In this document: positions 1 to 53,242 of the stretch, piece by piece
Layout: each line of letters opens with the position of its first letter
Position numbering within the stretch: position 1 is the stretch's first letter
Virus record (IMG/VR): IMGVR_UViG_3300017788_000033
Location: 1 to 53,242 of that record
Direction: 5' to 3' (one strand)
Source of the DNA: a virus
Length of the DNA stretch: 53,242 bases
Notes under the pieces: generated by a model
Database searches by the model: none
Told to the model about the DNA's origin: nothing
Seen by the model: the letters and a program-made list of their open reading frames with translations, nothing else
Position numbers and translations under genes: made by a program

Positions 1-1
1 T

Positions 2-172
2 GCTCTGTGGCTGCAGAATGATTATGCTCTGTACAGCTTTGCTCGTCGCTATGATGATTACTCTAAGTTCGTAGCTGCCATTGGGTTTGGTTCTGAAACT
101 CCTGACGGTGTTTCCTTTGCATCTCCGAAGCTTGACTACAATGAGCTGAATGAAATGCTCCAAGATCTCTGA
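2..172 (+). CDS. C-terminal fragment of a small unknown phage protein
   Basis: This open frame runs from the window edge to a TGA at 170-172 and encodes the last 56 residues of a protein whose start lies outside the window. The visible part is rich in Tyr, Asp and Phe (for example YALYSFARRYDDYSKF) and ends in an acidic helix-like stretch, NELNEMLQDL. I see no catalytic motif, membrane segment or signal peptide. Codon use is more GC-rich than in the structural genes and resembles the next two small genes, so the three probably belong to a module separate from the late structural block. I do not recognise the family. Confidence 0.6.
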   Translation, partial: ALWLQNDYALYSFARRYDDYSKFVAAIGFGSETPDGVSFASPKLDYNELNEMLQDL

Positions 173-209
173 GTTTCGTTAACACCTTTTCTTCAAACTT
201 TTCCGACTT

Positions 210-497
210 ATGAACAACATTCACGACCTCAACGACAGCATCAAACTCTCCGAGCAGCTGGCCCTGGAGCACTATGAAAAGCTGAACGGTGTTGTGGATT
301 ATCGTCTTCCCGGAGTTTGCAATCATTACTTTGCATCTTATGATCTGCACGGTGATCGTGATGGTGAAATCTGCCTCACATGTAAAGTCTCTAAAACCGT
401 TAAAGGCCAAGTCCGTTATACTTGGCAAATCAACGGTAAGCGTATCGCAGAGAAGTATATTGTAACTCAATTTGTTGAACTTGGTGCCTTTCGGTAA
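210..497 (+). CDS. Hypothetical protein, 95 aa
   Basis: A 95-residue protein of unknown function. The N-terminal third (about 1-25) looks helical and acidic (NDSIKLSEQLALEHYEKL). The rest alternates in a beta-like way and contains two cysteines spaced CLTC at about residues 56-59, plus another near residue 37. Three cysteines and a few histidines could bind metal, but no standard zinc-finger spacing is complete. No clear Shine-Dalgarno sequence precedes the ATG, as is common in cyanobacterial and cyanophage genes. The first 15 bases closely match the start of the gene at 541. Base use is GC-richer than in the downstream late genes. Confidence 0.65.
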   Translation: MNNIHDLNDSIKLSEQLALEHYEKLNGVVDYRLPGVCNHYFASYDLHGDRDGEICLTCKVSKTVKGQVRYTWQINGKRIAEKYIVTQFVELGAFR

Positions 498-540
498 CTG
501 ATACTTAAACCCCTCAATCACACACTTCGCTAACAACATC

Positions 541-765
541 ATGACCAACATTGACATCTCCAAAGCAAGCAAACTGGATCTGCTGATTGCTGATACCCGT
601 GGAGAGATTAAGTATACTGTGCTCAAGCCTTCGCGTCGAGGTGTGAAAGCACTCACAGGTCAGCGAGCTTGGGCGAACGCTGCTCCTAAAGGGGCCTTCC
701 TGCATGGTGCTATCAGTGAGGCAGCTGCAGTGGAGAAAAACAACAAATGCTCTAAGGCTTGTTGA
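541..765 (+). CDS. Hypothetical basic protein, 74 aa
   Basis: A 74-residue, overall basic protein of unknown function. It begins MTNIDISKASKLDLLIADTR, has a Lys/Arg-rich centre (KPSRRGVKALTGQRAW) and ends in a Cys-containing tail (NNKCSKAC). It could be a small nucleic-acid or protein binder, but this is only inferred from charge. It follows the 95-aa gene by 43 bases on the same strand, has no obvious Shine-Dalgarno sequence, and its first 15 bases resemble those of that gene. It is the last gene before the structured non-coding spacer. Confidence 0.6.
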   Translation: MTNIDISKASKLDLLIADTRGEIKYTVLKPSRRGVKALTGQRAWANAAPKGAFLHGAISEAAAVEKNNKCSKAC

Positions 766-777
766 GGTTGATATAGC

Positions 778-812
778 GTCCCCTCTGAGGCTTATGAGCA
801 CTTGGAGGGGAC
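778..812 (+). other. 8-bp hairpin without U-tract
   Basis: GTCCCCTC (778-785) is perfectly complementary to GAGGGGAC (805-812), leaving a 19-base loop that carries one copy of the GCTTATGAGCA repeat. The hairpin lies 13 bases after the stop of the 74-aa gene but is followed by ACGAATAC, not Us. It may protect the 3' end of the upstream mRNA or be part of a structured RNA. Confidence 0.45.
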
Positions 813-866
813 ACGAATACACCTTGGACGAGCAGCAGTTCTCGTGTAGCTTATGAGCAGTTTGAG
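790..866 (+). repeat. Pair of 18-base direct repeats
   Basis: Copies lie at 790-807 and 849-866. Both start GCTTATGAGCA and end GAG, with 16 of 18 positions identical and start-to-start spacing of 59 bases. The first sits mostly in the loop of the 778-812 hairpin. Confidence 0.6.
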
Positions 867-897
867 CAGTTGTTTTGTGCGCGGTTTGTGTTAGCGC

Positions 898-913
898 GGG
901 GCGCGGTGGCCCC
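898..913 (+). other. GC-rich hairpin
   Basis: GGGGC (898-902) pairs with GCCCC (909-913) around a 6-base loop, inside a run of alternating GCGCGG sequence that stands out from the AT-rich phage background. It is followed by an A-rich run, so it is not a + strand intrinsic terminator. Confidence 0.35.
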
Positions 914-1002
914 CCTAAAAGAAAAAACGCTCACTACCCTAATCTATAACGACCCCAAAAAGCGCTCGAAAAGCCATAAGTATTCAAAAATTTTTTCGTG
1001 GC

Positions 1003-1010
1003 CATAAATA
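1003..1010 (+). promoter_or_regulatory. T4-like late promoter, CATAAATA
   Basis: CATAAATA matches the T4-type late promoter core used by cyanophages and lies 20 bases before the ATG at 1031. A degenerate copy (CATAAGTA) lies at 975-982. The motif argues against translation starting at the in-frame GTG at 998, which would put the promoter inside the gene. Confidence 0.6.
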
Positions 1011-1030
1011 CTTTTTTTAGGTCAATTGAA

Positions 1031-1396
1031 ATGTTTTATAGGAAACTCGACATTAAGAATTTTAAAAATATCCAAGAAAAAATTACCCCCTACTTAATAA
1101 ACTTTGTAAGTACAGATATAAATCGGTCTGAAGAAAAATTGTTTTACAATTTGATATCTCAAAAGAATCTCGAAAAATTTAAGAAAGATATTCCAGAGTT
1201 ATTCGAAAGTGTTCGACAAAAACTCTGCAGTGAAATTATCCTCATGTCTTACATCTATGTGGATGGTGTTGAAGAGATTCCCATACATATAGATGGTGGA
1301 GTCAATTGTTCTCTTGAGAGAAGAACTCGGTTAAATTGGCCAATATTAAACGGAGAGAGTGCGGAAACAATCTTTTATCAAAAGTATTTTAATTAA
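1031..1396 (+). CDS. Short protein with oxygenase-like HxD motif, 121 aa
   Basis: I chose the ATG at 1031 because the late promoter CATAAATA lies just upstream; an in-frame GTG at 998 would add 11 residues. The N-terminal half is Lys-rich and helical. At about residues 86-121 the pattern PIHIDGG, then RTRLNWPILNG, then TIFY resembles the first half of the double-stranded beta-helix fold of phage 2-oxoglutarate/Fe(II) oxygenase-like proteins, which have HxD followed by a 'LN.P..N' strand. The protein ends there, so the second histidine and the rest of the barrel are missing. It may be a truncated or degenerate enzyme, or an independent small fold. The next gene starts 9 bases later and does not supply the missing half. 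Confidence 0.6.
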   Translation: MFYRKLDIKNFKNIQEKITPYLINFVSTDINRSEEKLFYNLISQKNLEKFKKDIPELFESVRQKLCSEIILMSYIYVDGVEEIPIHIDGGVNCSLERRTRLNWPILNGESAETIFYQKYFN

Positions 1397-1404
1397 AAAC
1401 TAAG

Positions 1405-2520
1405 ATGGAAATCAAAACATTATCTTTCGTTCCAGCAGTACCTTTTAATGATACCCTTGAAACTTTTTTCGATTCATATAAAGTCGATAAAGATATAGAG
1501 TGTTATCAATTATTCTTTTCTCCATATGGAGATGCAACAAATTTTGATGACCTAGATCAAATTAAATTCAATAGTGAAATTGTTATTCTTAATATTATAG
1601 ATTCACTGATTGATTTGGATGATCAACTTCGAATTGATAAATTAAAACAATTTTGCGAAAATAATCCAGAACAAAAATTTATTATATTTAATTTTCATTT
1701 CAATCTAAAGAGAAACCTCAGTATACCTAATTTATATTTGGATACAATTTGGTCAATTGATTTCGAACAAAAATTAATTCCTTGTGAAAAGGAAAATTTA
1801 AGTAATAATTGGATCTGTCTGAATTCTGGTACAAAATTGCATCGAGTTATGATAACATCTTATTTGTTATCTAAAGATTATTGTAATAATGGAAGCTTTA
1901 CTTTTCAAGTTGGCGCTCCAACTCTTACACGTTATGATAAGTATAGAAACTTAACTAAAATGAAAGATGATTTTAGAAAAGATCTTTCGAAGGGTTTTGC
2001 AAAGTTTAAGTCAAAGGATTTTAATCAACTTGAAGTAGTTGCATATGATAATGATGTTTATACATTTGCTTCAAATTATAATAATAATTTGTTACCAGTT
2101 TATAAAAATTTTGCCTTAGAAATTGTAACTGGAACAATGTTTTTTGAAAGTACTCCTCTTTTGAGTGAAAAAGAAATTCAATCTGTTTATGCTAAAAATT
2201 TTCCAATTTACATGAATGGAGTTGGAATGGCTAAGGAAATGAAAAAGTTTTTTGATATTGATATTTTTGAAGACATAATTGATCATAGTTATGATGATGT
2301 TGAGGATCATTTTGATCGAATATTTACAGCAATTAACAAAAATCAACATCTCTTGGATGGCTCAACAAATATTAGAGAGATGTGGTATGATAATGAAAAA
2401 AGATTCGAAGAAAATTGCAATAAAATGGATTCATTGTTTTATGATAAAAAATATAAGATTGAAATCAATCACAATAAAATTAAAAAAGCCTTGAGTCATT
2501 TTAATGTTACTGTAAAATAA
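1405..2520 (+). CDS. Hypothetical protein, 371 aa
   Basis: A 371-residue, Asn/Lys/Phe-rich protein that I cannot assign firmly. The N-terminal 130 residues alternate beta and helix with hydrophobic strands such as SEIVILNIIDSLIDL and KFIIFNFHF, compatible with a Rossmann-like domain. A C-terminal part (about 240-310) has the pattern 'ALEIVTGTMFF....LLSEKEIQSVYAKNFPIYMNGVG....FFDIDIFEDIIDHSYDDVEDHFDRI'. This recalls a family of phage and giant-virus proteins that look like the donor-binding half of family 10-type glycosyltransferases. With a glycosyltransferase gene nearby, a role in modifying virion or host sugars is possible but unproven. Very AT-rich; separated from the upstream gene by 8 bases. 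Confidence 0.65.
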   Translation: MEIKTLSFVPAVPFNDTLETFFDSYKVDKDIECYQLFFSPYGDATNFDDLDQIKFNSEIVILNIIDSLIDLDDQLRIDKLKQFCENNPEQKFIIFNFHFNLKRNLSIPNLYLDTIWSIDFEQKLIPCEKENLSNNWICLNSGTKLHRVMITSYLLSKDYCNNGSFTFQVGAPTLTRYDKYRNLTKMKDDFRKDLSKGFAKFKSKDFNQLEVVAYDNDVYTFASNYNNNLLPVYKNFALEIVTGTMFFESTPLLSEKEIQSVYAKNFPIYMNGVGMAKEMKKFFDIDIFEDIIDHSYDDVEDHFDRIFTAINKNQHLLDGSTNIREMWYDNEKRFEENCNKMDSLFYDKKYKIEINHNKIKKALSHFNVTVK

Positions 2521-2562
2521 CTAAAATCATATATAATTTTTGAAATGAACATAAAATAATAT

Positions 2563-2712
2563 ATGGAACTTAAGCTAGACTATCAGGAAAAGGATCTACT
2601 CATTGATTGCATTCAACATCGTTTAGATACTGATAAAATTTTAGTCATCAATGAATCTCTTAAGAATGAAATTGAAGATTTATTAGTCAAAATTGAAGAA
2701 GAATGTGTTTGA
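2563..2712 (+). CDS. Small acidic helical protein, 49 aa
   Basis: A 49-residue reading frame begins MELKLDYQEKDLLIDC and ends EDLLVKIEEECV. The heptad-like pattern of Leu/Ile with Lys/Glu suggests a single helix or short coiled coil. It fills the gap between the 371-aa gene and the glycosyltransferase on the same strand. The small size and weak ribosome binding site lower confidence, but the composition is protein-like and small acidic proteins of this kind are common in T4-like cyanophages. Confidence 0.5.
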   Translation: MELKLDYQEKDLLIDCIQHRLDTDKILVINESLKNEIEDLLVKIEEECV

Positions 2713-2721
2713 TTTAATACT

Positions 2722-2728
2722 CTAAATA
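2722..2728 (+). promoter_or_regulatory. Late promoter candidate, CTAAATA
   Basis: CTAAATA, the cyanophage variant of the late promoter core, lies 64 bases upstream of the glycosyltransferase ATG at 2793 and just after the 49-aa gene. The motif is short in an AT-rich region, so chance occurrence is possible. Confidence 0.4.
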
Positions 2729-2792
2729 AACCAGAAACCATTGCATGAATTGACTTGTAGTGGTAGAATGATAACGTCGCAATTCTAATTTT

Positions 2793-3545
2793 ATGTCTAA
2801 AGGATTTACAATTAAAGCTAACGCACCAACTCCAAAGAAAAGTGAAGAGGATTTTGATTTGAATGCTGCGAAAGAAATGATTCGTGGTAAGTCAATCGTT
2901 TTCTGTCTTCCTGGTCGTGGAGTTTCTTATATCTACTTGAAGAACTTTGTTCAACTCTGTTTTGATTTGGTTCAGAATGGTGCAGCCATTCAAATTTCAC
3001 AGGATTATTCTTCCATGGTTAACTTTGCACGTTGCAAAGTTTTAGGAGCAAATGTTCTTCGTGGTCCAAAACAAATTCCTTGGGATGGTAAACTAAAGTA
3101 TGATTACCAACTTTGGATTGACTCTGATATTGTTTTTGATACTGAAAAGTTTTATCGTCTTGTTGCAATGGATAAAGACATTGCTGCTGGTTGGTATATG
3201 ACCGAAGATGGTCATACGACTTCTGTTGCTCATTGGCTTGAAGAAGATGACTTTAAGAACAACGGTGGAGTCATGAATCATGAGACCGGAGAGACCATGA
3301 GTAAGCGCCGTAAACCCTTTACGGTTGACTATACGGGGTTTGGATGGGTTCTGATTAAGAAGGGTGTCTTTGAGTCTCTGGAGTACCCCTGGTTCGCTCC
3401 TAAGATGCAAGTTTTTGACTCTGGAGAAGTCCAAGATATGTGTGGAGAAGACGTTTCTTTCTGTCTTGATGCAAAGGCAGCGGGTTTTGAGATCTGGTGT
3501 GATCCTAAAATTCGCGTGGGTCATGAAAAAACTCGTATTATTTGA
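2793..3545 (+). CDS. GT-A-type glycosyltransferase, 250 aa
   Basis: Likely a nucleotide-sugar-dependent glycosyltransferase of the GT-A fold. An N-terminal strand-loop (KSIVFCLPGRGVSYIYLKNF, about 33-52) suits the nucleotide-binding start of the fold. YQLWIDSDIVFD (about 105-116) carries the DxD-type metal-binding motif. DYTGFGWVLIKKGVFE (about 179-194) is the usual acceptor-side segment. GEDVSFCLDAKAAGFEIWCDP (about 219-239) is the ED-containing catalytic region, followed by IRVGHEK. Length is typical for phage single-domain GT-A enzymes and no membrane segment is seen. The substrate is unknown; it may glycosylate virion proteins or act on host metabolism. Base use is slightly less AT-rich than in the neighbouring 371-aa gene. 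Confidence 0.85.
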   Translation: MSKGFTIKANAPTPKKSEEDFDLNAAKEMIRGKSIVFCLPGRGVSYIYLKNFVQLCFDLVQNGAAIQISQDYSSMVNFARCKVLGANVLRGPKQIPWDGKLKYDYQLWIDSDIVFDTEKFYRLVAMDKDIAAGWYMTEDGHTTSVAHWLEEDDFKNNGGVMNHETGETMSKRRKPFTVDYTGFGWVLIKKGVFESLEYPWFAPKMQVFDSGEVQDMCGEDVSFCLDAKAAGFEIWCDPKIRVGHEKTRII

Positions 3546-3579
3546 TTTCTGGCGCGTTTGAAAATCAATTTCGGCGCGC
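3545..3579 (+). repeat. Imperfect direct repeat with GCGCG inverted repeat
   Basis: ATTTC(T)GGCGCG occurs at 3545-3556 and, without the T, at 3568-3578. GCGCG (3552-3556) can pair with CGCGC (3575-3579). It lies between the glycosyltransferase stop and the next small gene. No U-tract follows, so a terminator role is not supported. Confidence 0.4.
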
Positions 3580-3609
3580 AAATAAAACCAATTGTGAGGT
3601 ATTAAAAAA

Positions 3610-3762
3610 ATGGCAGTAAAAGCAAAAGGTGGATTAAATAAAAATACTGGTTATATTCCTGGAACTCCTAAAAAAAGTCGTCAAGGAATGGGAAATGGAA
3701 CTAAATATGCTGCAACTAGTCGTAATAAGGCTAGGAAACCATATCGGGGACAAGGAAAATGA
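3610..3762 (+). CDS. Very basic small protein, 50 aa
   Basis: A 50-residue protein rich in Lys, Arg and Gly, from MAVKAKGGLN to ARKPYRGQGK, with hardly any acidic residues. A good ribosome binding site (GAGGT at 3596-3600) precedes the ATG. The composition suggests a disordered nucleic-acid-binding or virion-packaged basic peptide. Similar Gly/Lys-rich micro-proteins occur before the baseplate genes of T4-like cyanophages as far as I recall, but I know of no assigned function. Its TGA overlaps the ATG of the next basic gene (ATGA), so the two are translationally coupled. Confidence 0.7.
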   Translation: MAVKAKGGLNKNTGYIPGTPKKSRQGMGNGTKYAATSRNKARKPYRGQGK

Positions 3763-3860
3763 CTAAATGGATTCATAAAGAGGGATATTCAAGACCAGAT
3801 AAACGTTATAAGGGGATTAAAACACAAGCAAAAGCAAATAAAGGTAAAAAGTCTAAATAA
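3759..3860 (+). CDS. Very basic micro-protein, 33 aa
   Basis: A 33-residue Lys-rich protein (MTKWIHKEGYSRPDKRYKGI, then KTQAKANKGKKSK) whose ATG overlaps the TGA of the preceding basic 50-aa gene. The overlap and the similar charge suggest the two peptides are made together and act on the same partner, probably nucleic acid or an acidic virion surface. No named domain fits. The stop codon region contains a CTAAATA late promoter core serving the next gene. Confidence 0.55.
   Translation: MTKWIHKEGYSRPDKRYKGIKTQAKANKGKKSK
3853..3859 (+). promoter_or_regulatory. Late promoter candidate, CTAAATA
   Basis: CTAAATA overlaps the end of the 33-aa gene and lies 33 bases before the ATG at 3893. The spacing is consistent with a late promoter for the genes from 3893 onward. 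Confidence 0.45.
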
Positions 3861-3892
3861 ATTTAAATAGTAATATAAATTTTTTTAAAAAG

Positions 3893-4048
3893 ATGTCAGA
3901 AACAACTCCAAAAGTAGGTCCAACTGTTGCAGATGCACCAGAATCAACACCAGAAACTGCAAAAGTTTTTGATTATAATGTAGCTGCAAATGCACGAACA
4001 GTTGCTCCATCAAAACCAAATCCCGCCTCACCACTCGCTGCAGGATGA
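3893..4048 (+). CDS. Small Pro/Ala/Thr-rich protein, 51 aa
   Basis: A 51-residue protein, beginning MSETTPKVGPTVADAPEST and ending KPNPASPLAAG, rich in Pro, Ala and Thr and probably disordered apart from the segment VFDYNVAANARTV. It has a purine-rich AAAAAG before its ATG and is followed one base later by the ATG of the 155-aa gene, so the two are likely co-translated. Such a linker-like peptide could be a virion or scaffold accessory, but no family is recognised. Confidence 0.6.
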   Translation: MSETTPKVGPTVADAPESTPETAKVFDYNVAANARTVAPSKPNPASPLAAG

Positions 4049-4049
4049 T

Positions 4050-4517
4050 ATGACCGAAAAGGAAGCATATATTAAAGAATGGATACGAGAAGTATCTAAA
4101 AATCGACCAGAGATGGATGGATTTGCAGTTTGTCCATATGCTTCCAATTCAAAAACTTTAATTGTAGAGACTACCATTGATGACATTGTGCCCGAACCAG
4201 GTCATGATGTCATCATTTTTATAATTGAAGACTTTTGGAGAGAAAATCAAGTTAAAAAATGGGTTGCTCATTACAATGAAAAGTTTCCATATTATAAATT
4301 TTTTGAAGATTTGTCATCCAGAGATACATTTATTAGTGGTGTAAAAACAAATAATGAAAAATATAACCTTATTTTGTGTCAATCGAAACGAAAATTGAGC
4401 AAAATTCGTAAAAAATTAATGGAAACTGACTATTATACTTATTGGACAGAAGAATATCTCGGAGAGATTCTTGGAGAAGATGCAAAATATATAGAAAATG
4501 CCATTGAGGAGAATTAA
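4050..4517 (+). CDS. Hypothetical protein, 155 aa
   Basis: A 155-residue protein of unknown function. I chose the ATG at 4050 because it follows the upstream stop by one base and has AGGA at 4042-4045; an upstream in-frame start at 3990 would overlap the previous gene widely. It contains a conserved-looking GFAVCPYA near residues 26-33, a hydrophobic strand HDVIIFIIEDFW (about 56-67), and a charged helical C-terminus rich in Lys and Glu. The N-terminal 'W...V......G..VCP.A' faintly recalls DUF1415-type proteins, but this is too weak to use. Its stop directly abuts the ATG of the next gene. Confidence 0.65.
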   Translation: MTEKEAYIKEWIREVSKNRPEMDGFAVCPYASNSKTLIVETTIDDIVPEPGHDVIIFIIEDFWRENQVKKWVAHYNEKFPYYKFFEDLSSRDTFISGVKTNNEKYNLILCQSKRKLSKIRKKLMETDYYTYWTEEYLGEILGEDAKYIENAIEEN

Positions 4518-4721
4518 ATGGAAGAATTAAATTTGCCACAAAGACCAAATACTTCAAAAAGTGATGATGCTATTAAAGGATCCGATGGAATTGGTATAAA
4601 ATATTTGTCTCCAGAGGAATTAAAACTTCTTGAAGCTGCAACACCTTTCTTACCTCCACAAATGAGAGCATTTCAAATGCAAGATATGGTGAGAAATCTT
4701 AAAAATAATAACAATAATTGA
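4518..4721 (+). CDS. Hypothetical protein, 67 aa
   Basis: A 67-residue protein whose ATG directly follows the TAA of the previous gene, indicating coupled translation. It has a disordered N-terminus, a central helical segment (LSPEELKLLEAATPFLPPQM) and an Asn-rich tail of about six consecutive Asn codons. The family is unknown. It is followed by a structured 59-base leader before the next gene. Confidence 0.6.
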   Translation: MEELNLPQRPNTSKSDDAIKGSDGIGIKYLSPEELKLLEAATPFLPPQMRAFQMQDMVRNLKNNNNN

Positions 4722-4726
4722 CATTT

Positions 4727-4776
4727 CGGGATAGCAACCCCGTAAAAAGTTCTGATTTAACGTTAAATCAGGAGCT
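4727..4776 (+). promoter_or_regulatory. Two hairpins, the second covering a ribosome binding site
   Basis: The leader of the 79-aa gene contains CGGG (4727-4730) pairing with CCCG (4739-4742). It then contains a perfect 20-base palindrome, CTGATTTAACGTTAAATCAG, at 4752-4771. As RNA, the palindrome forms an 8-bp stem with an ACGU tetraloop. It can extend below a bulged G4772 by pairing 4748-4751 with 4773-4776. The Shine-Dalgarno sequence AGGAG (4770-4774) lies entirely within this stem, so translation could be repressed until the hairpin opens. Confidence 0.55.
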
Positions 4777-4780
4777 AAAA

Positions 4781-5020
4781 ATGTCAAATTTACCCGTGGA
4801 TAGAGACAGAGAATACATGAAACAAATGTGGGGAACCACAAAATTAATTACGGATTACGACTTAGAACCATCAAAAAGGATGATTCAAGAGGTTATGTAT
4901 GATCATGCACCAATTCATGATCTAAAGAAACAAACAGAACTTCATGAGAAGATTCGTAATGATGAAGACTATGATGATTGGTCATATGGAACTGAACCAA
5001 CATATGGTAAAAAATGGTAA
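4781..5020 (+). CDS. Hypothetical charged protein, 79 aa
   Basis: A 79-residue, highly charged protein of unknown function (starts MSNLPVDRDREYMKQMWG, ends TEPTYGKKW). I chose the ATG at 4781 because AGGAG lies at 4770-4774 with correct spacing; a longer in-frame TTG start at 4718 would translate through the hairpin leader. The middle (RMIQEVMYDHAPIHDLKKQTELHEKIR) is predicted helical by its pattern. It is the last small gene before the late promoter of gene 25. A virion or assembly accessory is possible, but nothing specific supports it. Confidence 0.65.
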   Translation: MSNLPVDRDREYMKQMWGTTKLITDYDLEPSKRMIQEVMYDHAPIHDLKKQTELHEKIRNDEDYDDWSYGTEPTYGKKW

Positions 5021-5037
5021 AAATGTCTTATACATAT

Positions 5038-5045
5038 AATAAATA
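5038..5045 (+). promoter_or_regulatory. T4-like late promoter, AATAAATA
   Basis: AATAAATA followed by CCC lies 15 bases before the gene 25 ATG at 5061, and starts the baseplate transcription unit. Confidence 0.6.
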
Positions 5046-5060
5046 CCCTTAGTTTGAGTA

Positions 5061-5459
5061 ATGACTAGGATTTCTCGCAAATTTAAGGATATAAGTCTCT
5101 CTTTTGTGAGAAATCCTGTGACTAATGATATATTATCTATTAATGATGCTGATGCAATTAAAAAATCAGTCATTAACTTAGTCAGAACTCGAAATGGTGA
5201 AAGATTTTTTAATTCATTTATTGGATCTCAAGTTGAAAATTCTATGTTTGAGTTGCAATCTCCAGAAATTGCATATTCGTTAGAATTGGAAATAAGAGCT
5301 TTGTTAAAAAATTTTGAAAGAAGAATTTCTTTATCTTCTGTACTTGTTTCTTATCTTGAAGATTCTAATGATTTTAATGTTAGAATTGCATACGACATAA
5401 CTGGACTTCCTGTTCCAACTCAAACTATAGATTTTATACTGCAACCAACTAGAGTCTAA
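5061..5459 (+). CDS. 25: Baseplate wedge subunit, gp25-like
   Basis: Homologue of T4 gp25, the small gp25/lysozyme-like wedge protein that joins the baseplate to the first tail-sheath ring. Length (132 aa) equals the T4 protein. The diagnostic order is visible: 'IKKSVINLVRTRNGERFF' (about 34-51; T4 'IKNSLLGIITTRKGSRPF'), then FIGSQVENSMFE, then the family's 'NFERRI' (about 88-93), matching the NYEPRI of T4 (EPR motif, here with Arg in place of Pro). The end, LQPTRV, corresponds to T4 LASSNRV. The start ATG fits the family start. Its TAA overlaps the gene 6 ATG (TAATG), so gp25 and gp6 are coupled. It acts in the assembling virion. Confidence 0.9.
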   Translation: MTRISRKFKDISLSFVRNPVTNDILSINDADAIKKSVINLVRTRNGERFFNSFIGSQVENSMFELQSPEIAYSLELEIRALLKNFERRISLSSVLVSYLEDSNDFNVRIAYDITGLPVPTQTIDFILQPTRV

Positions 5460-7333
5460 TGTCATTTAATCAATTTACAAATTTAGACTTCGGGGATCTC
5501 AGAACGCAGATCAAAGATTATTTGCGTGCAAATCAAAATTTTACTGATTTTGATTTTGAAGGATCTAATTTTTCAGTATTAATTGATCTATTAACATATA
5601 ACAGTTACATAACTGCATATAACTCGAATATGACAGTTAATGAAATGTTTTTAGAAAGTGCGACTTTGAGAGAAAATGTAGTTTCACTTGCTAGAAATAT
5701 TGGATATTTACCTAGATCAAGGAGATCTGCAATAGCAAATGTAAGTTTTACAGTTGATATGAGTCAAACTGATGCTAGAACTGTAAAATTATTAGCGGGT
5801 CAAGTTGCTCTTGGCGCAGTTTCAAATGGCAATTATATTTTTTCAATTCCAGAAGATATTACAACACCTGTTAATAGTGATGGAATCGCTATTTTTGATA
5901 ATTTACCAATTTATGAAGGGGTATTTTTAACTAGTACTTTTATTGTCGATGAATCTCAAACTAATCAGAGATTTATTTTACCAAACACTAATGTTGATAC
6001 TACTTCCATCAGAGTTAAAGTAACAGATCAAGTTACAGAAGTTTATTCGGCATATGATAATTTATTAGATGTGGGAAAAGAATCTAGAATTTTCTTAATT
6101 CAAGAAGTTGATGGTGCAAAATACGAAATTAGATTTGGTGATAATATTGTTGGAAAAAAACCAACTAATGGAAGCAGAGTAGAGGTGACATATATTGTTA
6201 CAAATGGATCTTCTGGCAATGGAGCTACCAACTTTACATTTTCTGGTAGATTGAAAGATAACAACTTATTTGATATTACTAATGGTATTTCTTTATTAAT
6301 TACACAATCTAAGTCTGAAAATGGAGATGAAATTGAGTCAGTAGATTCAATTAAATATTTTTCCCCAAAAGTTTATGCTTCTCAATATCGAGCTGTAACA
6401 TCAAATGATTACAAGTCTCTTATACCATACATTTATCCAAATGTGGAGTCTGTAAATGCTTATGGCGGAGATGAATTAGATCCACCGGAATATGGTAAAG
6501 TATTCATATCTATTAAACCAAGAAATGGAACGTTTTTGTCTGAGATTACAAAACAAACAATATTAAGCACCATAAAAAAATACTCAATAGCTGGTATCAG
6601 ACCCGAAATAATAGATCTTTCATATCTTTATATTGAATTGGATACCTCTGTTTACTATAATGTAAACCGATTGAGTAATCCACAAATAGCAAAAACAAAA
6701 GTAGTTGATACTTTGACATCTTATTCTAACTCAAAAGACGTTAACAGTTTTGGTGGTAGATTTAAATATAGTAAAATTGTGGGATTAATTGATAATTGCG
6801 ATAAATCAATAACATCTAATATTACAAAAGTTAAAATGAGAAGGGATTTAAATCCAGAAATAAACACTTTTGCAACTTATGAACTTTGCTTTGGAAATCA
6901 AATACATACTAAAGATGGAGGATATTCAATAAAATCTACTGGATTTTTAATTGATGGAATATCTGATGTTTTATACATGGCAGATTCTCCATCAACTTCA
7001 AATAAAACAACTGGAAATATATTTTTCTTTAAATTAGAAAATAATTTACCAGTAATTGTTAAAAATAATGCAGGAACTGTTGATTATATTAGAGGTGAAA
7101 TTAGATTAGATGTTGTTAATATAACATCATCTGTTTTAAATAATGGTTTTATAGAGGTTCAAGCCATTCCAGAATCAAATGATGTTATAGGTCTTCAGGA
7201 TTTATATCTACAATTGGATGTTAAAAATTCTGTGGTAAATATTATAGAAGATGTTGTCAGTTCCGGAGAAAATTCCTCTGCCACACAATATGTAACTACA
7301 TCTAGCTACTTAAACGGAAGGTATACAAGATAA
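5459..7333 (+). CDS. 6: Baseplate wedge subunit, gp6-like (Baseplate_J-like)
   Basis: Homologue of T4 gp6, which forms the inner ring of the baseplate as dimers with gp7 and gp25. The N-terminus has the typical 'NFTDFDFEGSNFSVLIDLL.YNSYITAYNSNMTVNEMFL.SATLRENVVSLA' region (about 27-80), shared with Baseplate_J-type proteins. Length, 624 aa, is close to T4 gp6 (about 660). The middle (about 185-260) contains a beta-rich domain ending in FGDNIVGKKPTNG, and the C-terminal half carries the dimerisation part typical of gp6 (for example AVTSNDYKSLIPYIYP at about 315-330). It overlaps gene 25 by one base and is followed two bases later by gene 7. Confidence 0.9.
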   Translation: MSFNQFTNLDFGDLRTQIKDYLRANQNFTDFDFEGSNFSVLIDLLTYNSYITAYNSNMTVNEMFLESATLRENVVSLARNIGYLPRSRRSAIANVSFTVDMSQTDARTVKLLAGQVALGAVSNGNYIFSIPEDITTPVNSDGIAIFDNLPIYEGVFLTSTFIVDESQTNQRFILPNTNVDTTSIRVKVTDQVTEVYSAYDNLLDVGKESRIFLIQEVDGAKYEIRFGDNIVGKKPTNGSRVEVTYIVTNGSSGNGATNFTFSGRLKDNNLFDITNGISLLITQSKSENGDEIESVDSIKYFSPKVYASQYRAVTSNDYKSLIPYIYPNVESVNAYGGDELDPPEYGKVFISIKPRNGTFLSEITKQTILSTIKKYSIAGIRPEIIDLSYLYIELDTSVYYNVNRLSNPQIAKTKVVDTLTSYSNSKDVNSFGGRFKYSKIVGLIDNCDKSITSNITKVKMRRDLNPEINTFATYELCFGNQIHTKDGGYSIKSTGFLIDGISDVLYMADSPSTSNKTTGNIFFFKLENNLPVIVKNNAGTVDYIRGEIRLDVVNITSSVLNNGFIEVQAIPESNDVIGLQDLYLQLDVKNSVVNIIEDVVSSGENSSATQYVTTSSYLNGRYTR

Positions 7334-7334
7334 A

Positions 7335-10300
7335 ATGTCAGAAATTAAAAGAGTAAAAATTGGTTCTATTATAGAATCACAAATTCCAGAATTTTTATCA
7401 GTAGAATCTCCTCTTTTTGTTGAGTTTCTAAAACAGTACTATCAATCATTAGAACATCAGTCTGGTTCCATTGATATTATTTCTAATATAACTCAGTATA
7501 AAAATTCAAAGAAATTTAATAATATTGATTTAATAGAACAAACTACTCTTACTTCTGATATTTTAAGTTTTGACACAACAATAAATGTTGTTTCAACAAA
7601 AGGTTGGCCCGATACTTATGGATTACTGAAGATAAATGATGAAATAATTACATATCTTTCCAAAACAGATACTACTTTTGAAAATTGTATTAGAGGATTT
7701 AGTGGTATCGATAATTTAGAATCTTCAAATAATCCACAATTTTTAAATTTTTCTTCAACAGAAGCATCAGAGCATTCTAATTTAACTGTAGTTAAAAATT
7801 TAAGTAATTTATTTTTAATTAAATTTTTTGAACGATTTAAATTTGAGTTTTTACCTGGATTTGAGTCAAGGGATTTTTATGAAAATATATCAGTAGAAAA
7901 TATAGCTTATAGAATTAAAGACCTTTATTCATCTAAAGGAACTGATCAATCATATAAACTTTTATTTAAAATTCTTTATGGATCTGATATTGAAATAATA
8001 AAACCACAAGAATATACTTTATCTCCTTCTTCCAACTCTTATTTTATAACAAAAAATATTTTAGTAGAAAAAATTTCTGGCGGAAATCCAATAGAAATTA
8101 AAGGTAACTTTTTATTTCAAAATATAACCGGAATTGGAACAGTAAGTGCTTCAATTTTTAATGTTGAATATAGACCTGTAGCTAATAAAGATTTTTATGA
8201 AATTTCTTTAGATAGTACTTCATTTAGTGGAAATTTTAGAGTTTCTGGAAAAACAAGAGTATTGGAAGATGTTCAAATTGGTAGTAATAATATTTTAGTT
8301 GATTCGACCGTAGGATTTGCTAATTCTGGAACTATTTTAGTAAAACCTGAAAATTCGGATTTTATTGAAATCAATTATACTGGAAAAACTATTAATCAAT
8401 TTACTGGAGTTACTAATGTAACCAAACCTTTAAATTTTGGACTTGACTTAATAGAAGAAAATTTTGCTTTTAGCTATGTTGGAGTGGGAAATACTTCAAA
8501 AGTTGAATTTAGAGTAGTTAACGTAATTGATAATATAGATTTTTCAAAAACATCAAATCTCAGAATCGGTGATAATATTTCTTTATCTGGGTTTGGTAGA
8601 GATTTTTATGATAGTTATCAATTTAACAACTGGATTTATAATTTACCAACCAATCATAATATTAAAAATATAAATCAAGTTGACTCCACAAAATACAGAA
8701 TTATTTTATTTGATAAAGTATATTTTTATCAAAATGAAAGGGTTTTTCTTATTGATTCTTTAGGTAACTCTATAGAAGCAGATATTATTTCTGTAGAATA
8801 TTCAACATCAGATTTAATTGAAAAATACAGTGATAGAATATTAGTTCAAATTTTAAACCCAGGATCTTTTAATATTCTAAATTCCATAGGGGTAAGAAAA
8901 AAAATATATAAGTCTAATCACGCAAGTAATTATTTTCAAAATTTAGAGACCATTCCAACAAGTGTTCAAAACACTTATATTGATTCTACTGAGGAATATT
9001 TTTATGTAACATCTTCTGGATTACCAAATTATACTATTTTTTCTACAGACAATAAAAAAACTGTATCTACTACTGTAGGAACTTCTGTAACTGATACATT
9101 TAATGTTAATAATCATAATTTTATTAGCGGAGAGTTAATTTTTTATCAACCAGAAACATCTTCCGGTATATTGACTGGATTATATTATGTTACAAGATTA
9201 GATAATAATAGATTAAAATTATCATTTAGTAAATCTGATATTTTTTCAAAAAAATATATTCAAACCACATCTCAAGTTGTCAACGATTCTCTGTATAAAT
9301 TTGGATATCAAAACAAAAATTTAAAACATCAAAAATTATTAAAAAAATTCTATTTTAATAAACCCAGAACATCATTTGATGATTTAAATTTAAGGACAAC
9401 TTTTAATAGAGAGATTGGATTATTATCAAATGGCGTTGAAATATTATCTCCGACGTTATTTGATGAAAATATTTACTATGGAAATATAACATCGATAGAT
9501 GTTACTGATTCTGGTAAAGATTATGATGTAATTGATACTCCTTCTTTAGATGTAAATGATGACTTTGGTACAGGATTAAAAGCTCATTTAAATATTTCTG
9601 GAAGTGTAAAAGAGATAAAAATATTAAATGCTGGATATGGATATCAAGAAAAACCAAAAATAACAATAATTGGTGGAAATGGTACTGGGTGTGTTTTAGA
9701 ATCTAATTTTGTTAAATCTCAAGTTTCTTCCGGATTTAAAGCTGATTTGAATGTCAGCACAATTGATAATACAATACAGTTTTTAAATTCAATACCTTTT
9801 GAAGATGGTGAAGAAATAATTTATGATTCTAACAAAAATTCTAATGTACCAGGTATTATAAATGGTTCCTCATACTTTGTAGGAATTTTAACAGATAATA
9901 AAATTAAACTTTTTAACAATAAAACTGATGCTCTTCAAAAAACAAATGAAATTGATATTGTTGGAGTTTCTTCAGGGTTTCATTTTATAACTACTCTAAA
10001 AAATAAAAATACTTTTACTGAAATTTATGTTAAAAACCCTGGCCAGGGATACTCAAATAGAAAAGTAAAAGTTCCATCAATACTTTCTGTAGACAGTGCA
10101 ACTTCTGGTATTAATACTTTCGATTCATATGTGTTTGCAAAAAATCATGGATTTAATAATTCTGAACTTGTGAAATATGAATATTCAGATACACCGATAA
10201 GCGGTCTTTCCACATCAATATTATATTATGTTAAAGTAGTAGATGTAAATAAATTTAGACTTTATGAAGCGGGGATTGGTGCATCTTTAACTAATGAAAA

Positions 10301-13300
10301 TTTAGTTAAAAATAAATTTGTAAAATTTAATTCACTTGGTATTGGAACTCATACTATTGGATATCCACCAATTGAAGTAAAAGTGGAATCTAAGTCAGCT
10401 ATGGGATCTACAACTATAATAAACTCAGAACTAAATCCTATTGTTTTGGGATCAATTCAAGATGTTTATATAGAAGATGGTGGTATTGGTTATGGATGTA
10501 CAGACATTGCTAATTATCATAGAAGACCCAATGTTTCAATTTCGAGTATAACATCTCAAGCAATTTTAAAACCCATTATTATTGATGGATCAATTGTAGA
10601 TGTACAAATTATTAGTAGAGGACAAGGATTTAGAAAAAATTCAGAAATACTGGTTTATGGAGAAGGAAAGTATGCACAAATAGAACCAATCGTTGAAGAG
10701 GGTAAATTATCTGCCGTTAATATTGTTTTTGGTGGAGTTGGATATTTACCTTCAAATACTACTTTAATTCTTAATAATAGAGGACAAAATGCTAAATTTT
10801 TAGCAAATGTACGTGAATGGAAAATTAATCAAGTAGTAAAAAGTAAGAATATTATCTCCAATCAAGATGATGGTATATTGTATCCAAGTAAAAATCCACA
10901 ATTAGAGCTTCAACTCATTAATTTTTATATACCAAAAAAATTAAGATATCAGTTATCAGATAATTTTACGGATTCGAATAAAGAAACTAATGAAACATTA
11001 AATCATTCTCCTATTTTGGGTTATGCATATGATGGAAATCCAATTTATGGTCCTTATGGATATGATACCACTACTGGTGGATCTATAAGGAAAATGAATT
11101 CTGGATATGTTTTGAATGTGAATCAAATATCTGGATTAAGACCTCCATCTTTTGAAAATGGATTTTTTGTTAATGATTATGAATATAATGGTTCGGGCGA
11201 TTTGGATATTCATAATGGAAGATTTTGCATAACTCCAGAATTTCCTAATGGAACTTATGCATATTTTTATGCAATAGATGTCAATTCTTCAAATGAATCG
11301 ATTCCTAGGTATCCTTATATTATTGGTCCATATTTTTATAACAAACCAATAACTGAAAATTTATTACCATCATATAATCAAGATATTGATATTTTCACTC
11401 CCAATTTGACCAGAAATATTGGCCCTTATTATTTAAATCGTAGCAATTCTTCTTATGATCTAATTGATAAGGTATCTGAAGAATATAAACAAGAGTTTTA
11501 TGTAAATTCTATAAATTCTGGTAAAATTGAAAGTGTATCTATATTTTCTCCTGGAGATAATTATAAAATAGATGATCCTGTAGAAATAGATGTAACTGGC
11601 ACAGAAGGAATACAACCAAATATTGTTGTCAGTGAATTAAATGGTAGAGAAATTGAATCTTTCTTCTTATCGGAAGAATTAATATCTAATGCAGAATTTT
11701 TTATAAGAAATCCAGATACAATAGTAAAAACTAGTTCTCCTCATGGAATTAAGAATAATCAATCAATTTTAATAAGCGGTATATCAACTATAACTGCATC
11801 TAAATTTGAAGGGGTAAAAAATGTTGAAGTTTTAGAAAAGGAATCCCAATTATTAAATGATATTGATACAACATCTGTTACTGGAGTTTCTACATTCATA
11901 ACTTTAAAAGATACTAACGGATTTAAAGTCAACGATTTTATAGGAATAGGTTCTGAAATTTTATTAATTACTGATATTGATGTCAAAAGATCTGGATTTT
12001 ATGTAAATAGACTACAAAATACTGGAGTGCATACTGCTGGAGTTGATAATGTTATTTTATTACCAAGGGAATTTAAAATACCAACCGGAGATATTACAGA
12101 TTTAACCTTTGAGAATTATACTACATTTTTTGATCCTAGATTTTCTGTAGGTGTAGGAACAACAGGATCAATTCGCACAGTTGTCGGATTTGGAACTACA
12201 TCTATTGAGAATAGATTTATTCCACCCAGAAACATATATTTACCATCACATAAATTTTATACTGGACAACCTCTTCTCTATAATTCTGGATCTGGATTTG
12301 CCGGCACTTCTTTGTATGTTAATAATGTTGGTTCTGGAGTTTCTTTCTCACTAGAAGATAATCAAATTGTTTATGCGGTAAATCTTGGCAAGGATTATAT
12401 TGGATTATCCACTCTTGGATTTACCAGCTTTACTGGAATAGGAACAAATATAAATTCTTTGGAATTTTGGGATCAAACAAAATCCTATGGCGTAATTGGA
12501 GCAGCTCACTCATTAACTACTTTAAATCCAAAAGTTACTGGAACTTTGGAAAAAACATTAGGTATAATAACTACAACTTCAAATCATCAATTAAATGTGA
12601 ATGATTTGATAACATTAAATTTAACTACAAATTATAATGAAATTGTTAAAGTTATTTTTGATCCAGTAAATAGAAAAGTTTTGATGAGAGAAATTTCTTT
12701 TTCTGATAGTGATGTCTCATTATCAGAAAGTTCTATAAATTTTTCTTCATATAATGGAAATATTGAAACCGGAGATAAAGTTGTTTATGTCTCCAGTTCT
12801 CCAATTAGTGGACTCAATCATTATGGTACGTATTATGTTTTAAAAACAGATTTTGATTCTATAAAATTATGTGAGTATGAAAGTGATATAGATGAATCTA
12901 ATTTTATTAATTTTTCTTCCGTTGGAGGACTAACACATAAATTATATTTTGTTAATCCACAAATTTCATGCATAAGAACTACAAAGATAGAATTTGACTT
13001 GTCAGATTCCAGCTTAACAAATTTAGATTTACAATTTTATTTTGATCCAAATTTTGTAGAAAAGATTAATGAAAGAACGGGATTTTTTGTTGAAAGACAG
13101 GGGGTTCCTGGTAATTCTGGATCTAAAGTTATTTTGGATCTTTCCGGTCAGTTTTTTCCAATATATTATAATCTGTTTTCTAAAGGATCTTCAGAAGAAA
13201 GTAAGAAAGAAATATCTTCAGATGTTAATGTAAAATCTAATAATAAAATTTCAATCATAAATCATCAGTTTAATAATAAGTTTAACATTATAGAATCTAC

Positions 13301-16300
13301 AGATAAGACATTTTCATTTTTTAATACCAAAAAATTAACTTTTAGTGAAAAACAAATTTTAAGTCAACCACAAACTACTTTTTCTTATAAAACTACATCT
13401 AAAACAGCTTTAGGACCTATATCAAAATTAAAAATTAATTTTCCTGGTAGGGGATATAAAAAATTACCTAAAGTTAGAGGAATTAAAAGTGATCTTGGTG
13501 TAAATGCTGTAATTAAATTAATATCTCCAAATATAGGAAAAGTAGAAACTTTTACTAGAGTTAAAGATGGATTTGATTACCCAACAGATCCTACACTTTC
13601 TCCATCTTTAAGTGTACCCACTGTTATTGGTATAAAAGATATAAGAACTATTGATTATATTGAAATAATTTCTGGAGGAAGAAGATATAATAGCTCTCCA
13701 AAATTAATTATAAAAAATAATATTAATAATGACATTGAACTTAATGCAAATATTTTAGGTGGTTCTATAACATCTGTAGATATTATTAAAAATTCTACAT
13801 CATTATCCAGTCCTTTAGAAATAGTTCCAATTTATAATTCAAATGGATATGAAATTGATTCAATTTCTGTAGTTGGAAATTTAATAACATTAGAGTTGTT
13901 AAATTCTCCAGTTACCAATCCATTCATATCTTCTGGTTTTGGTAAAACTGATTATGAATATCCTTTTAAGATAGGAGATAAGATTTTTATTGAAAACTGT
14001 AGGTTAACCAGTTCTACATTAGACCAAGCTAATTTTAATTCTGAATCTTATAATTACTTATTCTTTGATGTTGTTGGAGTAAATACGACAAACAATACAG
14101 TTACATATGATATGTCCGGTATTTCTACCGGATCTTTTGGAACATATAGTGATCAATTTAATTTGGGAGTGGTTATTAATAAAAATGATATGCCTGAATT
14201 TAATATGATACTGAAAGATGATGTTAATTATCTTTCGAATGAAAAAGTGTCTTCTTTAACATTTGTTGGAACCGTTATGGAGGGTGGTTGGGATAATAAT
14301 TTAAATCAAATGAGATTAAAAAATATTTTTGGGGAAATAAATGTTGGAGATAAAATTTTTGGTGAAACTTCTAAAATTAGGGGTACGGTTGAATATTTTG
14401 ATACTTTTAATCTATATTCAACTTTAGGAGTGTCTAGAGATAAAACATCTTCCATAGATCTATCTTCCGGTATTTGTAATGATTATTTACAAAGAATTTC
14501 CGATAATTTTTACTACCAAAAATTTTCTTATTCCATTAAAGGAAATATTCCCTACAATATTTGGAGAGAATCTGTAAGATCTACTGTTCATCCATCTGGA
14601 TTTAAAGAATTTTCTGACTTAGAAATTTTTACTAAACCAACTTTAAATGAAGTTAATGCGGGAATTGCAAGATCCATTAACATGAAACCAAAAGTAGAAA
14701 CAACAAGTTCTATTACATTTGTTAATATAGATCAAATATCCAAATTTAACACAAAGAAAAATTTTGCTAGAGTTTATGAGGAAGAATTAAATCCCGATGG
14801 TTCAATTCAGAATGTATTTTTTGATGAAGGAGTAGATTTAAGTCCATTTATTGTAAATAGAACTAATAAAGTTATCGAAATTGACGATATAAGTAGTCAA
14901 TTTAATGGAACTGCAGATCAATATTTACAAGGTAGATTCTCTGATGCTTCAGATTTATTGGATTATAATAAAGAATTTATTCAAGAAGAGGTAGTTGGAT
15001 TTATTACCGCTACTTACCCCGGAATTACTACCAATCCCGATTGGGATAGAACTATTTGCAAGAGAGATGTAGGATATATTGTTGATGCAATTTCACATGA
15101 TTTAAAATATAGTTCTAACAATAAATCAATTGAAGCTGGACTTGCGTATTGGTCTGGAGTCGGAACAAGTTATGTTGCTGGAGAGTCTATAGAAACTATA
15201 GCCGGATTTAATTATATTGTTGATTTGTCGAAATATATTATCAATAATGTTGGAGTTAAAACATCATACCAACTTGCAAATGCAATTAATATTTCAACAG
15301 CAGTTTATAATAATGTAACTGGAATTACCACAATTACTACTTCAAGTCCTCATGGGCTATCTACAACTACAGTAGATTATGTTGTTTTAAAAAATTTAGT
15401 TTTTTCTTGCGATTCTGGTGGTGGTATAAACACTGCAATTTTCCCAAATTTAGGTGCAGGTCCTGATGGAAATGGTGTACTATCTCCTAAGGGATTTGTT
15501 TACCAAGTGGAGGTTATTGATTCTGTCAGATTTAAAGTTAATCCAGGTCCATCAACTATAACTCATACTTACGATAGTGGTGGTACTATTCAAAGAGCAT
15601 TTATATCTACTTCTCAATATATTGATTCAACAATTTTACCGGACGTTAATTGTAGTTTAGAATATAGTGAAAATTGTTGTGCTGATGTTTGGACATCAAT
15701 AGGTAATTATATTGGAATAATAACCACAATAATTGGAATTGGGACTACTGCAAAGCCCAATACAATAACATATCCATCTTTGGCTAGAGGTGGATCAATT
15801 GTGGGGTTATCTACATTTAAGTTAAAAAATAAAGGAACTTCTCTTTTTAAACATGAGTTTTCCGGTTCTAGTGTTGACATTATCAATGATAAATTTATAA
15901 TTCCCAATCATAATTTTCAATCGGGTCAAGAACTAATATATTCATATTCTGGTGGAAGTCCTATAGGTATTGCTACAACTTCTTATGTAACTGGACAAGT
16001 TGACACTCTTTTAAATGTTCACGAATTTGATGGAACTGCAATTTTTGAAAATGGATATAATGTTGCTATAACTACTGATATTTCTGGAACTGTTCCAACA
16101 GGACCTACTGGATTTATTAATTACACTCAAGTAATAGGATTAAACACTACAGGATTTGGTACTGATGCTACATTTAATGTATTCATTTCGTATAGTGGCG
16201 GAGGAGTCCCTCTCTCCACTTCAGTAGTTTTAACCTATGGCGGCAGCGGCTATTATGTTGGAGAACAAGTTTCTATATCTGGAACTTATTTTGGTGGAAC

Positions 16301-19300
16301 TAGTCCCACTAATGATATAAGTTTTGTCGTTTCCAAAACTGCACCAACAGCAATACAATCAGAAGCTAATCAAAGTTACTTAGCTGTCCCTTCTATAGAT
16401 TTGAGTGGAGCTACCTTTGACGTTGCAAGAGATTCTTCTGGAGAAATTAATTATGTTAAAATATTAAATGGAGGATCCGGTTATGATACTAATTCTATCA
16501 TTTCAATAGCTGGAACCTATATTGGAGGAGCTAGCCCCAAAGATAATTTATCATTTACCCCACTAGAACTTGGTACTAAATCTTTACCAACTTCAGTATT
16601 TGTATATAAATTAAATGATAATGAATTTAAACTCTCTGGGTTATCCACTAGTGTATTTTTAAATTTAACTGATGTAGGTACATCTACTCATTATCTTTCA
16701 TATAAGGAACCAAATGCTAGTGTAATTATTACTATAGATGGAATAATACAAAAAGCTGTAACTAGAAAATCATTACATGTTTCTTTTGCTTCTAGTGTAT
16801 CTTCAGCTTCAACAACAATTATAGACATTTCTTCGGGTATTTCATCTTTATCAGTTAGTGACATAATTAATATCGGAGATGAGTATATATCTGTTAGAAA
16901 TATAGGTATTACTTCAAGTAATCAAATAGAAGTCATAAGAGGTTATTTTGGAACGGTAGCGACTTCACATACTGTTGGAGCTTCTGGAACGGTCTTAAAT
17001 GGTGATTTTAACATCGTTGGCGATATAATATATTTCGATTCGGCTCCATATGGAAAAATTGGTCCTGTAGGACTAGAGACGGGTTCCATATTTGGAGGTA
17101 GAGCTTTTAGTAGAAGATTTGATCCGAATTCTCCACAAGATAAAAATATATTACTTGATGATATATCTTTATCATTTACCGGTATAGCAGCAACAGAATT
17201 TACAATAAAGGTAAAAGATCAAACTACAAATACCATTTTTAATAGTGTTAATAGTAACACTGAAATTAATAATAATCCAATAGTTTTAATTAATAATGTA
17301 TTTCAAGATCCAACTAATGACTATACTGTTGATGGTAGTGGTTCAAATGTTCTTAGATTTTTATCTGGTACACCAAGTTCCGGAAAAATAACAAAGGTTG
17401 CTATATCAAGTAGTTATGGTTATATTCCTAGAATTGGAGCTGCGGCTACAATAATAGTTTCTACTGGTGGAACTATTACTGATGTAATAGTTACTGGAGG
17501 TGGATCTGGATATAGATCCGCTCCCGTTGTTAGTATTGCATCAACAATTGGTATTGGCGCAAGTGTTGTAGCAACAGTAAGCGTTGCAGGTACAATATCA
17601 GGATTTACAATTATAAATCCCGGAATTGGATATACATCAACATCTCTTCCAGAAGTAGTAATAGGTATACCAACTGGATATAGTAATCTAAGTTTAGGTT
17701 ATACTGGTGGAACTTCAGGTGTTGGAGGAAACGCTAAACTTACTGTTGAAGTTGGAATGGGATCGAGTATTTTATCATATAAATTTGATCAACCTGGTAT
17801 AGCATATAAAGTAGGAGACAAACTTACGCCAATAGGTATTCCAACTAATACCACGCTTAGATATGATTCCCTAAGTATTTCTAATGTTCAATATAACAAT
17901 TTGACTGGAATTACTACAATTACTACAACTTCTACTCATAATATAAATGAAAATGATTATGTAATTTTAACAGGAATAGCATTTACATGCGGATACGATG
18001 AAGTTGGAATTCAAACATTCTCATATGATAACGCAACTGGAATTTGTACAGTTGTTACTTATTCTCCACATGGATTATTGAGAACTGATGTCCCAAATAA
18101 TCAAACTAGTGATGAAGTATTTTTATATAATTTACCGTTTAATTGTCCATCATATACAACAAATACTGCAGTTAACATTAGTAATGTTGTTTACAATCAT
18201 ATAGTGGGTATCGCTACAATTACAACATCTTCTGATCATGGTGCTGTTGCTGGAAAACAAGTAAAACTAGCGGGAATTGCATTCTCTTGTTCTGCACATA
18301 GTGCAACTGGAATTGCAACTTATAATATTACCAATTTTGTCTATACTAATTCTACCGGTATAACAACGATTACACTTGACGCAAATCATGAATTAATACC
18401 AGGGGAATATGTTCAACTTTCTGATATTATTCTTTCTTGTCCATCAGAAGCTATCGGATATTCAACCACCAAGTTCCCATACTCAGCTGGTATAGGAACC
18501 TTGGGCAATTCTTATCCGAATAGTAGTCCAAATACCCTTGGGGGAACTTTCAATGTGTTCCGAGTTCTTGTAGGAACCTCTGGCACAACAATTGTATTCT
18601 ATGCAGGAATTTCTACTGTTGCACATACTTATAGTTCTGGTGGCACAGCAACAGTGGGTATTACATCTACAATATTCCCGTATCCTGGATCTAGTCCTAC
18701 TACTGTAAGTGGAACATTTGATGTATTTGAAGTTAACTCAGTTTTAAGTAATACACAATTCACAATTATAGCCGGAGTTTCTAGTATTGCACATACTTAT
18801 GTTTCTGGTGGGACAGCTCAATCAGGTGTAACAACTACAATATTCCCGGATGGCACAAGCACTTATGGAAAAGTATTCCCAGTTCTTACTTCTATAAGTT
18901 CCACAAGTTTTACCATGAATGCAGGTATCTCTACGATTCCTCATGTGTTTGAAGGTTGGCCAGAGATTGGAATTAACACTTTCTCTTATTATGAAATTAC
19001 TGGATTATCTACAGTAACGACATCAGTTGATCATCAATTTCAAGTTGGAGATAAAATTACTCTTGCGGGACTTGCATTTACATGTGATTCTGCATATGTA
19101 GGACTAACAACTACAATATTCCCAGATGGAACATCCCAGTATGGGTATACATTTACGGTAACTGCTGTAAATAGTTCCACCGAGTTTGAGTTTCTTGCAG
19201 GAATATCTACTATTATTCATTATTATACTGGTGGTGGATATACTAAGAAAGTTCCTACTGCACAAAGAGTTCTCAGATATACAGATGATAGTACTGATAG

Positions 19301-22007
19301 TGCTTATGATTTTAGAGTCACTTCTATTGGGTCAACTGATACATTTACTATATTAGCTGGATCCATTTCCACCATTCCACATTATTATACACAAGATGGT
19401 ATAGTTAGTTTTAAACAGTTTGAACCATTCATTTTGACAGTTGAAGAAGTTGAAAAAGATAGTTTTTCTGGTTTTTATCCTGGACAATTTGTTCAATTTG
19501 ATGATATTTCTGAATTCTTTAATGGGTTTAGAAAGAAATTTACACTTTCAGTTACAGTAGACGGAGTAAAACAAATTTTAGGATTAAGAGTTCTTGAGGG
19601 AACTGATTTAGATATAACTAACAATATTTTTATATACATCAATGATGTATTACAAGTTCCAAATACTTCATATACTTTTTCTGGAAGTAGAATAATATTT
19701 ACTGAGACTCCAAAATCTGGATCCAAATGTACTATATTATACTATAGAGGTTCATCTGTTGATGTGGAACTTGTTGATCCTCCAAAAACAATTAAAAATG
19801 GAGATAAGATAACAATTGAAGAAAATCCACAAGATTTATTTGATATCTCTCAATTTGATAGAGTTGTTAAAAAAATTGCAGCTGCAGATCAATTAGAAAC
19901 ATTTAATTACTATTCTGTTGGAATTATTACTGATCCTACAAAAATTAGACCATTAACTTGGGAAAAACAGCTTTCCGATACAGTTATTAGTGGGACACTT
20001 TATTCAAAGTCTAGACCAAGTTTACAAAGTTCTGTAAGACCTATAGCCACTGTTATAAAAAATATTGAACCTGATGATGATGTAATATATGTTGATAATG
20101 CTTATCCACTATTTTCAGATCTAGATTCACTCTCCGAAGATATTAGAGATATATTGGTATTAGAAAATAGAACAATTGAAGAATGCTTAGTAGAATCTGT
20201 AGTTTCTTCTTCTTCAACAATTTCATCAATAAATGTATTAAGTGGTGGAGTTGGATATGCTAATACACAATCACCTAAGGTAGTCATCTCTGAAAGTTTT
20301 ATATCCAAAAAAGATCCAATCTTTAATTGGGATGGTGTTACTGGATTATCTACTACATATGACTTAAAATCAATAAAGTATAATAATAAATTTGTTTCTG
20401 TAGGTAATAATTCAATATACTCAGTAAGTAATGATGGAATAGATTGGCAAGTTTCTACAGTGGGATTTGGTCAATCTTCTAATTTTAATTCTATAGAAAT
20501 AGTGGGAGTCGGTACAAGCAATTTCTTATTCTCAGCGGGAAATTTTGGACAAATAATAAAAGCTACAGACTATGGAAATGTTATATCCTCCTGGTCTCAG
20601 GTTCCATTATTAGAGGATGTTTCTATTCCCGGATTTGGTGTAGTTAATCAGGTAAGTAGTGGTTATACTGGAACGTTTAATCAAATTGTATATTCTAGTG
20701 TCACTGATACTTGGGTTACTGTTGGAGCCGGTGGATCAATCTTTTTTGCAACCGGAGTAAGTACAAACTCATTTGTTAACAGATATTCTGAAACACTATC
20801 AGATTTAAATAGTGTAACTTTTGGATCTGAATATTTTGTTGCTGTTGGTAATGATGGAGTAATAAGAACGTCTAATAATGGAAATATTTGGGAATCTGTA
20901 CCTTCTCCGGTGAGCACTAATTTGAACAAGGTAATTTATGCAGATGGCAAATTTGTTGCCGTTGGAAATTTTGGAATTCTTATTCAATCTATTAACAGAA
21001 ATTCCTATCAAATTATTCCAAATAATCTTGGAATTCAAAATATAAACAACATTTATTATAATTATGGTTTTTATGTAATTACTACCTCAACGGGCGATTT
21101 ATATTATTCCTTTGATTTGAGTAATTGGATTTATAGATCAACACTGCAAGCTAACTTCATTAATGATTTAATATTTGTCGATGGTCTTGGGGCTGATGGT
21201 AGATATGTTGCAATTGGATCTGGAGCAACAGCCATTTATGCAGAACCAATCTACAATAGAGCTACAGCTATTTCTAGTGTTACTTCTGGAGTTGTTACAT
21301 CTATACAGATTGTTAATCCAGGATTTGGATATGATTTAAATAATCCACCGCCAGCAATAATAGAACCAGATAGTTACAATGCTGAACTAGTTAGATCATT
21401 TAAAGTCATTGGAGATCATGGATTAATTATTGGAGTTACTACTTATATTACAGGAACACCAGGTATTGGAACAACTTCTCCAAAAATATCCTTTACTTTA
21501 AAGTCTGAACAATATGATAATAGTACTTTAGGTATAGGATATTCATCACTTAATACTTTTGGAATTACTAATAGCCAATTATCTAAAGGTGATTATTTTG
21601 TTATTACGGATAGTAATGTTGAAATAGGTGGAGATTTGGTAGGAATTACAACACTTCTTGGTGGTATGAGCAACTATCCAAATTCAAAGATTGGAATAGC
21701 AAAGTCATTTATAGATGGTGTTTATATTGTTGAGGATGTAACTCCACCTTCTCTTGGAATTGTTACCGTTACTTGTAATTTTGCTCCTATGGTTGATAAT
21801 TATGTTAAAGTTTATGCAAGAGGAGAAAATAATACTGGTATTGGAACAAATAATTATTATGGTAGATATAGTTGGGCTAAAATTTATGATTACCAAAATA
21901 GAATTTTGGGAAATCCAAAAATATTTGAAGTTTTTAATGATAATGGAATTTCTGGAATTTCGTCTTCTCCCAAAATTATAAGAACCAGAAGTGTAATAAG
22001 TAAGTAA
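7335..22007 (+). CDS. 7: Giant baseplate wedge protein, gp7-like, 4890 aa
   Basis: A single 4890-residue frame in the gene 7 position. From memory of T4 gp7, two segments align: 'DLYSSKGTDQSYKLLFKILYG' near residues 196-216 (T4 'DFYSTKGIEASYKFLFKVLYN') and 'W.ESVRSTVHPSGF' near 2411-2423 (T4 'W.SDVIRFVHPVGF'). T4 gp7 is about 1030 aa with these segments close together; here they are about 2200 residues apart and 2470 residues follow. The added parts include GxGY repeats, a YHYH-like domain at about 1220-1340 (DGNPIYGPYGY ... GRFCITPEFPNGTYAY), and a CKRDVGYIVDAI segment near 2575. There are also GITTITT/Cys repeats (about 2655-2720 and 3518-3972) and a propeller-like region (about 4330-4640). 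It would link the wedge arms and carry surface domains. Confidence 0.8.
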   Translation: MSEIKRVKIGSIIESQIPEFLSVESPLFVEFLKQYYQSLEHQSGSIDIISNITQYKNSKKFNNIDLIEQTTLTSDILSFDTTINVVSTKGWPDTYGLLKINDEIITYLSKTDTTFENCIRGFSGIDNLESSNNPQFLNFSSTEASEHSNLTVVKNLSNLFLIKFFERFKFEFLPGFESRDFYENISVENIAYRIKDLYSSKGTDQSYKLLFKILYGSDIEIIKPQEYTLSPSSNSYFITKNILVEKISGGNPIEIKGNFLFQNITGIGTVSASIFNVEYRPVANKDFYEISLDSTSFSGNFRVSGKTRVLEDVQIGSNNILVDSTVGFANSGTILVKPENSDFIEINYTGKTINQFTGVTNVTKPLNFGLDLIEENFAFSYVGVGNTSKVEFRVVNVIDNIDFSKTSNLRIGDNISLSGFGRDFYDSYQFNNWIYNLPTNHNIKNINQVDSTKYRIILFDKVYFYQNERVFLIDSLGNSIEADIISVEYSTSDLIEKYSDRILVQILNPGSFNILNSIGVRKKIYKSNHASNYFQNLETIPTSVQNTYIDSTEEYFYVTSSGLPNYTIFSTDNKKTVSTTVGTSVTDTFNVNNHNFISGELIFYQPETSSGILTGLYYVTRLDNNRLKLSFSKSDIFSKKYIQTTSQVVNDSLYKFGYQNKNLKHQKLLKKFYFNKPRTSFDDLNLRTTFNREIGLLSNGVEILSPTLFDENIYYGNITSIDVTDSGKDYDVIDTPSLDVNDDFGTGLKAHLNISGSVKEIKILNAGYGYQEKPKITIIGGNGTGCVLESNFVKSQVSSGFKADLNVSTIDNTIQFLNSIPFEDGEEIIYDSNKNSNVPGIINGSSYFVGILTDNKIKLFNNKTDALQKTNEIDIVGVSSGFHFITTLKNKNTFTEIYVKNPGQGYSNRKVKVPSILSVDSATSGINTFDSYVFAKNHGFNNSELVKYEYSDTPISGLSTSILYYVKVVDVNKFRLYEAGIGASLTNENLVKNKFVKFNSLGIGTHTIGYPPIEVKVESKSAMGSTTIINSELNPIVLGSIQDVYIEDGGIGYGCTDIANYHRRPNVSISSITSQAILKPIIIDGSIVDVQIISRGQGFRKNSEILVYGEGKYAQIEPIVEEGKLSAVNIVFGGVGYLPSNTTLILNNRGQNAKFLANVREWKINQVVKSKNIISNQDDGILYPSKNPQLELQLINFYIPKKLRYQLSDNFTDSNKETNETLNHSPILGYAYDGNPIYGPYGYDTTTGGSIRKMNSGYVLNVNQISGLRPPSFENGFFVNDYEYNGSGDLDIHNGRFCITPEFPNGTYAYFYAIDVNSSNESIPRYPYIIGPYFYNKPITENLLPSYNQDIDIFTPNLTRNIGPYYLNRSNSSYDLIDKVSEEYKQEFYVNSINSGKIESVSIFSPGDNYKIDDPVEIDVTGTEGIQPNIVVSELNGREIESFFLSEELISNAEFFIRNPDTIVKTSSPHGIKNNQSILISGISTITASKFEGVKNVEVLEKESQLLNDIDTTSVTGVSTFITLKDTNGFKVNDFIGIGSEILLITDIDVKRSGFYVNRLQNTGVHTAGVDNVILLPREFKIPTGDITDLTFENYTTFFDPRFSVGVGTTGSIRTVVGFGTTSIENRFIPPRNIYLPSHKFYTGQPLLYNSGSGFAGTSLYVNNVGSGVSFSLEDNQIVYAVNLGKDYIGLSTLGFTSFTGIGTNINSLEFWDQTKSYGVIGAAHSLTTLNPKVTGTLEKTLGIITTTSNHQLNVNDLITLNLTTNYNEIVKVIFDPVNRKVLMREISFSDSDVSLSESSINFSSYNGNIETGDKVVYVSSSPISGLNHYGTYYVLKTDFDSIKLCEYESDIDESNFINFSSVGGLTHKLYFVNPQISCIRTTKIEFDLSDSSLTNLDLQFYFDPNFVEKINERTGFFVERQGVPGNSGSKVILDLSGQFFPIYYNLFSKGSSEESKKEISSDVNVKSNNKISIINHQFNNKFNIIESTDKTFSFFNTKKLTFSEKQILSQPQTTFSYKTTSKTALGPISKLKINFPGRGYKKLPKVRGIKSDLGVNAVIKLISPNIGKVETFTRVKDGFDYPTDPTLSPSLSVPTVIGIKDIRTIDYIEIISGGRRYNSSPKLIIKNNINNDIELNANILGGSITSVDIIKNSTSLSSPLEIVPIYNSNGYEIDSISVVGNLITLELLNSPVTNPFISSGFGKTDYEYPFKIGDKIFIENCRLTSSTLDQANFNSESYNYLFFDVVGVNTTNNTVTYDMSGISTGSFGTYSDQFNLGVVINKNDMPEFNMILKDDVNYLSNEKVSSLTFVGTVMEGGWDNNLNQMRLKNIFGEINVGDKIFGETSKIRGTVEYFDTFNLYSTLGVSRDKTSSIDLSSGICNDYLQRISDNFYYQKFSYSIKGNIPYNIWRESVRSTVHPSGFKEFSDLEIFTKPTLNEVNAGIARSINMKPKVETTSSITFVNIDQISKFNTKKNFARVYEEELNPDGSIQNVFFDEGVDLSPFIVNRTNKVIEIDDISSQFNGTADQYLQGRFSDASDLLDYNKEFIQEEVVGFITATYPGITTNPDWDRTICKRDVGYIVDAISHDLKYSSNNKSIEAGLAYWSGVGTSYVAGESIETIAGFNYIVDLSKYIINNVGVKTSYQLANAINISTAVYNNVTGITTITTSSPHGLSTTTVDYVVLKNLVFSCDSGGGINTAIFPNLGAGPDGNGVLSPKGFVYQVEVIDSVRFKVNPGPSTITHTYDSGGTIQRAFISTSQYIDSTILPDVNCSLEYSENCCADVWTSIGNYIGIITTIIGIGTTAKPNTITYPSLARGGSIVGLSTFKLKNKGTSLFKHEFSGSSVDIINDKFIIPNHNFQSGQELIYSYSGGSPIGIATTSYVTGQVDTLLNVHEFDGTAIFENGYNVAITTDISGTVPTGPTGFINYTQVIGLNTTGFGTDATFNVFISYSGGGVPLSTSVVLTYGGSGYYVGEQVSISGTYFGGTSPTNDISFVVSKTAPTAIQSEANQSYLAVPSIDLSGATFDVARDSSGEINYVKILNGGSGYDTNSIISIAGTYIGGASPKDNLSFTPLELGTKSLPTSVFVYKLNDNEFKLSGLSTSVFLNLTDVGTSTHYLSYKEPNASVIITIDGIIQKAVTRKSLHVSFASSVSSASTTIIDISSGISSLSVSDIINIGDEYISVRNIGITSSNQIEVIRGYFGTVATSHTVGASGTVLNGDFNIVGDIIYFDSAPYGKIGPVGLETGSIFGGRAFSRRFDPNSPQDKNILLDDISLSFTGIAATEFTIKVKDQTTNTIFNSVNSNTEINNNPIVLINNVFQDPTNDYTVDGSGSNVLRFLSGTPSSGKITKVAISSSYGYIPRIGAAATIIVSTGGTITDVIVTGGGSGYRSAPVVSIASTIGIGASVVATVSVAGTISGFTIINPGIGYTSTSLPEVVIGIPTGYSNLSLGYTGGTSGVGGNAKLTVEVGMGSSILSYKFDQPGIAYKVGDKLTPIGIPTNTTLRYDSLSISNVQYNNLTGITTITTTSTHNINENDYVILTGIAFTCGYDEVGIQTFSYDNATGICTVVTYSPHGLLRTDVPNNQTSDEVFLYNLPFNCPSYTTNTAVNISNVVYNHIVGIATITTSSDHGAVAGKQVKLAGIAFSCSAHSATGIATYNITNFVYTNSTGITTITLDANHELIPGEYVQLSDIILSCPSEAIGYSTTKFPYSAGIGTLGNSYPNSSPNTLGGTFNVFRVLVGTSGTTIVFYAGISTVAHTYSSGGTATVGITSTIFPYPGSSPTTVSGTFDVFEVNSVLSNTQFTIIAGVSSIAHTYVSGGTAQSGVTTTIFPDGTSTYGKVFPVLTSISSTSFTMNAGISTIPHVFEGWPEIGINTFSYYEITGLSTVTTSVDHQFQVGDKITLAGLAFTCDSAYVGLTTTIFPDGTSQYGYTFTVTAVNSSTEFEFLAGISTIIHYYTGGGYTKKVPTAQRVLRYTDDSTDSAYDFRVTSIGSTDTFTILAGSISTIPHYYTQDGIVSFKQFEPFILTVEEVEKDSFSGFYPGQFVQFDDISEFFNGFRKKFTLSVTVDGVKQILGLRVLEGTDLDITNNIFIYINDVLQVPNTSYTFSGSRIIFTETPKSGSKCTILYYRGSSVDVELVDPPKTIKNGDKITIEENPQDLFDISQFDRVVKKIAAADQLETFNYYSVGIITDPTKIRPLTWEKQLSDTVISGTLYSKSRPSLQSSVRPIATVIKNIEPDDDVIYVDNAYPLFSDLDSLSEDIRDILVLENRTIEECLVESVVSSSSTISSINVLSGGVGYANTQSPKVVISESFISKKDPIFNWDGVTGLSTTYDLKSIKYNNKFVSVGNNSIYSVSNDGIDWQVSTVGFGQSSNFNSIEIVGVGTSNFLFSAGNFGQIIKATDYGNVISSWSQVPLLEDVSIPGFGVVNQVSSGYTGTFNQIVYSSVTDTWVTVGAGGSIFFATGVSTNSFVNRYSETLSDLNSVTFGSEYFVAVGNDGVIRTSNNGNIWESVPSPVSTNLNKVIYADGKFVAVGNFGILIQSINRNSYQIIPNNLGIQNINNIYYNYGFYVITTSTGDLYYSFDLSNWIYRSTLQANFINDLIFVDGLGADGRYVAIGSGATAIYAEPIYNRATAISSVTSGVVTSIQIVNPGFGYDLNNPPPAIIEPDSYNAELVRSFKVIGDHGLIIGVTTYITGTPGIGTTSPKISFTLKSEQYDNSTLGIGYSSLNTFGITNSQLSKGDYFVITDSNVEIGGDLVGITTLLGGMSNYPNSKIGIAKSFIDGVYIVEDVTPPSLGIVTVTCNFAPMVDNYVKVYARGENNTGIGTNNYYGRYSWAKIYDYQNRILGNPKIFEVFNDNGISGISSSPKIIRTRSVISK
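10990..11345 (+). other. YHYH-like domain within the gp7-like protein
   Basis: Residues about 1220-1340 read LGYAYDGNPIYGPYGYD, then NGRFCITPEFPNGTYAYF, then YPYIIGPYF. This ordered set matches the YHYH domain found in marine bacterial and cyanophage proteins as I remember it. Its molecular role is not known to me. Confidence 0.65.
17886..19250 (+). repeat. Tandem GITTITT/cysteine modules in gp7-like protein
   Basis: Residues about 3518-3972 contain repeated units of the form 'GITTITT..H.....V.L.GI.F.C' alternating with 'TTIFPDGTS.YG..F.V' and 'AGISTI.H.Y..GG'. The same units recur in the tail fibre at about 41570-42760. Confidence 0.75.
20321..21255 (+). other. Beta-propeller-like region within gp7-like protein
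   Basis: Residues about 4330-4640 contain regularly spaced blades with 'FVSVGNN...VSNDGIDW', 'FVAVGNDGVIRTSNNGNIWES', 'FVAVGNFGILIQS' and 'YVAIGSGATAIY'. The S-N-D/N-G-x-x-W motif resembles Asp-box turns of sialidase/BNR propellers. Confidence 0.65.
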
Positions 22008-22014
22008 AATGTAA

Positions 22015-22021
22015 CTAAATA
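22015..22021 (+). promoter_or_regulatory. Late promoter candidate, CTAAATA
   Basis: CTAAATA lies 19 bases upstream of the gene 8 ATG, in the 33-base gap after the giant gene 7. It would allow gene 8 and the genes after it to be transcribed independently. Confidence 0.5.
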
Positions 22022-22040
22022 AAAAAAAGTATGTTCTAAA

Positions 22041-23636
22041 ATGCCCGCCATAATATCAGATCAATTTAGAATTTTAAATGCAGAGAACTTTGTAAAAAGT
22101 GTTTCTGGAGTAGGTGATACTTCAAATAAGTATTATACTTTTATCGGATTGCCAAATAGTGATAATACAGCAGCAGGCGGTTCTCCTACTTGGACTACTA
22201 ATACTCCTTCTCCTTTAGATGGGTTTAAAGAAGAAAATCAAGTTAAAGAGAGTATTATATCATTAAAACAAATTACAAATCAGGATGTTAGGAGACTTGT
22301 TAGAAAAGTTACGTGGGTTGCTGGAAATACTTATGAAATGTATAGACACGATTATAGTGTATTTAATGTTACTCCCGTAACATCACAAACAAGTTTATAT
22401 GAAGCAAATTATTATATTATAAACGAGGATTTGAGAGTTTATGTATGTTTACAAAATGGAACTGATCCGGAAAATCCAAAAGGAAGACCTTCTTTTGATC
22501 AACCAACTTTTATTGATTTAGAGCCTCGAGCGGCTGGATCTAGTGGTGATGGTTATATTTGGAAATACTTATATACAATAAAACCATCTGAGATTATTAA
22601 ATTTGATTCTATTGAATTTATTCCAGTGCCAGATGATTGGGGAAATTCCGGCGAATCAATTTCTACAAAAAATAATGCAATTGATGGTAAGATAGAAGTA
22701 ATATTAATTAATGATAGAGGATCTAATTATCAACCAATTTCTACTTCTTTTTCTAATGTTCCTATATTGGGTGATGGATCTGGAGGCAAAGCAACAGTTA
22801 CAATTGATTCTTTTGGAAAAGTATCTGAAATTTTTGTTACTGATGGAGGAAGGGGATATACTTATGGAACGGTGGAGTTTTATCCGGGAGCGCCTGGTTC
22901 GGAAATAACTGGCCCCCTACGTCAATTAAGTAATACTGGAATAGGAACTACTTCTGTATCATCTTTTAATGTAATTATTCCACCAAAAGGCGGTCATGGA
23001 TACGATATTTATCGAGAACTTGGTGCATATAGAGTTCTACTTTATTCTAGATATGAAACTTTAGAAAGTAATCCTGATGTTATTTTGGGTAATGATTTTG
23101 CTAGAGTGGGAATTGTAAAAAATCCAACAATTGTTGGAGATTCTGGCCAACTATTAAATTCATCTTTAGTTAGTGGTCTAAACGCTTTAAAATTATCTGG
23201 AGTTACCACAAATACTACATACGCTGTAGATTCTATAATCAAACAAAATGTTGGATTAGGTTCTACTGCAATTGGATTTGTTGCTTCTTGGGATTCAATA
23301 ACTGGGGTTTTAAAGTATTATCAACCAACTGGGTTAGCGTCAAGTGAAACGGGATTTAAAATTATTCCGTTTACTTCTAATCCAGACGTTGGATATGGAT
23401 TAACAATTAATGGATCTTCTGTTGTAGGTCCTGCATTATCTATCAACTCAAACTTTAGTGGTGTAACTACAACAATAAATAATAGAATATATCAGTTGGG
23501 TCAAGAGTTTATAGCTGGCATTTCTTCTGCTGAATATAATAAAAAATCTGGTGATATTATCTATTTGGATAATAGACAACCAATTCCCAGATCTGCTAAC
23601 CAAAAAGAAGACATTAAAATTGTATTGGAGTTCTAA
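22041..23636 (+). CDS. 8: Baseplate wedge subunit, gp8-like, 531 aa
   Basis: Homologue of T4 gp8, a dimeric wedge component bound to gp7 and gp10. Shared landmarks are the N-terminal 'RILNAENFVKSV....NKYYTFIGLP', a central 'GDGYIWKYLYTIKPSEIIKF' (about 173-192; T4 'GDGYVWEYLFEIPPD'), and the extreme C-terminus 'IIYLDNRQPIPRSANQKEDI' (T4 'MIYMENRPPIIMAMDQTEEI'). T4 gp8 is 334 aa; the extra about 200 residues lie mainly between 215 and 470. They include GxGY modules (GGRGYTYGTVEF near 271-282) and a variable segment. The ATG has no strong Shine-Dalgarno sequence but follows a late promoter. It ends 5 bases before the next gene. Confidence 0.9.
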   Translation: MPAIISDQFRILNAENFVKSVSGVGDTSNKYYTFIGLPNSDNTAAGGSPTWTTNTPSPLDGFKEENQVKESIISLKQITNQDVRRLVRKVTWVAGNTYEMYRHDYSVFNVTPVTSQTSLYEANYYIINEDLRVYVCLQNGTDPENPKGRPSFDQPTFIDLEPRAAGSSGDGYIWKYLYTIKPSEIIKFDSIEFIPVPDDWGNSGESISTKNNAIDGKIEVILINDRGSNYQPISTSFSNVPILGDGSGGKATVTIDSFGKVSEIFVTDGGRGYTYGTVEFYPGAPGSEITGPLRQLSNTGIGTTSVSSFNVIIPPKGGHGYDIYRELGAYRVLLYSRYETLESNPDVILGNDFARVGIVKNPTIVGDSGQLLNSSLVSGLNALKLSGVTTNTTYAVDSIIKQNVGLGSTAIGFVASWDSITGVLKYYQPTGLASSETGFKIIPFTSNPDVGYGLTINGSSVVGPALSINSNFSGVTTTINNRIYQLGQEFIAGISSAEYNKKSGDIIYLDNRQPIPRSANQKEDIKIVLEF

Positions 23637-23641
23637 TAGAA

Positions 23642-26600
23642 ATGGCACAAAATACTAATTTAAATACATCTCCATATTTTGATGATTTTGATCCAAGAAA
23701 AAATTATCAAAGAGTTTTATTTAAGCCGGGAACTCCTATTCAAGCAAGAGAATTAACTACACTTCAATCTATTTTACAAAATCAGGTTGAAAAGTTTGGT
23801 AAACATTTTTTTAAAGAGGGATCAGTAGTAATTCCTGGTAATATTGCTTATGATTCTGAGTATACTTGTGTGCAAATTGATCCAACTCATTTAAGTATTC
23901 CAGTATCTACATACATATCAAATTTAGTTGGGAAACAAATAAAAGGAGAAACAAGTGGAGTAACTGCCAAAGTTGTAAATTATATTATTAGCGAAGAATC
24001 TGAAAACAATAATTTTACTTTGTACATAAAATATCAAAGTTCTAGTGAAAATGATTTTAGTGGAAATACTTTTGTTGATGGCGAAAATTTAATTGCCTTA
24101 GAAACCATTGATTATGGATTGGGTGTAATAAGATTAGAATCTTCATTTGCAACCTCTATTATATCAAATTCTGTAGCTACAGGATCTGCAATAAAAATAG
24201 AAGAGGGTGTTTACTTTATACGAGGATTTTTTGTAGATGTTTTTCCACAAACAGTCATATTAGATCAATACTCCAATTTACCTTCATATAGAATTGGACT
24301 ATCTATTTTTGAAGATATAGCTGTACCATCTCAATCAAATCAAGATTTATTTGATAATGCTAGAGGATTTTCAAATTTTGCTGCTCCAGGAGCGGATAGA
24401 CTTAGGATAGTAGCAACTTTAATAAAAAAATCTATAGATGACTTTAATGATGAAAATTTTGTAGAATTGTTAAGAATTGAAAATGGAATTATTAAAAAAG
24501 TTACTAAAAAAGAAGATACACCATCATTAATAACAGATGAGTTAGCAAGAAGAACTAGTGATGAATCTGGAGATTATTATGTAAAGCCATTTAGAGTTAT
24601 TGCTAAAGAATCATTAAATAACAAAATAGGAAATAATGGAGTTTATAATCCTCGTCAACTAACAAAACAAGGCAACATTCCTTCTGATGATTTATTAACC
24701 CTTCAAATTTCTCCAGGAAAAGCATATGTCAAGGGATATGAAGTAGAAACTCTCATCACAGTAAATGCTGACTTGGAAAAACCAAGAACTACAGAAACAG
24801 TTAAGGATATAACTGTTCCTTTTAGTTTAGGAAATCAAGTTGAAGTTAATAATGTTTATGGATCAGTTCCGGTTGGATTTGGATCAAGTAGTCAAGTAAC
24901 TTTATATTCCCAAAGAACAGTAACTCCAGGTCTTCCATCTGGAATTCCAATAGGAGTGGGTAGAGTTTATGATTTAAAATTAAAAAATTCTCAATATGAA
25001 AATGCTACAACTGTTTTTGAGGGATCAGTTTTTGATTTGCAAACTTATACGTATTTAACTTTAAATACTACTATAACTCTTTCTACTCCAGCATTTGTTC
25101 AGGGTAAAAATACTTCAGCGTCTGGATATTTAGTTTCTAATGTTACAAATAGTAATCAAGTAATACTATATCAAGTTTCTGGTAATTTTAGTGTTGGTGA
25201 ACAATTAAAAATTGATGGTCAAGATGTTTCTAGAACAATAGTTAATGTACGTGATTACAATCTGGGAGATATAAGACAAGTAGTTGGGTATGTTGGTTCT
25301 ACAACTTCGTTTACAGCTGATACAATAATATCTACAGGAATTCCTCTTGCACCACAAGGAACCAGTTTTACTATTTCTGCAGGTTCTGGGGGAATAAGTA
25401 CTGTAACAACATCCACTTCAACATTTGGTGTAGGAATTAATACAGGGGATATTTTTGTTTATACTAAATCTGGTGAAACAGTACCAACATACAATCGAGT
25501 AACTTCTATAAGTGCTTCTGCAAAATCTATAACTGTTCAATCAACTCCAAGCGTAGTTGGAGTAAATAGTGGTGGATTGCCAACAAGTTCAATAACAGTA
25601 TCGGACTTGGTAAAAGGAATTTCTACACTAGTAAACACTAGAGAATCATTTTTCTTTGCTGAGTTGGAAAATTCCAACATTGAGAATGTAGATATTTCTG
25701 AAGGAGAAATAGTTTATAGAAAATCTTATCCAGTAACAATTTCTTCTAATGGATTAACATCAACGTTGGAAACAGATACTAACATAACCTTAGAACAATT
25801 TGATGAAGAAGATTATTCTTTAGTTTTTGATGACGGTACTATTGAAACATTAACATCAGGTCAGTTTACAATTACCTCTGGAAGGACTTTGACATTGGTA
25901 AATTTGAGCCAAAATGGACCTGCAACATTAACTGTTACATTAAGAAAAAGAAGATTAAAATCTAGAAAGAAAATTTATAATAAATGTGCAGTTTTAGATG
26001 TTAGAAGTTCAAGCACACCTTTATCTGGGATAGGTAGTACAACTATTGAAGATGGATTAACATATAGTCCTTATTATGGAACAAGGGTGCAGGACGAAAG
26101 AATATCATTAAATGTTCCTGATGTAATTTTTGTTTCAGGTGTTTTTGAATCATCGGATTCTAATGATGCTGAATTGCCAAAACTAGAAATTGTTAATCTA
26201 AATGCTAATATTTTAAATGCTATTAAAGGGGAAATAATTTATGGTGAAACAAGTAATACAATGGCATTATTTGTCTCTACTAATGGCACAAATCAAGTAG
26301 AATTTGTATATATTAATGAGAATACATTTGTTCAAGGAGAAAAAATTCTCTTCTATGAATCAAATGTTACTGCTGAAATAAGTTTATTAATAGAAGGTGA
26401 CAGGAATATTGTATCTGATTTTATTTTTGAAAGTGGTCAAACTTTGGAAATAGCTGATTTTTCTTCATTAAGAAGAAAGTCTGGAGTTACAGCTCCAACA
26501 AAAAGATTAAAAATTGTGTATAATCATTATTACATAGATCCAAACGATGATGGCGATTTTGTAACCGTTAGTTCATATGATCGTGAAAGATATTCAAATG

Positions 26601-29600
26601 AGTTGCCTTTGATCAATGTCTATAGAGCTAGTGATATTATTGACCTTAGACCTAGAGTTACTCCTTATGACAGTTCACTAACACCTTATTCACCTTTTGA
26701 ATTTTCTGCAAGAAAATTTTTACCAACTACTAATTCTACACCACATAATTTTGCTAAAGATAAAAATCTATTTTTATCATATTCATATTATCTAGGAAGA
26801 ACTGATAAATTATATCTCAATAGATATGGTGAATTTTTTGTTTCAAAGGGAGTACCTTCTTTAAGTCAAATTTCCCCAGAAACAATTGAAAATTCTTTGG
26901 AAATAGCCACTATTACTATGAGACCATATGTTTATGACATTGGAGATGTAACGGTACAGTTGTCTTCACATAAACGATATAGAATGCAAGATATTGCCAG
27001 ACTTGAAGATAGAATAAGAAACATTGAATATTACACGTCATTATCTCTTTTAGAAACTGATACTAAAAATTTAACTCTGAGAGATTCTCAAACTCAATTA
27101 GATAGATTTAAATGTGGATTTCTTGTAGATAATTTTAAATCTGTCCAAACTGGTTCTTTAGGTGATCCGCAACACAAATGTAGTATTGATACTAGGGAAG
27201 GTTTATTGAGACCTCAACATTATACTACTTCCATAGATCTTTTATTGGGATCTGAGGCTGTAATAGGATCATCAAATCTTTCAAATCCAGATGCAGATTT
27301 AAGATTTGTAAAAGATTTGGGAAATCCAAACACTGTTAAAGTTGGTGATATAGTTTGTTTAAAATATACTGATGTTGAGTTTCTTAAAAATACTTTTGCT
27401 ACTAGGAGTGAAAATGTCAATCCATTCCATGTTGTTAACTGGATTGGTGCCATAGAATTAAATCCTGCAACAGATACTTGGATTGAAACGAGGGGAACTA
27501 AAAGGACAGTAGATCAAGAAGGAAATTATACAACTACTATACAGCAATTGGGAGTTGACACTAATACTGGTTTATCACCTATTGATTGGGGAGCTTGGGA
27601 AACTACATGGACTGGTACAAAAGAGGTTGCCAGACAAAATATGGGTAGTTTGTATGTTGGCACAAAAGAAGTATCTAGAAGTACTCGTAGAGGGAGATTT
27701 CAAAAAGGTAGAGGAATTCCAGAAACAACAACTATAAACTATAGAGATCAATATACTAATTTTACAAATGTAACTACACTAACCACTACAAAACAAGCAA
27801 GACAAGGTATTCAGTATAAGGTATCTGAAAGATTTGACTCAGTAAGTTTAGGAACTTTTGTTGTTTCTACTGAAGTAATTCATGTCATGAGGTCTAGAAA
27901 TATTGAATTTATAGCAAGAAGATTAAAACCAAAAACACAGTTATATCCATTCTTTGACAACGTTGATATGAGTAAATACGTTGTTCCAAAACTTATTGAA
28001 ATTCAAATGGAAAGTGGCACTTTTTCTGTTGGAGAAACTGTTACTGGCACAGTAGGAACAACTTCTATAAAATTCAGATTAGCTACTTCGAATCATAAGT
28101 ATGGCCCATATAACCAACCAGATCAAGTTTTTGTAGAAAATCCGTATTCACCAACTCAAAATATACCTTCTTCATATTCAACAACTTCAACTATATTAAA
28201 TGTTGATACTGCTTCTCTAGAATTGCAATCTGCTTCTGGATTTTTTGGAAATATTGTTACTAATATGCAGTTGAAGGGTGAAGTTTCTAAAGCAGTAGCG
28301 AAAATAACTAATGTTAGATTAATTACAGATTCTGCTGGAACTTTAATTGGATCGCTTTATATACCAGATTCAAGACTACAATCTACACCATCTTTTGAAA
28401 CTGGAACAAAAACATTTGTACTTACAACTAGTTCAATTAACACTACAATTGTTGGAGCTACAGATAGTACAGCAGATGCAAAGTTTACATCCTCAGGAAC
28501 TATAAACAATACAGAAGAAGTTACTTTAAGAACCAGAAATGCAAATGTTGAAAGAATTAATAGAACTGAAGAAAGAACTTTAACAAGTGAACAAACGACA
28601 CTTCAAGCTGGCACTTCGTTCGTAAATCGTACCGTAACACAAACAAGATGGGTTGATCCTCTTGCACAATCTTTTGAAGTTCCTGATGAAAATGGAGTAT
28701 TCATTACTAAGTGTGACGTTTTCTTCAGAACAAAGGATACTAATAGTTTACCAGTTACTATGCAAATTAGAACAATGCAAACTGGTTTACCTACAACAAC
28801 TATTATTCCATTTGGTGAAGTTGTTTTAGATCCAAGTCAGGTAAATACATCCGATGACGGAAAAACACCAACAACATTTACCTTCCCTTCACCAGTTTAT
28901 CTTGAGAGTGGAAATTCTTACTGTGTTGTATTGCTTTCTGCTTCAAATGAATATACCGTATGGATTTCTAGAATGGGTGAAGAAGATATAACTACTTTAA
29001 ATTTACAAGAATCTCAAAAAATTGTTGTATCACAACAACCTTTATTGGGTTCATTATTTAAGTCTCAAAATGGTGCAACTTGGGATCCTAGCCAATTGGA
29101 AGATCTAAAACTTACACTTTATAGAGCAAAATTTGTTACTGGTTCATCAACAGTCAGATTTTATAATCCAAAATTAGATATTGGTAACAATCAAGTTGTA
29201 ACTTTAAGACCCAATCCATTGGATTGTATTTCAAAATCAACTTTAATTGGAATGGGTAAAAGTTTAACTTCAACTGAAGTTAGTGGATTAACCCCAGGAA
29301 CTCCAATTTTACAAAGTAACAATACAACATTTATATCAAATTTAAAAAGTGTTGTAGGATCAGTAGGGATTGGTAGCACTCTATTAATAACTTCGGCCGG
29401 AATTGGGTTTACTTCAACATTTAAAACTTATTCTAATGTCAGTTTAGTCCCCATAACTGGTAATGGATTTGGCGCAAAAGTCAATTTAAGTGTTCAAAAT
29501 GGTGTTGCTATTGCCGCTACAGTTTCTATCGGTGGAACTGGATATGCTTATGGTGATTCATTGGAAGTTGTTTATTCTCAAACAGATGGACTAGGAACTA

Positions 29601-31156
29601 ATTTAATTCTCACAATTCCAAACAATGTAGGAATAATTTCTTCTTTCAATTCCTTACTTGTAGATAGAGTACAAGGAACTCTCAATCAAAATTCTGTAGA
29701 TAGTTTGTATTACGTAGGTACTAGTGGAACTTCACTTCTTTCTGGTGCATCAGTAACTACAATAAACGATTTAACTGATGGATTGCATTTTAAAGTAAGT
29801 CACAATAATCATGGAATGTATTCTTCGGTTGATAAAGTAACAATTTCTGGCATAGAACCAGATCAAAAACCTCAAACATTAAAAGCCGCATACAATTCAA
29901 CATCTACAAGTAATATTGTAGTAAGTTCTGTTGGAATTTTTACTAGTTTTGAGAATATTCCAGTTTCTCCATTAAATCCGGGATATATTTTAATTGATAA
30001 TGAAGTAATCAGTTATACTGGAATTATTACGTCTACTAATAGTTTAACTGGAATAACTAGAAATATTGATAATACTATTTCTGGAAGTTATTCTATTGAG
30101 TTTCCAATTTTCAAATATGAATTAAACGGAGTATCTTTAAGAAGAATTAATAAAACTCATAATTTATCAGATACAGATTTAATAACATATCCGACAGATT
30201 TGGATTATTATTATGTTAAAGTTGGAATGAGTAGTAGGGGTATTGATAGAACTCCAGGAAATGCTCTAGGATATCCTGCTTTATATTTTAATGATGATAA
30301 ATCCTGTGGATCATATGACACTGTTCCATTAATGGGATCTCCAAAAGGACCTAAAGCTACTCAAAATATACCATTTAACGTAATTAGGCCCAATTTTCAA
30401 ACATTATTACCACAAAAGACTTCCATATCAGCAAAAGCAAGGACTTTTAGCGGATCTTCTCCAGATAGCGATTTAACACCATTCTTAGATCAGGGATTTG
30501 TTGATGTTTCTTTAAATTCAAATAATGAATTCAATTCTCCCAGAATAATCGGTTCTCAAGTAAATGAAGATGCGTATTTGGCTAATTTTCCTGGTAAAAA
30601 ATCTTTTACAATGGAATTAACTTTAACAACCGATGATGAAAAAGTTTCTCCAATGATTGATTTGGATAGAGTAAATTTAATTACTGTTGCAAATAGAATT
30701 AATTCAAAAGTTACAAATTATGCTACTGATGAAAGAATAAATTCTTTAACTGATGATCCAACAGCAGCAACTTACTTGAGTAATATTGTAATTCTGGATA
30801 AGGTTGCAGATAATTTGAAAGTATTTTTCGATGCATATAGACATTCTACCAATGACATTAGAGTTTGTTATAGAATTTTTAGAAGTGATTCTCCAGTAGA
30901 TTCTCAACTTTGGCAATTATTCCCTGGTTATGATAATTTGGATATAAACTCTCAAGTAATTAATCAAAATAATAATAATGGAAGACCTGATAGAAGAGTA
31001 TTGAGTTCAAACACTGAGGATAATTTTAATTCTTATGAATTTACTGCATCAAATTTACCACAATTCAATGGATTCCAAATAAAAATTTTAATGTCTGGTA
31101 CTAATTCAGCATTTGTACCAAAAATTAGAGATTTTAGAGTTATTGCAACTATTTAA
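23642..31156 (+). CDS. DUF4815-type giant virion protein, 2504 aa
   Basis: The N-terminus (NTNLNTSPYFDDFDPRKNYQ, then FKPGTPIQARELTTLQSILQNQVEKFG, about 3-60) is the hallmark of DUF4815-containing cyanophage structural proteins, with the conserved IEEGVYFIRGFFVDV (about 187-201) and 'AYVKGYEVET' (about 361-370) of that domain. A helical region near 1105-1160 (QDIARLEDRIRNIEYYTSLSLLE) follows. From about residue 1670, WVDPLAQSFEVP begins a jelly-roll-like segment with 'LESGNSYCVVLLSASNEYTVW'. A GxGY module (about 1910-1980) and an 'IDNEVISYTG...GITRNIDNT' module (about 2085-2150) lie further on. Its position after gene 8 is where T4 has genes 9 and 10, so it probably forms the outer baseplate. 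Function is inferred. Confidence 0.8.
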   Translation: MAQNTNLNTSPYFDDFDPRKNYQRVLFKPGTPIQARELTTLQSILQNQVEKFGKHFFKEGSVVIPGNIAYDSEYTCVQIDPTHLSIPVSTYISNLVGKQIKGETSGVTAKVVNYIISEESENNNFTLYIKYQSSSENDFSGNTFVDGENLIALETIDYGLGVIRLESSFATSIISNSVATGSAIKIEEGVYFIRGFFVDVFPQTVILDQYSNLPSYRIGLSIFEDIAVPSQSNQDLFDNARGFSNFAAPGADRLRIVATLIKKSIDDFNDENFVELLRIENGIIKKVTKKEDTPSLITDELARRTSDESGDYYVKPFRVIAKESLNNKIGNNGVYNPRQLTKQGNIPSDDLLTLQISPGKAYVKGYEVETLITVNADLEKPRTTETVKDITVPFSLGNQVEVNNVYGSVPVGFGSSSQVTLYSQRTVTPGLPSGIPIGVGRVYDLKLKNSQYENATTVFEGSVFDLQTYTYLTLNTTITLSTPAFVQGKNTSASGYLVSNVTNSNQVILYQVSGNFSVGEQLKIDGQDVSRTIVNVRDYNLGDIRQVVGYVGSTTSFTADTIISTGIPLAPQGTSFTISAGSGGISTVTTSTSTFGVGINTGDIFVYTKSGETVPTYNRVTSISASAKSITVQSTPSVVGVNSGGLPTSSITVSDLVKGISTLVNTRESFFFAELENSNIENVDISEGEIVYRKSYPVTISSNGLTSTLETDTNITLEQFDEEDYSLVFDDGTIETLTSGQFTITSGRTLTLVNLSQNGPATLTVTLRKRRLKSRKKIYNKCAVLDVRSSSTPLSGIGSTTIEDGLTYSPYYGTRVQDERISLNVPDVIFVSGVFESSDSNDAELPKLEIVNLNANILNAIKGEIIYGETSNTMALFVSTNGTNQVEFVYINENTFVQGEKILFYESNVTAEISLLIEGDRNIVSDFIFESGQTLEIADFSSLRRKSGVTAPTKRLKIVYNHYYIDPNDDGDFVTVSSYDRERYSNELPLINVYRASDIIDLRPRVTPYDSSLTPYSPFEFSARKFLPTTNSTPHNFAKDKNLFLSYSYYLGRTDKLYLNRYGEFFVSKGVPSLSQISPETIENSLEIATITMRPYVYDIGDVTVQLSSHKRYRMQDIARLEDRIRNIEYYTSLSLLETDTKNLTLRDSQTQLDRFKCGFLVDNFKSVQTGSLGDPQHKCSIDTREGLLRPQHYTTSIDLLLGSEAVIGSSNLSNPDADLRFVKDLGNPNTVKVGDIVCLKYTDVEFLKNTFATRSENVNPFHVVNWIGAIELNPATDTWIETRGTKRTVDQEGNYTTTIQQLGVDTNTGLSPIDWGAWETTWTGTKEVARQNMGSLYVGTKEVSRSTRRGRFQKGRGIPETTTINYRDQYTNFTNVTTLTTTKQARQGIQYKVSERFDSVSLGTFVVSTEVIHVMRSRNIEFIARRLKPKTQLYPFFDNVDMSKYVVPKLIEIQMESGTFSVGETVTGTVGTTSIKFRLATSNHKYGPYNQPDQVFVENPYSPTQNIPSSYSTTSTILNVDTASLELQSASGFFGNIVTNMQLKGEVSKAVAKITNVRLITDSAGTLIGSLYIPDSRLQSTPSFETGTKTFVLTTSSINTTIVGATDSTADAKFTSSGTINNTEEVTLRTRNANVERINRTEERTLTSEQTTLQAGTSFVNRTVTQTRWVDPLAQSFEVPDENGVFITKCDVFFRTKDTNSLPVTMQIRTMQTGLPTTTIIPFGEVVLDPSQVNTSDDGKTPTTFTFPSPVYLESGNSYCVVLLSASNEYTVWISRMGEEDITTLNLQESQKIVVSQQPLLGSLFKSQNGATWDPSQLEDLKLTLYRAKFVTGSSTVRFYNPKLDIGNNQVVTLRPNPLDCISKSTLIGMGKSLTSTEVSGLTPGTPILQSNNTTFISNLKSVVGSVGIGSTLLITSAGIGFTSTFKTYSNVSLVPITGNGFGAKVNLSVQNGVAIAATVSIGGTGYAYGDSLEVVYSQTDGLGTNLILTIPNNVGIISSFNSLLVDRVQGTLNQNSVDSLYYVGTSGTSLLSGASVTTINDLTDGLHFKVSHNNHGMYSSVDKVTISGIEPDQKPQTLKAAYNSTSTSNIVVSSVGIFTSFENIPVSPLNPGYILIDNEVISYTGIITSTNSLTGITRNIDNTISGSYSIEFPIFKYELNGVSLRRINKTHNLSDTDLITYPTDLDYYYVKVGMSSRGIDRTPGNALGYPALYFNDDKSCGSYDTVPLMGSPKGPKATQNIPFNVIRPNFQTLLPQKTSISAKARTFSGSSPDSDLTPFLDQGFVDVSLNSNNEFNSPRIIGSQVNEDAYLANFPGKKSFTMELTLTTDDEKVSPMIDLDRVNLITVANRINSKVTNYATDERINSLTDDPTAATYLSNIVILDKVADNLKVFFDAYRHSTNDIRVCYRIFRSDSPVDSQLWQLFPGYDNLDINSQVINQNNNNGRPDRRVLSSNTEDNFNSYEFTASNLPQFNGFQIKILMSGTNSAFVPKIRDFRVIATI

Positions 31157-31161
31157 AAACT

Positions 31162-31407
31162 ATGAGTTTAATACCGGTGGAAGGAAACAAAGGATTATTT
31201 CGTGACAAAGATTCTAGTGCTATTTTAAATTGTTCTGAATCTGATTATGAAAGATATTTGCAATTGAAAAATGTTAAGATAAAAGAAGCTGTTAAATTAA
31301 ATGAAATTACAGAAAAAATTGATGAAATTGATAAATTAAAGTCTGATGTAAATGAAATAAAAGAGATGATGAAATTTATTATTAAAAAATTGGACTCGGA
31401 CTCATAA
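31162..31407 (+). CDS. Small coiled-coil protein, 81 aa
   Basis: An 81-residue, Lys/Glu-rich protein starting five bases after the DUF4815 gene. Residues about 1-30 contain 'GLFRDKDSSAILNCSESDYERYL'. Residues about 35-81 form a heptad-like helix (KLNEITEKIDEIDKLKSDV, then NEIKEMMKFIIKKL), probably a coiled coil. Similar small coiled-coil proteins lie among the structural genes of T4-like cyanophages, but the function is not known to me. The late promoter for the next gene overlaps its stop codon. Confidence 0.7.
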   Translation: MSLIPVEGNKGLFRDKDSSAILNCSESDYERYLQLKNVKIKEAVKLNEITEKIDEIDKLKSDVNEIKEMMKFIIKKLDSDS

Positions 31408-31410
31408 ATA
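31403..31410 (+). promoter_or_regulatory. T4-like late promoter, CATAAATA
   Basis: CATAAATA overlaps the TAA of the 81-aa gene and ends 21 bases before the ATG at 31432. Confidence 0.55.
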
Positions 31411-31431
31411 CTTAAAAAACGGATTCCAATA

Positions 31432-31764
31432 ATGGCGGCAAGGAATGTAAACTTAGTTCTTGAACAAGGGGTTGACTTTCAAGCCACCTTTACAATCAGG
31501 AATACTAATAACGCACCATTAAATTTAACAGGATATACTGGAATTTCTTCAATTAGAAAACATCCAACATCTTCTACTGCATATCCTCTAACTCTTTCTT
31601 TTGTAGATAGATTGAATGGAAAAATCGCGGTTTCTATGGGTTACACTGCAACTGATTCAATTGAGGGTGGTCGTTATGTTTATGATGTTATTCTTATTTC
31701 TCCTAATTCTTATAGAACCAGAGCTGTTCAAGGAAACGTTCTGGTAACTCCAGGAGTATCATAA
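31432..31764 (+). CDS. Small beta-rich virion protein, 110 aa
   Basis: A 110-residue protein with an alternating hydrophobic pattern suggesting an all-beta, Ig-like or BppU-like fold: 'NLVLEQGVDFQATFTIRN...LNLTGYTGISSIRK' at the start and 'GGRYVYDVILIS....TRAVQGNVLVTPGV' at the end. That order resembles phage receptor-binding/upper-baseplate N-terminal domains, but this rests on pattern only. The gene overlaps the next by one base (TAATG), so the 110- and 225-aa proteins are coupled and may assemble together. A late promoter precedes it. Confidence 0.65.
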   Translation: MAARNVNLVLEQGVDFQATFTIRNTNNAPLNLTGYTGISSIRKHPTSSTAYPLTLSFVDRLNGKIAVSMGYTATDSIEGGRYVYDVILISPNSYRTRAVQGNVLVTPGVS

Positions 31765-32441
31765 TGACAGATTACTTAGTAACTTTAAACGAGCCAGGGC
31801 CCTATAGAATTGGTGTTGACTATGAAATTCCTACAAAATCAATTCAATATGGAAACATAATTCTTGACAATATAAATTCTCAATTTACCGGAACAGCACA
31901 TACTTTTGGTTTAGCTACAACCGGTTCTTCATATGTTCCAATTAATGATCAACAATTAATTGTAGTAAAGAATAATCTTGTAATGGAACCCATTGAAGAT
32001 TATACAACATCTACCAATAATATAATATTTACAGTAGCTCCAAATCCAGGAGATGACGTTTTTATTATTGCTCTTGCTACTACTGCCGATTTAACCAGAA
32101 CAATTAACTATGTTGTTGATAGTGGTTCTATTGCAATGTTGGTTGGTAATAAAGGTTCCGTAACTCTTGATGTAAGTGGAATTATAGAATCACTAACTAT
32201 TCTTTCTGATCAACAAGGAGATTTGACATTAGATATTAAAAAATCAAATTACTCCAACTTTCCAACATTTGCATCTATAGTTGGGGGAGTATATCCACAA
32301 ATGACCAATTCCAGAAAAGTAAAAGATGATGTACTAAATAATTGGGACACATCAATAGTTTCTGGAGATATCCTGACGTTTGATGTTATATCGGTGAACA
32401 ATATTAATAGGTTTCTAATCTCTTTAAAATTAAAATTATAA
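31764..32441 (+). CDS. Beta-rich virion structural protein, 225 aa
   Basis: A 225-residue protein with a fibre-like layout. The N-terminal part (about 15-115) contains 'GVDYEIPTKSIQYGNIILDNI' and 'EPIEDYTTSTNNIIFTVAPNPGDDVFIIALA', a fold often found after phage tail-fibre shafts. The C-terminal part (about 120-225) contains 'GSVTLDVSGIIESLTILSDQQGDLTLDIKKSNYSNFPTF' and 'GDILTFDVISVNNINRFLISLKL', a beta-sandwich pattern seen in several phage and bacterial surface proteins. Probably a virion component near the baseplate or fibres. Coupled to the 110-aa gene upstream. Confidence 0.65.
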   Translation: MTDYLVTLNEPGPYRIGVDYEIPTKSIQYGNIILDNINSQFTGTAHTFGLATTGSSYVPINDQQLIVVKNNLVMEPIEDYTTSTNNIIFTVAPNPGDDVFIIALATTADLTRTINYVVDSGSIAMLVGNKGSVTLDVSGIIESLTILSDQQGDLTLDIKKSNYSNFPTFASIVGGVYPQMTNSRKVKDDVLNNWDTSIVSGDILTFDVISVNNINRFLISLKLKL

Positions 32442-32444
32442 ATA
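32437..32444 (+). promoter_or_regulatory. Late promoter, exact TATAAATA
   Basis: TATAAATA, identical to the T4 late consensus, overlaps the end of the 225-aa gene and lies 43 bases before the ATG at 32488. The leader that follows carries the element at 32456-32470 shared with the fibre gene. Confidence 0.65.
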
Positions 32445-32455
32445 AAGATAGTTAT

Positions 32456-32470
32456 CAAACGTCACTAAGT
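32456..32470 (+). promoter_or_regulatory. Shared leader element, copy 1
   Basis: CAAACGTCACTAAGT lies 19 bases after the promoter core. A near-identical sequence (AACCGTCATTAAGT, 12 of 14 matching) lies at the same distance from the promoter of the fibre gene at 39370-39384. Its function is unknown. Confidence 0.45.
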
Positions 32471-32487
32471 TGTACGGAGTTGTTTAA

Positions 32488-33495
32488 ATGGCACTTTTAG
32501 TTCCCAATATTGGAGAAATTGAATCACTAAGGTATTTGATTGCCCAAAATAATCATACCGCTTCTTTGTCTGATCAATCTCCTAGAAACCTTGTTCTCAA
32601 ACTCTTCACTAGTAATACGACTCCAGCAGAATCGGATGTTCCTTCCGCTACTGCTTATTATGAGCCATATGGAGTTGGTAATACTAATGCATATGGATAT
32701 GCACCAAGCACTGGTTATCCATATTGTGTAAATAATAGATCTGATCAAGTTTATACCTCACAAACGGGCATTCTTCTTAATGGTTCACGTTGGAGAATTA
32801 ACAACGTAGGTTCTGGTACAACTGCAACTTATCCAGAACAAACCTTTACATTCACCGGAGATGCTGGTGATGTATATGGTTATTATGTAACCAGAGCAAA
32901 CAACATGCCTGTTGCTGTTCAGGGTGAAGTGCATGGTGCCAATGTCGGTGTGGGTACTACAGTGTCTAAGGGAGATAATACTGATCCAGTTATTGGAGTT
33001 ATTGGAAATCAATATATTACAATTGACCCAGACCAAAGCGTTGATGATTTAACTCTTGGAATGATTGTTGGTGGTAATGCTGGAATTCAAACCGGAACAC
33101 AAGTTATCGGTATTGATAGAGCTCTCAAAGTTGTCTATCTAGATAAGGCTCTTATTGATAACATCCAGGTTGCTACCGACCCAAGTGTAACCTTTAGTTA
33201 TGGAAAAATTGTTGTCACTGGCCACCAACTCGTAGCAGGAGATGTTCTTTATATTGCTGCTGGTACAGGCAATACAACTTTAAGTTCTGGAACATACACA
33301 GTATTCAGCGTCCCAAATGCTAATGAGTTCTATACTACACCATCTCTAACTGCAACTTCAAATGGAGTCGCTGGATTAAATACTGCAACTCTTTACAGCT
33401 CAATCATGTATGCTGAAAGATTCACAAATGGTCCTTACAGCATTCAGAACAATGGAGACCAAATTAAGATTACTCTTAACGTTGCTCTTGACTGA
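32488..33495 (+). CDS. Virion structural protein, 335 aa
   Basis: A 335-residue protein with a T4-like cyanophage structural layout but no named family that I can assign. The N-terminal region (MALLVPNIGEIESLRYLIAQN, then SPRNLVLKLFTSNTTPAESD) is typical of a phage virion domain with predicted early helix and strands. 'TYPEQTFTFTGDAGDVYGYYVTRANN' (about 112-137) follows. The C-terminal half has HxxxGDVLYIAAG-type beta modules like those in the giant proteins (GKIVVTGHQLVAGDVLYIAAG at about 240-260). Base use is less AT-rich than in the large neighbours, suggesting strong expression. It has its own late promoter and is followed by a strong terminator. Confidence 0.75.
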   Translation: MALLVPNIGEIESLRYLIAQNNHTASLSDQSPRNLVLKLFTSNTTPAESDVPSATAYYEPYGVGNTNAYGYAPSTGYPYCVNNRSDQVYTSQTGILLNGSRWRINNVGSGTTATYPEQTFTFTGDAGDVYGYYVTRANNMPVAVQGEVHGANVGVGTTVSKGDNTDPVIGVIGNQYITIDPDQSVDDLTLGMIVGGNAGIQTGTQVIGIDRALKVVYLDKALIDNIQVATDPSVTFSYGKIVVTGHQLVAGDVLYIAAGTGNTTLSSGTYTVFSVPNANEFYTTPSLTATSNGVAGLNTATLYSSIMYAERFTNGPYSIQNNGDQIKITLNVALD

Positions 33496-33498
33496 TAT

Positions 33499-33509
33499 CT
33501 AAATAAATA
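33499..33509 (+). promoter_or_regulatory. Double late promoter core just before a terminator
   Basis: CTAAATAAATA contains both CTAAATA (33499-33505) and ATAAATA (33503-33509). It starts only 16 bases before the terminator stem at 33525, so transcription from it would meet the terminator almost at once. Confidence 0.4.
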
Positions 33510-33524
33510 TATCATTGAATTTTT

Positions 33525-33556
33525 GGGGATTGTGTATAAACAGTCCCCCTTTTTTA
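33525..33556 (+). terminator. Intrinsic terminator after the 335-aa gene
   Basis: GGGGATTGT (33525-33533) pairs with ACAGTCCCC (33540-33548) through nine pairs, one a G-U, around a 6-base loop. It is followed by CTTTTTTATT. It ends transcription after the 335-aa virion gene and precludes an alternative start inside it for the next gene. Confidence 0.8.
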
Positions 33557-33582
33557 TTAGTAAATCACATTGTCGTGAACAG

Positions 33583-33954
33583 ATGAATATTTACAAGTAT
33601 AATTCATCTACTATTAATGAGTATTCCCAAGAAGATTTTGGATTCATATGTGAATCTTCTAGGGAAGTGGATGACTGTGGAAATTTATCGGATACTAATA
33701 CATCTATTGAAAATTTTTATTATATAGATTGTTCAAAAACTTTATATCCATTTGGTGGAATAAAATTAAAGTCTAAAAAAGTCAAATATTCAATTGATTT
33801 AATTATTGGTAAAAAATATTTAGATATCAATAAGAAGTCAATAGTTCTTCAAGGAATTATAATCCGTTGGATTGGATTTAGTGTTATTTTTCAATTGTCA
33901 AATGATTCACAAAGAAAAGTAATACCTGATGTATCTGGTGGAGGTGCATTGTGA
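33583..33954 (+). CDS. Hypothetical protein, 123 aa
   Basis: A 123-residue protein of unknown function. I chose the ATG at 33583 because the longer in-frame start at 33523 lies inside the terminator. It contains 'QEDFGFICESSREVDDCGNL', 'YPFGGIKLKS' and a C-terminal strand-rich half ending 'PDVSGGGAL'. The motifs 'DFGFI' and 'PFGGI' resemble the 'DYGLIT ... PFG' signature of the repeats in the 1798-aa protein that follows, so it may be a detached repeat-like unit of the same fold. Its TGA overlaps the GTG start of that gene, with GGAGGTG as ribosome binding site, so the two are coupled. Confidence 0.65.
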   Translation: MNIYKYNSSTINEYSQEDFGFICESSREVDDCGNLSDTNTSIENFYYIDCSKTLYPFGGIKLKSKKVKYSIDLIIGKKYLDINKKSIVLQGIIIRWIGFSVIFQLSNDSQRKVIPDVSGGGAL

Positions 33955-36900
33955 CATCTCCAAACGTTTTTGCATATAATTCAGATTGTAAACAACCAGA
34001 TCCAGAAATTTGGGGTGGAGGTGCAGCAGGAGGCCCACTCTTAATATCATCTGGATTAGATTTTTCACAAAAGTTATCTAAAAAATATGTAGGGGATTTA
34101 CCTACATTTAATTTTTCTATTGAAACTGCATTAGAAAAAACATCTAAAAAATATATTGGTAATTATCCGACATATACACTATCCACATCATTTGCCGCTG
34201 AATTTTTAGTATATAATGTTCCGGAAAATACAATAGTATTTTCTATTCAAGGAGAATCTGTAGATTATTTTATTAGTTCTGAAGATTTAGGTACTCCAAA
34301 TTTAGAGTATTCTGGGTTTATCACTGAAAAAGTAACGTATGATTATTCTAATCCATCTTCAAATGTAGAATTTTTATCCGAAGATGATGGATTAATAACT
34401 TCAACAATTACCTCGTTAGTTGATTATGGATTAATTACCAGTCCATTGGAAGAACATCTTGATTATGGGTCTACAGAAATACTGGGAAATACTGAAGCTG
34501 CAACAGGATTAATACAAGTATCAGGATCATCAAATTATTCAGCATTTATTAAAGAAATAAACACTATATTGTTACAGACTTCTGGAACTTGTAAGGAAGA
34601 AGTATGTTTCAATCCACCCATAGATGAAAATATTTTTAAAAATGATATAAGTTCTTCGATATTAACTTTTGATAATAATCAATTAACCTTTGATATCAGT
34701 GAGCCAAAACCAAATATTAAACTTACAGGATCATCAGTAAATATTTTCATTTCAAATACTCCAGAAGGAATATTTAATATTGAAACCGATGGTATTTGCA
34801 TTGAGAATGTAACTTACAATTATAGTTTACCAACAAATTTACCATTCATATCGGAAACTTCCGGATTGATAGTAGAAGGAGTAACGTCTCAATTTGACTA
34901 TGGATTAATAACTTCAGAAGTAAGTCAGGGTAATGAAGATCTTGGATTGATTATTAATTCTGCACCGGTCACTCCATTTGGATCTATTGCTAATATAACT
35001 GGATCCGCTTTTGTAAAACCACCAGATGATATTAGAACATATAATGCATCTGGTGAATATAAAGTAACTTATAGTCCAGATAATACTACAGGATCTCTCT
35101 TCAATTTTGGTGAAAAAGTTGAATCAGTTACTTATGACTATAATTTAAGTTCCGCAGATATTCTTACTACGTTTGATGAGGGTTCAATTTCCACATCTCC
35201 AACTGAATTTGTAGATTATGGATTTGTTTATGAAACATCATTATCTGGAATTGAAGATTATAATACTATTCAAATTACTTCTTCAAACTTGCCATTTGGA
35301 TCAGTATCTATAAATGGATCTGCAACTACTGAATGGATTAATAAAAATTTCTCTGCTAGGGGTGAATATAAAGTAACTTACAGTCCAGATGATACTACAG
35401 GATCTCTCTTCAATTTTGGTGAAAAAGTTGAATCAGTTACTTATGACTATAATGAATCTTCAAGTTTAATACTTGAAACTCTTGATATAGGATTGATTAC
35501 TGATTTAATAACGGTTTCAGTTGATTATGGATTTATTACTGATATACCAGTTGGACAAGAAGATGATGGATTAATTACTAGTAGTTCAACTATTATTCCA
35601 TTTGGCGGATTTACGATTAATGGATCTGCAACTACTGAGTGGATTAATAAGAACTTCTCTGGAAATGGCCAATACAAAATTGTTTATAATACATCAACAT
35701 TCGGATCTCTGTTTGGATTTGGAGAAAAATTAGAATCTGTTTCTTATGACTATAATGAAACATCAGTATTAATAGTTGGAGATCCAGATTATGGACAAAT
35801 TTCTATTGGATCAACGACACTTGATGATTATGGATTTGTTGCAGAACCACATGTACAAACCGATGACTTAGGATTTGTTATTGGATTCCCTGCCATAAGT
35901 GATGTATTCCCATATGGAACTATAACAATTTTCGGATCAGCAATAGAATTTGGTTTATTCGAAATTCCTGAGGAAACCGTAGTAATTTCTATTGGTGGAA
36001 TTGGAGAGGAAAGTATAACATATGTTCCATCAATTAATCGGAAACGTTATGACAAATCATTTGATTCTGAAACTTTAAGTCTAGATTCTACAGTAGAAAC
36101 ATTTGACGATACTACCGAACAACCAAATATTAAACTAACAGGAAGTTATGATGCTCCTGCGGTTTATTCTGAAGTTGGATCCGGATCTCTATTTAATCTT
36201 GGAATTGCGGATGAGTCTGCAACATATGATTATAATAATGAATCTGTAGTTATACTTACAACTACAGATAGTGGTTTAATCACTGATCCAGTAACAAACA
36301 CTATTGATTATGGATTTATTACTGACCCTGTTATTGGCCAAGATGATGATGGTCTAATTTCCGATATTCAAACAGTTGTTCCATTCGGCAGATTAACAGT
36401 TAATGGGTCTGCAGATACATTGTGGGTTAATGTTAATATTTACAATAGTCCTGAATCGGCAGTAAGGGTAACCTATAGTCCAGATGATTTAAGTGGAACA
36501 CTATTTGGATTTGGAGAAAAACTAGAATCTATAACACACAGATATACTGAACAATCGGTATTCATAGTTGGTGATCCGGACTATGGTGTAATTGCTGTAG
36601 GATATACCAGAACTGATGATTATGGATTAATAACTGAAGCACATAGTCAAAGGGATGACCTTGGATGGTTAGTTGGATTCCCAGCAATTGATGATGTATA
36701 TCCATTTGGATCTATAACAATTCTTGGATCAGCATTTGAATCCAATATTTCAAGTGAAGTTCTTACTGGATTATTTGTAATTTCCGGTTCTGCTGATCTT
36801 TATTATACTCCAGAATTTGCCGGAACTGGTTCTATTAATATTTCTGGATCTGCAGATGTTGCCTTTAGCCCAGATTTTGTTGCTTCTGAGACATTAACTT

Positions 36901-39347
36901 TATCAGGAACTTTTATTGAAAGAGCGACAAAGAGTTATAGTGAATCTTTTGGAACTATAACCATTTCTGGAACACCACTAATACATCCAGAAGTTGACTA
37001 TACACCAGCATATACTGGTACTGGAACACTTAGTATTTTTGGAGATGCTACTTATAGTGAGACAGATGCATTTGGTGTTGGTAGAAGACGTGGTGGAACT
37101 ATTAATCTTTGTGGAGATGCTACTTATTCTGAGACCGATGCATATGTTGGTTTGGGAACTATTTCTCTTGATAGAGAGGGAATTACAGTACCAGCTGTAC
37201 TTGCAAGAACAAGATCATATGTTGGTATTGAAACTATAATTCTATCTGATAGTGGACTTGAGTCTCGCACTGTCTTTATTCCTACATCTGGTATTGGTAC
37301 TGGATTTATTGGAGGTTCAATTACGATTCTTGGTGGTGCAACAGAATCTTATTCTGCACAAACACCTGAAGACATTCAACTATTTACATTCTCTGGAGAG
37401 CTTAATCATCCAAATATTGATTATACTCCACATTATGGTATTGAAAAGAATATTGGTATTGGAACAACCGGAATTCAAATTACCGAACTTTCTTCTGCTA
37501 TTGAGAAGTTCTCCGCAAATACTCCAGAAAATACTCAATTGTTCCAGATTCTAGGTTCTGGAATAGAAAAAGTAAAATTTGATACTCCGGAAAATACTCA
37601 ATTATTCACCATTTCGGGAGTTGCTCTTGAAAGTGAATCTGAATCTTATGTTGGAGTTGGTGGAACACTCACTTTAAGTGATTTTGGTATAGAAAAGAAT
37701 ACCGAGTCCTATGTTGGTGTCGGAACCTTATATGTTTCTGGAGTGGTTGATGATTCTGCTCAAAGAATTGCAAGAGGAACAGGAACAATAAATCTCGTTA
37801 ATGGATTTAGTCCACAAGAATCTTATCCATGGCTTCCTGAACCTGGTGTTGGTAGATCTTGGAGCTTTACTAGGCCAACTTATATTGATCAAGGTTCTCT
37901 TACTATTTCCTCCGGAATTGCTCAAACTCATTATTACTCACCAATATATCCACGAAATTCGGGAGATCCTGGTTCTGGTATTGGCACAATACGAATCAAT
38001 GATGATAAAGGTCTGACTATTACTAGAGCGGTATTGCCGTATTTTGCGAAAGGTGAAATATTTGTCAGTGGAATTGGAGCTGAATCCTTTACTCCTCAAA
38101 CTGAAATTGGTTCTGGACTTATTACATTATCTGGTATTTCTTCTACAAGGGAAATCAACGTATATCAAGGATATGTAACAAGTGGAACTATAACTATCTC
38201 ACAACAGACTCAATCAATAATTGAGAAGAATACTGAGTCTTATATTGGATTTGGAACAATATTCATCTCCGAGTCTATTGTAGAAAGAAATACAGAATCT
38301 TATTTTGGAACTGGAACATTATTTACTCTTGCTGGTTCTTCTGAAGTTTACTCTGCACAAACACCAGAAGATACTGCAACCTTAACAATTTCGGGAAGTG
38401 CAGAAGAATCTTTCGTTGCTCAAACTCCAGAAGATACGATTTTATATAAATTCTCTGGCGCAGCAACCGATGAAAGAATTACTAAGTCTTACGTTGGGTC
38501 TGGATCGGCAACTATTAGTGGTTCTGCAACAGCAAGATCTACATCATCACATTTAGCAACTGGAACGATTAGATTTGCGAAGTATACTTCGGATCAGAAT
38601 TATGATACTTGTGATTCTGTAGATATTACTTCGGATAATCTATACTCGGCTAAGGTAAGTTTTGTTGCAAATCCACCAGAAGATACTGTTCTATTTGTTA
38701 TTGATGGAGATGCAGGTACATCTGAAACTGCTCTGTATACAGAAACATCAACAGGTCTTTATATATTATCTGGAACATATCAGGATATTAAACTCACTTA
38801 TACCGAGTCTGGAATTGGTACAGTATTCATTACATCCACATCTAGTGAAAGTGAAAGAGATGTATATATTGGATCAGGAAGTCTATTTACAATATCTGGT
38901 GGAACAGAATACTATTCTGTACAAACTCCAGAATCCACAATTCTTCTTCAAATTTCCGGATCAGCAGTAACATCCGTAGAATTTGAATATTCAATTGCAG
39001 GTATTGGTCTCTTTAGCTTCAATGGATCTGCAAATACGTCAGAGATTGCATCATATACTCAAATTGGATCTGGAAATATAACTCTATCTGGTCAACTTGT
39101 TTATCCAGATATTGTCTTTATTCCTTCACCAGATGGTTCTGGAATAATTAATATTCTTGGATCTTCTGATAAATCTCTTACAAAAATATACGAGACTGAT
39201 GGAACCTTATTTAATTTCTCTTCTGGATTTGAATCATTTACTAAATCTACATATATTGGAATTGGAACAGTTTATATTCAAGAAATTTCTGGATCAACTA
39301 TTAACAATCCATTCCAGATTCCAAGAACTTATGTATGTATAATTTAA
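33951..39347 (+). CDS. Giant repeat virion protein, 1798 aa
   Basis: I chose the GTG at 33951, overlapping the previous stop, because GGAGGTG precedes it. Residues about 1-940 carry repeats of about 100 residues: 'GEYKVTYSPD.TTGSLF.FGEKVESVTYDYN', then 'D.GLIT....DYGFIT....DDGLI', then 'PFG...INGSA'. One 93-base stretch is nearly identical at 35052-35144 and 35361-35453, so duplication was recent or homogenised. Residues about 940-1790 carry shorter repeats such as 'TESYVG.GTL.ISG' and 'YSAQTPEDT.LF.ISGSA'. This looks like a long beta-solenoid or fibrous shaft. No enzyme motif was seen. It lies between virion genes and upstream of the S74 fibre, so it is probably a second tail-fibre or baseplate spike; host adhesion is inferred. 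Confidence 0.75.
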   Translation: MTSPNVFAYNSDCKQPDPEIWGGGAAGGPLLISSGLDFSQKLSKKYVGDLPTFNFSIETALEKTSKKYIGNYPTYTLSTSFAAEFLVYNVPENTIVFSIQGESVDYFISSEDLGTPNLEYSGFITEKVTYDYSNPSSNVEFLSEDDGLITSTITSLVDYGLITSPLEEHLDYGSTEILGNTEAATGLIQVSGSSNYSAFIKEINTILLQTSGTCKEEVCFNPPIDENIFKNDISSSILTFDNNQLTFDISEPKPNIKLTGSSVNIFISNTPEGIFNIETDGICIENVTYNYSLPTNLPFISETSGLIVEGVTSQFDYGLITSEVSQGNEDLGLIINSAPVTPFGSIANITGSAFVKPPDDIRTYNASGEYKVTYSPDNTTGSLFNFGEKVESVTYDYNLSSADILTTFDEGSISTSPTEFVDYGFVYETSLSGIEDYNTIQITSSNLPFGSVSINGSATTEWINKNFSARGEYKVTYSPDDTTGSLFNFGEKVESVTYDYNESSSLILETLDIGLITDLITVSVDYGFITDIPVGQEDDGLITSSSTIIPFGGFTINGSATTEWINKNFSGNGQYKIVYNTSTFGSLFGFGEKLESVSYDYNETSVLIVGDPDYGQISIGSTTLDDYGFVAEPHVQTDDLGFVIGFPAISDVFPYGTITIFGSAIEFGLFEIPEETVVISIGGIGEESITYVPSINRKRYDKSFDSETLSLDSTVETFDDTTEQPNIKLTGSYDAPAVYSEVGSGSLFNLGIADESATYDYNNESVVILTTTDSGLITDPVTNTIDYGFITDPVIGQDDDGLISDIQTVVPFGRLTVNGSADTLWVNVNIYNSPESAVRVTYSPDDLSGTLFGFGEKLESITHRYTEQSVFIVGDPDYGVIAVGYTRTDDYGLITEAHSQRDDLGWLVGFPAIDDVYPFGSITILGSAFESNISSEVLTGLFVISGSADLYYTPEFAGTGSINISGSADVAFSPDFVASETLTLSGTFIERATKSYSESFGTITISGTPLIHPEVDYTPAYTGTGTLSIFGDATYSETDAFGVGRRRGGTINLCGDATYSETDAYVGLGTISLDREGITVPAVLARTRSYVGIETIILSDSGLESRTVFIPTSGIGTGFIGGSITILGGATESYSAQTPEDIQLFTFSGELNHPNIDYTPHYGIEKNIGIGTTGIQITELSSAIEKFSANTPENTQLFQILGSGIEKVKFDTPENTQLFTISGVALESESESYVGVGGTLTLSDFGIEKNTESYVGVGTLYVSGVVDDSAQRIARGTGTINLVNGFSPQESYPWLPEPGVGRSWSFTRPTYIDQGSLTISSGIAQTHYYSPIYPRNSGDPGSGIGTIRINDDKGLTITRAVLPYFAKGEIFVSGIGAESFTPQTEIGSGLITLSGISSTREINVYQGYVTSGTITISQQTQSIIEKNTESYIGFGTIFISESIVERNTESYFGTGTLFTLAGSSEVYSAQTPEDTATLTISGSAEESFVAQTPEDTILYKFSGAATDERITKSYVGSGSATISGSATARSTSSHLATGTIRFAKYTSDQNYDTCDSVDITSDNLYSAKVSFVANPPEDTVLFVIDGDAGTSETALYTETSTGLYILSGTYQDIKLTYTESGIGTVFITSTSSESERDVYIGSGSLFTISGGTEYYSVQTPESTILLQISGSAVTSVEFEYSIAGIGLFSFNGSANTSEIASYTQIGSGNITLSGQLVYPDIVFIPSPDGSGIINILGSSDKSLTKIYETDGTLFNFSSGFESFTKSTYIGIGTVYIQEISGSTINNPFQIPRTYVCII
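35052..35453 (+). repeat. 93-base near-identical direct repeat
   Basis: Copies at 35052-35144 and 35361-35453 differ at two positions and are 309 bases (103 codons) apart, in frame, inside the 1798-aa repeat gene. Confidence 0.85.
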
Positions 39348-39349
39348 AG

Positions 39350-39357
39350 TATAAATA
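39350..39357 (+). promoter_or_regulatory. Late promoter, exact TATAAATA
   Basis: TATAAATA begins three bases after the stop of the 1798-aa gene and 33 bases upstream of the fibre ATG at 39391. Confidence 0.65.
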
Positions 39358-39369
39358 AATGAAGAAGAT

Positions 39370-39384
39370 AAACCGTCATTAAGT
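39370..39384 (+). promoter_or_regulatory. Shared leader element, copy 2
   Basis: AAACCGTCATTAAGT lies about 20 bases after the promoter core and matches the element at 32456-32470 in sequence and position. Confidence 0.45.
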
Positions 39385-39390
39385 ATTTCC

Positions 39391-42300
39391 ATGACTAAAC
39401 AGGTACAGATAAGAAGGGGAACTACAGCTCAACATGCAGTCTTTACTGGAGCAGAAGGTGAAATAACTTTTAATACTGATACGCATTCAGTTGTTGCACA
39501 CAATGGAATCACAACAGGTGGATATGAATTAGCTAGAACAGATTTTGGAAACGTTCCTGTCGCTAAGTTTAGTGGAACTTTTGAAGTAGTTGGAGTAGCA
39601 ACAACTTCAATAGGATTAGGAAATTCATTATCTTCATGGGATGTAAAAGTTGGTCATGGTAATACCACACTTATTGTTGATGGGTCGGAACTTGTTACTG
39701 GAATTTTAACGGTTACTGGCCCAGTTACTTTAGCGAAAGAAAATACCGTAATAGGCGGTATGGATTTTGTAGGCGTTAGAACAGAAACTTCTCCAGAAGA
39801 TCCACTTTCCTCATGGCATGTTTCTGTAGGTAAAGGAAATACTGCTTTTGTTGTAGATCAAAACGCTTATATTGGTGGAATTGCAACAGTAACTACTACA
39901 AGGGGAACCGAAGCCACGTTTAATAAATTAACATTAACAAGTTATGGATCAACTACATTTGAATTGTCAACAGAAATTACAGCTAATGTAGGTATTGGCA
40001 CAACTGTTATTGGTATTGCTTACACAGATGGAGTAGCTATCGGAGATAAAGTAAGTATCGGAACATTTTTCTCCGATGTTACAATTACTGGATTTGCAAC
40101 AGTTGCAATTAGCACATCAAATCTATTTTTCCTACACACATCAATTTCCACTACGGTTAGTGCCGGATCAACTATTATTGGATTGACAACTACTACAAAT
40201 ATATCAATAGGAAATTCTATTAGTGTCACAGGTTATGCAATCACCAGTATTCCTATTGTCGGATTAACAACATTTAATGGTCCAGAAAGAAACGAAATCA
40301 TATTACAAACGTTTGTTAATGGAACAGTAGGGTCTTCAAGTACAGTCATTCCCGTTCCAGGAAATTCCGCAATATCTATTGGCAACTCTTTTACATCCGG
40401 ATCTGTAGTAAATAAAAGAATTGTTGGATTGGGAACCACATCTATTGCTCCTTATAATTCCGGAATTATTACAGCCACAACAACTACAGAAACTTTAGCT
40501 GTAGGTGCTACAGTTCTATATGTTGCAAATACTGCGTTAATTGCTATTGGTAATTCGGCTACAATTACTAACGTAGGTACTCAATATTTTATTGATGTTC
40601 CTATTACTGGAGTTGGAAATACATTTATAACAATTCCCACAGGTAGTGAATCAATTGGAACAGTTTCCATTCCTTCTGGATCTGTAGTTGCTATTAGTAC
40701 TATTTTAACAAACAGTGATTCAGTTATTCTTGATAGTGCAGTTGGAACTGGATTAACTGCAAATGATCCTGTTTCTATTAGTACAGTAACTGCAACTCTT
40801 TTCTATGGAGTTACTATTGGTGCAGCAAATACCATTGGAGTTGCAATTACTGCTGGATCAAATGCATCAATTTCAACGGTTACTAGTATTGGGCCTGCAT
40901 TGAGGATTGGTATAGGATCTACTTCACAATTTACAGTTTCTTCTGGAACAACAGCTATAATCCGAAGATACCAAGATATTGGAAGCACTCTTAATGTTGA
41001 TGTCCTTAATACTAAGGGATTGGACATCGTTGGTATTATGACCTTAAATGGTTTAACTTTTCCTACCGCAGATGGAAAGAAAGGTCAAGTCTTAACTACG
41101 GATGGTCAAGGAAATGTAGGATTTGCAACGGGCGGCGGCGCTGGCGGTTCTCAGGTTATTGTTAGAGTATCTCAAGCAACTGGAAATGATTCTAATGATG
41201 GAAGAACTCTTCCCGTTCAGACAATTAAAAAAGCTGCTCAAATTGCATCATTCTTAGGATATTATTTTAATACTGGTGCAACAATTCTAGTTGAATCTGG
41301 AGATTATATTGAGGATAACCCAATTATTCTTTATGATAATGTTAATATTATTGCAGATTCTCTTAGAAACGTAGTTGTCAGACCACAAAATGCTAACGTA
41401 GATTTATTTAAGGTCAGAAACGGTAACTATGTTACTGGTCTAACTCTCACCGATTATCTTGATGCAGAAACTAGAGCTCCACAATATACATTTAACCATT
41501 CAATTTCTTTTGACGAACCTTTTAATGAAAGTTTAGATAGAACTGGATATGCATGTACTTCAGTTGTAGGAATTACTTCCGTTCTTTATGATAATATTTC
41601 TGGTATTACGACTATTGTTACCGATAAAGATCATGAATTATATCCAGGAACCACCGTAAGACTTTCTGGTATTGCATTTACTTGTGGATATGATGAAGCA
41701 GGTATTTCGACCTTTGTTTATGACCATGTTTCTGGAGTATGCACGGCTACAACTTATACTCATAGAGGATATTCAATCGGAAGTAAAGTATTCCTCCATA
41801 ACTTACCATTCTCCTGTTCTGGTGAACATGCTGGAGTTACTACAACAATATTCCCAGATGGCACTTCACAATATGGAAGAGTATTTACTGTAACTGGTAT
41901 TAATACAATTGCAAAAACTATTAAGTTTAATGCTGGTGTTTCAACAATTCCTCATGTATTTGAAGGATGGGGTCGTAACTTTGTAACTAACGCCGTTTAT
42001 ACTCCTTCCAGTGGAATTACAACCATAACAGTTGCGACTGGAGTTGCGACAAATCATGGACTTCAAGTTGATGATAACGTATCTTTAGAAGGATTAAACT
42101 TCTCTTGTGTTGGATATACTCCAAATGCTCAAGTCAACATCACTAACGTAGATTATAACCATGTTGTTGGTATTGCTACGATTACAACTGATTCTGATCA
42201 CCGTGCTGAAGTAGGTAAGGGAATTAAACTTGCAGGCATTGCATTCTCATGTTCCGCTGAACATGCTGGAATTACCTCTACAATTTTCCCATATCCTGGA

Positions 42301-45300
42301 TCAAGTCCAAAAACTCTAGGGGCAAGTTATGATAGATTTGCAGTTAGATCGGTATTAAGTAGCACATCTTTTACTGTTGATGTTGGTATTTCTACTATTG
42401 CACATACCTATGTTTCTGGGGGAACTGCTCAATCCGGTATTACTACAACAATATTCCCAGATGGAACTGCACAACAACAAGGCGGAAACTCTAACGGATT
42501 CTCTGCTGATGGATTTACCTTTAAGGTAACTGGAATTACTACTAATACATTTACGTTTAAATCCGGTATTTCTACTATTGCACATACTTATGTTTCTGGT
42601 GGTACAGCCGGAAAAGTGGGAACAATTCAAAGAGTTAATACATACCCAGAACAAAATCCAGATGGAAGAAAAGATTTTGGTGTGTTCAAGGCAGAACAAC
42701 TCAATGAATTAACCATTAGAGCTGGAGTAAGCACAATTAAACATTATTATGTTCAGGGTGGAGATTTGGTTTTAAGTAAACCTTTAATTAATAAATCTCC
42801 ATATATTCAAAACTGTTCTATTCTTTCCTCTCTTGGTGGTAATGGCATTCTCGTTGATGGCGATAAAGTACTATCTCCAAACATTCCACCAGTACAGGGA
42901 ATTGCAGAAAATCCACCAGTAGGTGATACTCCAGAATTTGGTAAGTCAATGGTTGCTGCAACCTTTACCATGATTTCCTTCGATGGTATTGGTTGGAGAG
43001 TTATTAATGATGGATATTCTCAGGTTGTATCTTGTTTCCAAATTTTCTGTCGTTACGGATCATTAGCTCAGTCTGGTGGATATCTTTCCATTACTAACTC
43101 TGCTACAAACTTTGGTACTGTTGCTTTAAGGGCAACTGGATTTTCACCAAACTCATTCGTATTTGATAGAGGACGTATCGCTGCTACAGGAACTTCTGGT
43201 GGATTGCAAACTCTAAAATGCGTTGGATTTGGTAGAAGTGATCAGGATCTTTATGTTTTAAGATTCTTCAATGATGCTGGTGAAGATAAAACTAGCACAT
43301 TTAAACCAATTGTATTAGAGGCAACAGTAAATCCAGCAACAGGAGTTAATACGAATACCGATTATGTTACTGTTATTGGTCATCCCTTCTCAGAAGGAGA
43401 CTCTGTTGTATATCTAGGAAATGAACAAGCAGAACCACCAATTGTTATTGGTGGATTAGTTAATGGAAATATCTATTATGTGCAGTATATCGATAGTAAT
43501 ACTTTTAGACTATATGAAGATGAATCTCTTGGAAAACCAGTAGATCTTGTAGGTCCACTAAGATCTGGTATTAATACCTTCCAAAAGAATAACCAGGAAT
43601 TTATTGTTGATCAAATTATTTCAAATCACAATGTCTATCAAGAGTTGACTCTTGTTGGTGCTTCTACTGCTCATTTTGCTTCTGGAGCTCTTGTTCAACA
43701 AAATGTAAGTGGTGGTCAGGCAACTGGATATGCATTAACATACTTCTCTAGTGCTGGAACACTAATTGTTTCTGTTGAATCAGTTGGTGGTATAAGATAC
43801 ATGTTTGATGAGAGTGTTGCTAATGGAGGCGCAGGTGGAAATATTACTGATAATACTGGAGATCTTTCAGTAGGAGTAAGTTCTATTGCTGGAATTACAA
43901 CATATAGAACTATTGAATTTAAGGTAGACTCTACAGTTTCGGGCAATGTAATTCAGGGTATTGGAAGTCTCCCAGTTAATTATAGATGTCATTTACATAG
44001 ACCATCTATTGTCAACTCTTCTGCTCATACTTGGGAATATTCTGGATCTGGTACTGATTATAATGCACTTCCACAAAACGGCGGCAAAACAATTCTTGAA
44101 TCTGAACAAGTTTCAGAACTTGGAGGTCGTGTTTACGCTTCAGGTACAAACGAACTTGGTGACTTCAAGATTGGTACTCAGATTACTGCGGTAAACAGAA
44201 CTGGTAATATTTTCTTTAACAATAAGGTATCTATCGGTGAGTTGGATTCTATTAGACTTTCACTTTCCGGTGGTGTTGCGGTTGAAGAATTTTCAACTGA
44301 TTCAAACCTTGGTGAAGGTGAACTTGGTGGACCACAGAATAAGAGAGTTTCGACTCAATTGGCTGTTAGAAGCTTTATGGCCAACAGGCTCGGAACATTC
44401 ATTGATAAAACAGTATCACAGAATGCCATTCCAAATTCAGTTGTCCAACTTAATTCTTCAGGTCAAATTAATGCGGACTTAATTCCACCTAAGATTGTTA
44501 ATTTTACAAGAACTTTAGTTGGAAACGGTAAAACGGTTCTTGCTAACCAAATTCCTGCAATTAATATTTTACAGGGAGATACTGTAGTTGAACCAGAAAA
44601 TTCATTCGTTCTTGTCAATGACACTGTAAGTCAATATTTAATACTTGATAATCCAGGCAATAATTTTGTTTTCCCAAATGGATTTGAGGTTATCAGCACT
44701 CTAAATTCACAAGCAATAGGTGTTGTTACCACACCACCAAATGGTATTGGTGTTGGAACAACTGTCAAAAATTATGTTGGATATGGATTAACTGGTCTTG
44801 TAAAAGGGGTTCTTCAAACAGTAACTATTACTAGTGGTGGTTCCGGATATTCTCAGGCTGGAATTTATAGTGGAGTTCCTCTAACATCATCTAGTGGAAT
44901 TGGTATTGGCGCTTCAGCTATAATTACAGTTGGTGCAAGTGGCACCGTAACAGACGTTGATATTTTAGCTGGTGGTAGGTATTATGCTTCTGGCGATGTC
45001 CTCACTGCTTCCGACTCTGACATTGGTGGAAGATCTGGTGGTTCTGCTTTCACAGTTCAAGCTGCTTTAAATGAAACTAGACTATATTTAAAACTAACTA
45101 ATAACCAAAAGTTTGTTGGAAGTAATGTCCTTTCAGACTTTATTGCAGACTCAAATGCTGTTGGAATTAGTACTACGATTGATCTGGATTTAACATATTC
45201 AGATATTGATCCCACCGCAATGGAAACTGGAGGAGATATCGATTTCTCTAACGATAGAATTATTGTTGGTGCTGGACATACTTTACAGGATGGAGATGCT

Positions 45301-47490
45301 GTAAGGTATGTAACTAATCTGGGATCTAACATTGCAGGATTAATTGAAGGAAATACATATTTTGTTAAGAGGGTCGGAGTTTCTTCCGTTGAACTTCACA
45401 ATAATTATGGATTACTCTCTAGAAGAGATTTGACAGGTAGTGGTATTGGAACGCATTCTTTAATTAGAATTGGAGTTTCAACTTCAACTAGTAGAATTCA
45501 CTTCATTAATCATGGATACAGTATCGGAGATCCTGTAAGAGTTTCTGGAAATGTTCCAGTCGGCGTAGATACCGGTTCTTTCTATTATGTCGGTGGTATA
45601 ACACAAAACGCATTCAGTCTTCACACAATTAGATCTGATGCTACAGCTTCAGTGAATGGAGTTAACTTAAATCAAGTTTCAATTGCACAAACTGGAACTG
45701 GAACAATTACGTTCACAAAACAAAACGTAAGGTATTCAGCTAATGTTAATACTTCATCAACAGATCCAGAAAACTGGTCTCTCTTAGCACAACAAGATAT
45801 TGATGCTGCTAATATTATTAGTGGAACTATTAGTCCATCTAGACTTGGTAATGGATCCGCTAATTCCGATACAGTTCTATATGGAAACTCAGAATATCAA
45901 AAAGTAGTTCGCAGTGTAGGTATTGCAAGTACTACTCCAATCGGTGTTATTGCATCAAGTTCTGATTTTGGTGTGGGATTCACAACACATTATGGGAACA
46001 TTGAACTTAAATTAAATAGAGTTCAATCCACAGTAGATCTTTTTTCAACTCTTGGTATTGCTAAATTTAAATCATCAACATTTACTATCGGTGATGATGG
46101 AGCAGTAAGTATTAAGAGTTCTGCGACTGGTGACGTTGATGCTGCAACATTGGGTGGTCAAGCTGGCTCATACTATCTAAACTCAGCAAACCATACTGGA
46201 ATTATTCCAATTAATAGAGGAGGTACAGGAGTTTCTGGTGTTCCTGCAGATGGTGCAATTCTAATCGGCAATGGAACCGCATATAATCTATCTAATGCAC
46301 CTACTTTAAATGGAACCTATTACTTCACAAGAAATAATGGCGGTAGAGTTGGAAACACATCTAATTACGCTCTTCAGGCATACTCAACTGGTAATAATGC
46401 AGCTGGTATGTCCTTCCATAAGAGTGGTCACTATGCAATTAACATGGGTCTTGATAATGATAACGTATTCAGAATTGGTGGTTGGTCAGCATCTGCAAAC
46501 AGATGGGAACTTGATATGTCTGGTAACACTTACCAGGCCGGATACAATTATGCTTATAGATTTGTAGATCGTGATAATACTAATTTCTACTGCGATCCTT
46601 CTTCAAGTAATCAATTTACAAACAGTTATCATAGTAATGAATGTAGAGCGTTATTCTACACGTTTAATGGAGAAGGTGGAAATAGTGGTAACCCAACAAG
46701 AGCATATTCAATTTTCCAAGAAGGCGGCGGTTGGGGCTTCCCATACCCCGACCTAAGAATTGCATTCCACACTGGTATTAAGATTGGTGCCAATGGTCCT
46801 TCATATGAAGGAACTAGAGTCTACTCTGACTATGACATGAGCGATCTATGTATTCAACTTGTTGGACCATCTAATTACTCATTTAAACAGAAGTGGCAAA
46901 GAACTGATAATGGTACTGGTTACTATAGTGGAACAAATAATGCTCATTTCTATCCAAACCCAAATAGATATGGTTCTTGGAGAATTGATGGATCTAGAAG
47001 TGGTTGGTGGGGATTAGATTTCCCAGAACAAGATATGCAATTGATGATGAACTATAACTCTTGTGGCATTCATAGGGGTGACTATGGTTGGATGTTCTGG
47101 GGTCATAATGCGAGATTGCATATTTATGGAAGCTATCACTCTGGTTGGTCCGATGAAAGATTAAAGGAAAACATTCGTGACTTTGATAATGAAGCTGCAT
47201 TGGATGCTGTTTCTAAACTTAGAACAAGAATCTTTAATTGGAATCCACTAGCAAAACAAATTTATAAGGATGTTAATCCAAATGAAGAAGTAGGATTTGT
47301 TGCTCAAGAAATGCAAGAGGTTCTACCAGAGTTAGTTGTAGTTAATGAGGTTCCAAATAATTATAATGATGAAAAATATTTAACGATTGACTGGAATAAA
47401 TTAATTCCATATACCATTGGTTCTATAAATAGATTAAGAGAAAGAGTAGAGTCTCTTGAAGAAAAAGTTTCTAAATTAATAGGAGAGTAA
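39391..47490 (+). CDS. Tail fibre with S74 self-cleaving chaperone domain, 2699 aa
   Basis: The N-terminus ('VQIRRGTTAQHAVFTGAEGEITFNTDTHSVVAHNG', about 4-38) is the attachment-type domain found at the start of many phage fibres (Mtd/hyaluronidase-like). Residues about 590-700 contain 'GNDSNDGRTLPVQTIKKAAQIA....ILVESGDYIEDNPIILYDNVNI', a pectate-lyase-like beta-helix start. Residues about 727-1123 repeat the GITTITT/Cys modules shared with the gp7-like protein. The C-terminal 113 residues start at SDERLKENI (Ser2587), the Peptidase_S74 intramolecular chaperone that trimerises the fibre and then cuts itself off before that Ser. It contains 'VGFVAQEMQEVLPELV' and ends in a coiled coil (INRLRERVESLEEKVSKL). 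Probably the main host-recognition fibre. Confidence 0.85.
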   Translation: MTKQVQIRRGTTAQHAVFTGAEGEITFNTDTHSVVAHNGITTGGYELARTDFGNVPVAKFSGTFEVVGVATTSIGLGNSLSSWDVKVGHGNTTLIVDGSELVTGILTVTGPVTLAKENTVIGGMDFVGVRTETSPEDPLSSWHVSVGKGNTAFVVDQNAYIGGIATVTTTRGTEATFNKLTLTSYGSTTFELSTEITANVGIGTTVIGIAYTDGVAIGDKVSIGTFFSDVTITGFATVAISTSNLFFLHTSISTTVSAGSTIIGLTTTTNISIGNSISVTGYAITSIPIVGLTTFNGPERNEIILQTFVNGTVGSSSTVIPVPGNSAISIGNSFTSGSVVNKRIVGLGTTSIAPYNSGIITATTTTETLAVGATVLYVANTALIAIGNSATITNVGTQYFIDVPITGVGNTFITIPTGSESIGTVSIPSGSVVAISTILTNSDSVILDSAVGTGLTANDPVSISTVTATLFYGVTIGAANTIGVAITAGSNASISTVTSIGPALRIGIGSTSQFTVSSGTTAIIRRYQDIGSTLNVDVLNTKGLDIVGIMTLNGLTFPTADGKKGQVLTTDGQGNVGFATGGGAGGSQVIVRVSQATGNDSNDGRTLPVQTIKKAAQIASFLGYYFNTGATILVESGDYIEDNPIILYDNVNIIADSLRNVVVRPQNANVDLFKVRNGNYVTGLTLTDYLDAETRAPQYTFNHSISFDEPFNESLDRTGYACTSVVGITSVLYDNISGITTIVTDKDHELYPGTTVRLSGIAFTCGYDEAGISTFVYDHVSGVCTATTYTHRGYSIGSKVFLHNLPFSCSGEHAGVTTTIFPDGTSQYGRVFTVTGINTIAKTIKFNAGVSTIPHVFEGWGRNFVTNAVYTPSSGITTITVATGVATNHGLQVDDNVSLEGLNFSCVGYTPNAQVNITNVDYNHVVGIATITTDSDHRAEVGKGIKLAGIAFSCSAEHAGITSTIFPYPGSSPKTLGASYDRFAVRSVLSSTSFTVDVGISTIAHTYVSGGTAQSGITTTIFPDGTAQQQGGNSNGFSADGFTFKVTGITTNTFTFKSGISTIAHTYVSGGTAGKVGTIQRVNTYPEQNPDGRKDFGVFKAEQLNELTIRAGVSTIKHYYVQGGDLVLSKPLINKSPYIQNCSILSSLGGNGILVDGDKVLSPNIPPVQGIAENPPVGDTPEFGKSMVAATFTMISFDGIGWRVINDGYSQVVSCFQIFCRYGSLAQSGGYLSITNSATNFGTVALRATGFSPNSFVFDRGRIAATGTSGGLQTLKCVGFGRSDQDLYVLRFFNDAGEDKTSTFKPIVLEATVNPATGVNTNTDYVTVIGHPFSEGDSVVYLGNEQAEPPIVIGGLVNGNIYYVQYIDSNTFRLYEDESLGKPVDLVGPLRSGINTFQKNNQEFIVDQIISNHNVYQELTLVGASTAHFASGALVQQNVSGGQATGYALTYFSSAGTLIVSVESVGGIRYMFDESVANGGAGGNITDNTGDLSVGVSSIAGITTYRTIEFKVDSTVSGNVIQGIGSLPVNYRCHLHRPSIVNSSAHTWEYSGSGTDYNALPQNGGKTILESEQVSELGGRVYASGTNELGDFKIGTQITAVNRTGNIFFNNKVSIGELDSIRLSLSGGVAVEEFSTDSNLGEGELGGPQNKRVSTQLAVRSFMANRLGTFIDKTVSQNAIPNSVVQLNSSGQINADLIPPKIVNFTRTLVGNGKTVLANQIPAINILQGDTVVEPENSFVLVNDTVSQYLILDNPGNNFVFPNGFEVISTLNSQAIGVVTTPPNGIGVGTTVKNYVGYGLTGLVKGVLQTVTITSGGSGYSQAGIYSGVPLTSSSGIGIGASAIITVGASGTVTDVDILAGGRYYASGDVLTASDSDIGGRSGGSAFTVQAALNETRLYLKLTNNQKFVGSNVLSDFIADSNAVGISTTIDLDLTYSDIDPTAMETGGDIDFSNDRIIVGAGHTLQDGDAVRYVTNLGSNIAGLIEGNTYFVKRVGVSSVELHNNYGLLSRRDLTGSGIGTHSLIRIGVSTSTSRIHFINHGYSIGDPVRVSGNVPVGVDTGSFYYVGGITQNAFSLHTIRSDATASVNGVNLNQVSIAQTGTGTITFTKQNVRYSANVNTSSTDPENWSLLAQQDIDAANIISGTISPSRLGNGSANSDTVLYGNSEYQKVVRSVGIASTTPIGVIASSSDFGVGFTTHYGNIELKLNRVQSTVDLFSTLGIAKFKSSTFTIGDDGAVSIKSSATGDVDAATLGGQAGSYYLNSANHTGIIPINRGGTGVSGVPADGAILIGNGTAYNLSNAPTLNGTYYFTRNNGGRVGNTSNYALQAYSTGNNAAGMSFHKSGHYAINMGLDNDNVFRIGGWSASANRWELDMSGNTYQAGYNYAYRFVDRDNTNFYCDPSSSNQFTNSYHSNECRALFYTFNGEGGNSGNPTRAYSIFQEGGGWGFPYPDLRIAFHTGIKIGANGPSYEGTRVYSDYDMSDLCIQLVGPSNYSFKQKWQRTDNGTGYYSGTNNAHFYPNPNRYGSWRIDGSRSGWWGLDFPEQDMQLMMNYNSCGIHRGDYGWMFWGHNARLHIYGSYHSGWSDERLKENIRDFDNEAALDAVSKLRTRIFNWNPLAKQIYKDVNPNEEVGFVAQEMQEVLPELVVVNEVPNNYNDEKYLTIDWNKLIPYTIGSINRLRERVESLEEKVSKLIGE
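41570..42760 (+). repeat. GITTITT/cysteine modules in the fibre
   Basis: Residues about 727-1123 of the fibre contain units of the form 'ISGITTIVT...H.L..G..V.LSGIAFTCGYDE' and 'TTIFPDGTSQYGRVFTV..........AGVSTIPHVFEGWG'. They match the units at 17886-19250 closely in protein and less so in DNA. Confidence 0.75.
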
Positions 47491-47493
47491 AAC

Positions 47494-47931
47494 ATGGCTT
47501 TAACTATGCCCACATATACTGACCCACGAGGGTATGAATGGGAAAATCCATACATGGTCATCAGCTCAGTAAAGGTTAAAAAAACTTTTACACCAGTTGA
47601 TCCTACGATGGCGGGATTACCTGATCCAGGTACACTACCTCAACATTTATGCGAAGAAGGTAATTACGGTTCTATTACTGTAGATGTATATAGAAGTAAA
47701 GCGGATAGAGAAAAGGGGACCTTACCTATTGCTCAAATTTCTGAAAGAGCTGCAGATGCATGGAATGCTCCATGGCATGAAGTTGGTCAATTACAATCTA
47801 GAAATCCTGAGACTTATGTTCCGATGATTTTTAAAATTAGATACGTTGATGAAGGTAATTTACTATCTGATGCTTATGATCATTTAACTACTAATCATCC
47901 ATTTTTTAAAGATTGTACTTTTGTAGATTAA
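47494..47931 (+). CDS. Virion-associated protein, 145 aa
   Basis: A 145-residue protein just after the fibre, with AGGAGAG (47481-47487) inside the last codons of the fibre as ribosome binding site. It contains 'YEWENPYMVISSVKVKKTFTPVDP' (about 14-37), 'GSITVDVYRSKADREKG' (about 62-78), 'ADAWNAPWHEVGQ' (about 88-100) and a C-terminal 'AYDHLTTNHPFFKDCTFVD'. This suggests a small beta-rich cap or fibre-assembly protein. I do not recognise a named family; coupling to the fibre gene suggests a shared role. Confidence 0.65.
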   Translation: MALTMPTYTDPRGYEWENPYMVISSVKVKKTFTPVDPTMAGLPDPGTLPQHLCEEGNYGSITVDVYRSKADREKGTLPIAQISERAADAWNAPWHEVGQLQSRNPETYVPMIFKIRYVDEGNLLSDAYDHLTTNHPFFKDCTFVD

Positions 47932-47950
47932 GTTTATCTTCCTATTAATT

Positions 47951-47958
47951 TATAAATA
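47951..47958 (+). promoter_or_regulatory. Late promoter, exact TATAAATA, overlapping a terminator
   Basis: TATAAATA lies 26 bases before the gene 13 ATG. Its last three bases are also the first bases of the terminator stem at 47956-47984. Confidence 0.6.
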
Positions 47959-47984
47959 CCTCTAGAAGACTAGGGGTATTTTTT
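47956..47984 (+). terminator. Intrinsic terminator abutting the gene 13 start
   Basis: ATACCTCTA (47956-47964) pairs with TAGGGGTAT (47971-47979) through nine pairs, one a G-U, around GAAGAC. The run of six T (47979-47984) ends exactly at the ATG of gene 13. The G-rich right arm may double as the ribosome binding site of gene 13. Confidence 0.65.
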
Positions 47985-48815
47985 ATGGCGCAGCCATCTA
48001 GTAGAGCGGAGTTGAAAGAATACTGCCTCAAACAACTAGGAAAACCAGTTTTAGAAATCAATGTAGATGACGATCAAATTGATAATTTAATTGACGACGC
48101 TATTCAGTATTTTCATGAACGTCATTATGATGGTATTGATCGCGTATTCTTAAAACATAGACTTACCCCTGCAACTAAAGGAACTCTTTCAGAATCTGGA
48201 CCAGTGGGTTCCGCAACGACTTCCCCAGTTGTTGTTGGTGCTGGATTAACTTCACTTACTTATGTGGAAGGAGTTAACTATCTTCCTCTTCCCGATTCAA
48301 TTATTGGTGTTAATAATATTCTTAAGATAAATTCAAGTACAGTATCTGATGGACTCTTCAATATCAAATATCAACTGTTCTTGAACGACGTTTATTACTA
48401 TGGTGCATTAGATCTTCTTAATTATGCGATGGTTAAAAGATATCTTGAAGATTTAGATTTTCTTCTAAATCCACATGCACAAATTCGTTTTAATAAGTTA
48501 AATCATAAGTTATATCTAGACATTGATTGGTCAGAAGTTGGTGAAAATGAGTATGTAATTATTGATTGTTATCGCATCGTTGATCCATCAGATGCGCCAA
48601 AACTTTACAATGATTGGTGGCTAAAGAAATATCTGACTGCGCTCATTAAAAAACAGTGGGGTCAAAATATGAGTAAGTTTCAAGGAGTTTTGCTTCCAGG
48701 CGGAGTTCAACTTAATGGAAGACAGATCTATGATGATGGAGTTGCAGAGATAGAAAAACTTGAACAACAACTTAAGGATGAGTACGAACTACCACCATTT
48801 GATCTCATAGGTTAA
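47985..48815 (+). CDS. 13: Neck protein, gp13-like
   Basis: Homologue of T4 gp13, which with gp14 closes the filled head and forms the neck. The N-terminus 'SRAELKEYCLKQLGKPVLEINVDDDQIDNLIDDAIQYFHERHYDGI' (about 6-51) corresponds to T4 '[42 protein letters not shown]'. The C-terminal 'WWLKKYLTALIKKQWGQNMSKFQGVLLPGGVQLNGR' (about 206-241) corresponds to T4 '[36 protein letters not shown]'. It ends 'LPPFDLIG', like T4 'DPPFGILVG'. Length, 276 aa, is slightly below T4 (about 309). Gene 14 follows with one base between stop and ATG. Confidence 0.92.
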   Translation: MAQPSSRAELKEYCLKQLGKPVLEINVDDDQIDNLIDDAIQYFHERHYDGIDRVFLKHRLTPATKGTLSESGPVGSATTSPVVVGAGLTSLTYVEGVNYLPLPDSIIGVNNILKINSSTVSDGLFNIKYQLFLNDVYYYGALDLLNYAMVKRYLEDLDFLLNPHAQIRFNKLNHKLYLDIDWSEVGENEYVIIDCYRIVDPSDAPKLYNDWWLKKYLTALIKKQWGQNMSKFQGVLLPGGVQLNGRQIYDDGVAEIEKLEQQLKDEYELPPFDLIG

Positions 48816-48816
48816 T

Positions 48817-50247
48817 ATGTCACCACTCAATTCTTATTTTTTACAAGGATCTCCGAGTGAGCAAAGACTTATTCAAGATCTGATCAACGAGCAACTTAAA
48901 ATGTATGGGCAAGATGTTCTATACATGCCAAGAAGAATTATTGGCGAAAATACCGTCATTAAAGAAGTCACTGCTTCCAAGTTTGATGATAGTTTTCGTA
49001 TTGAAGCTTATCTAATGAACTTTGAAGGCTTCAGTGGTAACGGAGATATCTTAAGTAAGTTTGGTGTGAGAAGTAATGACGAAATTAATCTTGTAATTTC
49101 TAAAGAGAGATATGATGATTTCATTTCTCCATTATTGAAGTTATGGCCAGAGGATGAAAGAAAAGTTGCATATAGACCACAAGAAGGAGATTTAATATGG
49201 TTTCCTCTTGATGAATCATTGTTTGAAATCAAATATGTAGAAGGGAAAAAACCTTTTTATCAACTCAATAATCTTTATGTCTATGAATTAAGATGTGAAA
49301 GATTTGAATATGAAGATGAAATTATTGATGTTCCGGAGGTAGATTCTTCAGGAATTGAAATCAATGAATCTATTAAAGATCTTGGGAATGTTTATACTAT
49401 TCAAATGGTTGGAACTGGAGCTACTACTGCAGTTGCTACAGTTGGTTTTGCAACGACAAATCCAAATTCTAAATCAGTTCAATATATTGATTTGATTAAT
49501 GATGGATTTGGATATTCTTTTGCACCCACTGTTTCTATATCCACTGCACCATCAGGGGGGTCTACAGCAACAGCTGTTGCAATTATGACAAGTAGATCTT
49601 CAAATCAAAAACTTTCTATTGATAGAATTCTTATTACAAATCCAGGATTTGGATATACACAACCTCCAACAGTAACTATTTCTGGAGGAGGCGGAAGTGG
49701 TGGAATTGCAACTGCTGTAATAAACACTGGAGTTCTTGGAATAGTAGGACTTTCTTCTGGTGGAGTAGGATATACCACAACACCACAAATAACTATTCAA
49801 AGAACATTTATTCCTTCCAGCACTGGTATTTCTTCAAATATCAGAAATGCACAAGCAGAGGCAGTTCTCAATTCAAATGGAGTCGTTGTTGCAGTTCGTT
49901 ATTCTAATGCTGGTGCTGGATATACATTTACTCCAACAATAGAATTTACAAATTCAACTGCAACAACATTTGGAGATTATGATTATAATGAAGTTGTTAC
50001 TGGTTCTAGAACAGGTACAACTGGTTATGTAAGAAGTTGGGATGCTGCAAATAGAGTCCTTAAAGTTGCAATTGTGGATGGAAACTTTGCGAGAGGTGAG
50101 GCTATTACTGGAGTTGGTGCAAGTTATAAAGTTTCAACGGTACAATCTAATGAATTCTTAGATGCTTATGCTGAGAATATTGAAATTGAATTGGCTGCTG
50201 ATCAAATTTTAGATTTCAGTCAGAAGAACCCATTTGGCGAATACTAA
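48817..50247 (+). CDS. 14: Neck protein, gp14-like, with inserted GxGY modules
   Basis: Homologue of T4 gp14, the second neck-ring protein. Matching parts are 'DLINEQLKMYGQDVLYMPRRII' (about 21-42; T4 '[22 protein letters not shown]'), 'FRIEAYLMNFEGFSGNGDILSKFGV.SNDEINLVIS' (about 55-91), and 'PQEGDLIWFPLDESLFEIKYVE....FYQL' (about 122-151; T4 '[22 protein letters not shown]'). T4 gp14 is 256 aa; this one is 476 because residues about 202-382 hold four GxGY repeats (NDGFGYSFAPTVSIS, NPGFGYTQPPTVTIS, GGVGYTTTPQITI, AGAGYTFTPTIEF). The end, 'QKNPFGEY', may correspond to T4 'SSPFDNDFMD'. An insertion in a neck protein is unusual. Confidence 0.9.
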   Translation: MSPLNSYFLQGSPSEQRLIQDLINEQLKMYGQDVLYMPRRIIGENTVIKEVTASKFDDSFRIEAYLMNFEGFSGNGDILSKFGVRSNDEINLVISKERYDDFISPLLKLWPEDERKVAYRPQEGDLIWFPLDESLFEIKYVEGKKPFYQLNNLYVYELRCERFEYEDEIIDVPEVDSSGIEINESIKDLGNVYTIQMVGTGATTAVATVGFATTNPNSKSVQYIDLINDGFGYSFAPTVSISTAPSGGSTATAVAIMTSRSSNQKLSIDRILITNPGFGYTQPPTVTISGGGGSGGIATAVINTGVLGIVGLSSGGVGYTTTPQITIQRTFIPSSTGISSNIRNAQAEAVLNSNGVVVAVRYSNAGAGYTFTPTIEFTNSTATTFGDYDYNEVVTGSRTGTTGYVRSWDAANRVLKVAIVDGNFARGEAITGVGASYKVSTVQSNEFLDAYAENIEIELAADQILDFSQKNPFGEY

Positions 50248-50250
50248 ATA
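50244..50250 (+). promoter_or_regulatory. Late promoter candidate, CTAAATA
   Basis: CTAAATA overlaps the stop of gene 14 and ends 24 bases before the gene 15 ATG. Confidence 0.45.
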
Positions 50251-50274
50251 ATTATTACTCTACAATAACTTGTA

Positions 50275-51324
50275 ATGATCTCAAATTATTTTTACCACGA
50301 AATATTGAGAAAGACCATTGTGGCTTTCGGTACATTATTTAATGATATTAAAATCAAACATAAAGATAACGCAGGAGATGATTTTAGTATCATTACTGTC
50401 CCGATTGCATATGGCCCTATTCAGAAGTTTTTAGCGAGAATTGAACAGGTTCCTGATTTAAAAAAAAGAGTAGCAATTACTCTTCCTAGAATGTCATTTG
50501 AAATGACAGGAATTTCATATGATCCCAGTAGAAAGTCTTCTACTATGCAAACTTTTAAAGCTTTGGATCAAGATAGTAATGAACTAACAAAAGTTTTTAT
50601 GCCTGTTCCATACAATGTGAACTTTAAACTTTCAATTATGTCCAAGTTGAATGAAGACGCATTACAAGTCGTTGAACAAATACTTCCATACTTTCAACCA
50701 CACTTAAACTTAACGGTAGATTTGGTATCAAGTATTGGGGAAAAAAGAGATATTCCAATGATTCTTGAGAGAATCACAATGGATGATCAATATGAAGGAG
50801 ATTTTACGACAAGGAGAGTTTTAATTTATACTCTAGATTTTGTAGCAAAAACATATTTGTTTGGACCTGCTGGAACTCCAAATGAATCTCTCATCAAACA
50901 AGTTCAGGTTGATTATTATACAAATACTAACAGAGTTAATGCCTCAAGACAACTTAGATATGTTGCGGAACCAAGAGCACTCAAGGATTATAACAATGAT
51001 GAAATTACTGTTATTGCAGATAATATTGATGAAGAAAAAACCCAGTTTGAAGTTTCCGATGCAACTGGTCTAATTGAAAAATCATATATTATGATTGATT
51101 CCGAATCTATGTTTATTCGTGAAATTACTGGCAATACTTTACTTGTAAACAGAGGTCAAGATAAGACAGATATTGTAAGTCATACAGCTGGAACTGCTAT
51201 CAATGTAATTAATGATGTAGACGATGAGTTAATTGATCTAGACGACGACTTTGGATTTAGTGAATCTCGTTATGATTTTGCTGACGGCAAAGTTTATAGC
51301 ACTACTAAAGGAACTGATGTATGA
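50275..51324 (+). CDS. 15: Tail sheath stabiliser, gp15-like, with extra module
   Basis: Homologue of T4 gp15, the hexameric tail terminator that stabilises the sheath and joins tail to neck. The start 'NYFYHEILRKTIVAFGTLFNDIKIKH' (about 4-29; T4 'GYFYNSSFRRYATLMGDLFSNIQIKR') and the signature 'ALQVVEQILPYFQPHLNLTV' (about 130-149; T4 'MFQIVEQILPYFQPHFNTTM') are clear. T4 gp15 is about 272 aa; this one is 349. A C-terminal segment (about 247-315: 'TQFEVSDATGLIEKSYIMID', then 'SESMFIREITGNTLLVNRGQ' and 'HTAGTAI') is the same small module seen in gp7 and the DUF4815 protein. The tail is acidic. Its TGA overlaps the gene 16 ATG. Confidence 0.92.
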   Translation: MISNYFYHEILRKTIVAFGTLFNDIKIKHKDNAGDDFSIITVPIAYGPIQKFLARIEQVPDLKKRVAITLPRMSFEMTGISYDPSRKSSTMQTFKALDQDSNELTKVFMPVPYNVNFKLSIMSKLNEDALQVVEQILPYFQPHLNLTVDLVSSIGEKRDIPMILERITMDDQYEGDFTTRRVLIYTLDFVAKTYLFGPAGTPNESLIKQVQVDYYTNTNRVNASRQLRYVAEPRALKDYNNDEITVIADNIDEEKTQFEVSDATGLIEKSYIMIDSESMFIREITGNTLLVNRGQDKTDIVSHTAGTAINVINDVDDELIDLDDDFGFSESRYDFADGKVYSTTKGTDV

Positions 51325-51749
51325 GTTTTGAAGATATTGATAAGGCGTTAGATATTGAAACAACTCCGATTAAATCGGAGATTGTCAAAACAGAACCTGC
51401 TGTAATAAAGAAACCAGGAGAGTCTCCAGACCAACTCCAGAAGGACTATGAGTACTCTAGAGGGCAACTATATTCCATTATTGAGAAGGGACAAGAGGCG
51501 ATCAATGGCATTCTAGAACTTGCACAAGAATCCGACTCTCCCAGAGCTTATGAAGTTGCTGGACAATTGATTAAAAATGTTGGAGATGTTACAGATAAGC
51601 TTTTGGATCTTCAGAAAAAAATGAAAGATATTAACAAAGAAGAAAAAGGTGCAACTCCAACAAGTGTCACTAACAATGCAGTATTTTTTGGATCAACTGC
51701 AGAACTTCAGAAGTTTCTAAAGAGTTCTATGAACCAAGATCCTAAATAA
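51321..51749 (+). CDS. 16: Small terminase subunit, gp16-like
   Basis: Homologue of T4 gp16, which recognises phage DNA and regulates the large terminase gp17. The protein is 142 aa (T4 164). The central helical part, 'QLYSIIEKGQEAINGILELAQESDSPRAYEVAGQLIKNVGDVTDKLLDLQKKMKD' (about 50-104), is the conserved oligomerising coiled-coil region. 'VTNNAVFFGSTAELQKFLK' (about 116-134) is the typical C-terminal signature in T4-like phages. The N-terminus is acidic and probably flexible. It overlaps gene 15 by four bases (ATGA) and lies 23 bases before the 475-aa mosaic gene, not directly before gene 17. Confidence 0.9.
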   Translation: MSFEDIDKALDIETTPIKSEIVKTEPAVIKKPGESPDQLQKDYEYSRGQLYSIIEKGQEAINGILELAQESDSPRAYEVAGQLIKNVGDVTDKLLDLQKKMKDINKEEKGATPTSVTNNAVFFGSTAELQKFLKSSMNQDPK

Positions 51750-51772
51750 AAATAGGAAACTTATAGACATAA

Positions 51773-53200
51773 ATGGATAAACTCACCTTTAAAGAGTGGT
51801 CTATTCTCGCAGACCTAGAAACCATTGCATATCTTGGCGAAGATCAAGAGTTTTCAATGGCTCGTGGAGAACTTAAAACCGCACAAGCTGCAATTACAAG
51901 ATTGATGGCCAAACTCAAAGGTGAAGGTGATTTGGAAGCATGGGTTCAATCAAAAATTACTAAAGCCGCAGAATATCTTGATACAGTAGCAGATCATCTT
52001 TCTCATGGTGAAGATGATACTAAGAGAACTAAAAAAATTGTTGAAAAGTGTTGGGTTGGATATAAACAACTTGGAATGAAAAAGAAGGGAAAAAAAGTAG
52101 TTCCCAATTGTGTGAAGGAGGATTCTATTGATGAAAACAAGAGTGGTGATAGTTCTTTGCGTGACTGGTTTACTAAGAGTCGCGCTTCTGATGGCACCCC
52201 TGGCTGGGTTCAATTGGGTGGTAAATATGCAGGAAAACCCTGTGCAAAACAACCAGGGCAAACCACAAAACCCAAGTGCGGTTCCAGTAAAATGAAAGCA
52301 GAGCTCTCTGATAAAGAAGAGGAGAGAGCATTCCGTCGTAAGAATCAGGAAGATCCAAACCCAGACAGAAAGGGTAAGGCTAAAATGGTTGCGACTGAAG
52401 AAAAGGACGCATGTTATTCAAAGGTAAAATCTCGTTATAAGGTTTGGCCTTCTGCATATGCTTCTGGTGCTTTAGTCAAGTGTCGTAAAGTTGGTGCAAA
52501 GAATTGGGGAAATAAGACTCAGAAAGAAGGTTATGAGTTTTCTAATTGGAGAGATGAATTCAAAGCAACTGAGTATGAGTTTATTGATATTATCAAACCA
52601 GATCCAATTATAACAGGAACTTCTAGACAACAAATTCAAGAAATGGGAGAAGTTGTTAGGTATTGCCCTAAGTGTAAAAAGAACGAAACGATGAAGGAGT
52701 GTAGATATGGAGAAGGATACTGGAAGATGTTTTCATTTCCTGCATCGTTAGGTGGAGGTGGCCCGTATGATCCTAATGAGATTCACCCAGCAAATGAAAA
52801 TGTAAGTTTTGAAATCGGTGGAGGTCATAGACAGGCACAAAGAACTGCAAAGATCAGAAACCTTGCAAAGGGAACAACTAATGCAGGAGAAAAGGCTGCC
52901 GCTATGAAAAAGTTAAGTGGCTCATCTCTACCACTTGCAGATTCTGTAATTCAACCTGGGCAACTGACAAACGAAGACTATCAACGGATACAATCTACGG
53001 GTAATGTTTATACTATACTCTTCTCTTGGAGAGGTAGATCAATGATGAGTCTTCAACTCTTTTTCCCAAATATGAAAAGGCCATCAAAAGATGAAGTGAA
53101 AAAGGAAATTGAGAAGTTTTATCCAGGCGCAGTTATAATGCAGTGGTATCCAAGTCCTACCGATCCATCCAAACCAATTGTAGTTATTCAGAGTAAGTAA
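51773..53200 (+). CDS. Multi-domain mosaic protein between terminase genes, 475 aa
   Basis: A 475-residue protein with at least four parts. Residues 1-95 are helical (FSMARGELKTAQAAITRLMAKLKGEGDLEAWVQSKITKAAEYLDTVADHL), a segment I remember from several cyanophage proteins. Residues about 125-205 read 'LRDWFTKSRASDGTPGWVQLGGKYAGKPCA....KPKCGSSKMKAELSDKEEERAFRRKNQEDP', of a kind known in phages and large algal viruses (DUF5872-like). Residues about 212-248 read 'DACYSKVKSRYKVWPSAYASGALVKCRKVG'. Cys298, Cys301 and Cys310 (YCPKCKKNETMKEC) form a partial zinc-ribbon. Residues about 409-475 (TGNVYTILFSWRGRSMMSLQ, then LFFPNMKRPSKDEVKKEIEKFYPGAVIMQWYP) are another phage-type domain. It probably binds DNA or capsid during packaging, but function is inferred. 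Confidence 0.7.
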   Translation: MDKLTFKEWSILADLETIAYLGEDQEFSMARGELKTAQAAITRLMAKLKGEGDLEAWVQSKITKAAEYLDTVADHLSHGEDDTKRTKKIVEKCWVGYKQLGMKKKGKKVVPNCVKEDSIDENKSGDSSLRDWFTKSRASDGTPGWVQLGGKYAGKPCAKQPGQTTKPKCGSSKMKAELSDKEEERAFRRKNQEDPNPDRKGKAKMVATEEKDACYSKVKSRYKVWPSAYASGALVKCRKVGAKNWGNKTQKEGYEFSNWRDEFKATEYEFIDIIKPDPIITGTSRQQIQEMGEVVRYCPKCKKNETMKECRYGEGYWKMFSFPASLGGGGPYDPNEIHPANENVSFEIGGGHRQAQRTAKIRNLAKGTTNAGEKAAAMKKLSGSSLPLADSVIQPGQLTNEDYQRIQSTGNVYTILFSWRGRSMMSLQLFFPNMKRPSKDEVKKEIEKFYPGAVIMQWYPSPTDPSKPIVVIQSK

Positions 53201-53204
53201 AAAA

Positions 53205-53242
53205 ATGAATCCTTCCGACATAGAACTTTCAGATATTAACAA
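53205..53242 (+). CDS. Start of next gene, probably large terminase gp17 (partial)
   Basis: An ATG at 53205, four bases after the mosaic gene stop, opens a frame reading MNPSDIELSDIN to the window end. Gene order in T4-like phages (16 then 17) makes the large terminase the expected product, but the 12 residues seen contain no diagnostic motif. Confidence 0.4.
   Translation, partial: MNPSDIELSDIN

Follow-up and report, generated by a model that had tools for sequence, protein, structure and literature searches.

The virus record IMGVR_UViG_3300017788_000033, which was analyzed over its whole length of 53,242 bases and is referred to here as the window, harbors an RNA element at positions 4727-4775 that is composed of two hairpins and located directly upstream of a small open reading frame (ORF). 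The hairpin that had been noted earlier in this region is real and conserved across many cyanophages, and it forms the 3' half of an element that is larger than first noted. A translational switch is the most likely function of this element, and the switch probably turns production of the small protein on and off. In its specific form, namely that the element is a cis-acting RNA of T4-like cyanophages controlling translation of the adjacent small ORF via a switch between a hairpin and a pseudoknot, we give this reading an even chance of being right. More tentatively, the element might represent a new class of RNA switch, in which the loop of hairpin 1 mimics the Shine-Dalgarno (SD) strand and an H-type pseudoknot, stabilized by a ligand or a protein of the infected cyanobacterium, opens the small ORF in front of the baseplate genes to translation. 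Control of translation as such, centered on a hairpin that hides the SD, is considerably more probable than this full switch. If true, this would be a regulatory RNA class that is common in T4-like cyanophages and without a family in Rfam 15, and it would provide a first point of entry to the timing of translation in cyanophages as well as to a conserved small gene beside the baseplate wedge genes. Since the element comprises less than 60 bases and is present in one strong copy per carrier genome, it is directly testable, and natural variants with a moved SD, with a missing SD, or lacking the element like S-PM2 offer a ready comparison set.

Genomic Context of the Element

The 79-aa ORF downstream of the element (4781-5020, plus strand) is of the phrog_1414 type, with a profile match (E = 8.9e-06) that covers its first 27 residues only. 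It is followed on the same strand by the genes for the baseplate wedge protein gp25 (5061-5459) and for a gp6-like baseplate wedge protein (5459-7333), and preceded by a further small ORF (4518-4721) with its stop codon at 4719-4721. The same gene order, a small hypothetical gene and then two baseplate wedge genes, is present in S-SRM01, the best-matching annotated isolate, and therefore the window virus can be regarded as a T4-like cyanophage. Adjacent to the wedge genes, positions 7335-22007 form a single ORF of 4,890 residues, at which place S-SRM01 has a large gene named "baseplate wedge initiator." On the other side of the element, a basic 50-aa ORF of phrog_516 is located at 3610-3762, and the first 1,000 bases of the window (1-1000), which have a G+C content of 44-49% compared to about 23-42% across the following 7 kb and contain ORFs on both strands, may have been imported or may evolve in a different manner.

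Architecture of the RNA Element

From 5' to 3', all on the plus strand, the element contains hairpin 1, an A-rich linker, the invariant strand AAAAGTTCT and hairpin 2 with the SD in its 3' arm. Hairpin 1 (4727-4742), which the earlier note had recognized as a smaller hairpin just upstream, has a CGGG/CCCG stem and an 8-base loop (4731-4738, ATAGCAAC), and carries the core GATAG-N-AACC. Within this loop the strand AG(C)AAC (4733-4738), with a variable and bulged C4735, is the proposed pseudoknot partner of 4749-4753. The A-rich linker UAAAAA (4743-4748) would then be loop 3 of the pseudoknot, and GUUCU (4749-4753), which we refer to as the switch strand, is the 5' arm of hairpin 2 and at the same time the putative pseudoknot strand. 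Hairpin 2 (4749-4775) hides the SD, AGGAG at 4770-4774, six bases from the ATG at 4781, and its upper part (4754-4769) is predicted to be able to survive in the pseudoknot state. The details that had been claimed for this hairpin are indeed present in the sequence: 4752-4771 is the perfect 20-base palindrome CTGATTTAACGTTAAATCAG, A4748-G4749-T4750-T4751 can pair with A4773-G4774-C4775-T4776, including one wobble (T4750-G4774) and a bulged G4772, and the AGGAG lies inside. An intrinsic terminator, which had already been considered not to fit, was rejected, as CTAAAA follows the stem and the sequence 3' of it, CTAAAAATG, is without a U-tract.

RNA folding of 4700-4800, suggested earlier as a check, gave -22.2 kcal/mol with z = -3.39, better than 199 of 200 dinucleotide shuffles, with one being equal or better. 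The palindrome by itself is weak evidence: the window contains three perfect inverted repeats with arms of at least 10 and loops of at most 8 bases, and 12 shuffles of the window contain between none and three. The hairpin is far above chance because its pairing is conserved with base changes, as outlined below, and not because of the length of the palindrome. That it is a chance hairpin resulting from plain local folding without any role would agree with this near-chance length, but is contradicted by the wide conservation with compensatory changes and by the z-score, and can practically be dismissed.

The best fold of the window region also forms an outer stem of 9 base pairs, in which 4718-4726 (TTGACATTT) pairs with 4779-4787. 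The 3' arm holds the ATG (4781-4783), so that this stem would cover the start codon, and like the larger conserved element it goes beyond what had been noted earlier. However, of 40 distinct rows of the CGGG type 25 have a complementary run of at least 7 bases for the outer stem, compared to 5 of the 89 other rows. The outer stem was therefore rejected as a general feature of the element and is confined to one lineage.

Conservation and Covariation of the Hairpins

The alignment A1 comprises 79 distinct leaders, whereby the empty row L047, which is too near the contig start, was omitted. Among these leaders 94.2% of the cells are paired and six pairs show changes on both sides. The covariation score is 0.247 compared to 0.089 in shuffles, none of which reaches it, and to at most 0.058 in slid controls; sliding the partner by only one base lets the pairing fall to 57-64%. 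One stem position of hairpin 1 is occupied by GC in 36, CG in 31, AU in 8 and UA in 4 leaders, another one by GC in 42, AU in 36 and CG in 1, and in hairpin 2 an A-U pair is swapped to U-A in 37 of the 79 leaders. RNAalifold independently recovers the identical two hairpins. The SD hairpin is well supported, and since the pairing outlasts base changes, the element is best explained by translational control. Thereby the proposal of the earlier note, for which missing conservation of the pairing in relatives had been named as a counterargument, holds with respect to the SD hairpin, which is kept through base changes. It has to be modified in three respects, as this hairpin makes up just one half of the element, temperature is not favored as the trigger, and the SD is not hidden in every relative.

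A larger set consists of 161 distinct leaders, which remained from 166 distinct stretches after exclusion of five with ATT or ATA stems that read as gp25 coding DNA. The GATAG-N-AACC core is found across these 161 leaders, and in all rows of alignment A3 the linker has four A's directly 5' of GTT. In the clade of L219, L221, and L222 the CTG/CAG is replaced by another strand, and the AGGAG is buried all the same. The unpaired letters (those of GATAG-N-AACC and of the invariant strand) are as invariant as the paired ones. This is typical for a protein site, and a protein operator would be an alternative to the switch: hairpin 1 together with the A-rich linker would be bound by a protein of phage or host origin, possibly by the product of the small ORF, and this binding would keep the ribosome site locked, with no pseudoknot switch involved. 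T4 provides precedents, as gp43 and gp32 bind operators 5' of their own genes, a hairpin and a pseudoknot, respectively, according to a review of T4 (PMC3014915), and a single strong copy before the same ORF family would suit such feedback. However, no RNA-binding fold was recognized in the small protein, neither by profile searches nor in an AlphaFold2 model of the 79-aa protein, which is of low confidence (mean pLDDT 65.6), and the C-terminal half of the protein varies among phages. Moreover, L434, L479, and L491 retain the element with a different start of the ORF product (by eye), which argues that the RNA and the protein start evolve separately. Altogether we consider a protein operator unlikely. 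As a side observation from alignment A2, the small ORF has retained the short start P-DR...GT..LITD, and its C-terminal half is either of two unrelated-looking types, ..DYDDWxYGTEPxYG or ..CGGxGGFDDYVERWH.

Occurrence of the Element in Cyanophages

All 80 loci fetched with the 79-aa protein, the best 80 of at least 598 relatives among 600 stretches, contain the element, and so do all 78 further loci fetched with the window gp25. The exact GATAG-N-AACC core is present in 76 of the latter, and the other two (L152, L153) are variants. Three other gp25 queries retrieved the element in 5 of 6, 67 of 80, and, with the gp25 of Syn30, 10 of 80 loci. The sole miss in the first of these sets was cut by the contig end, six of the 13 misses in the second had less than 320 bases upstream, and in the third the element is absent from 70 of the 80 relatives. 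In 33 of these 70 loci, which were inspected, the gene 5' of gp25 is mostly different and resembles the ORF at 3610-3762 of the window (L230-L303). Searching by the DNA motif alone, with 80 loci kept among the matches listed, the same small-ORF family was found by a script to follow in 59; of the remaining 21, visual inspection assigned 19 to the same ORF family, including three whose start differs. The motif-only loci L460 and L500 have no stem and were rejected as chance matches.

Using blastn with the leader, the element was detected in further Synechococcus and Prochlorococcus phages. In the isolate regions inspected it is located 5' of the small ORF upstream of gp25 with one exception, S-SCSM1, where the element is followed by a small ORF lacking annotation and then by other genes including plastocyanin, but not by gp25. 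With the core model R2, a single strong copy was detected in 13 of the 20 complete records scanned, whereby R1 and R2 were both built from element-bearing rows and matches to those rows are thus not independent; a second strong copy was not found within the carrier genomes. Directly after the element stands phrog_1414 in 12 of the 13 element-bearing records, and in the 13th, ACG-2014f, an ORF with a similar start that is assigned to another phrog. From eight records chosen without the motif (P-SSM2, S-PM2, Syn9, P-SSM4, Syn19, P-HM1, S-SM1, and S-SSM7) only Syn9 carries the element, which is therefore widespread in the group without being present in all members. In S-PM2 the small ORF is present without the element, and its SD is open. 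None of nine weaker matches that were inspected (L177, L180, L182, L404, L409, L410, L411, L412, and L419) shows the element.

Sequestration of the SD and the Putative Pseudoknot

Of the 161 distinct leaders, 149 have the SD mostly paired, four have it partly paired and one has it open, and in seven none was recognized. S-CREM1, S-SCSM1, and S-SZBM1 have the SD in the loop region and the hairpin partner 3' of it, and L156, L248, L425, and L479 have kept hairpin 2 though there is no SD inside. For the window, the predicted fraction unpaired per SD base is 0.08-0.32 in the hairpin state vs. 0.97-0.99 when GUUCU is blocked, with the upper stem of hairpin 2 predicted to remain and AGGAG to be free. 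Similarly, blocking of GUUCU raises the median predicted SD exposure in the 154 leaders with an SD from 0.21 to 0.91, with an increase of at least 0.4 in 129 and a smaller one in 25 of them. The predicted exposure is almost the same at 15°C (0.201) and at 50°C (0.219), with no melting in the living range. An RNA thermometer was therefore rejected, and temperature, one of the triggers that had been suggested earlier, is unlikely to act as such according to these predictions.

The strand GUUCU follows the A-rich linker in the 161 distinct leaders, its counterpart in the L153/L219 clade being GUUUCU or a similar sequence. It is complementary to both the SD strand AG(G)AGC and the hairpin-1 loop AG(N)AAC, a shared complementarity newly recognized in this analysis. 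It can pair identically, bulge included, with AGNAAC of the loop and with AGGAGC of the SD strand. As the loop thus imitates the SD strand including the bulged base, the two can be assumed to compete for GUUCU. Complementarity between the loop and GUUCU was found in 161 of 161 leaders (5/5 pairs in 157, 6/6 in three, and 5/6 in one), a count that is partly built in, since the search pattern already demands most of these letters. After shuffling of the loop and tail letters, equal complementarity occurred in 3.9-6.3% of the trials. The pairs of the pseudoknot helix are nearly invariant and none has changes on both sides, and therefore covariation is unable to prove the pseudoknot, the partner of which is a testable proposal. 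At the bulged position of the loop any of C, A, G, or T can occur, the Syn30 type has no base there, and leaders of the L219 clade carry an additional T opposite an A, resulting in six unbroken pairs between loop and strand. These three observations lean toward a pseudoknot. Freeing GUUCU costs a median of 7.0 kcal/mol, whereas pairing of the two strands alone yields only -0.7 to -4.1 kcal/mol. The cost exceeds the gain, and the pseudoknot could therefore not prevail at equilibrium without help.

In the off state of the proposed switch, GUUCU together with G4754 would pair with CAGGAGC, and AGGAG would be buried in hairpin 2. In the on state, GUUCU would instead pair with AG(N)AAC of the hairpin-1 loop across the A-rich linker and thereby form an H-type pseudoknot, in which the upper part of hairpin 2 would remain and exactly AGGAGC would be released. 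Since precisely the SD would thereby become accessible, the element resembles a switch with two states. GUUCU emerges from the polymerase ahead of the SD strand, which would give the pseudoknot the first chance to form. It might be stabilized by a protein, by a small molecule, or by the circumstance that no ribosome terminates on the upstream ORF.

The influence of the ribosome can also be conceived as the control mechanism itself, which had been suggested earlier as well. Here, a ribosome finishing the upstream ORF would cover hairpin 1, or the outer stem in the lineage of the window, and alter the partner of GUUCU, so that read-through transcripts and the element's own transcripts would differ in translation. 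Among 151 leaders, 96 have an open frame of at least 45 codons that ends 4-10 bases 5' of the hairpin-1 stem, which is in line with such a coupling, as are the stop codon of the window at 4719-4721 and the ribosome-site hairpins that distinguish early from late transcripts in T4 as reviewed for that phage (PMC3014915). However, such spacing is to be expected anyway in compact phage genomes, the frame extends 8 bases into hairpin 1 in 23 of the 151 leaders, and the promoter arrangement varies among groups. We therefore regard ribosome-coupled control as distinctly unlikely.

Putative Transcript Start

A TAAATA resembling a late promoter stands 5' of the hairpin-1 stem in 90 of the distinct leaders, separated from the stem by 3-8 and typically 5 or 6 bases. 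Late transcription of T4 starts six bases beyond the promoter. Applying this rule to the spacing of TAAATA, the messenger would begin at the base of hairpin 1. The late promoters of T4 are given as TATAAATA in the review cited above (PMC3014915). With such a promoter setting the 5' end, the element could shield the RNA from decay, and the SD hairpin would be secondary. This is very unlikely, because all leaders of the CGGG-stem group (45 of 45), the window included, keep the element without a TAAATA promoter before hairpin 1, and because the invariant GUUCU and its pairing with the SD would be left unexplained. The window has a TAAATA at 5040, 5' of gp25. A late-transcript hairpin of the T4 gene e type was also rejected, as TAAATA either precedes both hairpins or is missing, whereby start sites are deduced from promoter-like sequence.

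Comparison to Known RNA Elements

No Rfam 15 family reaches its gathering score anywhere in the window, and no description of the element was found in the open-licence literature. Leader structures as such are well established in T4, which uses them on genes 32, 43, e, and 25 (PMC3014915). The gene 32 operator is a leader pseudoknot for translational control in a T4-like phage (PMC3014915), to which the proposed pseudoknot of the element would be similar. The T4 knot, however, is located 67 bases upstream and acts together with a stretch rich in A+U and free of structure. In the element, by contrast, one and the same strand would form the knot and pair with the SD, and it precedes an ORF of the phrog_1414 type and gp25 instead of gene 32. 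With the split ribosome-binding site of T4 gene 25 the element shares a hairpin at the ribosome-binding site near this baseplate gene. In T4 that hairpin sits between a distant SD and the AUG and aids translation, an arrangement which, as the review puts it, is absent from distant T4-like phages (PMC3014915). In contrast, the SD of the element lies within the hairpin with an SD-AUG spacing of six, and a different ORF follows. Small stem, A-rich loop 3 and SD output are reminiscent of preQ1-I and other H-type pseudoknot riboswitches (PMC11625349). Unlike these, the proposed knot would free the SD rather than bury it, and no metabolic gene is controlled; moreover, no Rfam riboswitch was found at gathering score in the window. 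Downstream-peptide RNAs likewise stand before short ORFs. Together with wcaG, manA, PhotoRC-II, and glnA RNAs they belong to the structured leaders of cyanophages (PMC2864571, PMC9964418), and none of them matches the window. As far as the account of its Rfam search goes, the S-CREM1 paper reports abiF, wcaG, manA, and glnA only, and none at 95072, the position of the element in that phage (PMC9964418).

The only Rfam match with any resemblance is GP20-b RNA (RF03003), with 17.6 bits and E = 0.34, and weak GP20-b matches in relatives include the element. Both have in common a short hairpin, a loop of the type ..GCAAC and an A-rich run followed by G in front of a phage gene. Identity with GP20-b was rejected, as 17.6 bits are below the gathering score of 36.2 and none of 12 element-bearing phage records exceeds this cut-off. 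A true GP20-b (48.5 bits) is present in L217 at 1251-1312 on the minus strand, and differs from the element in having no GUUCU and in preceding a different gene. Its hairpin and A-rich tail look able to form a short GGC:GCC pseudoknot, and thus GP20-b may share the plan of the element.

Follow-up and report, generated by a model that had tools for sequence, protein, structure and literature searches.

Gene organization and anatomy of the gp13 leader

The window, a 53-kb IMG/VR virus record of 53,242 nucleotides, comes from a T4-like cyanophage and carries gp13, gp14, gp15 and the small terminase gp16 consecutively at 47985-51749. Upstream lies a large tail-fibre gene, with Mtd_N at its start and a Peptidase_S74 chaperone at its end, followed by a 145-aa ORF that found no match in Pfam or PHROG and that terminates 22 nt ahead of a hairpin stem, the last base of its stop codon being 47931. 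Gene 14 starts one base past gene 13, and gp13 and gp14 would be expressed from one shared transcript. The features of the locus are listed below.

39391..47490, plus strand: large tail-fibre gene (Pfam PF18454, PF13884)
47494..47931, plus strand: 145-aa ORF immediately 5' of the element, belonging to one of at least 16 unrelated families that occupy this place among relatives
47951..47958, plus strand: T4-type late promoter TATAAATA, positions -13 to -6, exact consensus
47954..47965, plus strand: hairpin left arm AAATACCTCTAG, whose pairing is preserved by compensatory changes in relatives
47964, plus strand: predicted transcription start A, placed by promoter spacing
47966..47969, plus strand: hairpin loop AAGA, GAAA in most relatives
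47970..47981, plus strand: hairpin right arm CTAGGGGTATTT, with compensatory changes in relatives
47973..47977, plus strand: GGGGU, probable Shine-Dalgarno (SD) sequence 7 nt 5' of the ATG, from anti-SD duplex prediction
47979..47984, plus strand: six-U tract of a putative intrinsic terminator, read from the sequence, abutting the gp13 ATG
47985..48815, plus strand: gene 13, neck/head-tail adaptor (phrog_211, E 3.2e-46)
48817..50247, plus strand: gene 14, head closure (phrog_460, E 3.5e-123)

The element spans 37 bases at 47951-47987, TATAAATACCTCTAGAAGACTAGGGGTATTTTTTATG, and opens with TATAAATA, an exact late-promoter match 34 nt ahead of the gp13 ATG. In T4, late promoters occupy positions -13 to -6 and have TATAAATA as their consensus (PMC1524935), and those of cyanophage S-PM2 are NATAAATA (PMC2984593). 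A late promoter is recognized by this consensus roughly 20-60 nt 5' of a late gene, with a -35 element being unnecessary, and this is the arrangement found here. The last five bases of TATAAATA are also the first five of the hairpin left arm, which confirms the overlap of promoter and left arm described in an earlier note on this DNA. That note gave the stem as 9 bp; the hairpin stands, while its length does not, as the outer A-U pairs had been omitted from a stem that comprises 12 fully paired base pairs with one G-U pair (-13.8 kcal/mol for the hairpin alone).

The six U residues at 47979-47984 end exactly at the gene 13 ATG, as had been claimed. Intrinsic terminators consist of a GC-containing stem, a short loop and an immediate U-tract, and the element has all three, with its 12-bp stem, loop of four and six U, and a d'Aubenton-Carafa terminator score of +19; the strength of this terminator is uncertain because only four of the pairs are G-C. 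GGGGU is the sole SD-like stretch preceding the ATG, with a predicted anti-SD duplex of -6.6 kcal/mol, in agreement with the proposal that the G-rich right arm holds the only possible ribosome binding site (RBS). Among 85 distinct elements the SD is GGGGU in 79 and UGGGU in six, and it is GAGGU in L482/L483. The predicted +1, A47964, lies about 6 nt past the motif, as expected for late promoters, and one base short of the left-arm end; it is an A in 85/85 distinct gp13 elements, which fits the expectation that local transcripts would begin inside or after that arm. Two other identities were considered and rejected: a simple sigma-70 promoter, as no sigma-70-like site is listed at the element, and a known RNA family, as no Rfam match rose above its cut-off.

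Conservation, covariation and distribution

Among 15 distinct gp13 elements whose loops have four bases, standard pairs occupy 98.9% of pair cells, and at the two inner pairs that vary both partners change (C-G, U-G and U-A at one; C-G, U-G, A-U and G-U at the other). Stem pairing exceeds that of 498/500 shuffles and of every slid control. The same layout with another stem, ATACCCTA/TAGGGTAT, precedes the gp13b family, a very distant member of phrog_211, and further stems so arranged precede gp25, RusA-like resolvase genes, GIY-YIG-like genes (an assignment made by eye) and fibres. Across these differing stems and genes the promoter-to-stem offset is almost constant.

The element is also present in a cultured isolate, S-SCSM2R (Synechococcus WH7803), where the exact element occurs in one copy. 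T4-type late promoters depend on the sigma factor gp55, on gp33 and on the clamp gp45, and this phage encodes homologues of gp55 (phrog_234, E 1e-69), gp33 (phrog_254, E 3e-29) and gp45 (phrog_223, E 2e-86), the window itself being a partial contig. The core sequence precedes gp13 in 118/119 contigs containing it; the sole exception is L194 (minus strand, 4040), where the gp13-type core stands before a non-gp13 ORF (MNRDSKGNQMILA...), with a 9-base spacer. Given this distribution and the single copy in S-SCSM2R, a roving mobile element was rejected. A single vertical origin is likewise not supported, given that hairpin presence requires 8-10 changes on the gp13 tree, a tree that does not separate gain, loss and transfer. 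An identical 32-mer precedes gp13 genes sharing 44-95% identity, which reflects either transfer or strong constraint.

Association of the late promoter with the terminator hairpin

Larger sets selected by DNA pattern are biased, with the promoter and outer stem fixed by construction, and they served only to examine flanks, loops, inner pairs and the genes downstream. Association was measured in an unbiased set of 147 gp13 loci retrieved solely via the gp13 protein. A terminator-like hairpin lies within a few bases of the gp13 start codon in 25 of them, and NTAAATA is present in 25/25 hairpin-bearing leaders compared with 45/122 hairpin-less ones (within 50 nt; Fisher p 6e-10), as expected if promoter, hairpin and U-tract form one unit, as the earlier note had it. 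It is very improbable that the element is a chance A/T-rich sequence, or an mRNA 3'-end stabiliser, in which TATAAATA goes unused. Such a reading would suit the window as a whole, where TATAAATA is not enriched (four found, all on the plus strand, versus 10.8 expected), but it is opposed by the 25/25 co-occurrence, by conservation that extends up to random flanks, and by a Monte Carlo simulation in which random continuations of TATAAATA produced a hairpin of at least 10 bp plus a T-tract in 0/400,000 cases.

Within the 25 hairpin-bearing leaders, NTAAATA overlaps the left arm in 23 and lies in the loop in two (L477 and L479). In the latter two, CTAAATA forms part of the loop of a terminator hairpin of 14-15 bp 5' of gp13, and local RNA would there begin within the right arm.

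These positions bear on whether the overlap is simply a product of genome compaction, a terminator packed beside a promoter with shared bases that have no functional role. T4-like genomes are compact, promoter-hairpin neighbours in S-SCSM2R overlap little, and at another place in that genome (L445, near 7814) a terminator precedes a distinct promoter; moreover, a UAUUU in the terminator right arm demands AAAUA on the left, so that the terminator by itself already supplies half of the promoter motif. However, the two bases completing ATAAATA lie outside the stem and are present in 23/23 overlapping cases of the unbiased set. Together with the two additional loci that place the promoter in the loop and the nearly fixed offset across different stems and genes, this makes compaction an unlikely explanation.

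The element lies at a module boundary

We compared 54 window-like gp13 leaders in 1281 pairs with unrelated upstreams. Upstream identity is about 0.27, ranging over 0.26-0.34 (random 0.29), until about 11 nt before ATAAATA, climbs over the last six bases before this motif, and is near 1.0 across promoter and stem, dipping only in the loop; within gp13 it is about 0.9. At least 16 mutually dissimilar protein families lie directly upstream of a near-identical cassette, and 140 upstream flanks fall into 31 nucleotide clusters.

The distance to the preceding gene differs as well: the median gap from stop codon to gp13 is 5 nt for hairpin-less genes versus 52 nt for hairpin-bearing ones, and 70/117 hairpin-less gp13 genes lie at most 10 nt from the upstream stop codon. 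The element thus seems to substitute insulation for operon coupling, repeatedly or through transfer, and probably keeps gp13 expression independent of whichever genes are plugged in upstream. Neither this sharp junction nor the presence of the element in many phages had been recognized in the earlier note.

Proposed mechanism and accessibility of the ribosome binding site

The composite, its conservation, covariation and recurrence, and its position at the junction can be read from the sequences; from these we infer that the promoter is used, that termination occurs, that the RBS is hidden, and why the arrangement was selected. We consider it likely that late promoter and intrinsic terminator here form one composite, whose role is to insulate the gp13-14 neck operon against the variable fibre module. 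Polymerase arriving from upstream would copy the full hairpin and six U, and would terminate at the gp13 start codon; any read-through transcripts would keep GGGGU paired within the stem and would be poorly translated. Polymerase with the phage sigma factor gp55 would instead use TATAAATA and initiate at about 47964, yielding a local RNA that keeps just two left-arm bases, so that the hairpin could not form, termination would be escaped and the ribosome site would be offered. With stop, start and ribosome site all supplied by the element itself, gp13 expression would be independent of the left side, and fibre modules would consequently be exchangeable up to the element's left edge. Cyanobacteria are generally said to be without Rho, in which case intrinsic terminators would matter more.

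The mechanism proposed in the earlier note is thus plausible and its description of the element exact. Its term for the element, a 'switch' separating fibre from neck expression, is too strong, because the upstream fibre genes likewise have late-promoter motifs; a permanent insulator describes the arrangement better than a regulated switch. The accompanying claim that the RBS is freed in local RNA fares unevenly. Over the 85 elements, the predicted probability that the SD is unpaired is 0.002 in upstream-started RNA versus a mean of 0.40 in local RNA, in the direction claimed. However, the SD is predicted to be more than 50% unpaired in only 22% of local leaders, and in the window's own local RNA, where GGGGUAUUUUUU is predicted to re-pair with codons 11-15, it is 14% unpaired.

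The placement of a late promoter in the 5' arm of an RBS hairpin has precedents in T4 e, soc, 49, I-TevI and segB and in Aeh1 mobE; long transcripts fold and are silent, while late transcripts without the 5' arm are translated (PMC3014915, PMC2988022). The element could be mainly a translational device of the gene e type, hiding the RBS on early/middle read-through RNA with termination weak or absent. In favor of this, e and I-TevI are documented directly with soc and 49 as further cases (PMC3014915, PMC2988022), the T4 segB leader (ATAAATACTC...GAGATATTTATG) is strikingly similar and differs by few bases from the layout seen here, and the SD is predicted to be fully paired in read-through RNA. 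Nevertheless, six to nine U directly after the stem are invariant in our elements and missing from the segB layout. In addition, the right arm is C-rich and holds no SD in some composites before other genes, and the U-tract is retained in some that lack the SD, from which it follows that RBS hiding is not general to the layout. We therefore regard a mainly translational role as improbable, and favor the insulating promoter/terminator composite.

Relation to known systems

The element and the T4 RBS hairpins are alike in placing the late promoter in the 5' arm and the SD in the 3' arm. In contrast to the T4 hairpins, the element has a U-tract ending at the start codon and should therefore terminate as well, serves a core neck gene, and leaves the AUG outside the stem behind a U-rich SD-AUG spacer. 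As a parallel observation, fused leaders occur on RusA-like resolvase and GIY-YIG-like genes (L204 and others; L324, L335 and others), and late-promoter RBS hairpins likewise control their T4 counterparts, the resolvase gene 49 and GIY-YIG endonucleases.

Intrinsic terminators at T4 operon joints, such as that of gene 35/36, resemble the element in placing a hairpin at an operon joint. T4 itself (NC_000866) has a 6-bp GC hairpin, GGGGCC-GCAA-GGCCCC, in the wac-13 gap (L447, ~23594-23610); this lies at the same joint but is without a U-tract and without a late promoter.

A second class of comparison is provided by PeSLs, which reportedly (Arbiol 2010; Comeau 2014) are small early promoter/terminator composites between unrelated genes. 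They share with the element the combination of promoter and terminator joining unrelated genes. In contrast, the element's promoter is late (gp55-type) where that of PeSLs is sigma-70 early, and it sits inside the stem; the element is fixed before gp13, where PeSLs are dispersed, and its single copy in S-SCSM2R differs from the several recombining copies per genome by which PeSLs are defined. As cited in PMC4503421, these promoter/stem-loop composites occur in T4-like phages and have been proposed as mediators of modular exchange.

The gating principle of RBS hairpins is thus known from T4, and promoter-terminator composites at joints are known with early promoters; what is new here is the U-tract, the association with a core structural gene and the location at a module boundary. 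In the literature searched, in which subscription journals were thinly covered, we found no description of a late U-tract composite before gp13. If our reading is correct, a single element of about 35 bases, complete in itself, would stop, start and gate expression, uniting the late promoter within an RBS hairpin with the promoter-terminator composites of module joints, and would explain how whole tail-fibre modules are replaced in ocean T4-like phages without disturbing neck-protein dosage. The cultured S-SCSM2R provides a concrete site for asking whether such elements fix recombination breakpoints, and the element would offer a natural blueprint for a compact insulated promoter. More tentatively, and with less confidence than in the gp13 case, late-promoter/terminator composites might be standard in marine T4-like phages as insulators of variable/core joints, with the left-edge promoter motif acting as microhomology for fibre exchange.

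Other promoter/terminator arrangements

Elsewhere in the window, an unfused promoter/terminator pair lies at 33499-33560, between the ORF at 32488-33495 and the following fibre gene; here the late-promoter-like CTAAATA is followed 18 nt on by a strong terminator, GGGGATTGTGTATAAACAGTCCCC (-15.5 kcal/mol), and CTTTTTT. A further leader, ATAAATACCCTCAAATATGAGGGTATTTTT, occurs with the signal-peptide start MKKIILL at L206, L259, L261, L271, L273, L279, L286 and L312, where it precedes differing secreted or lipoprotein-like proteins, the downstream proteins being swapped. In these loci TATGCTATAAAT resembles an extended -10 sigma-70 promoter, and the fused layout of the ATAAATACCCTCAAATATGAGGGTATTTTT leaders apparently arose separately.
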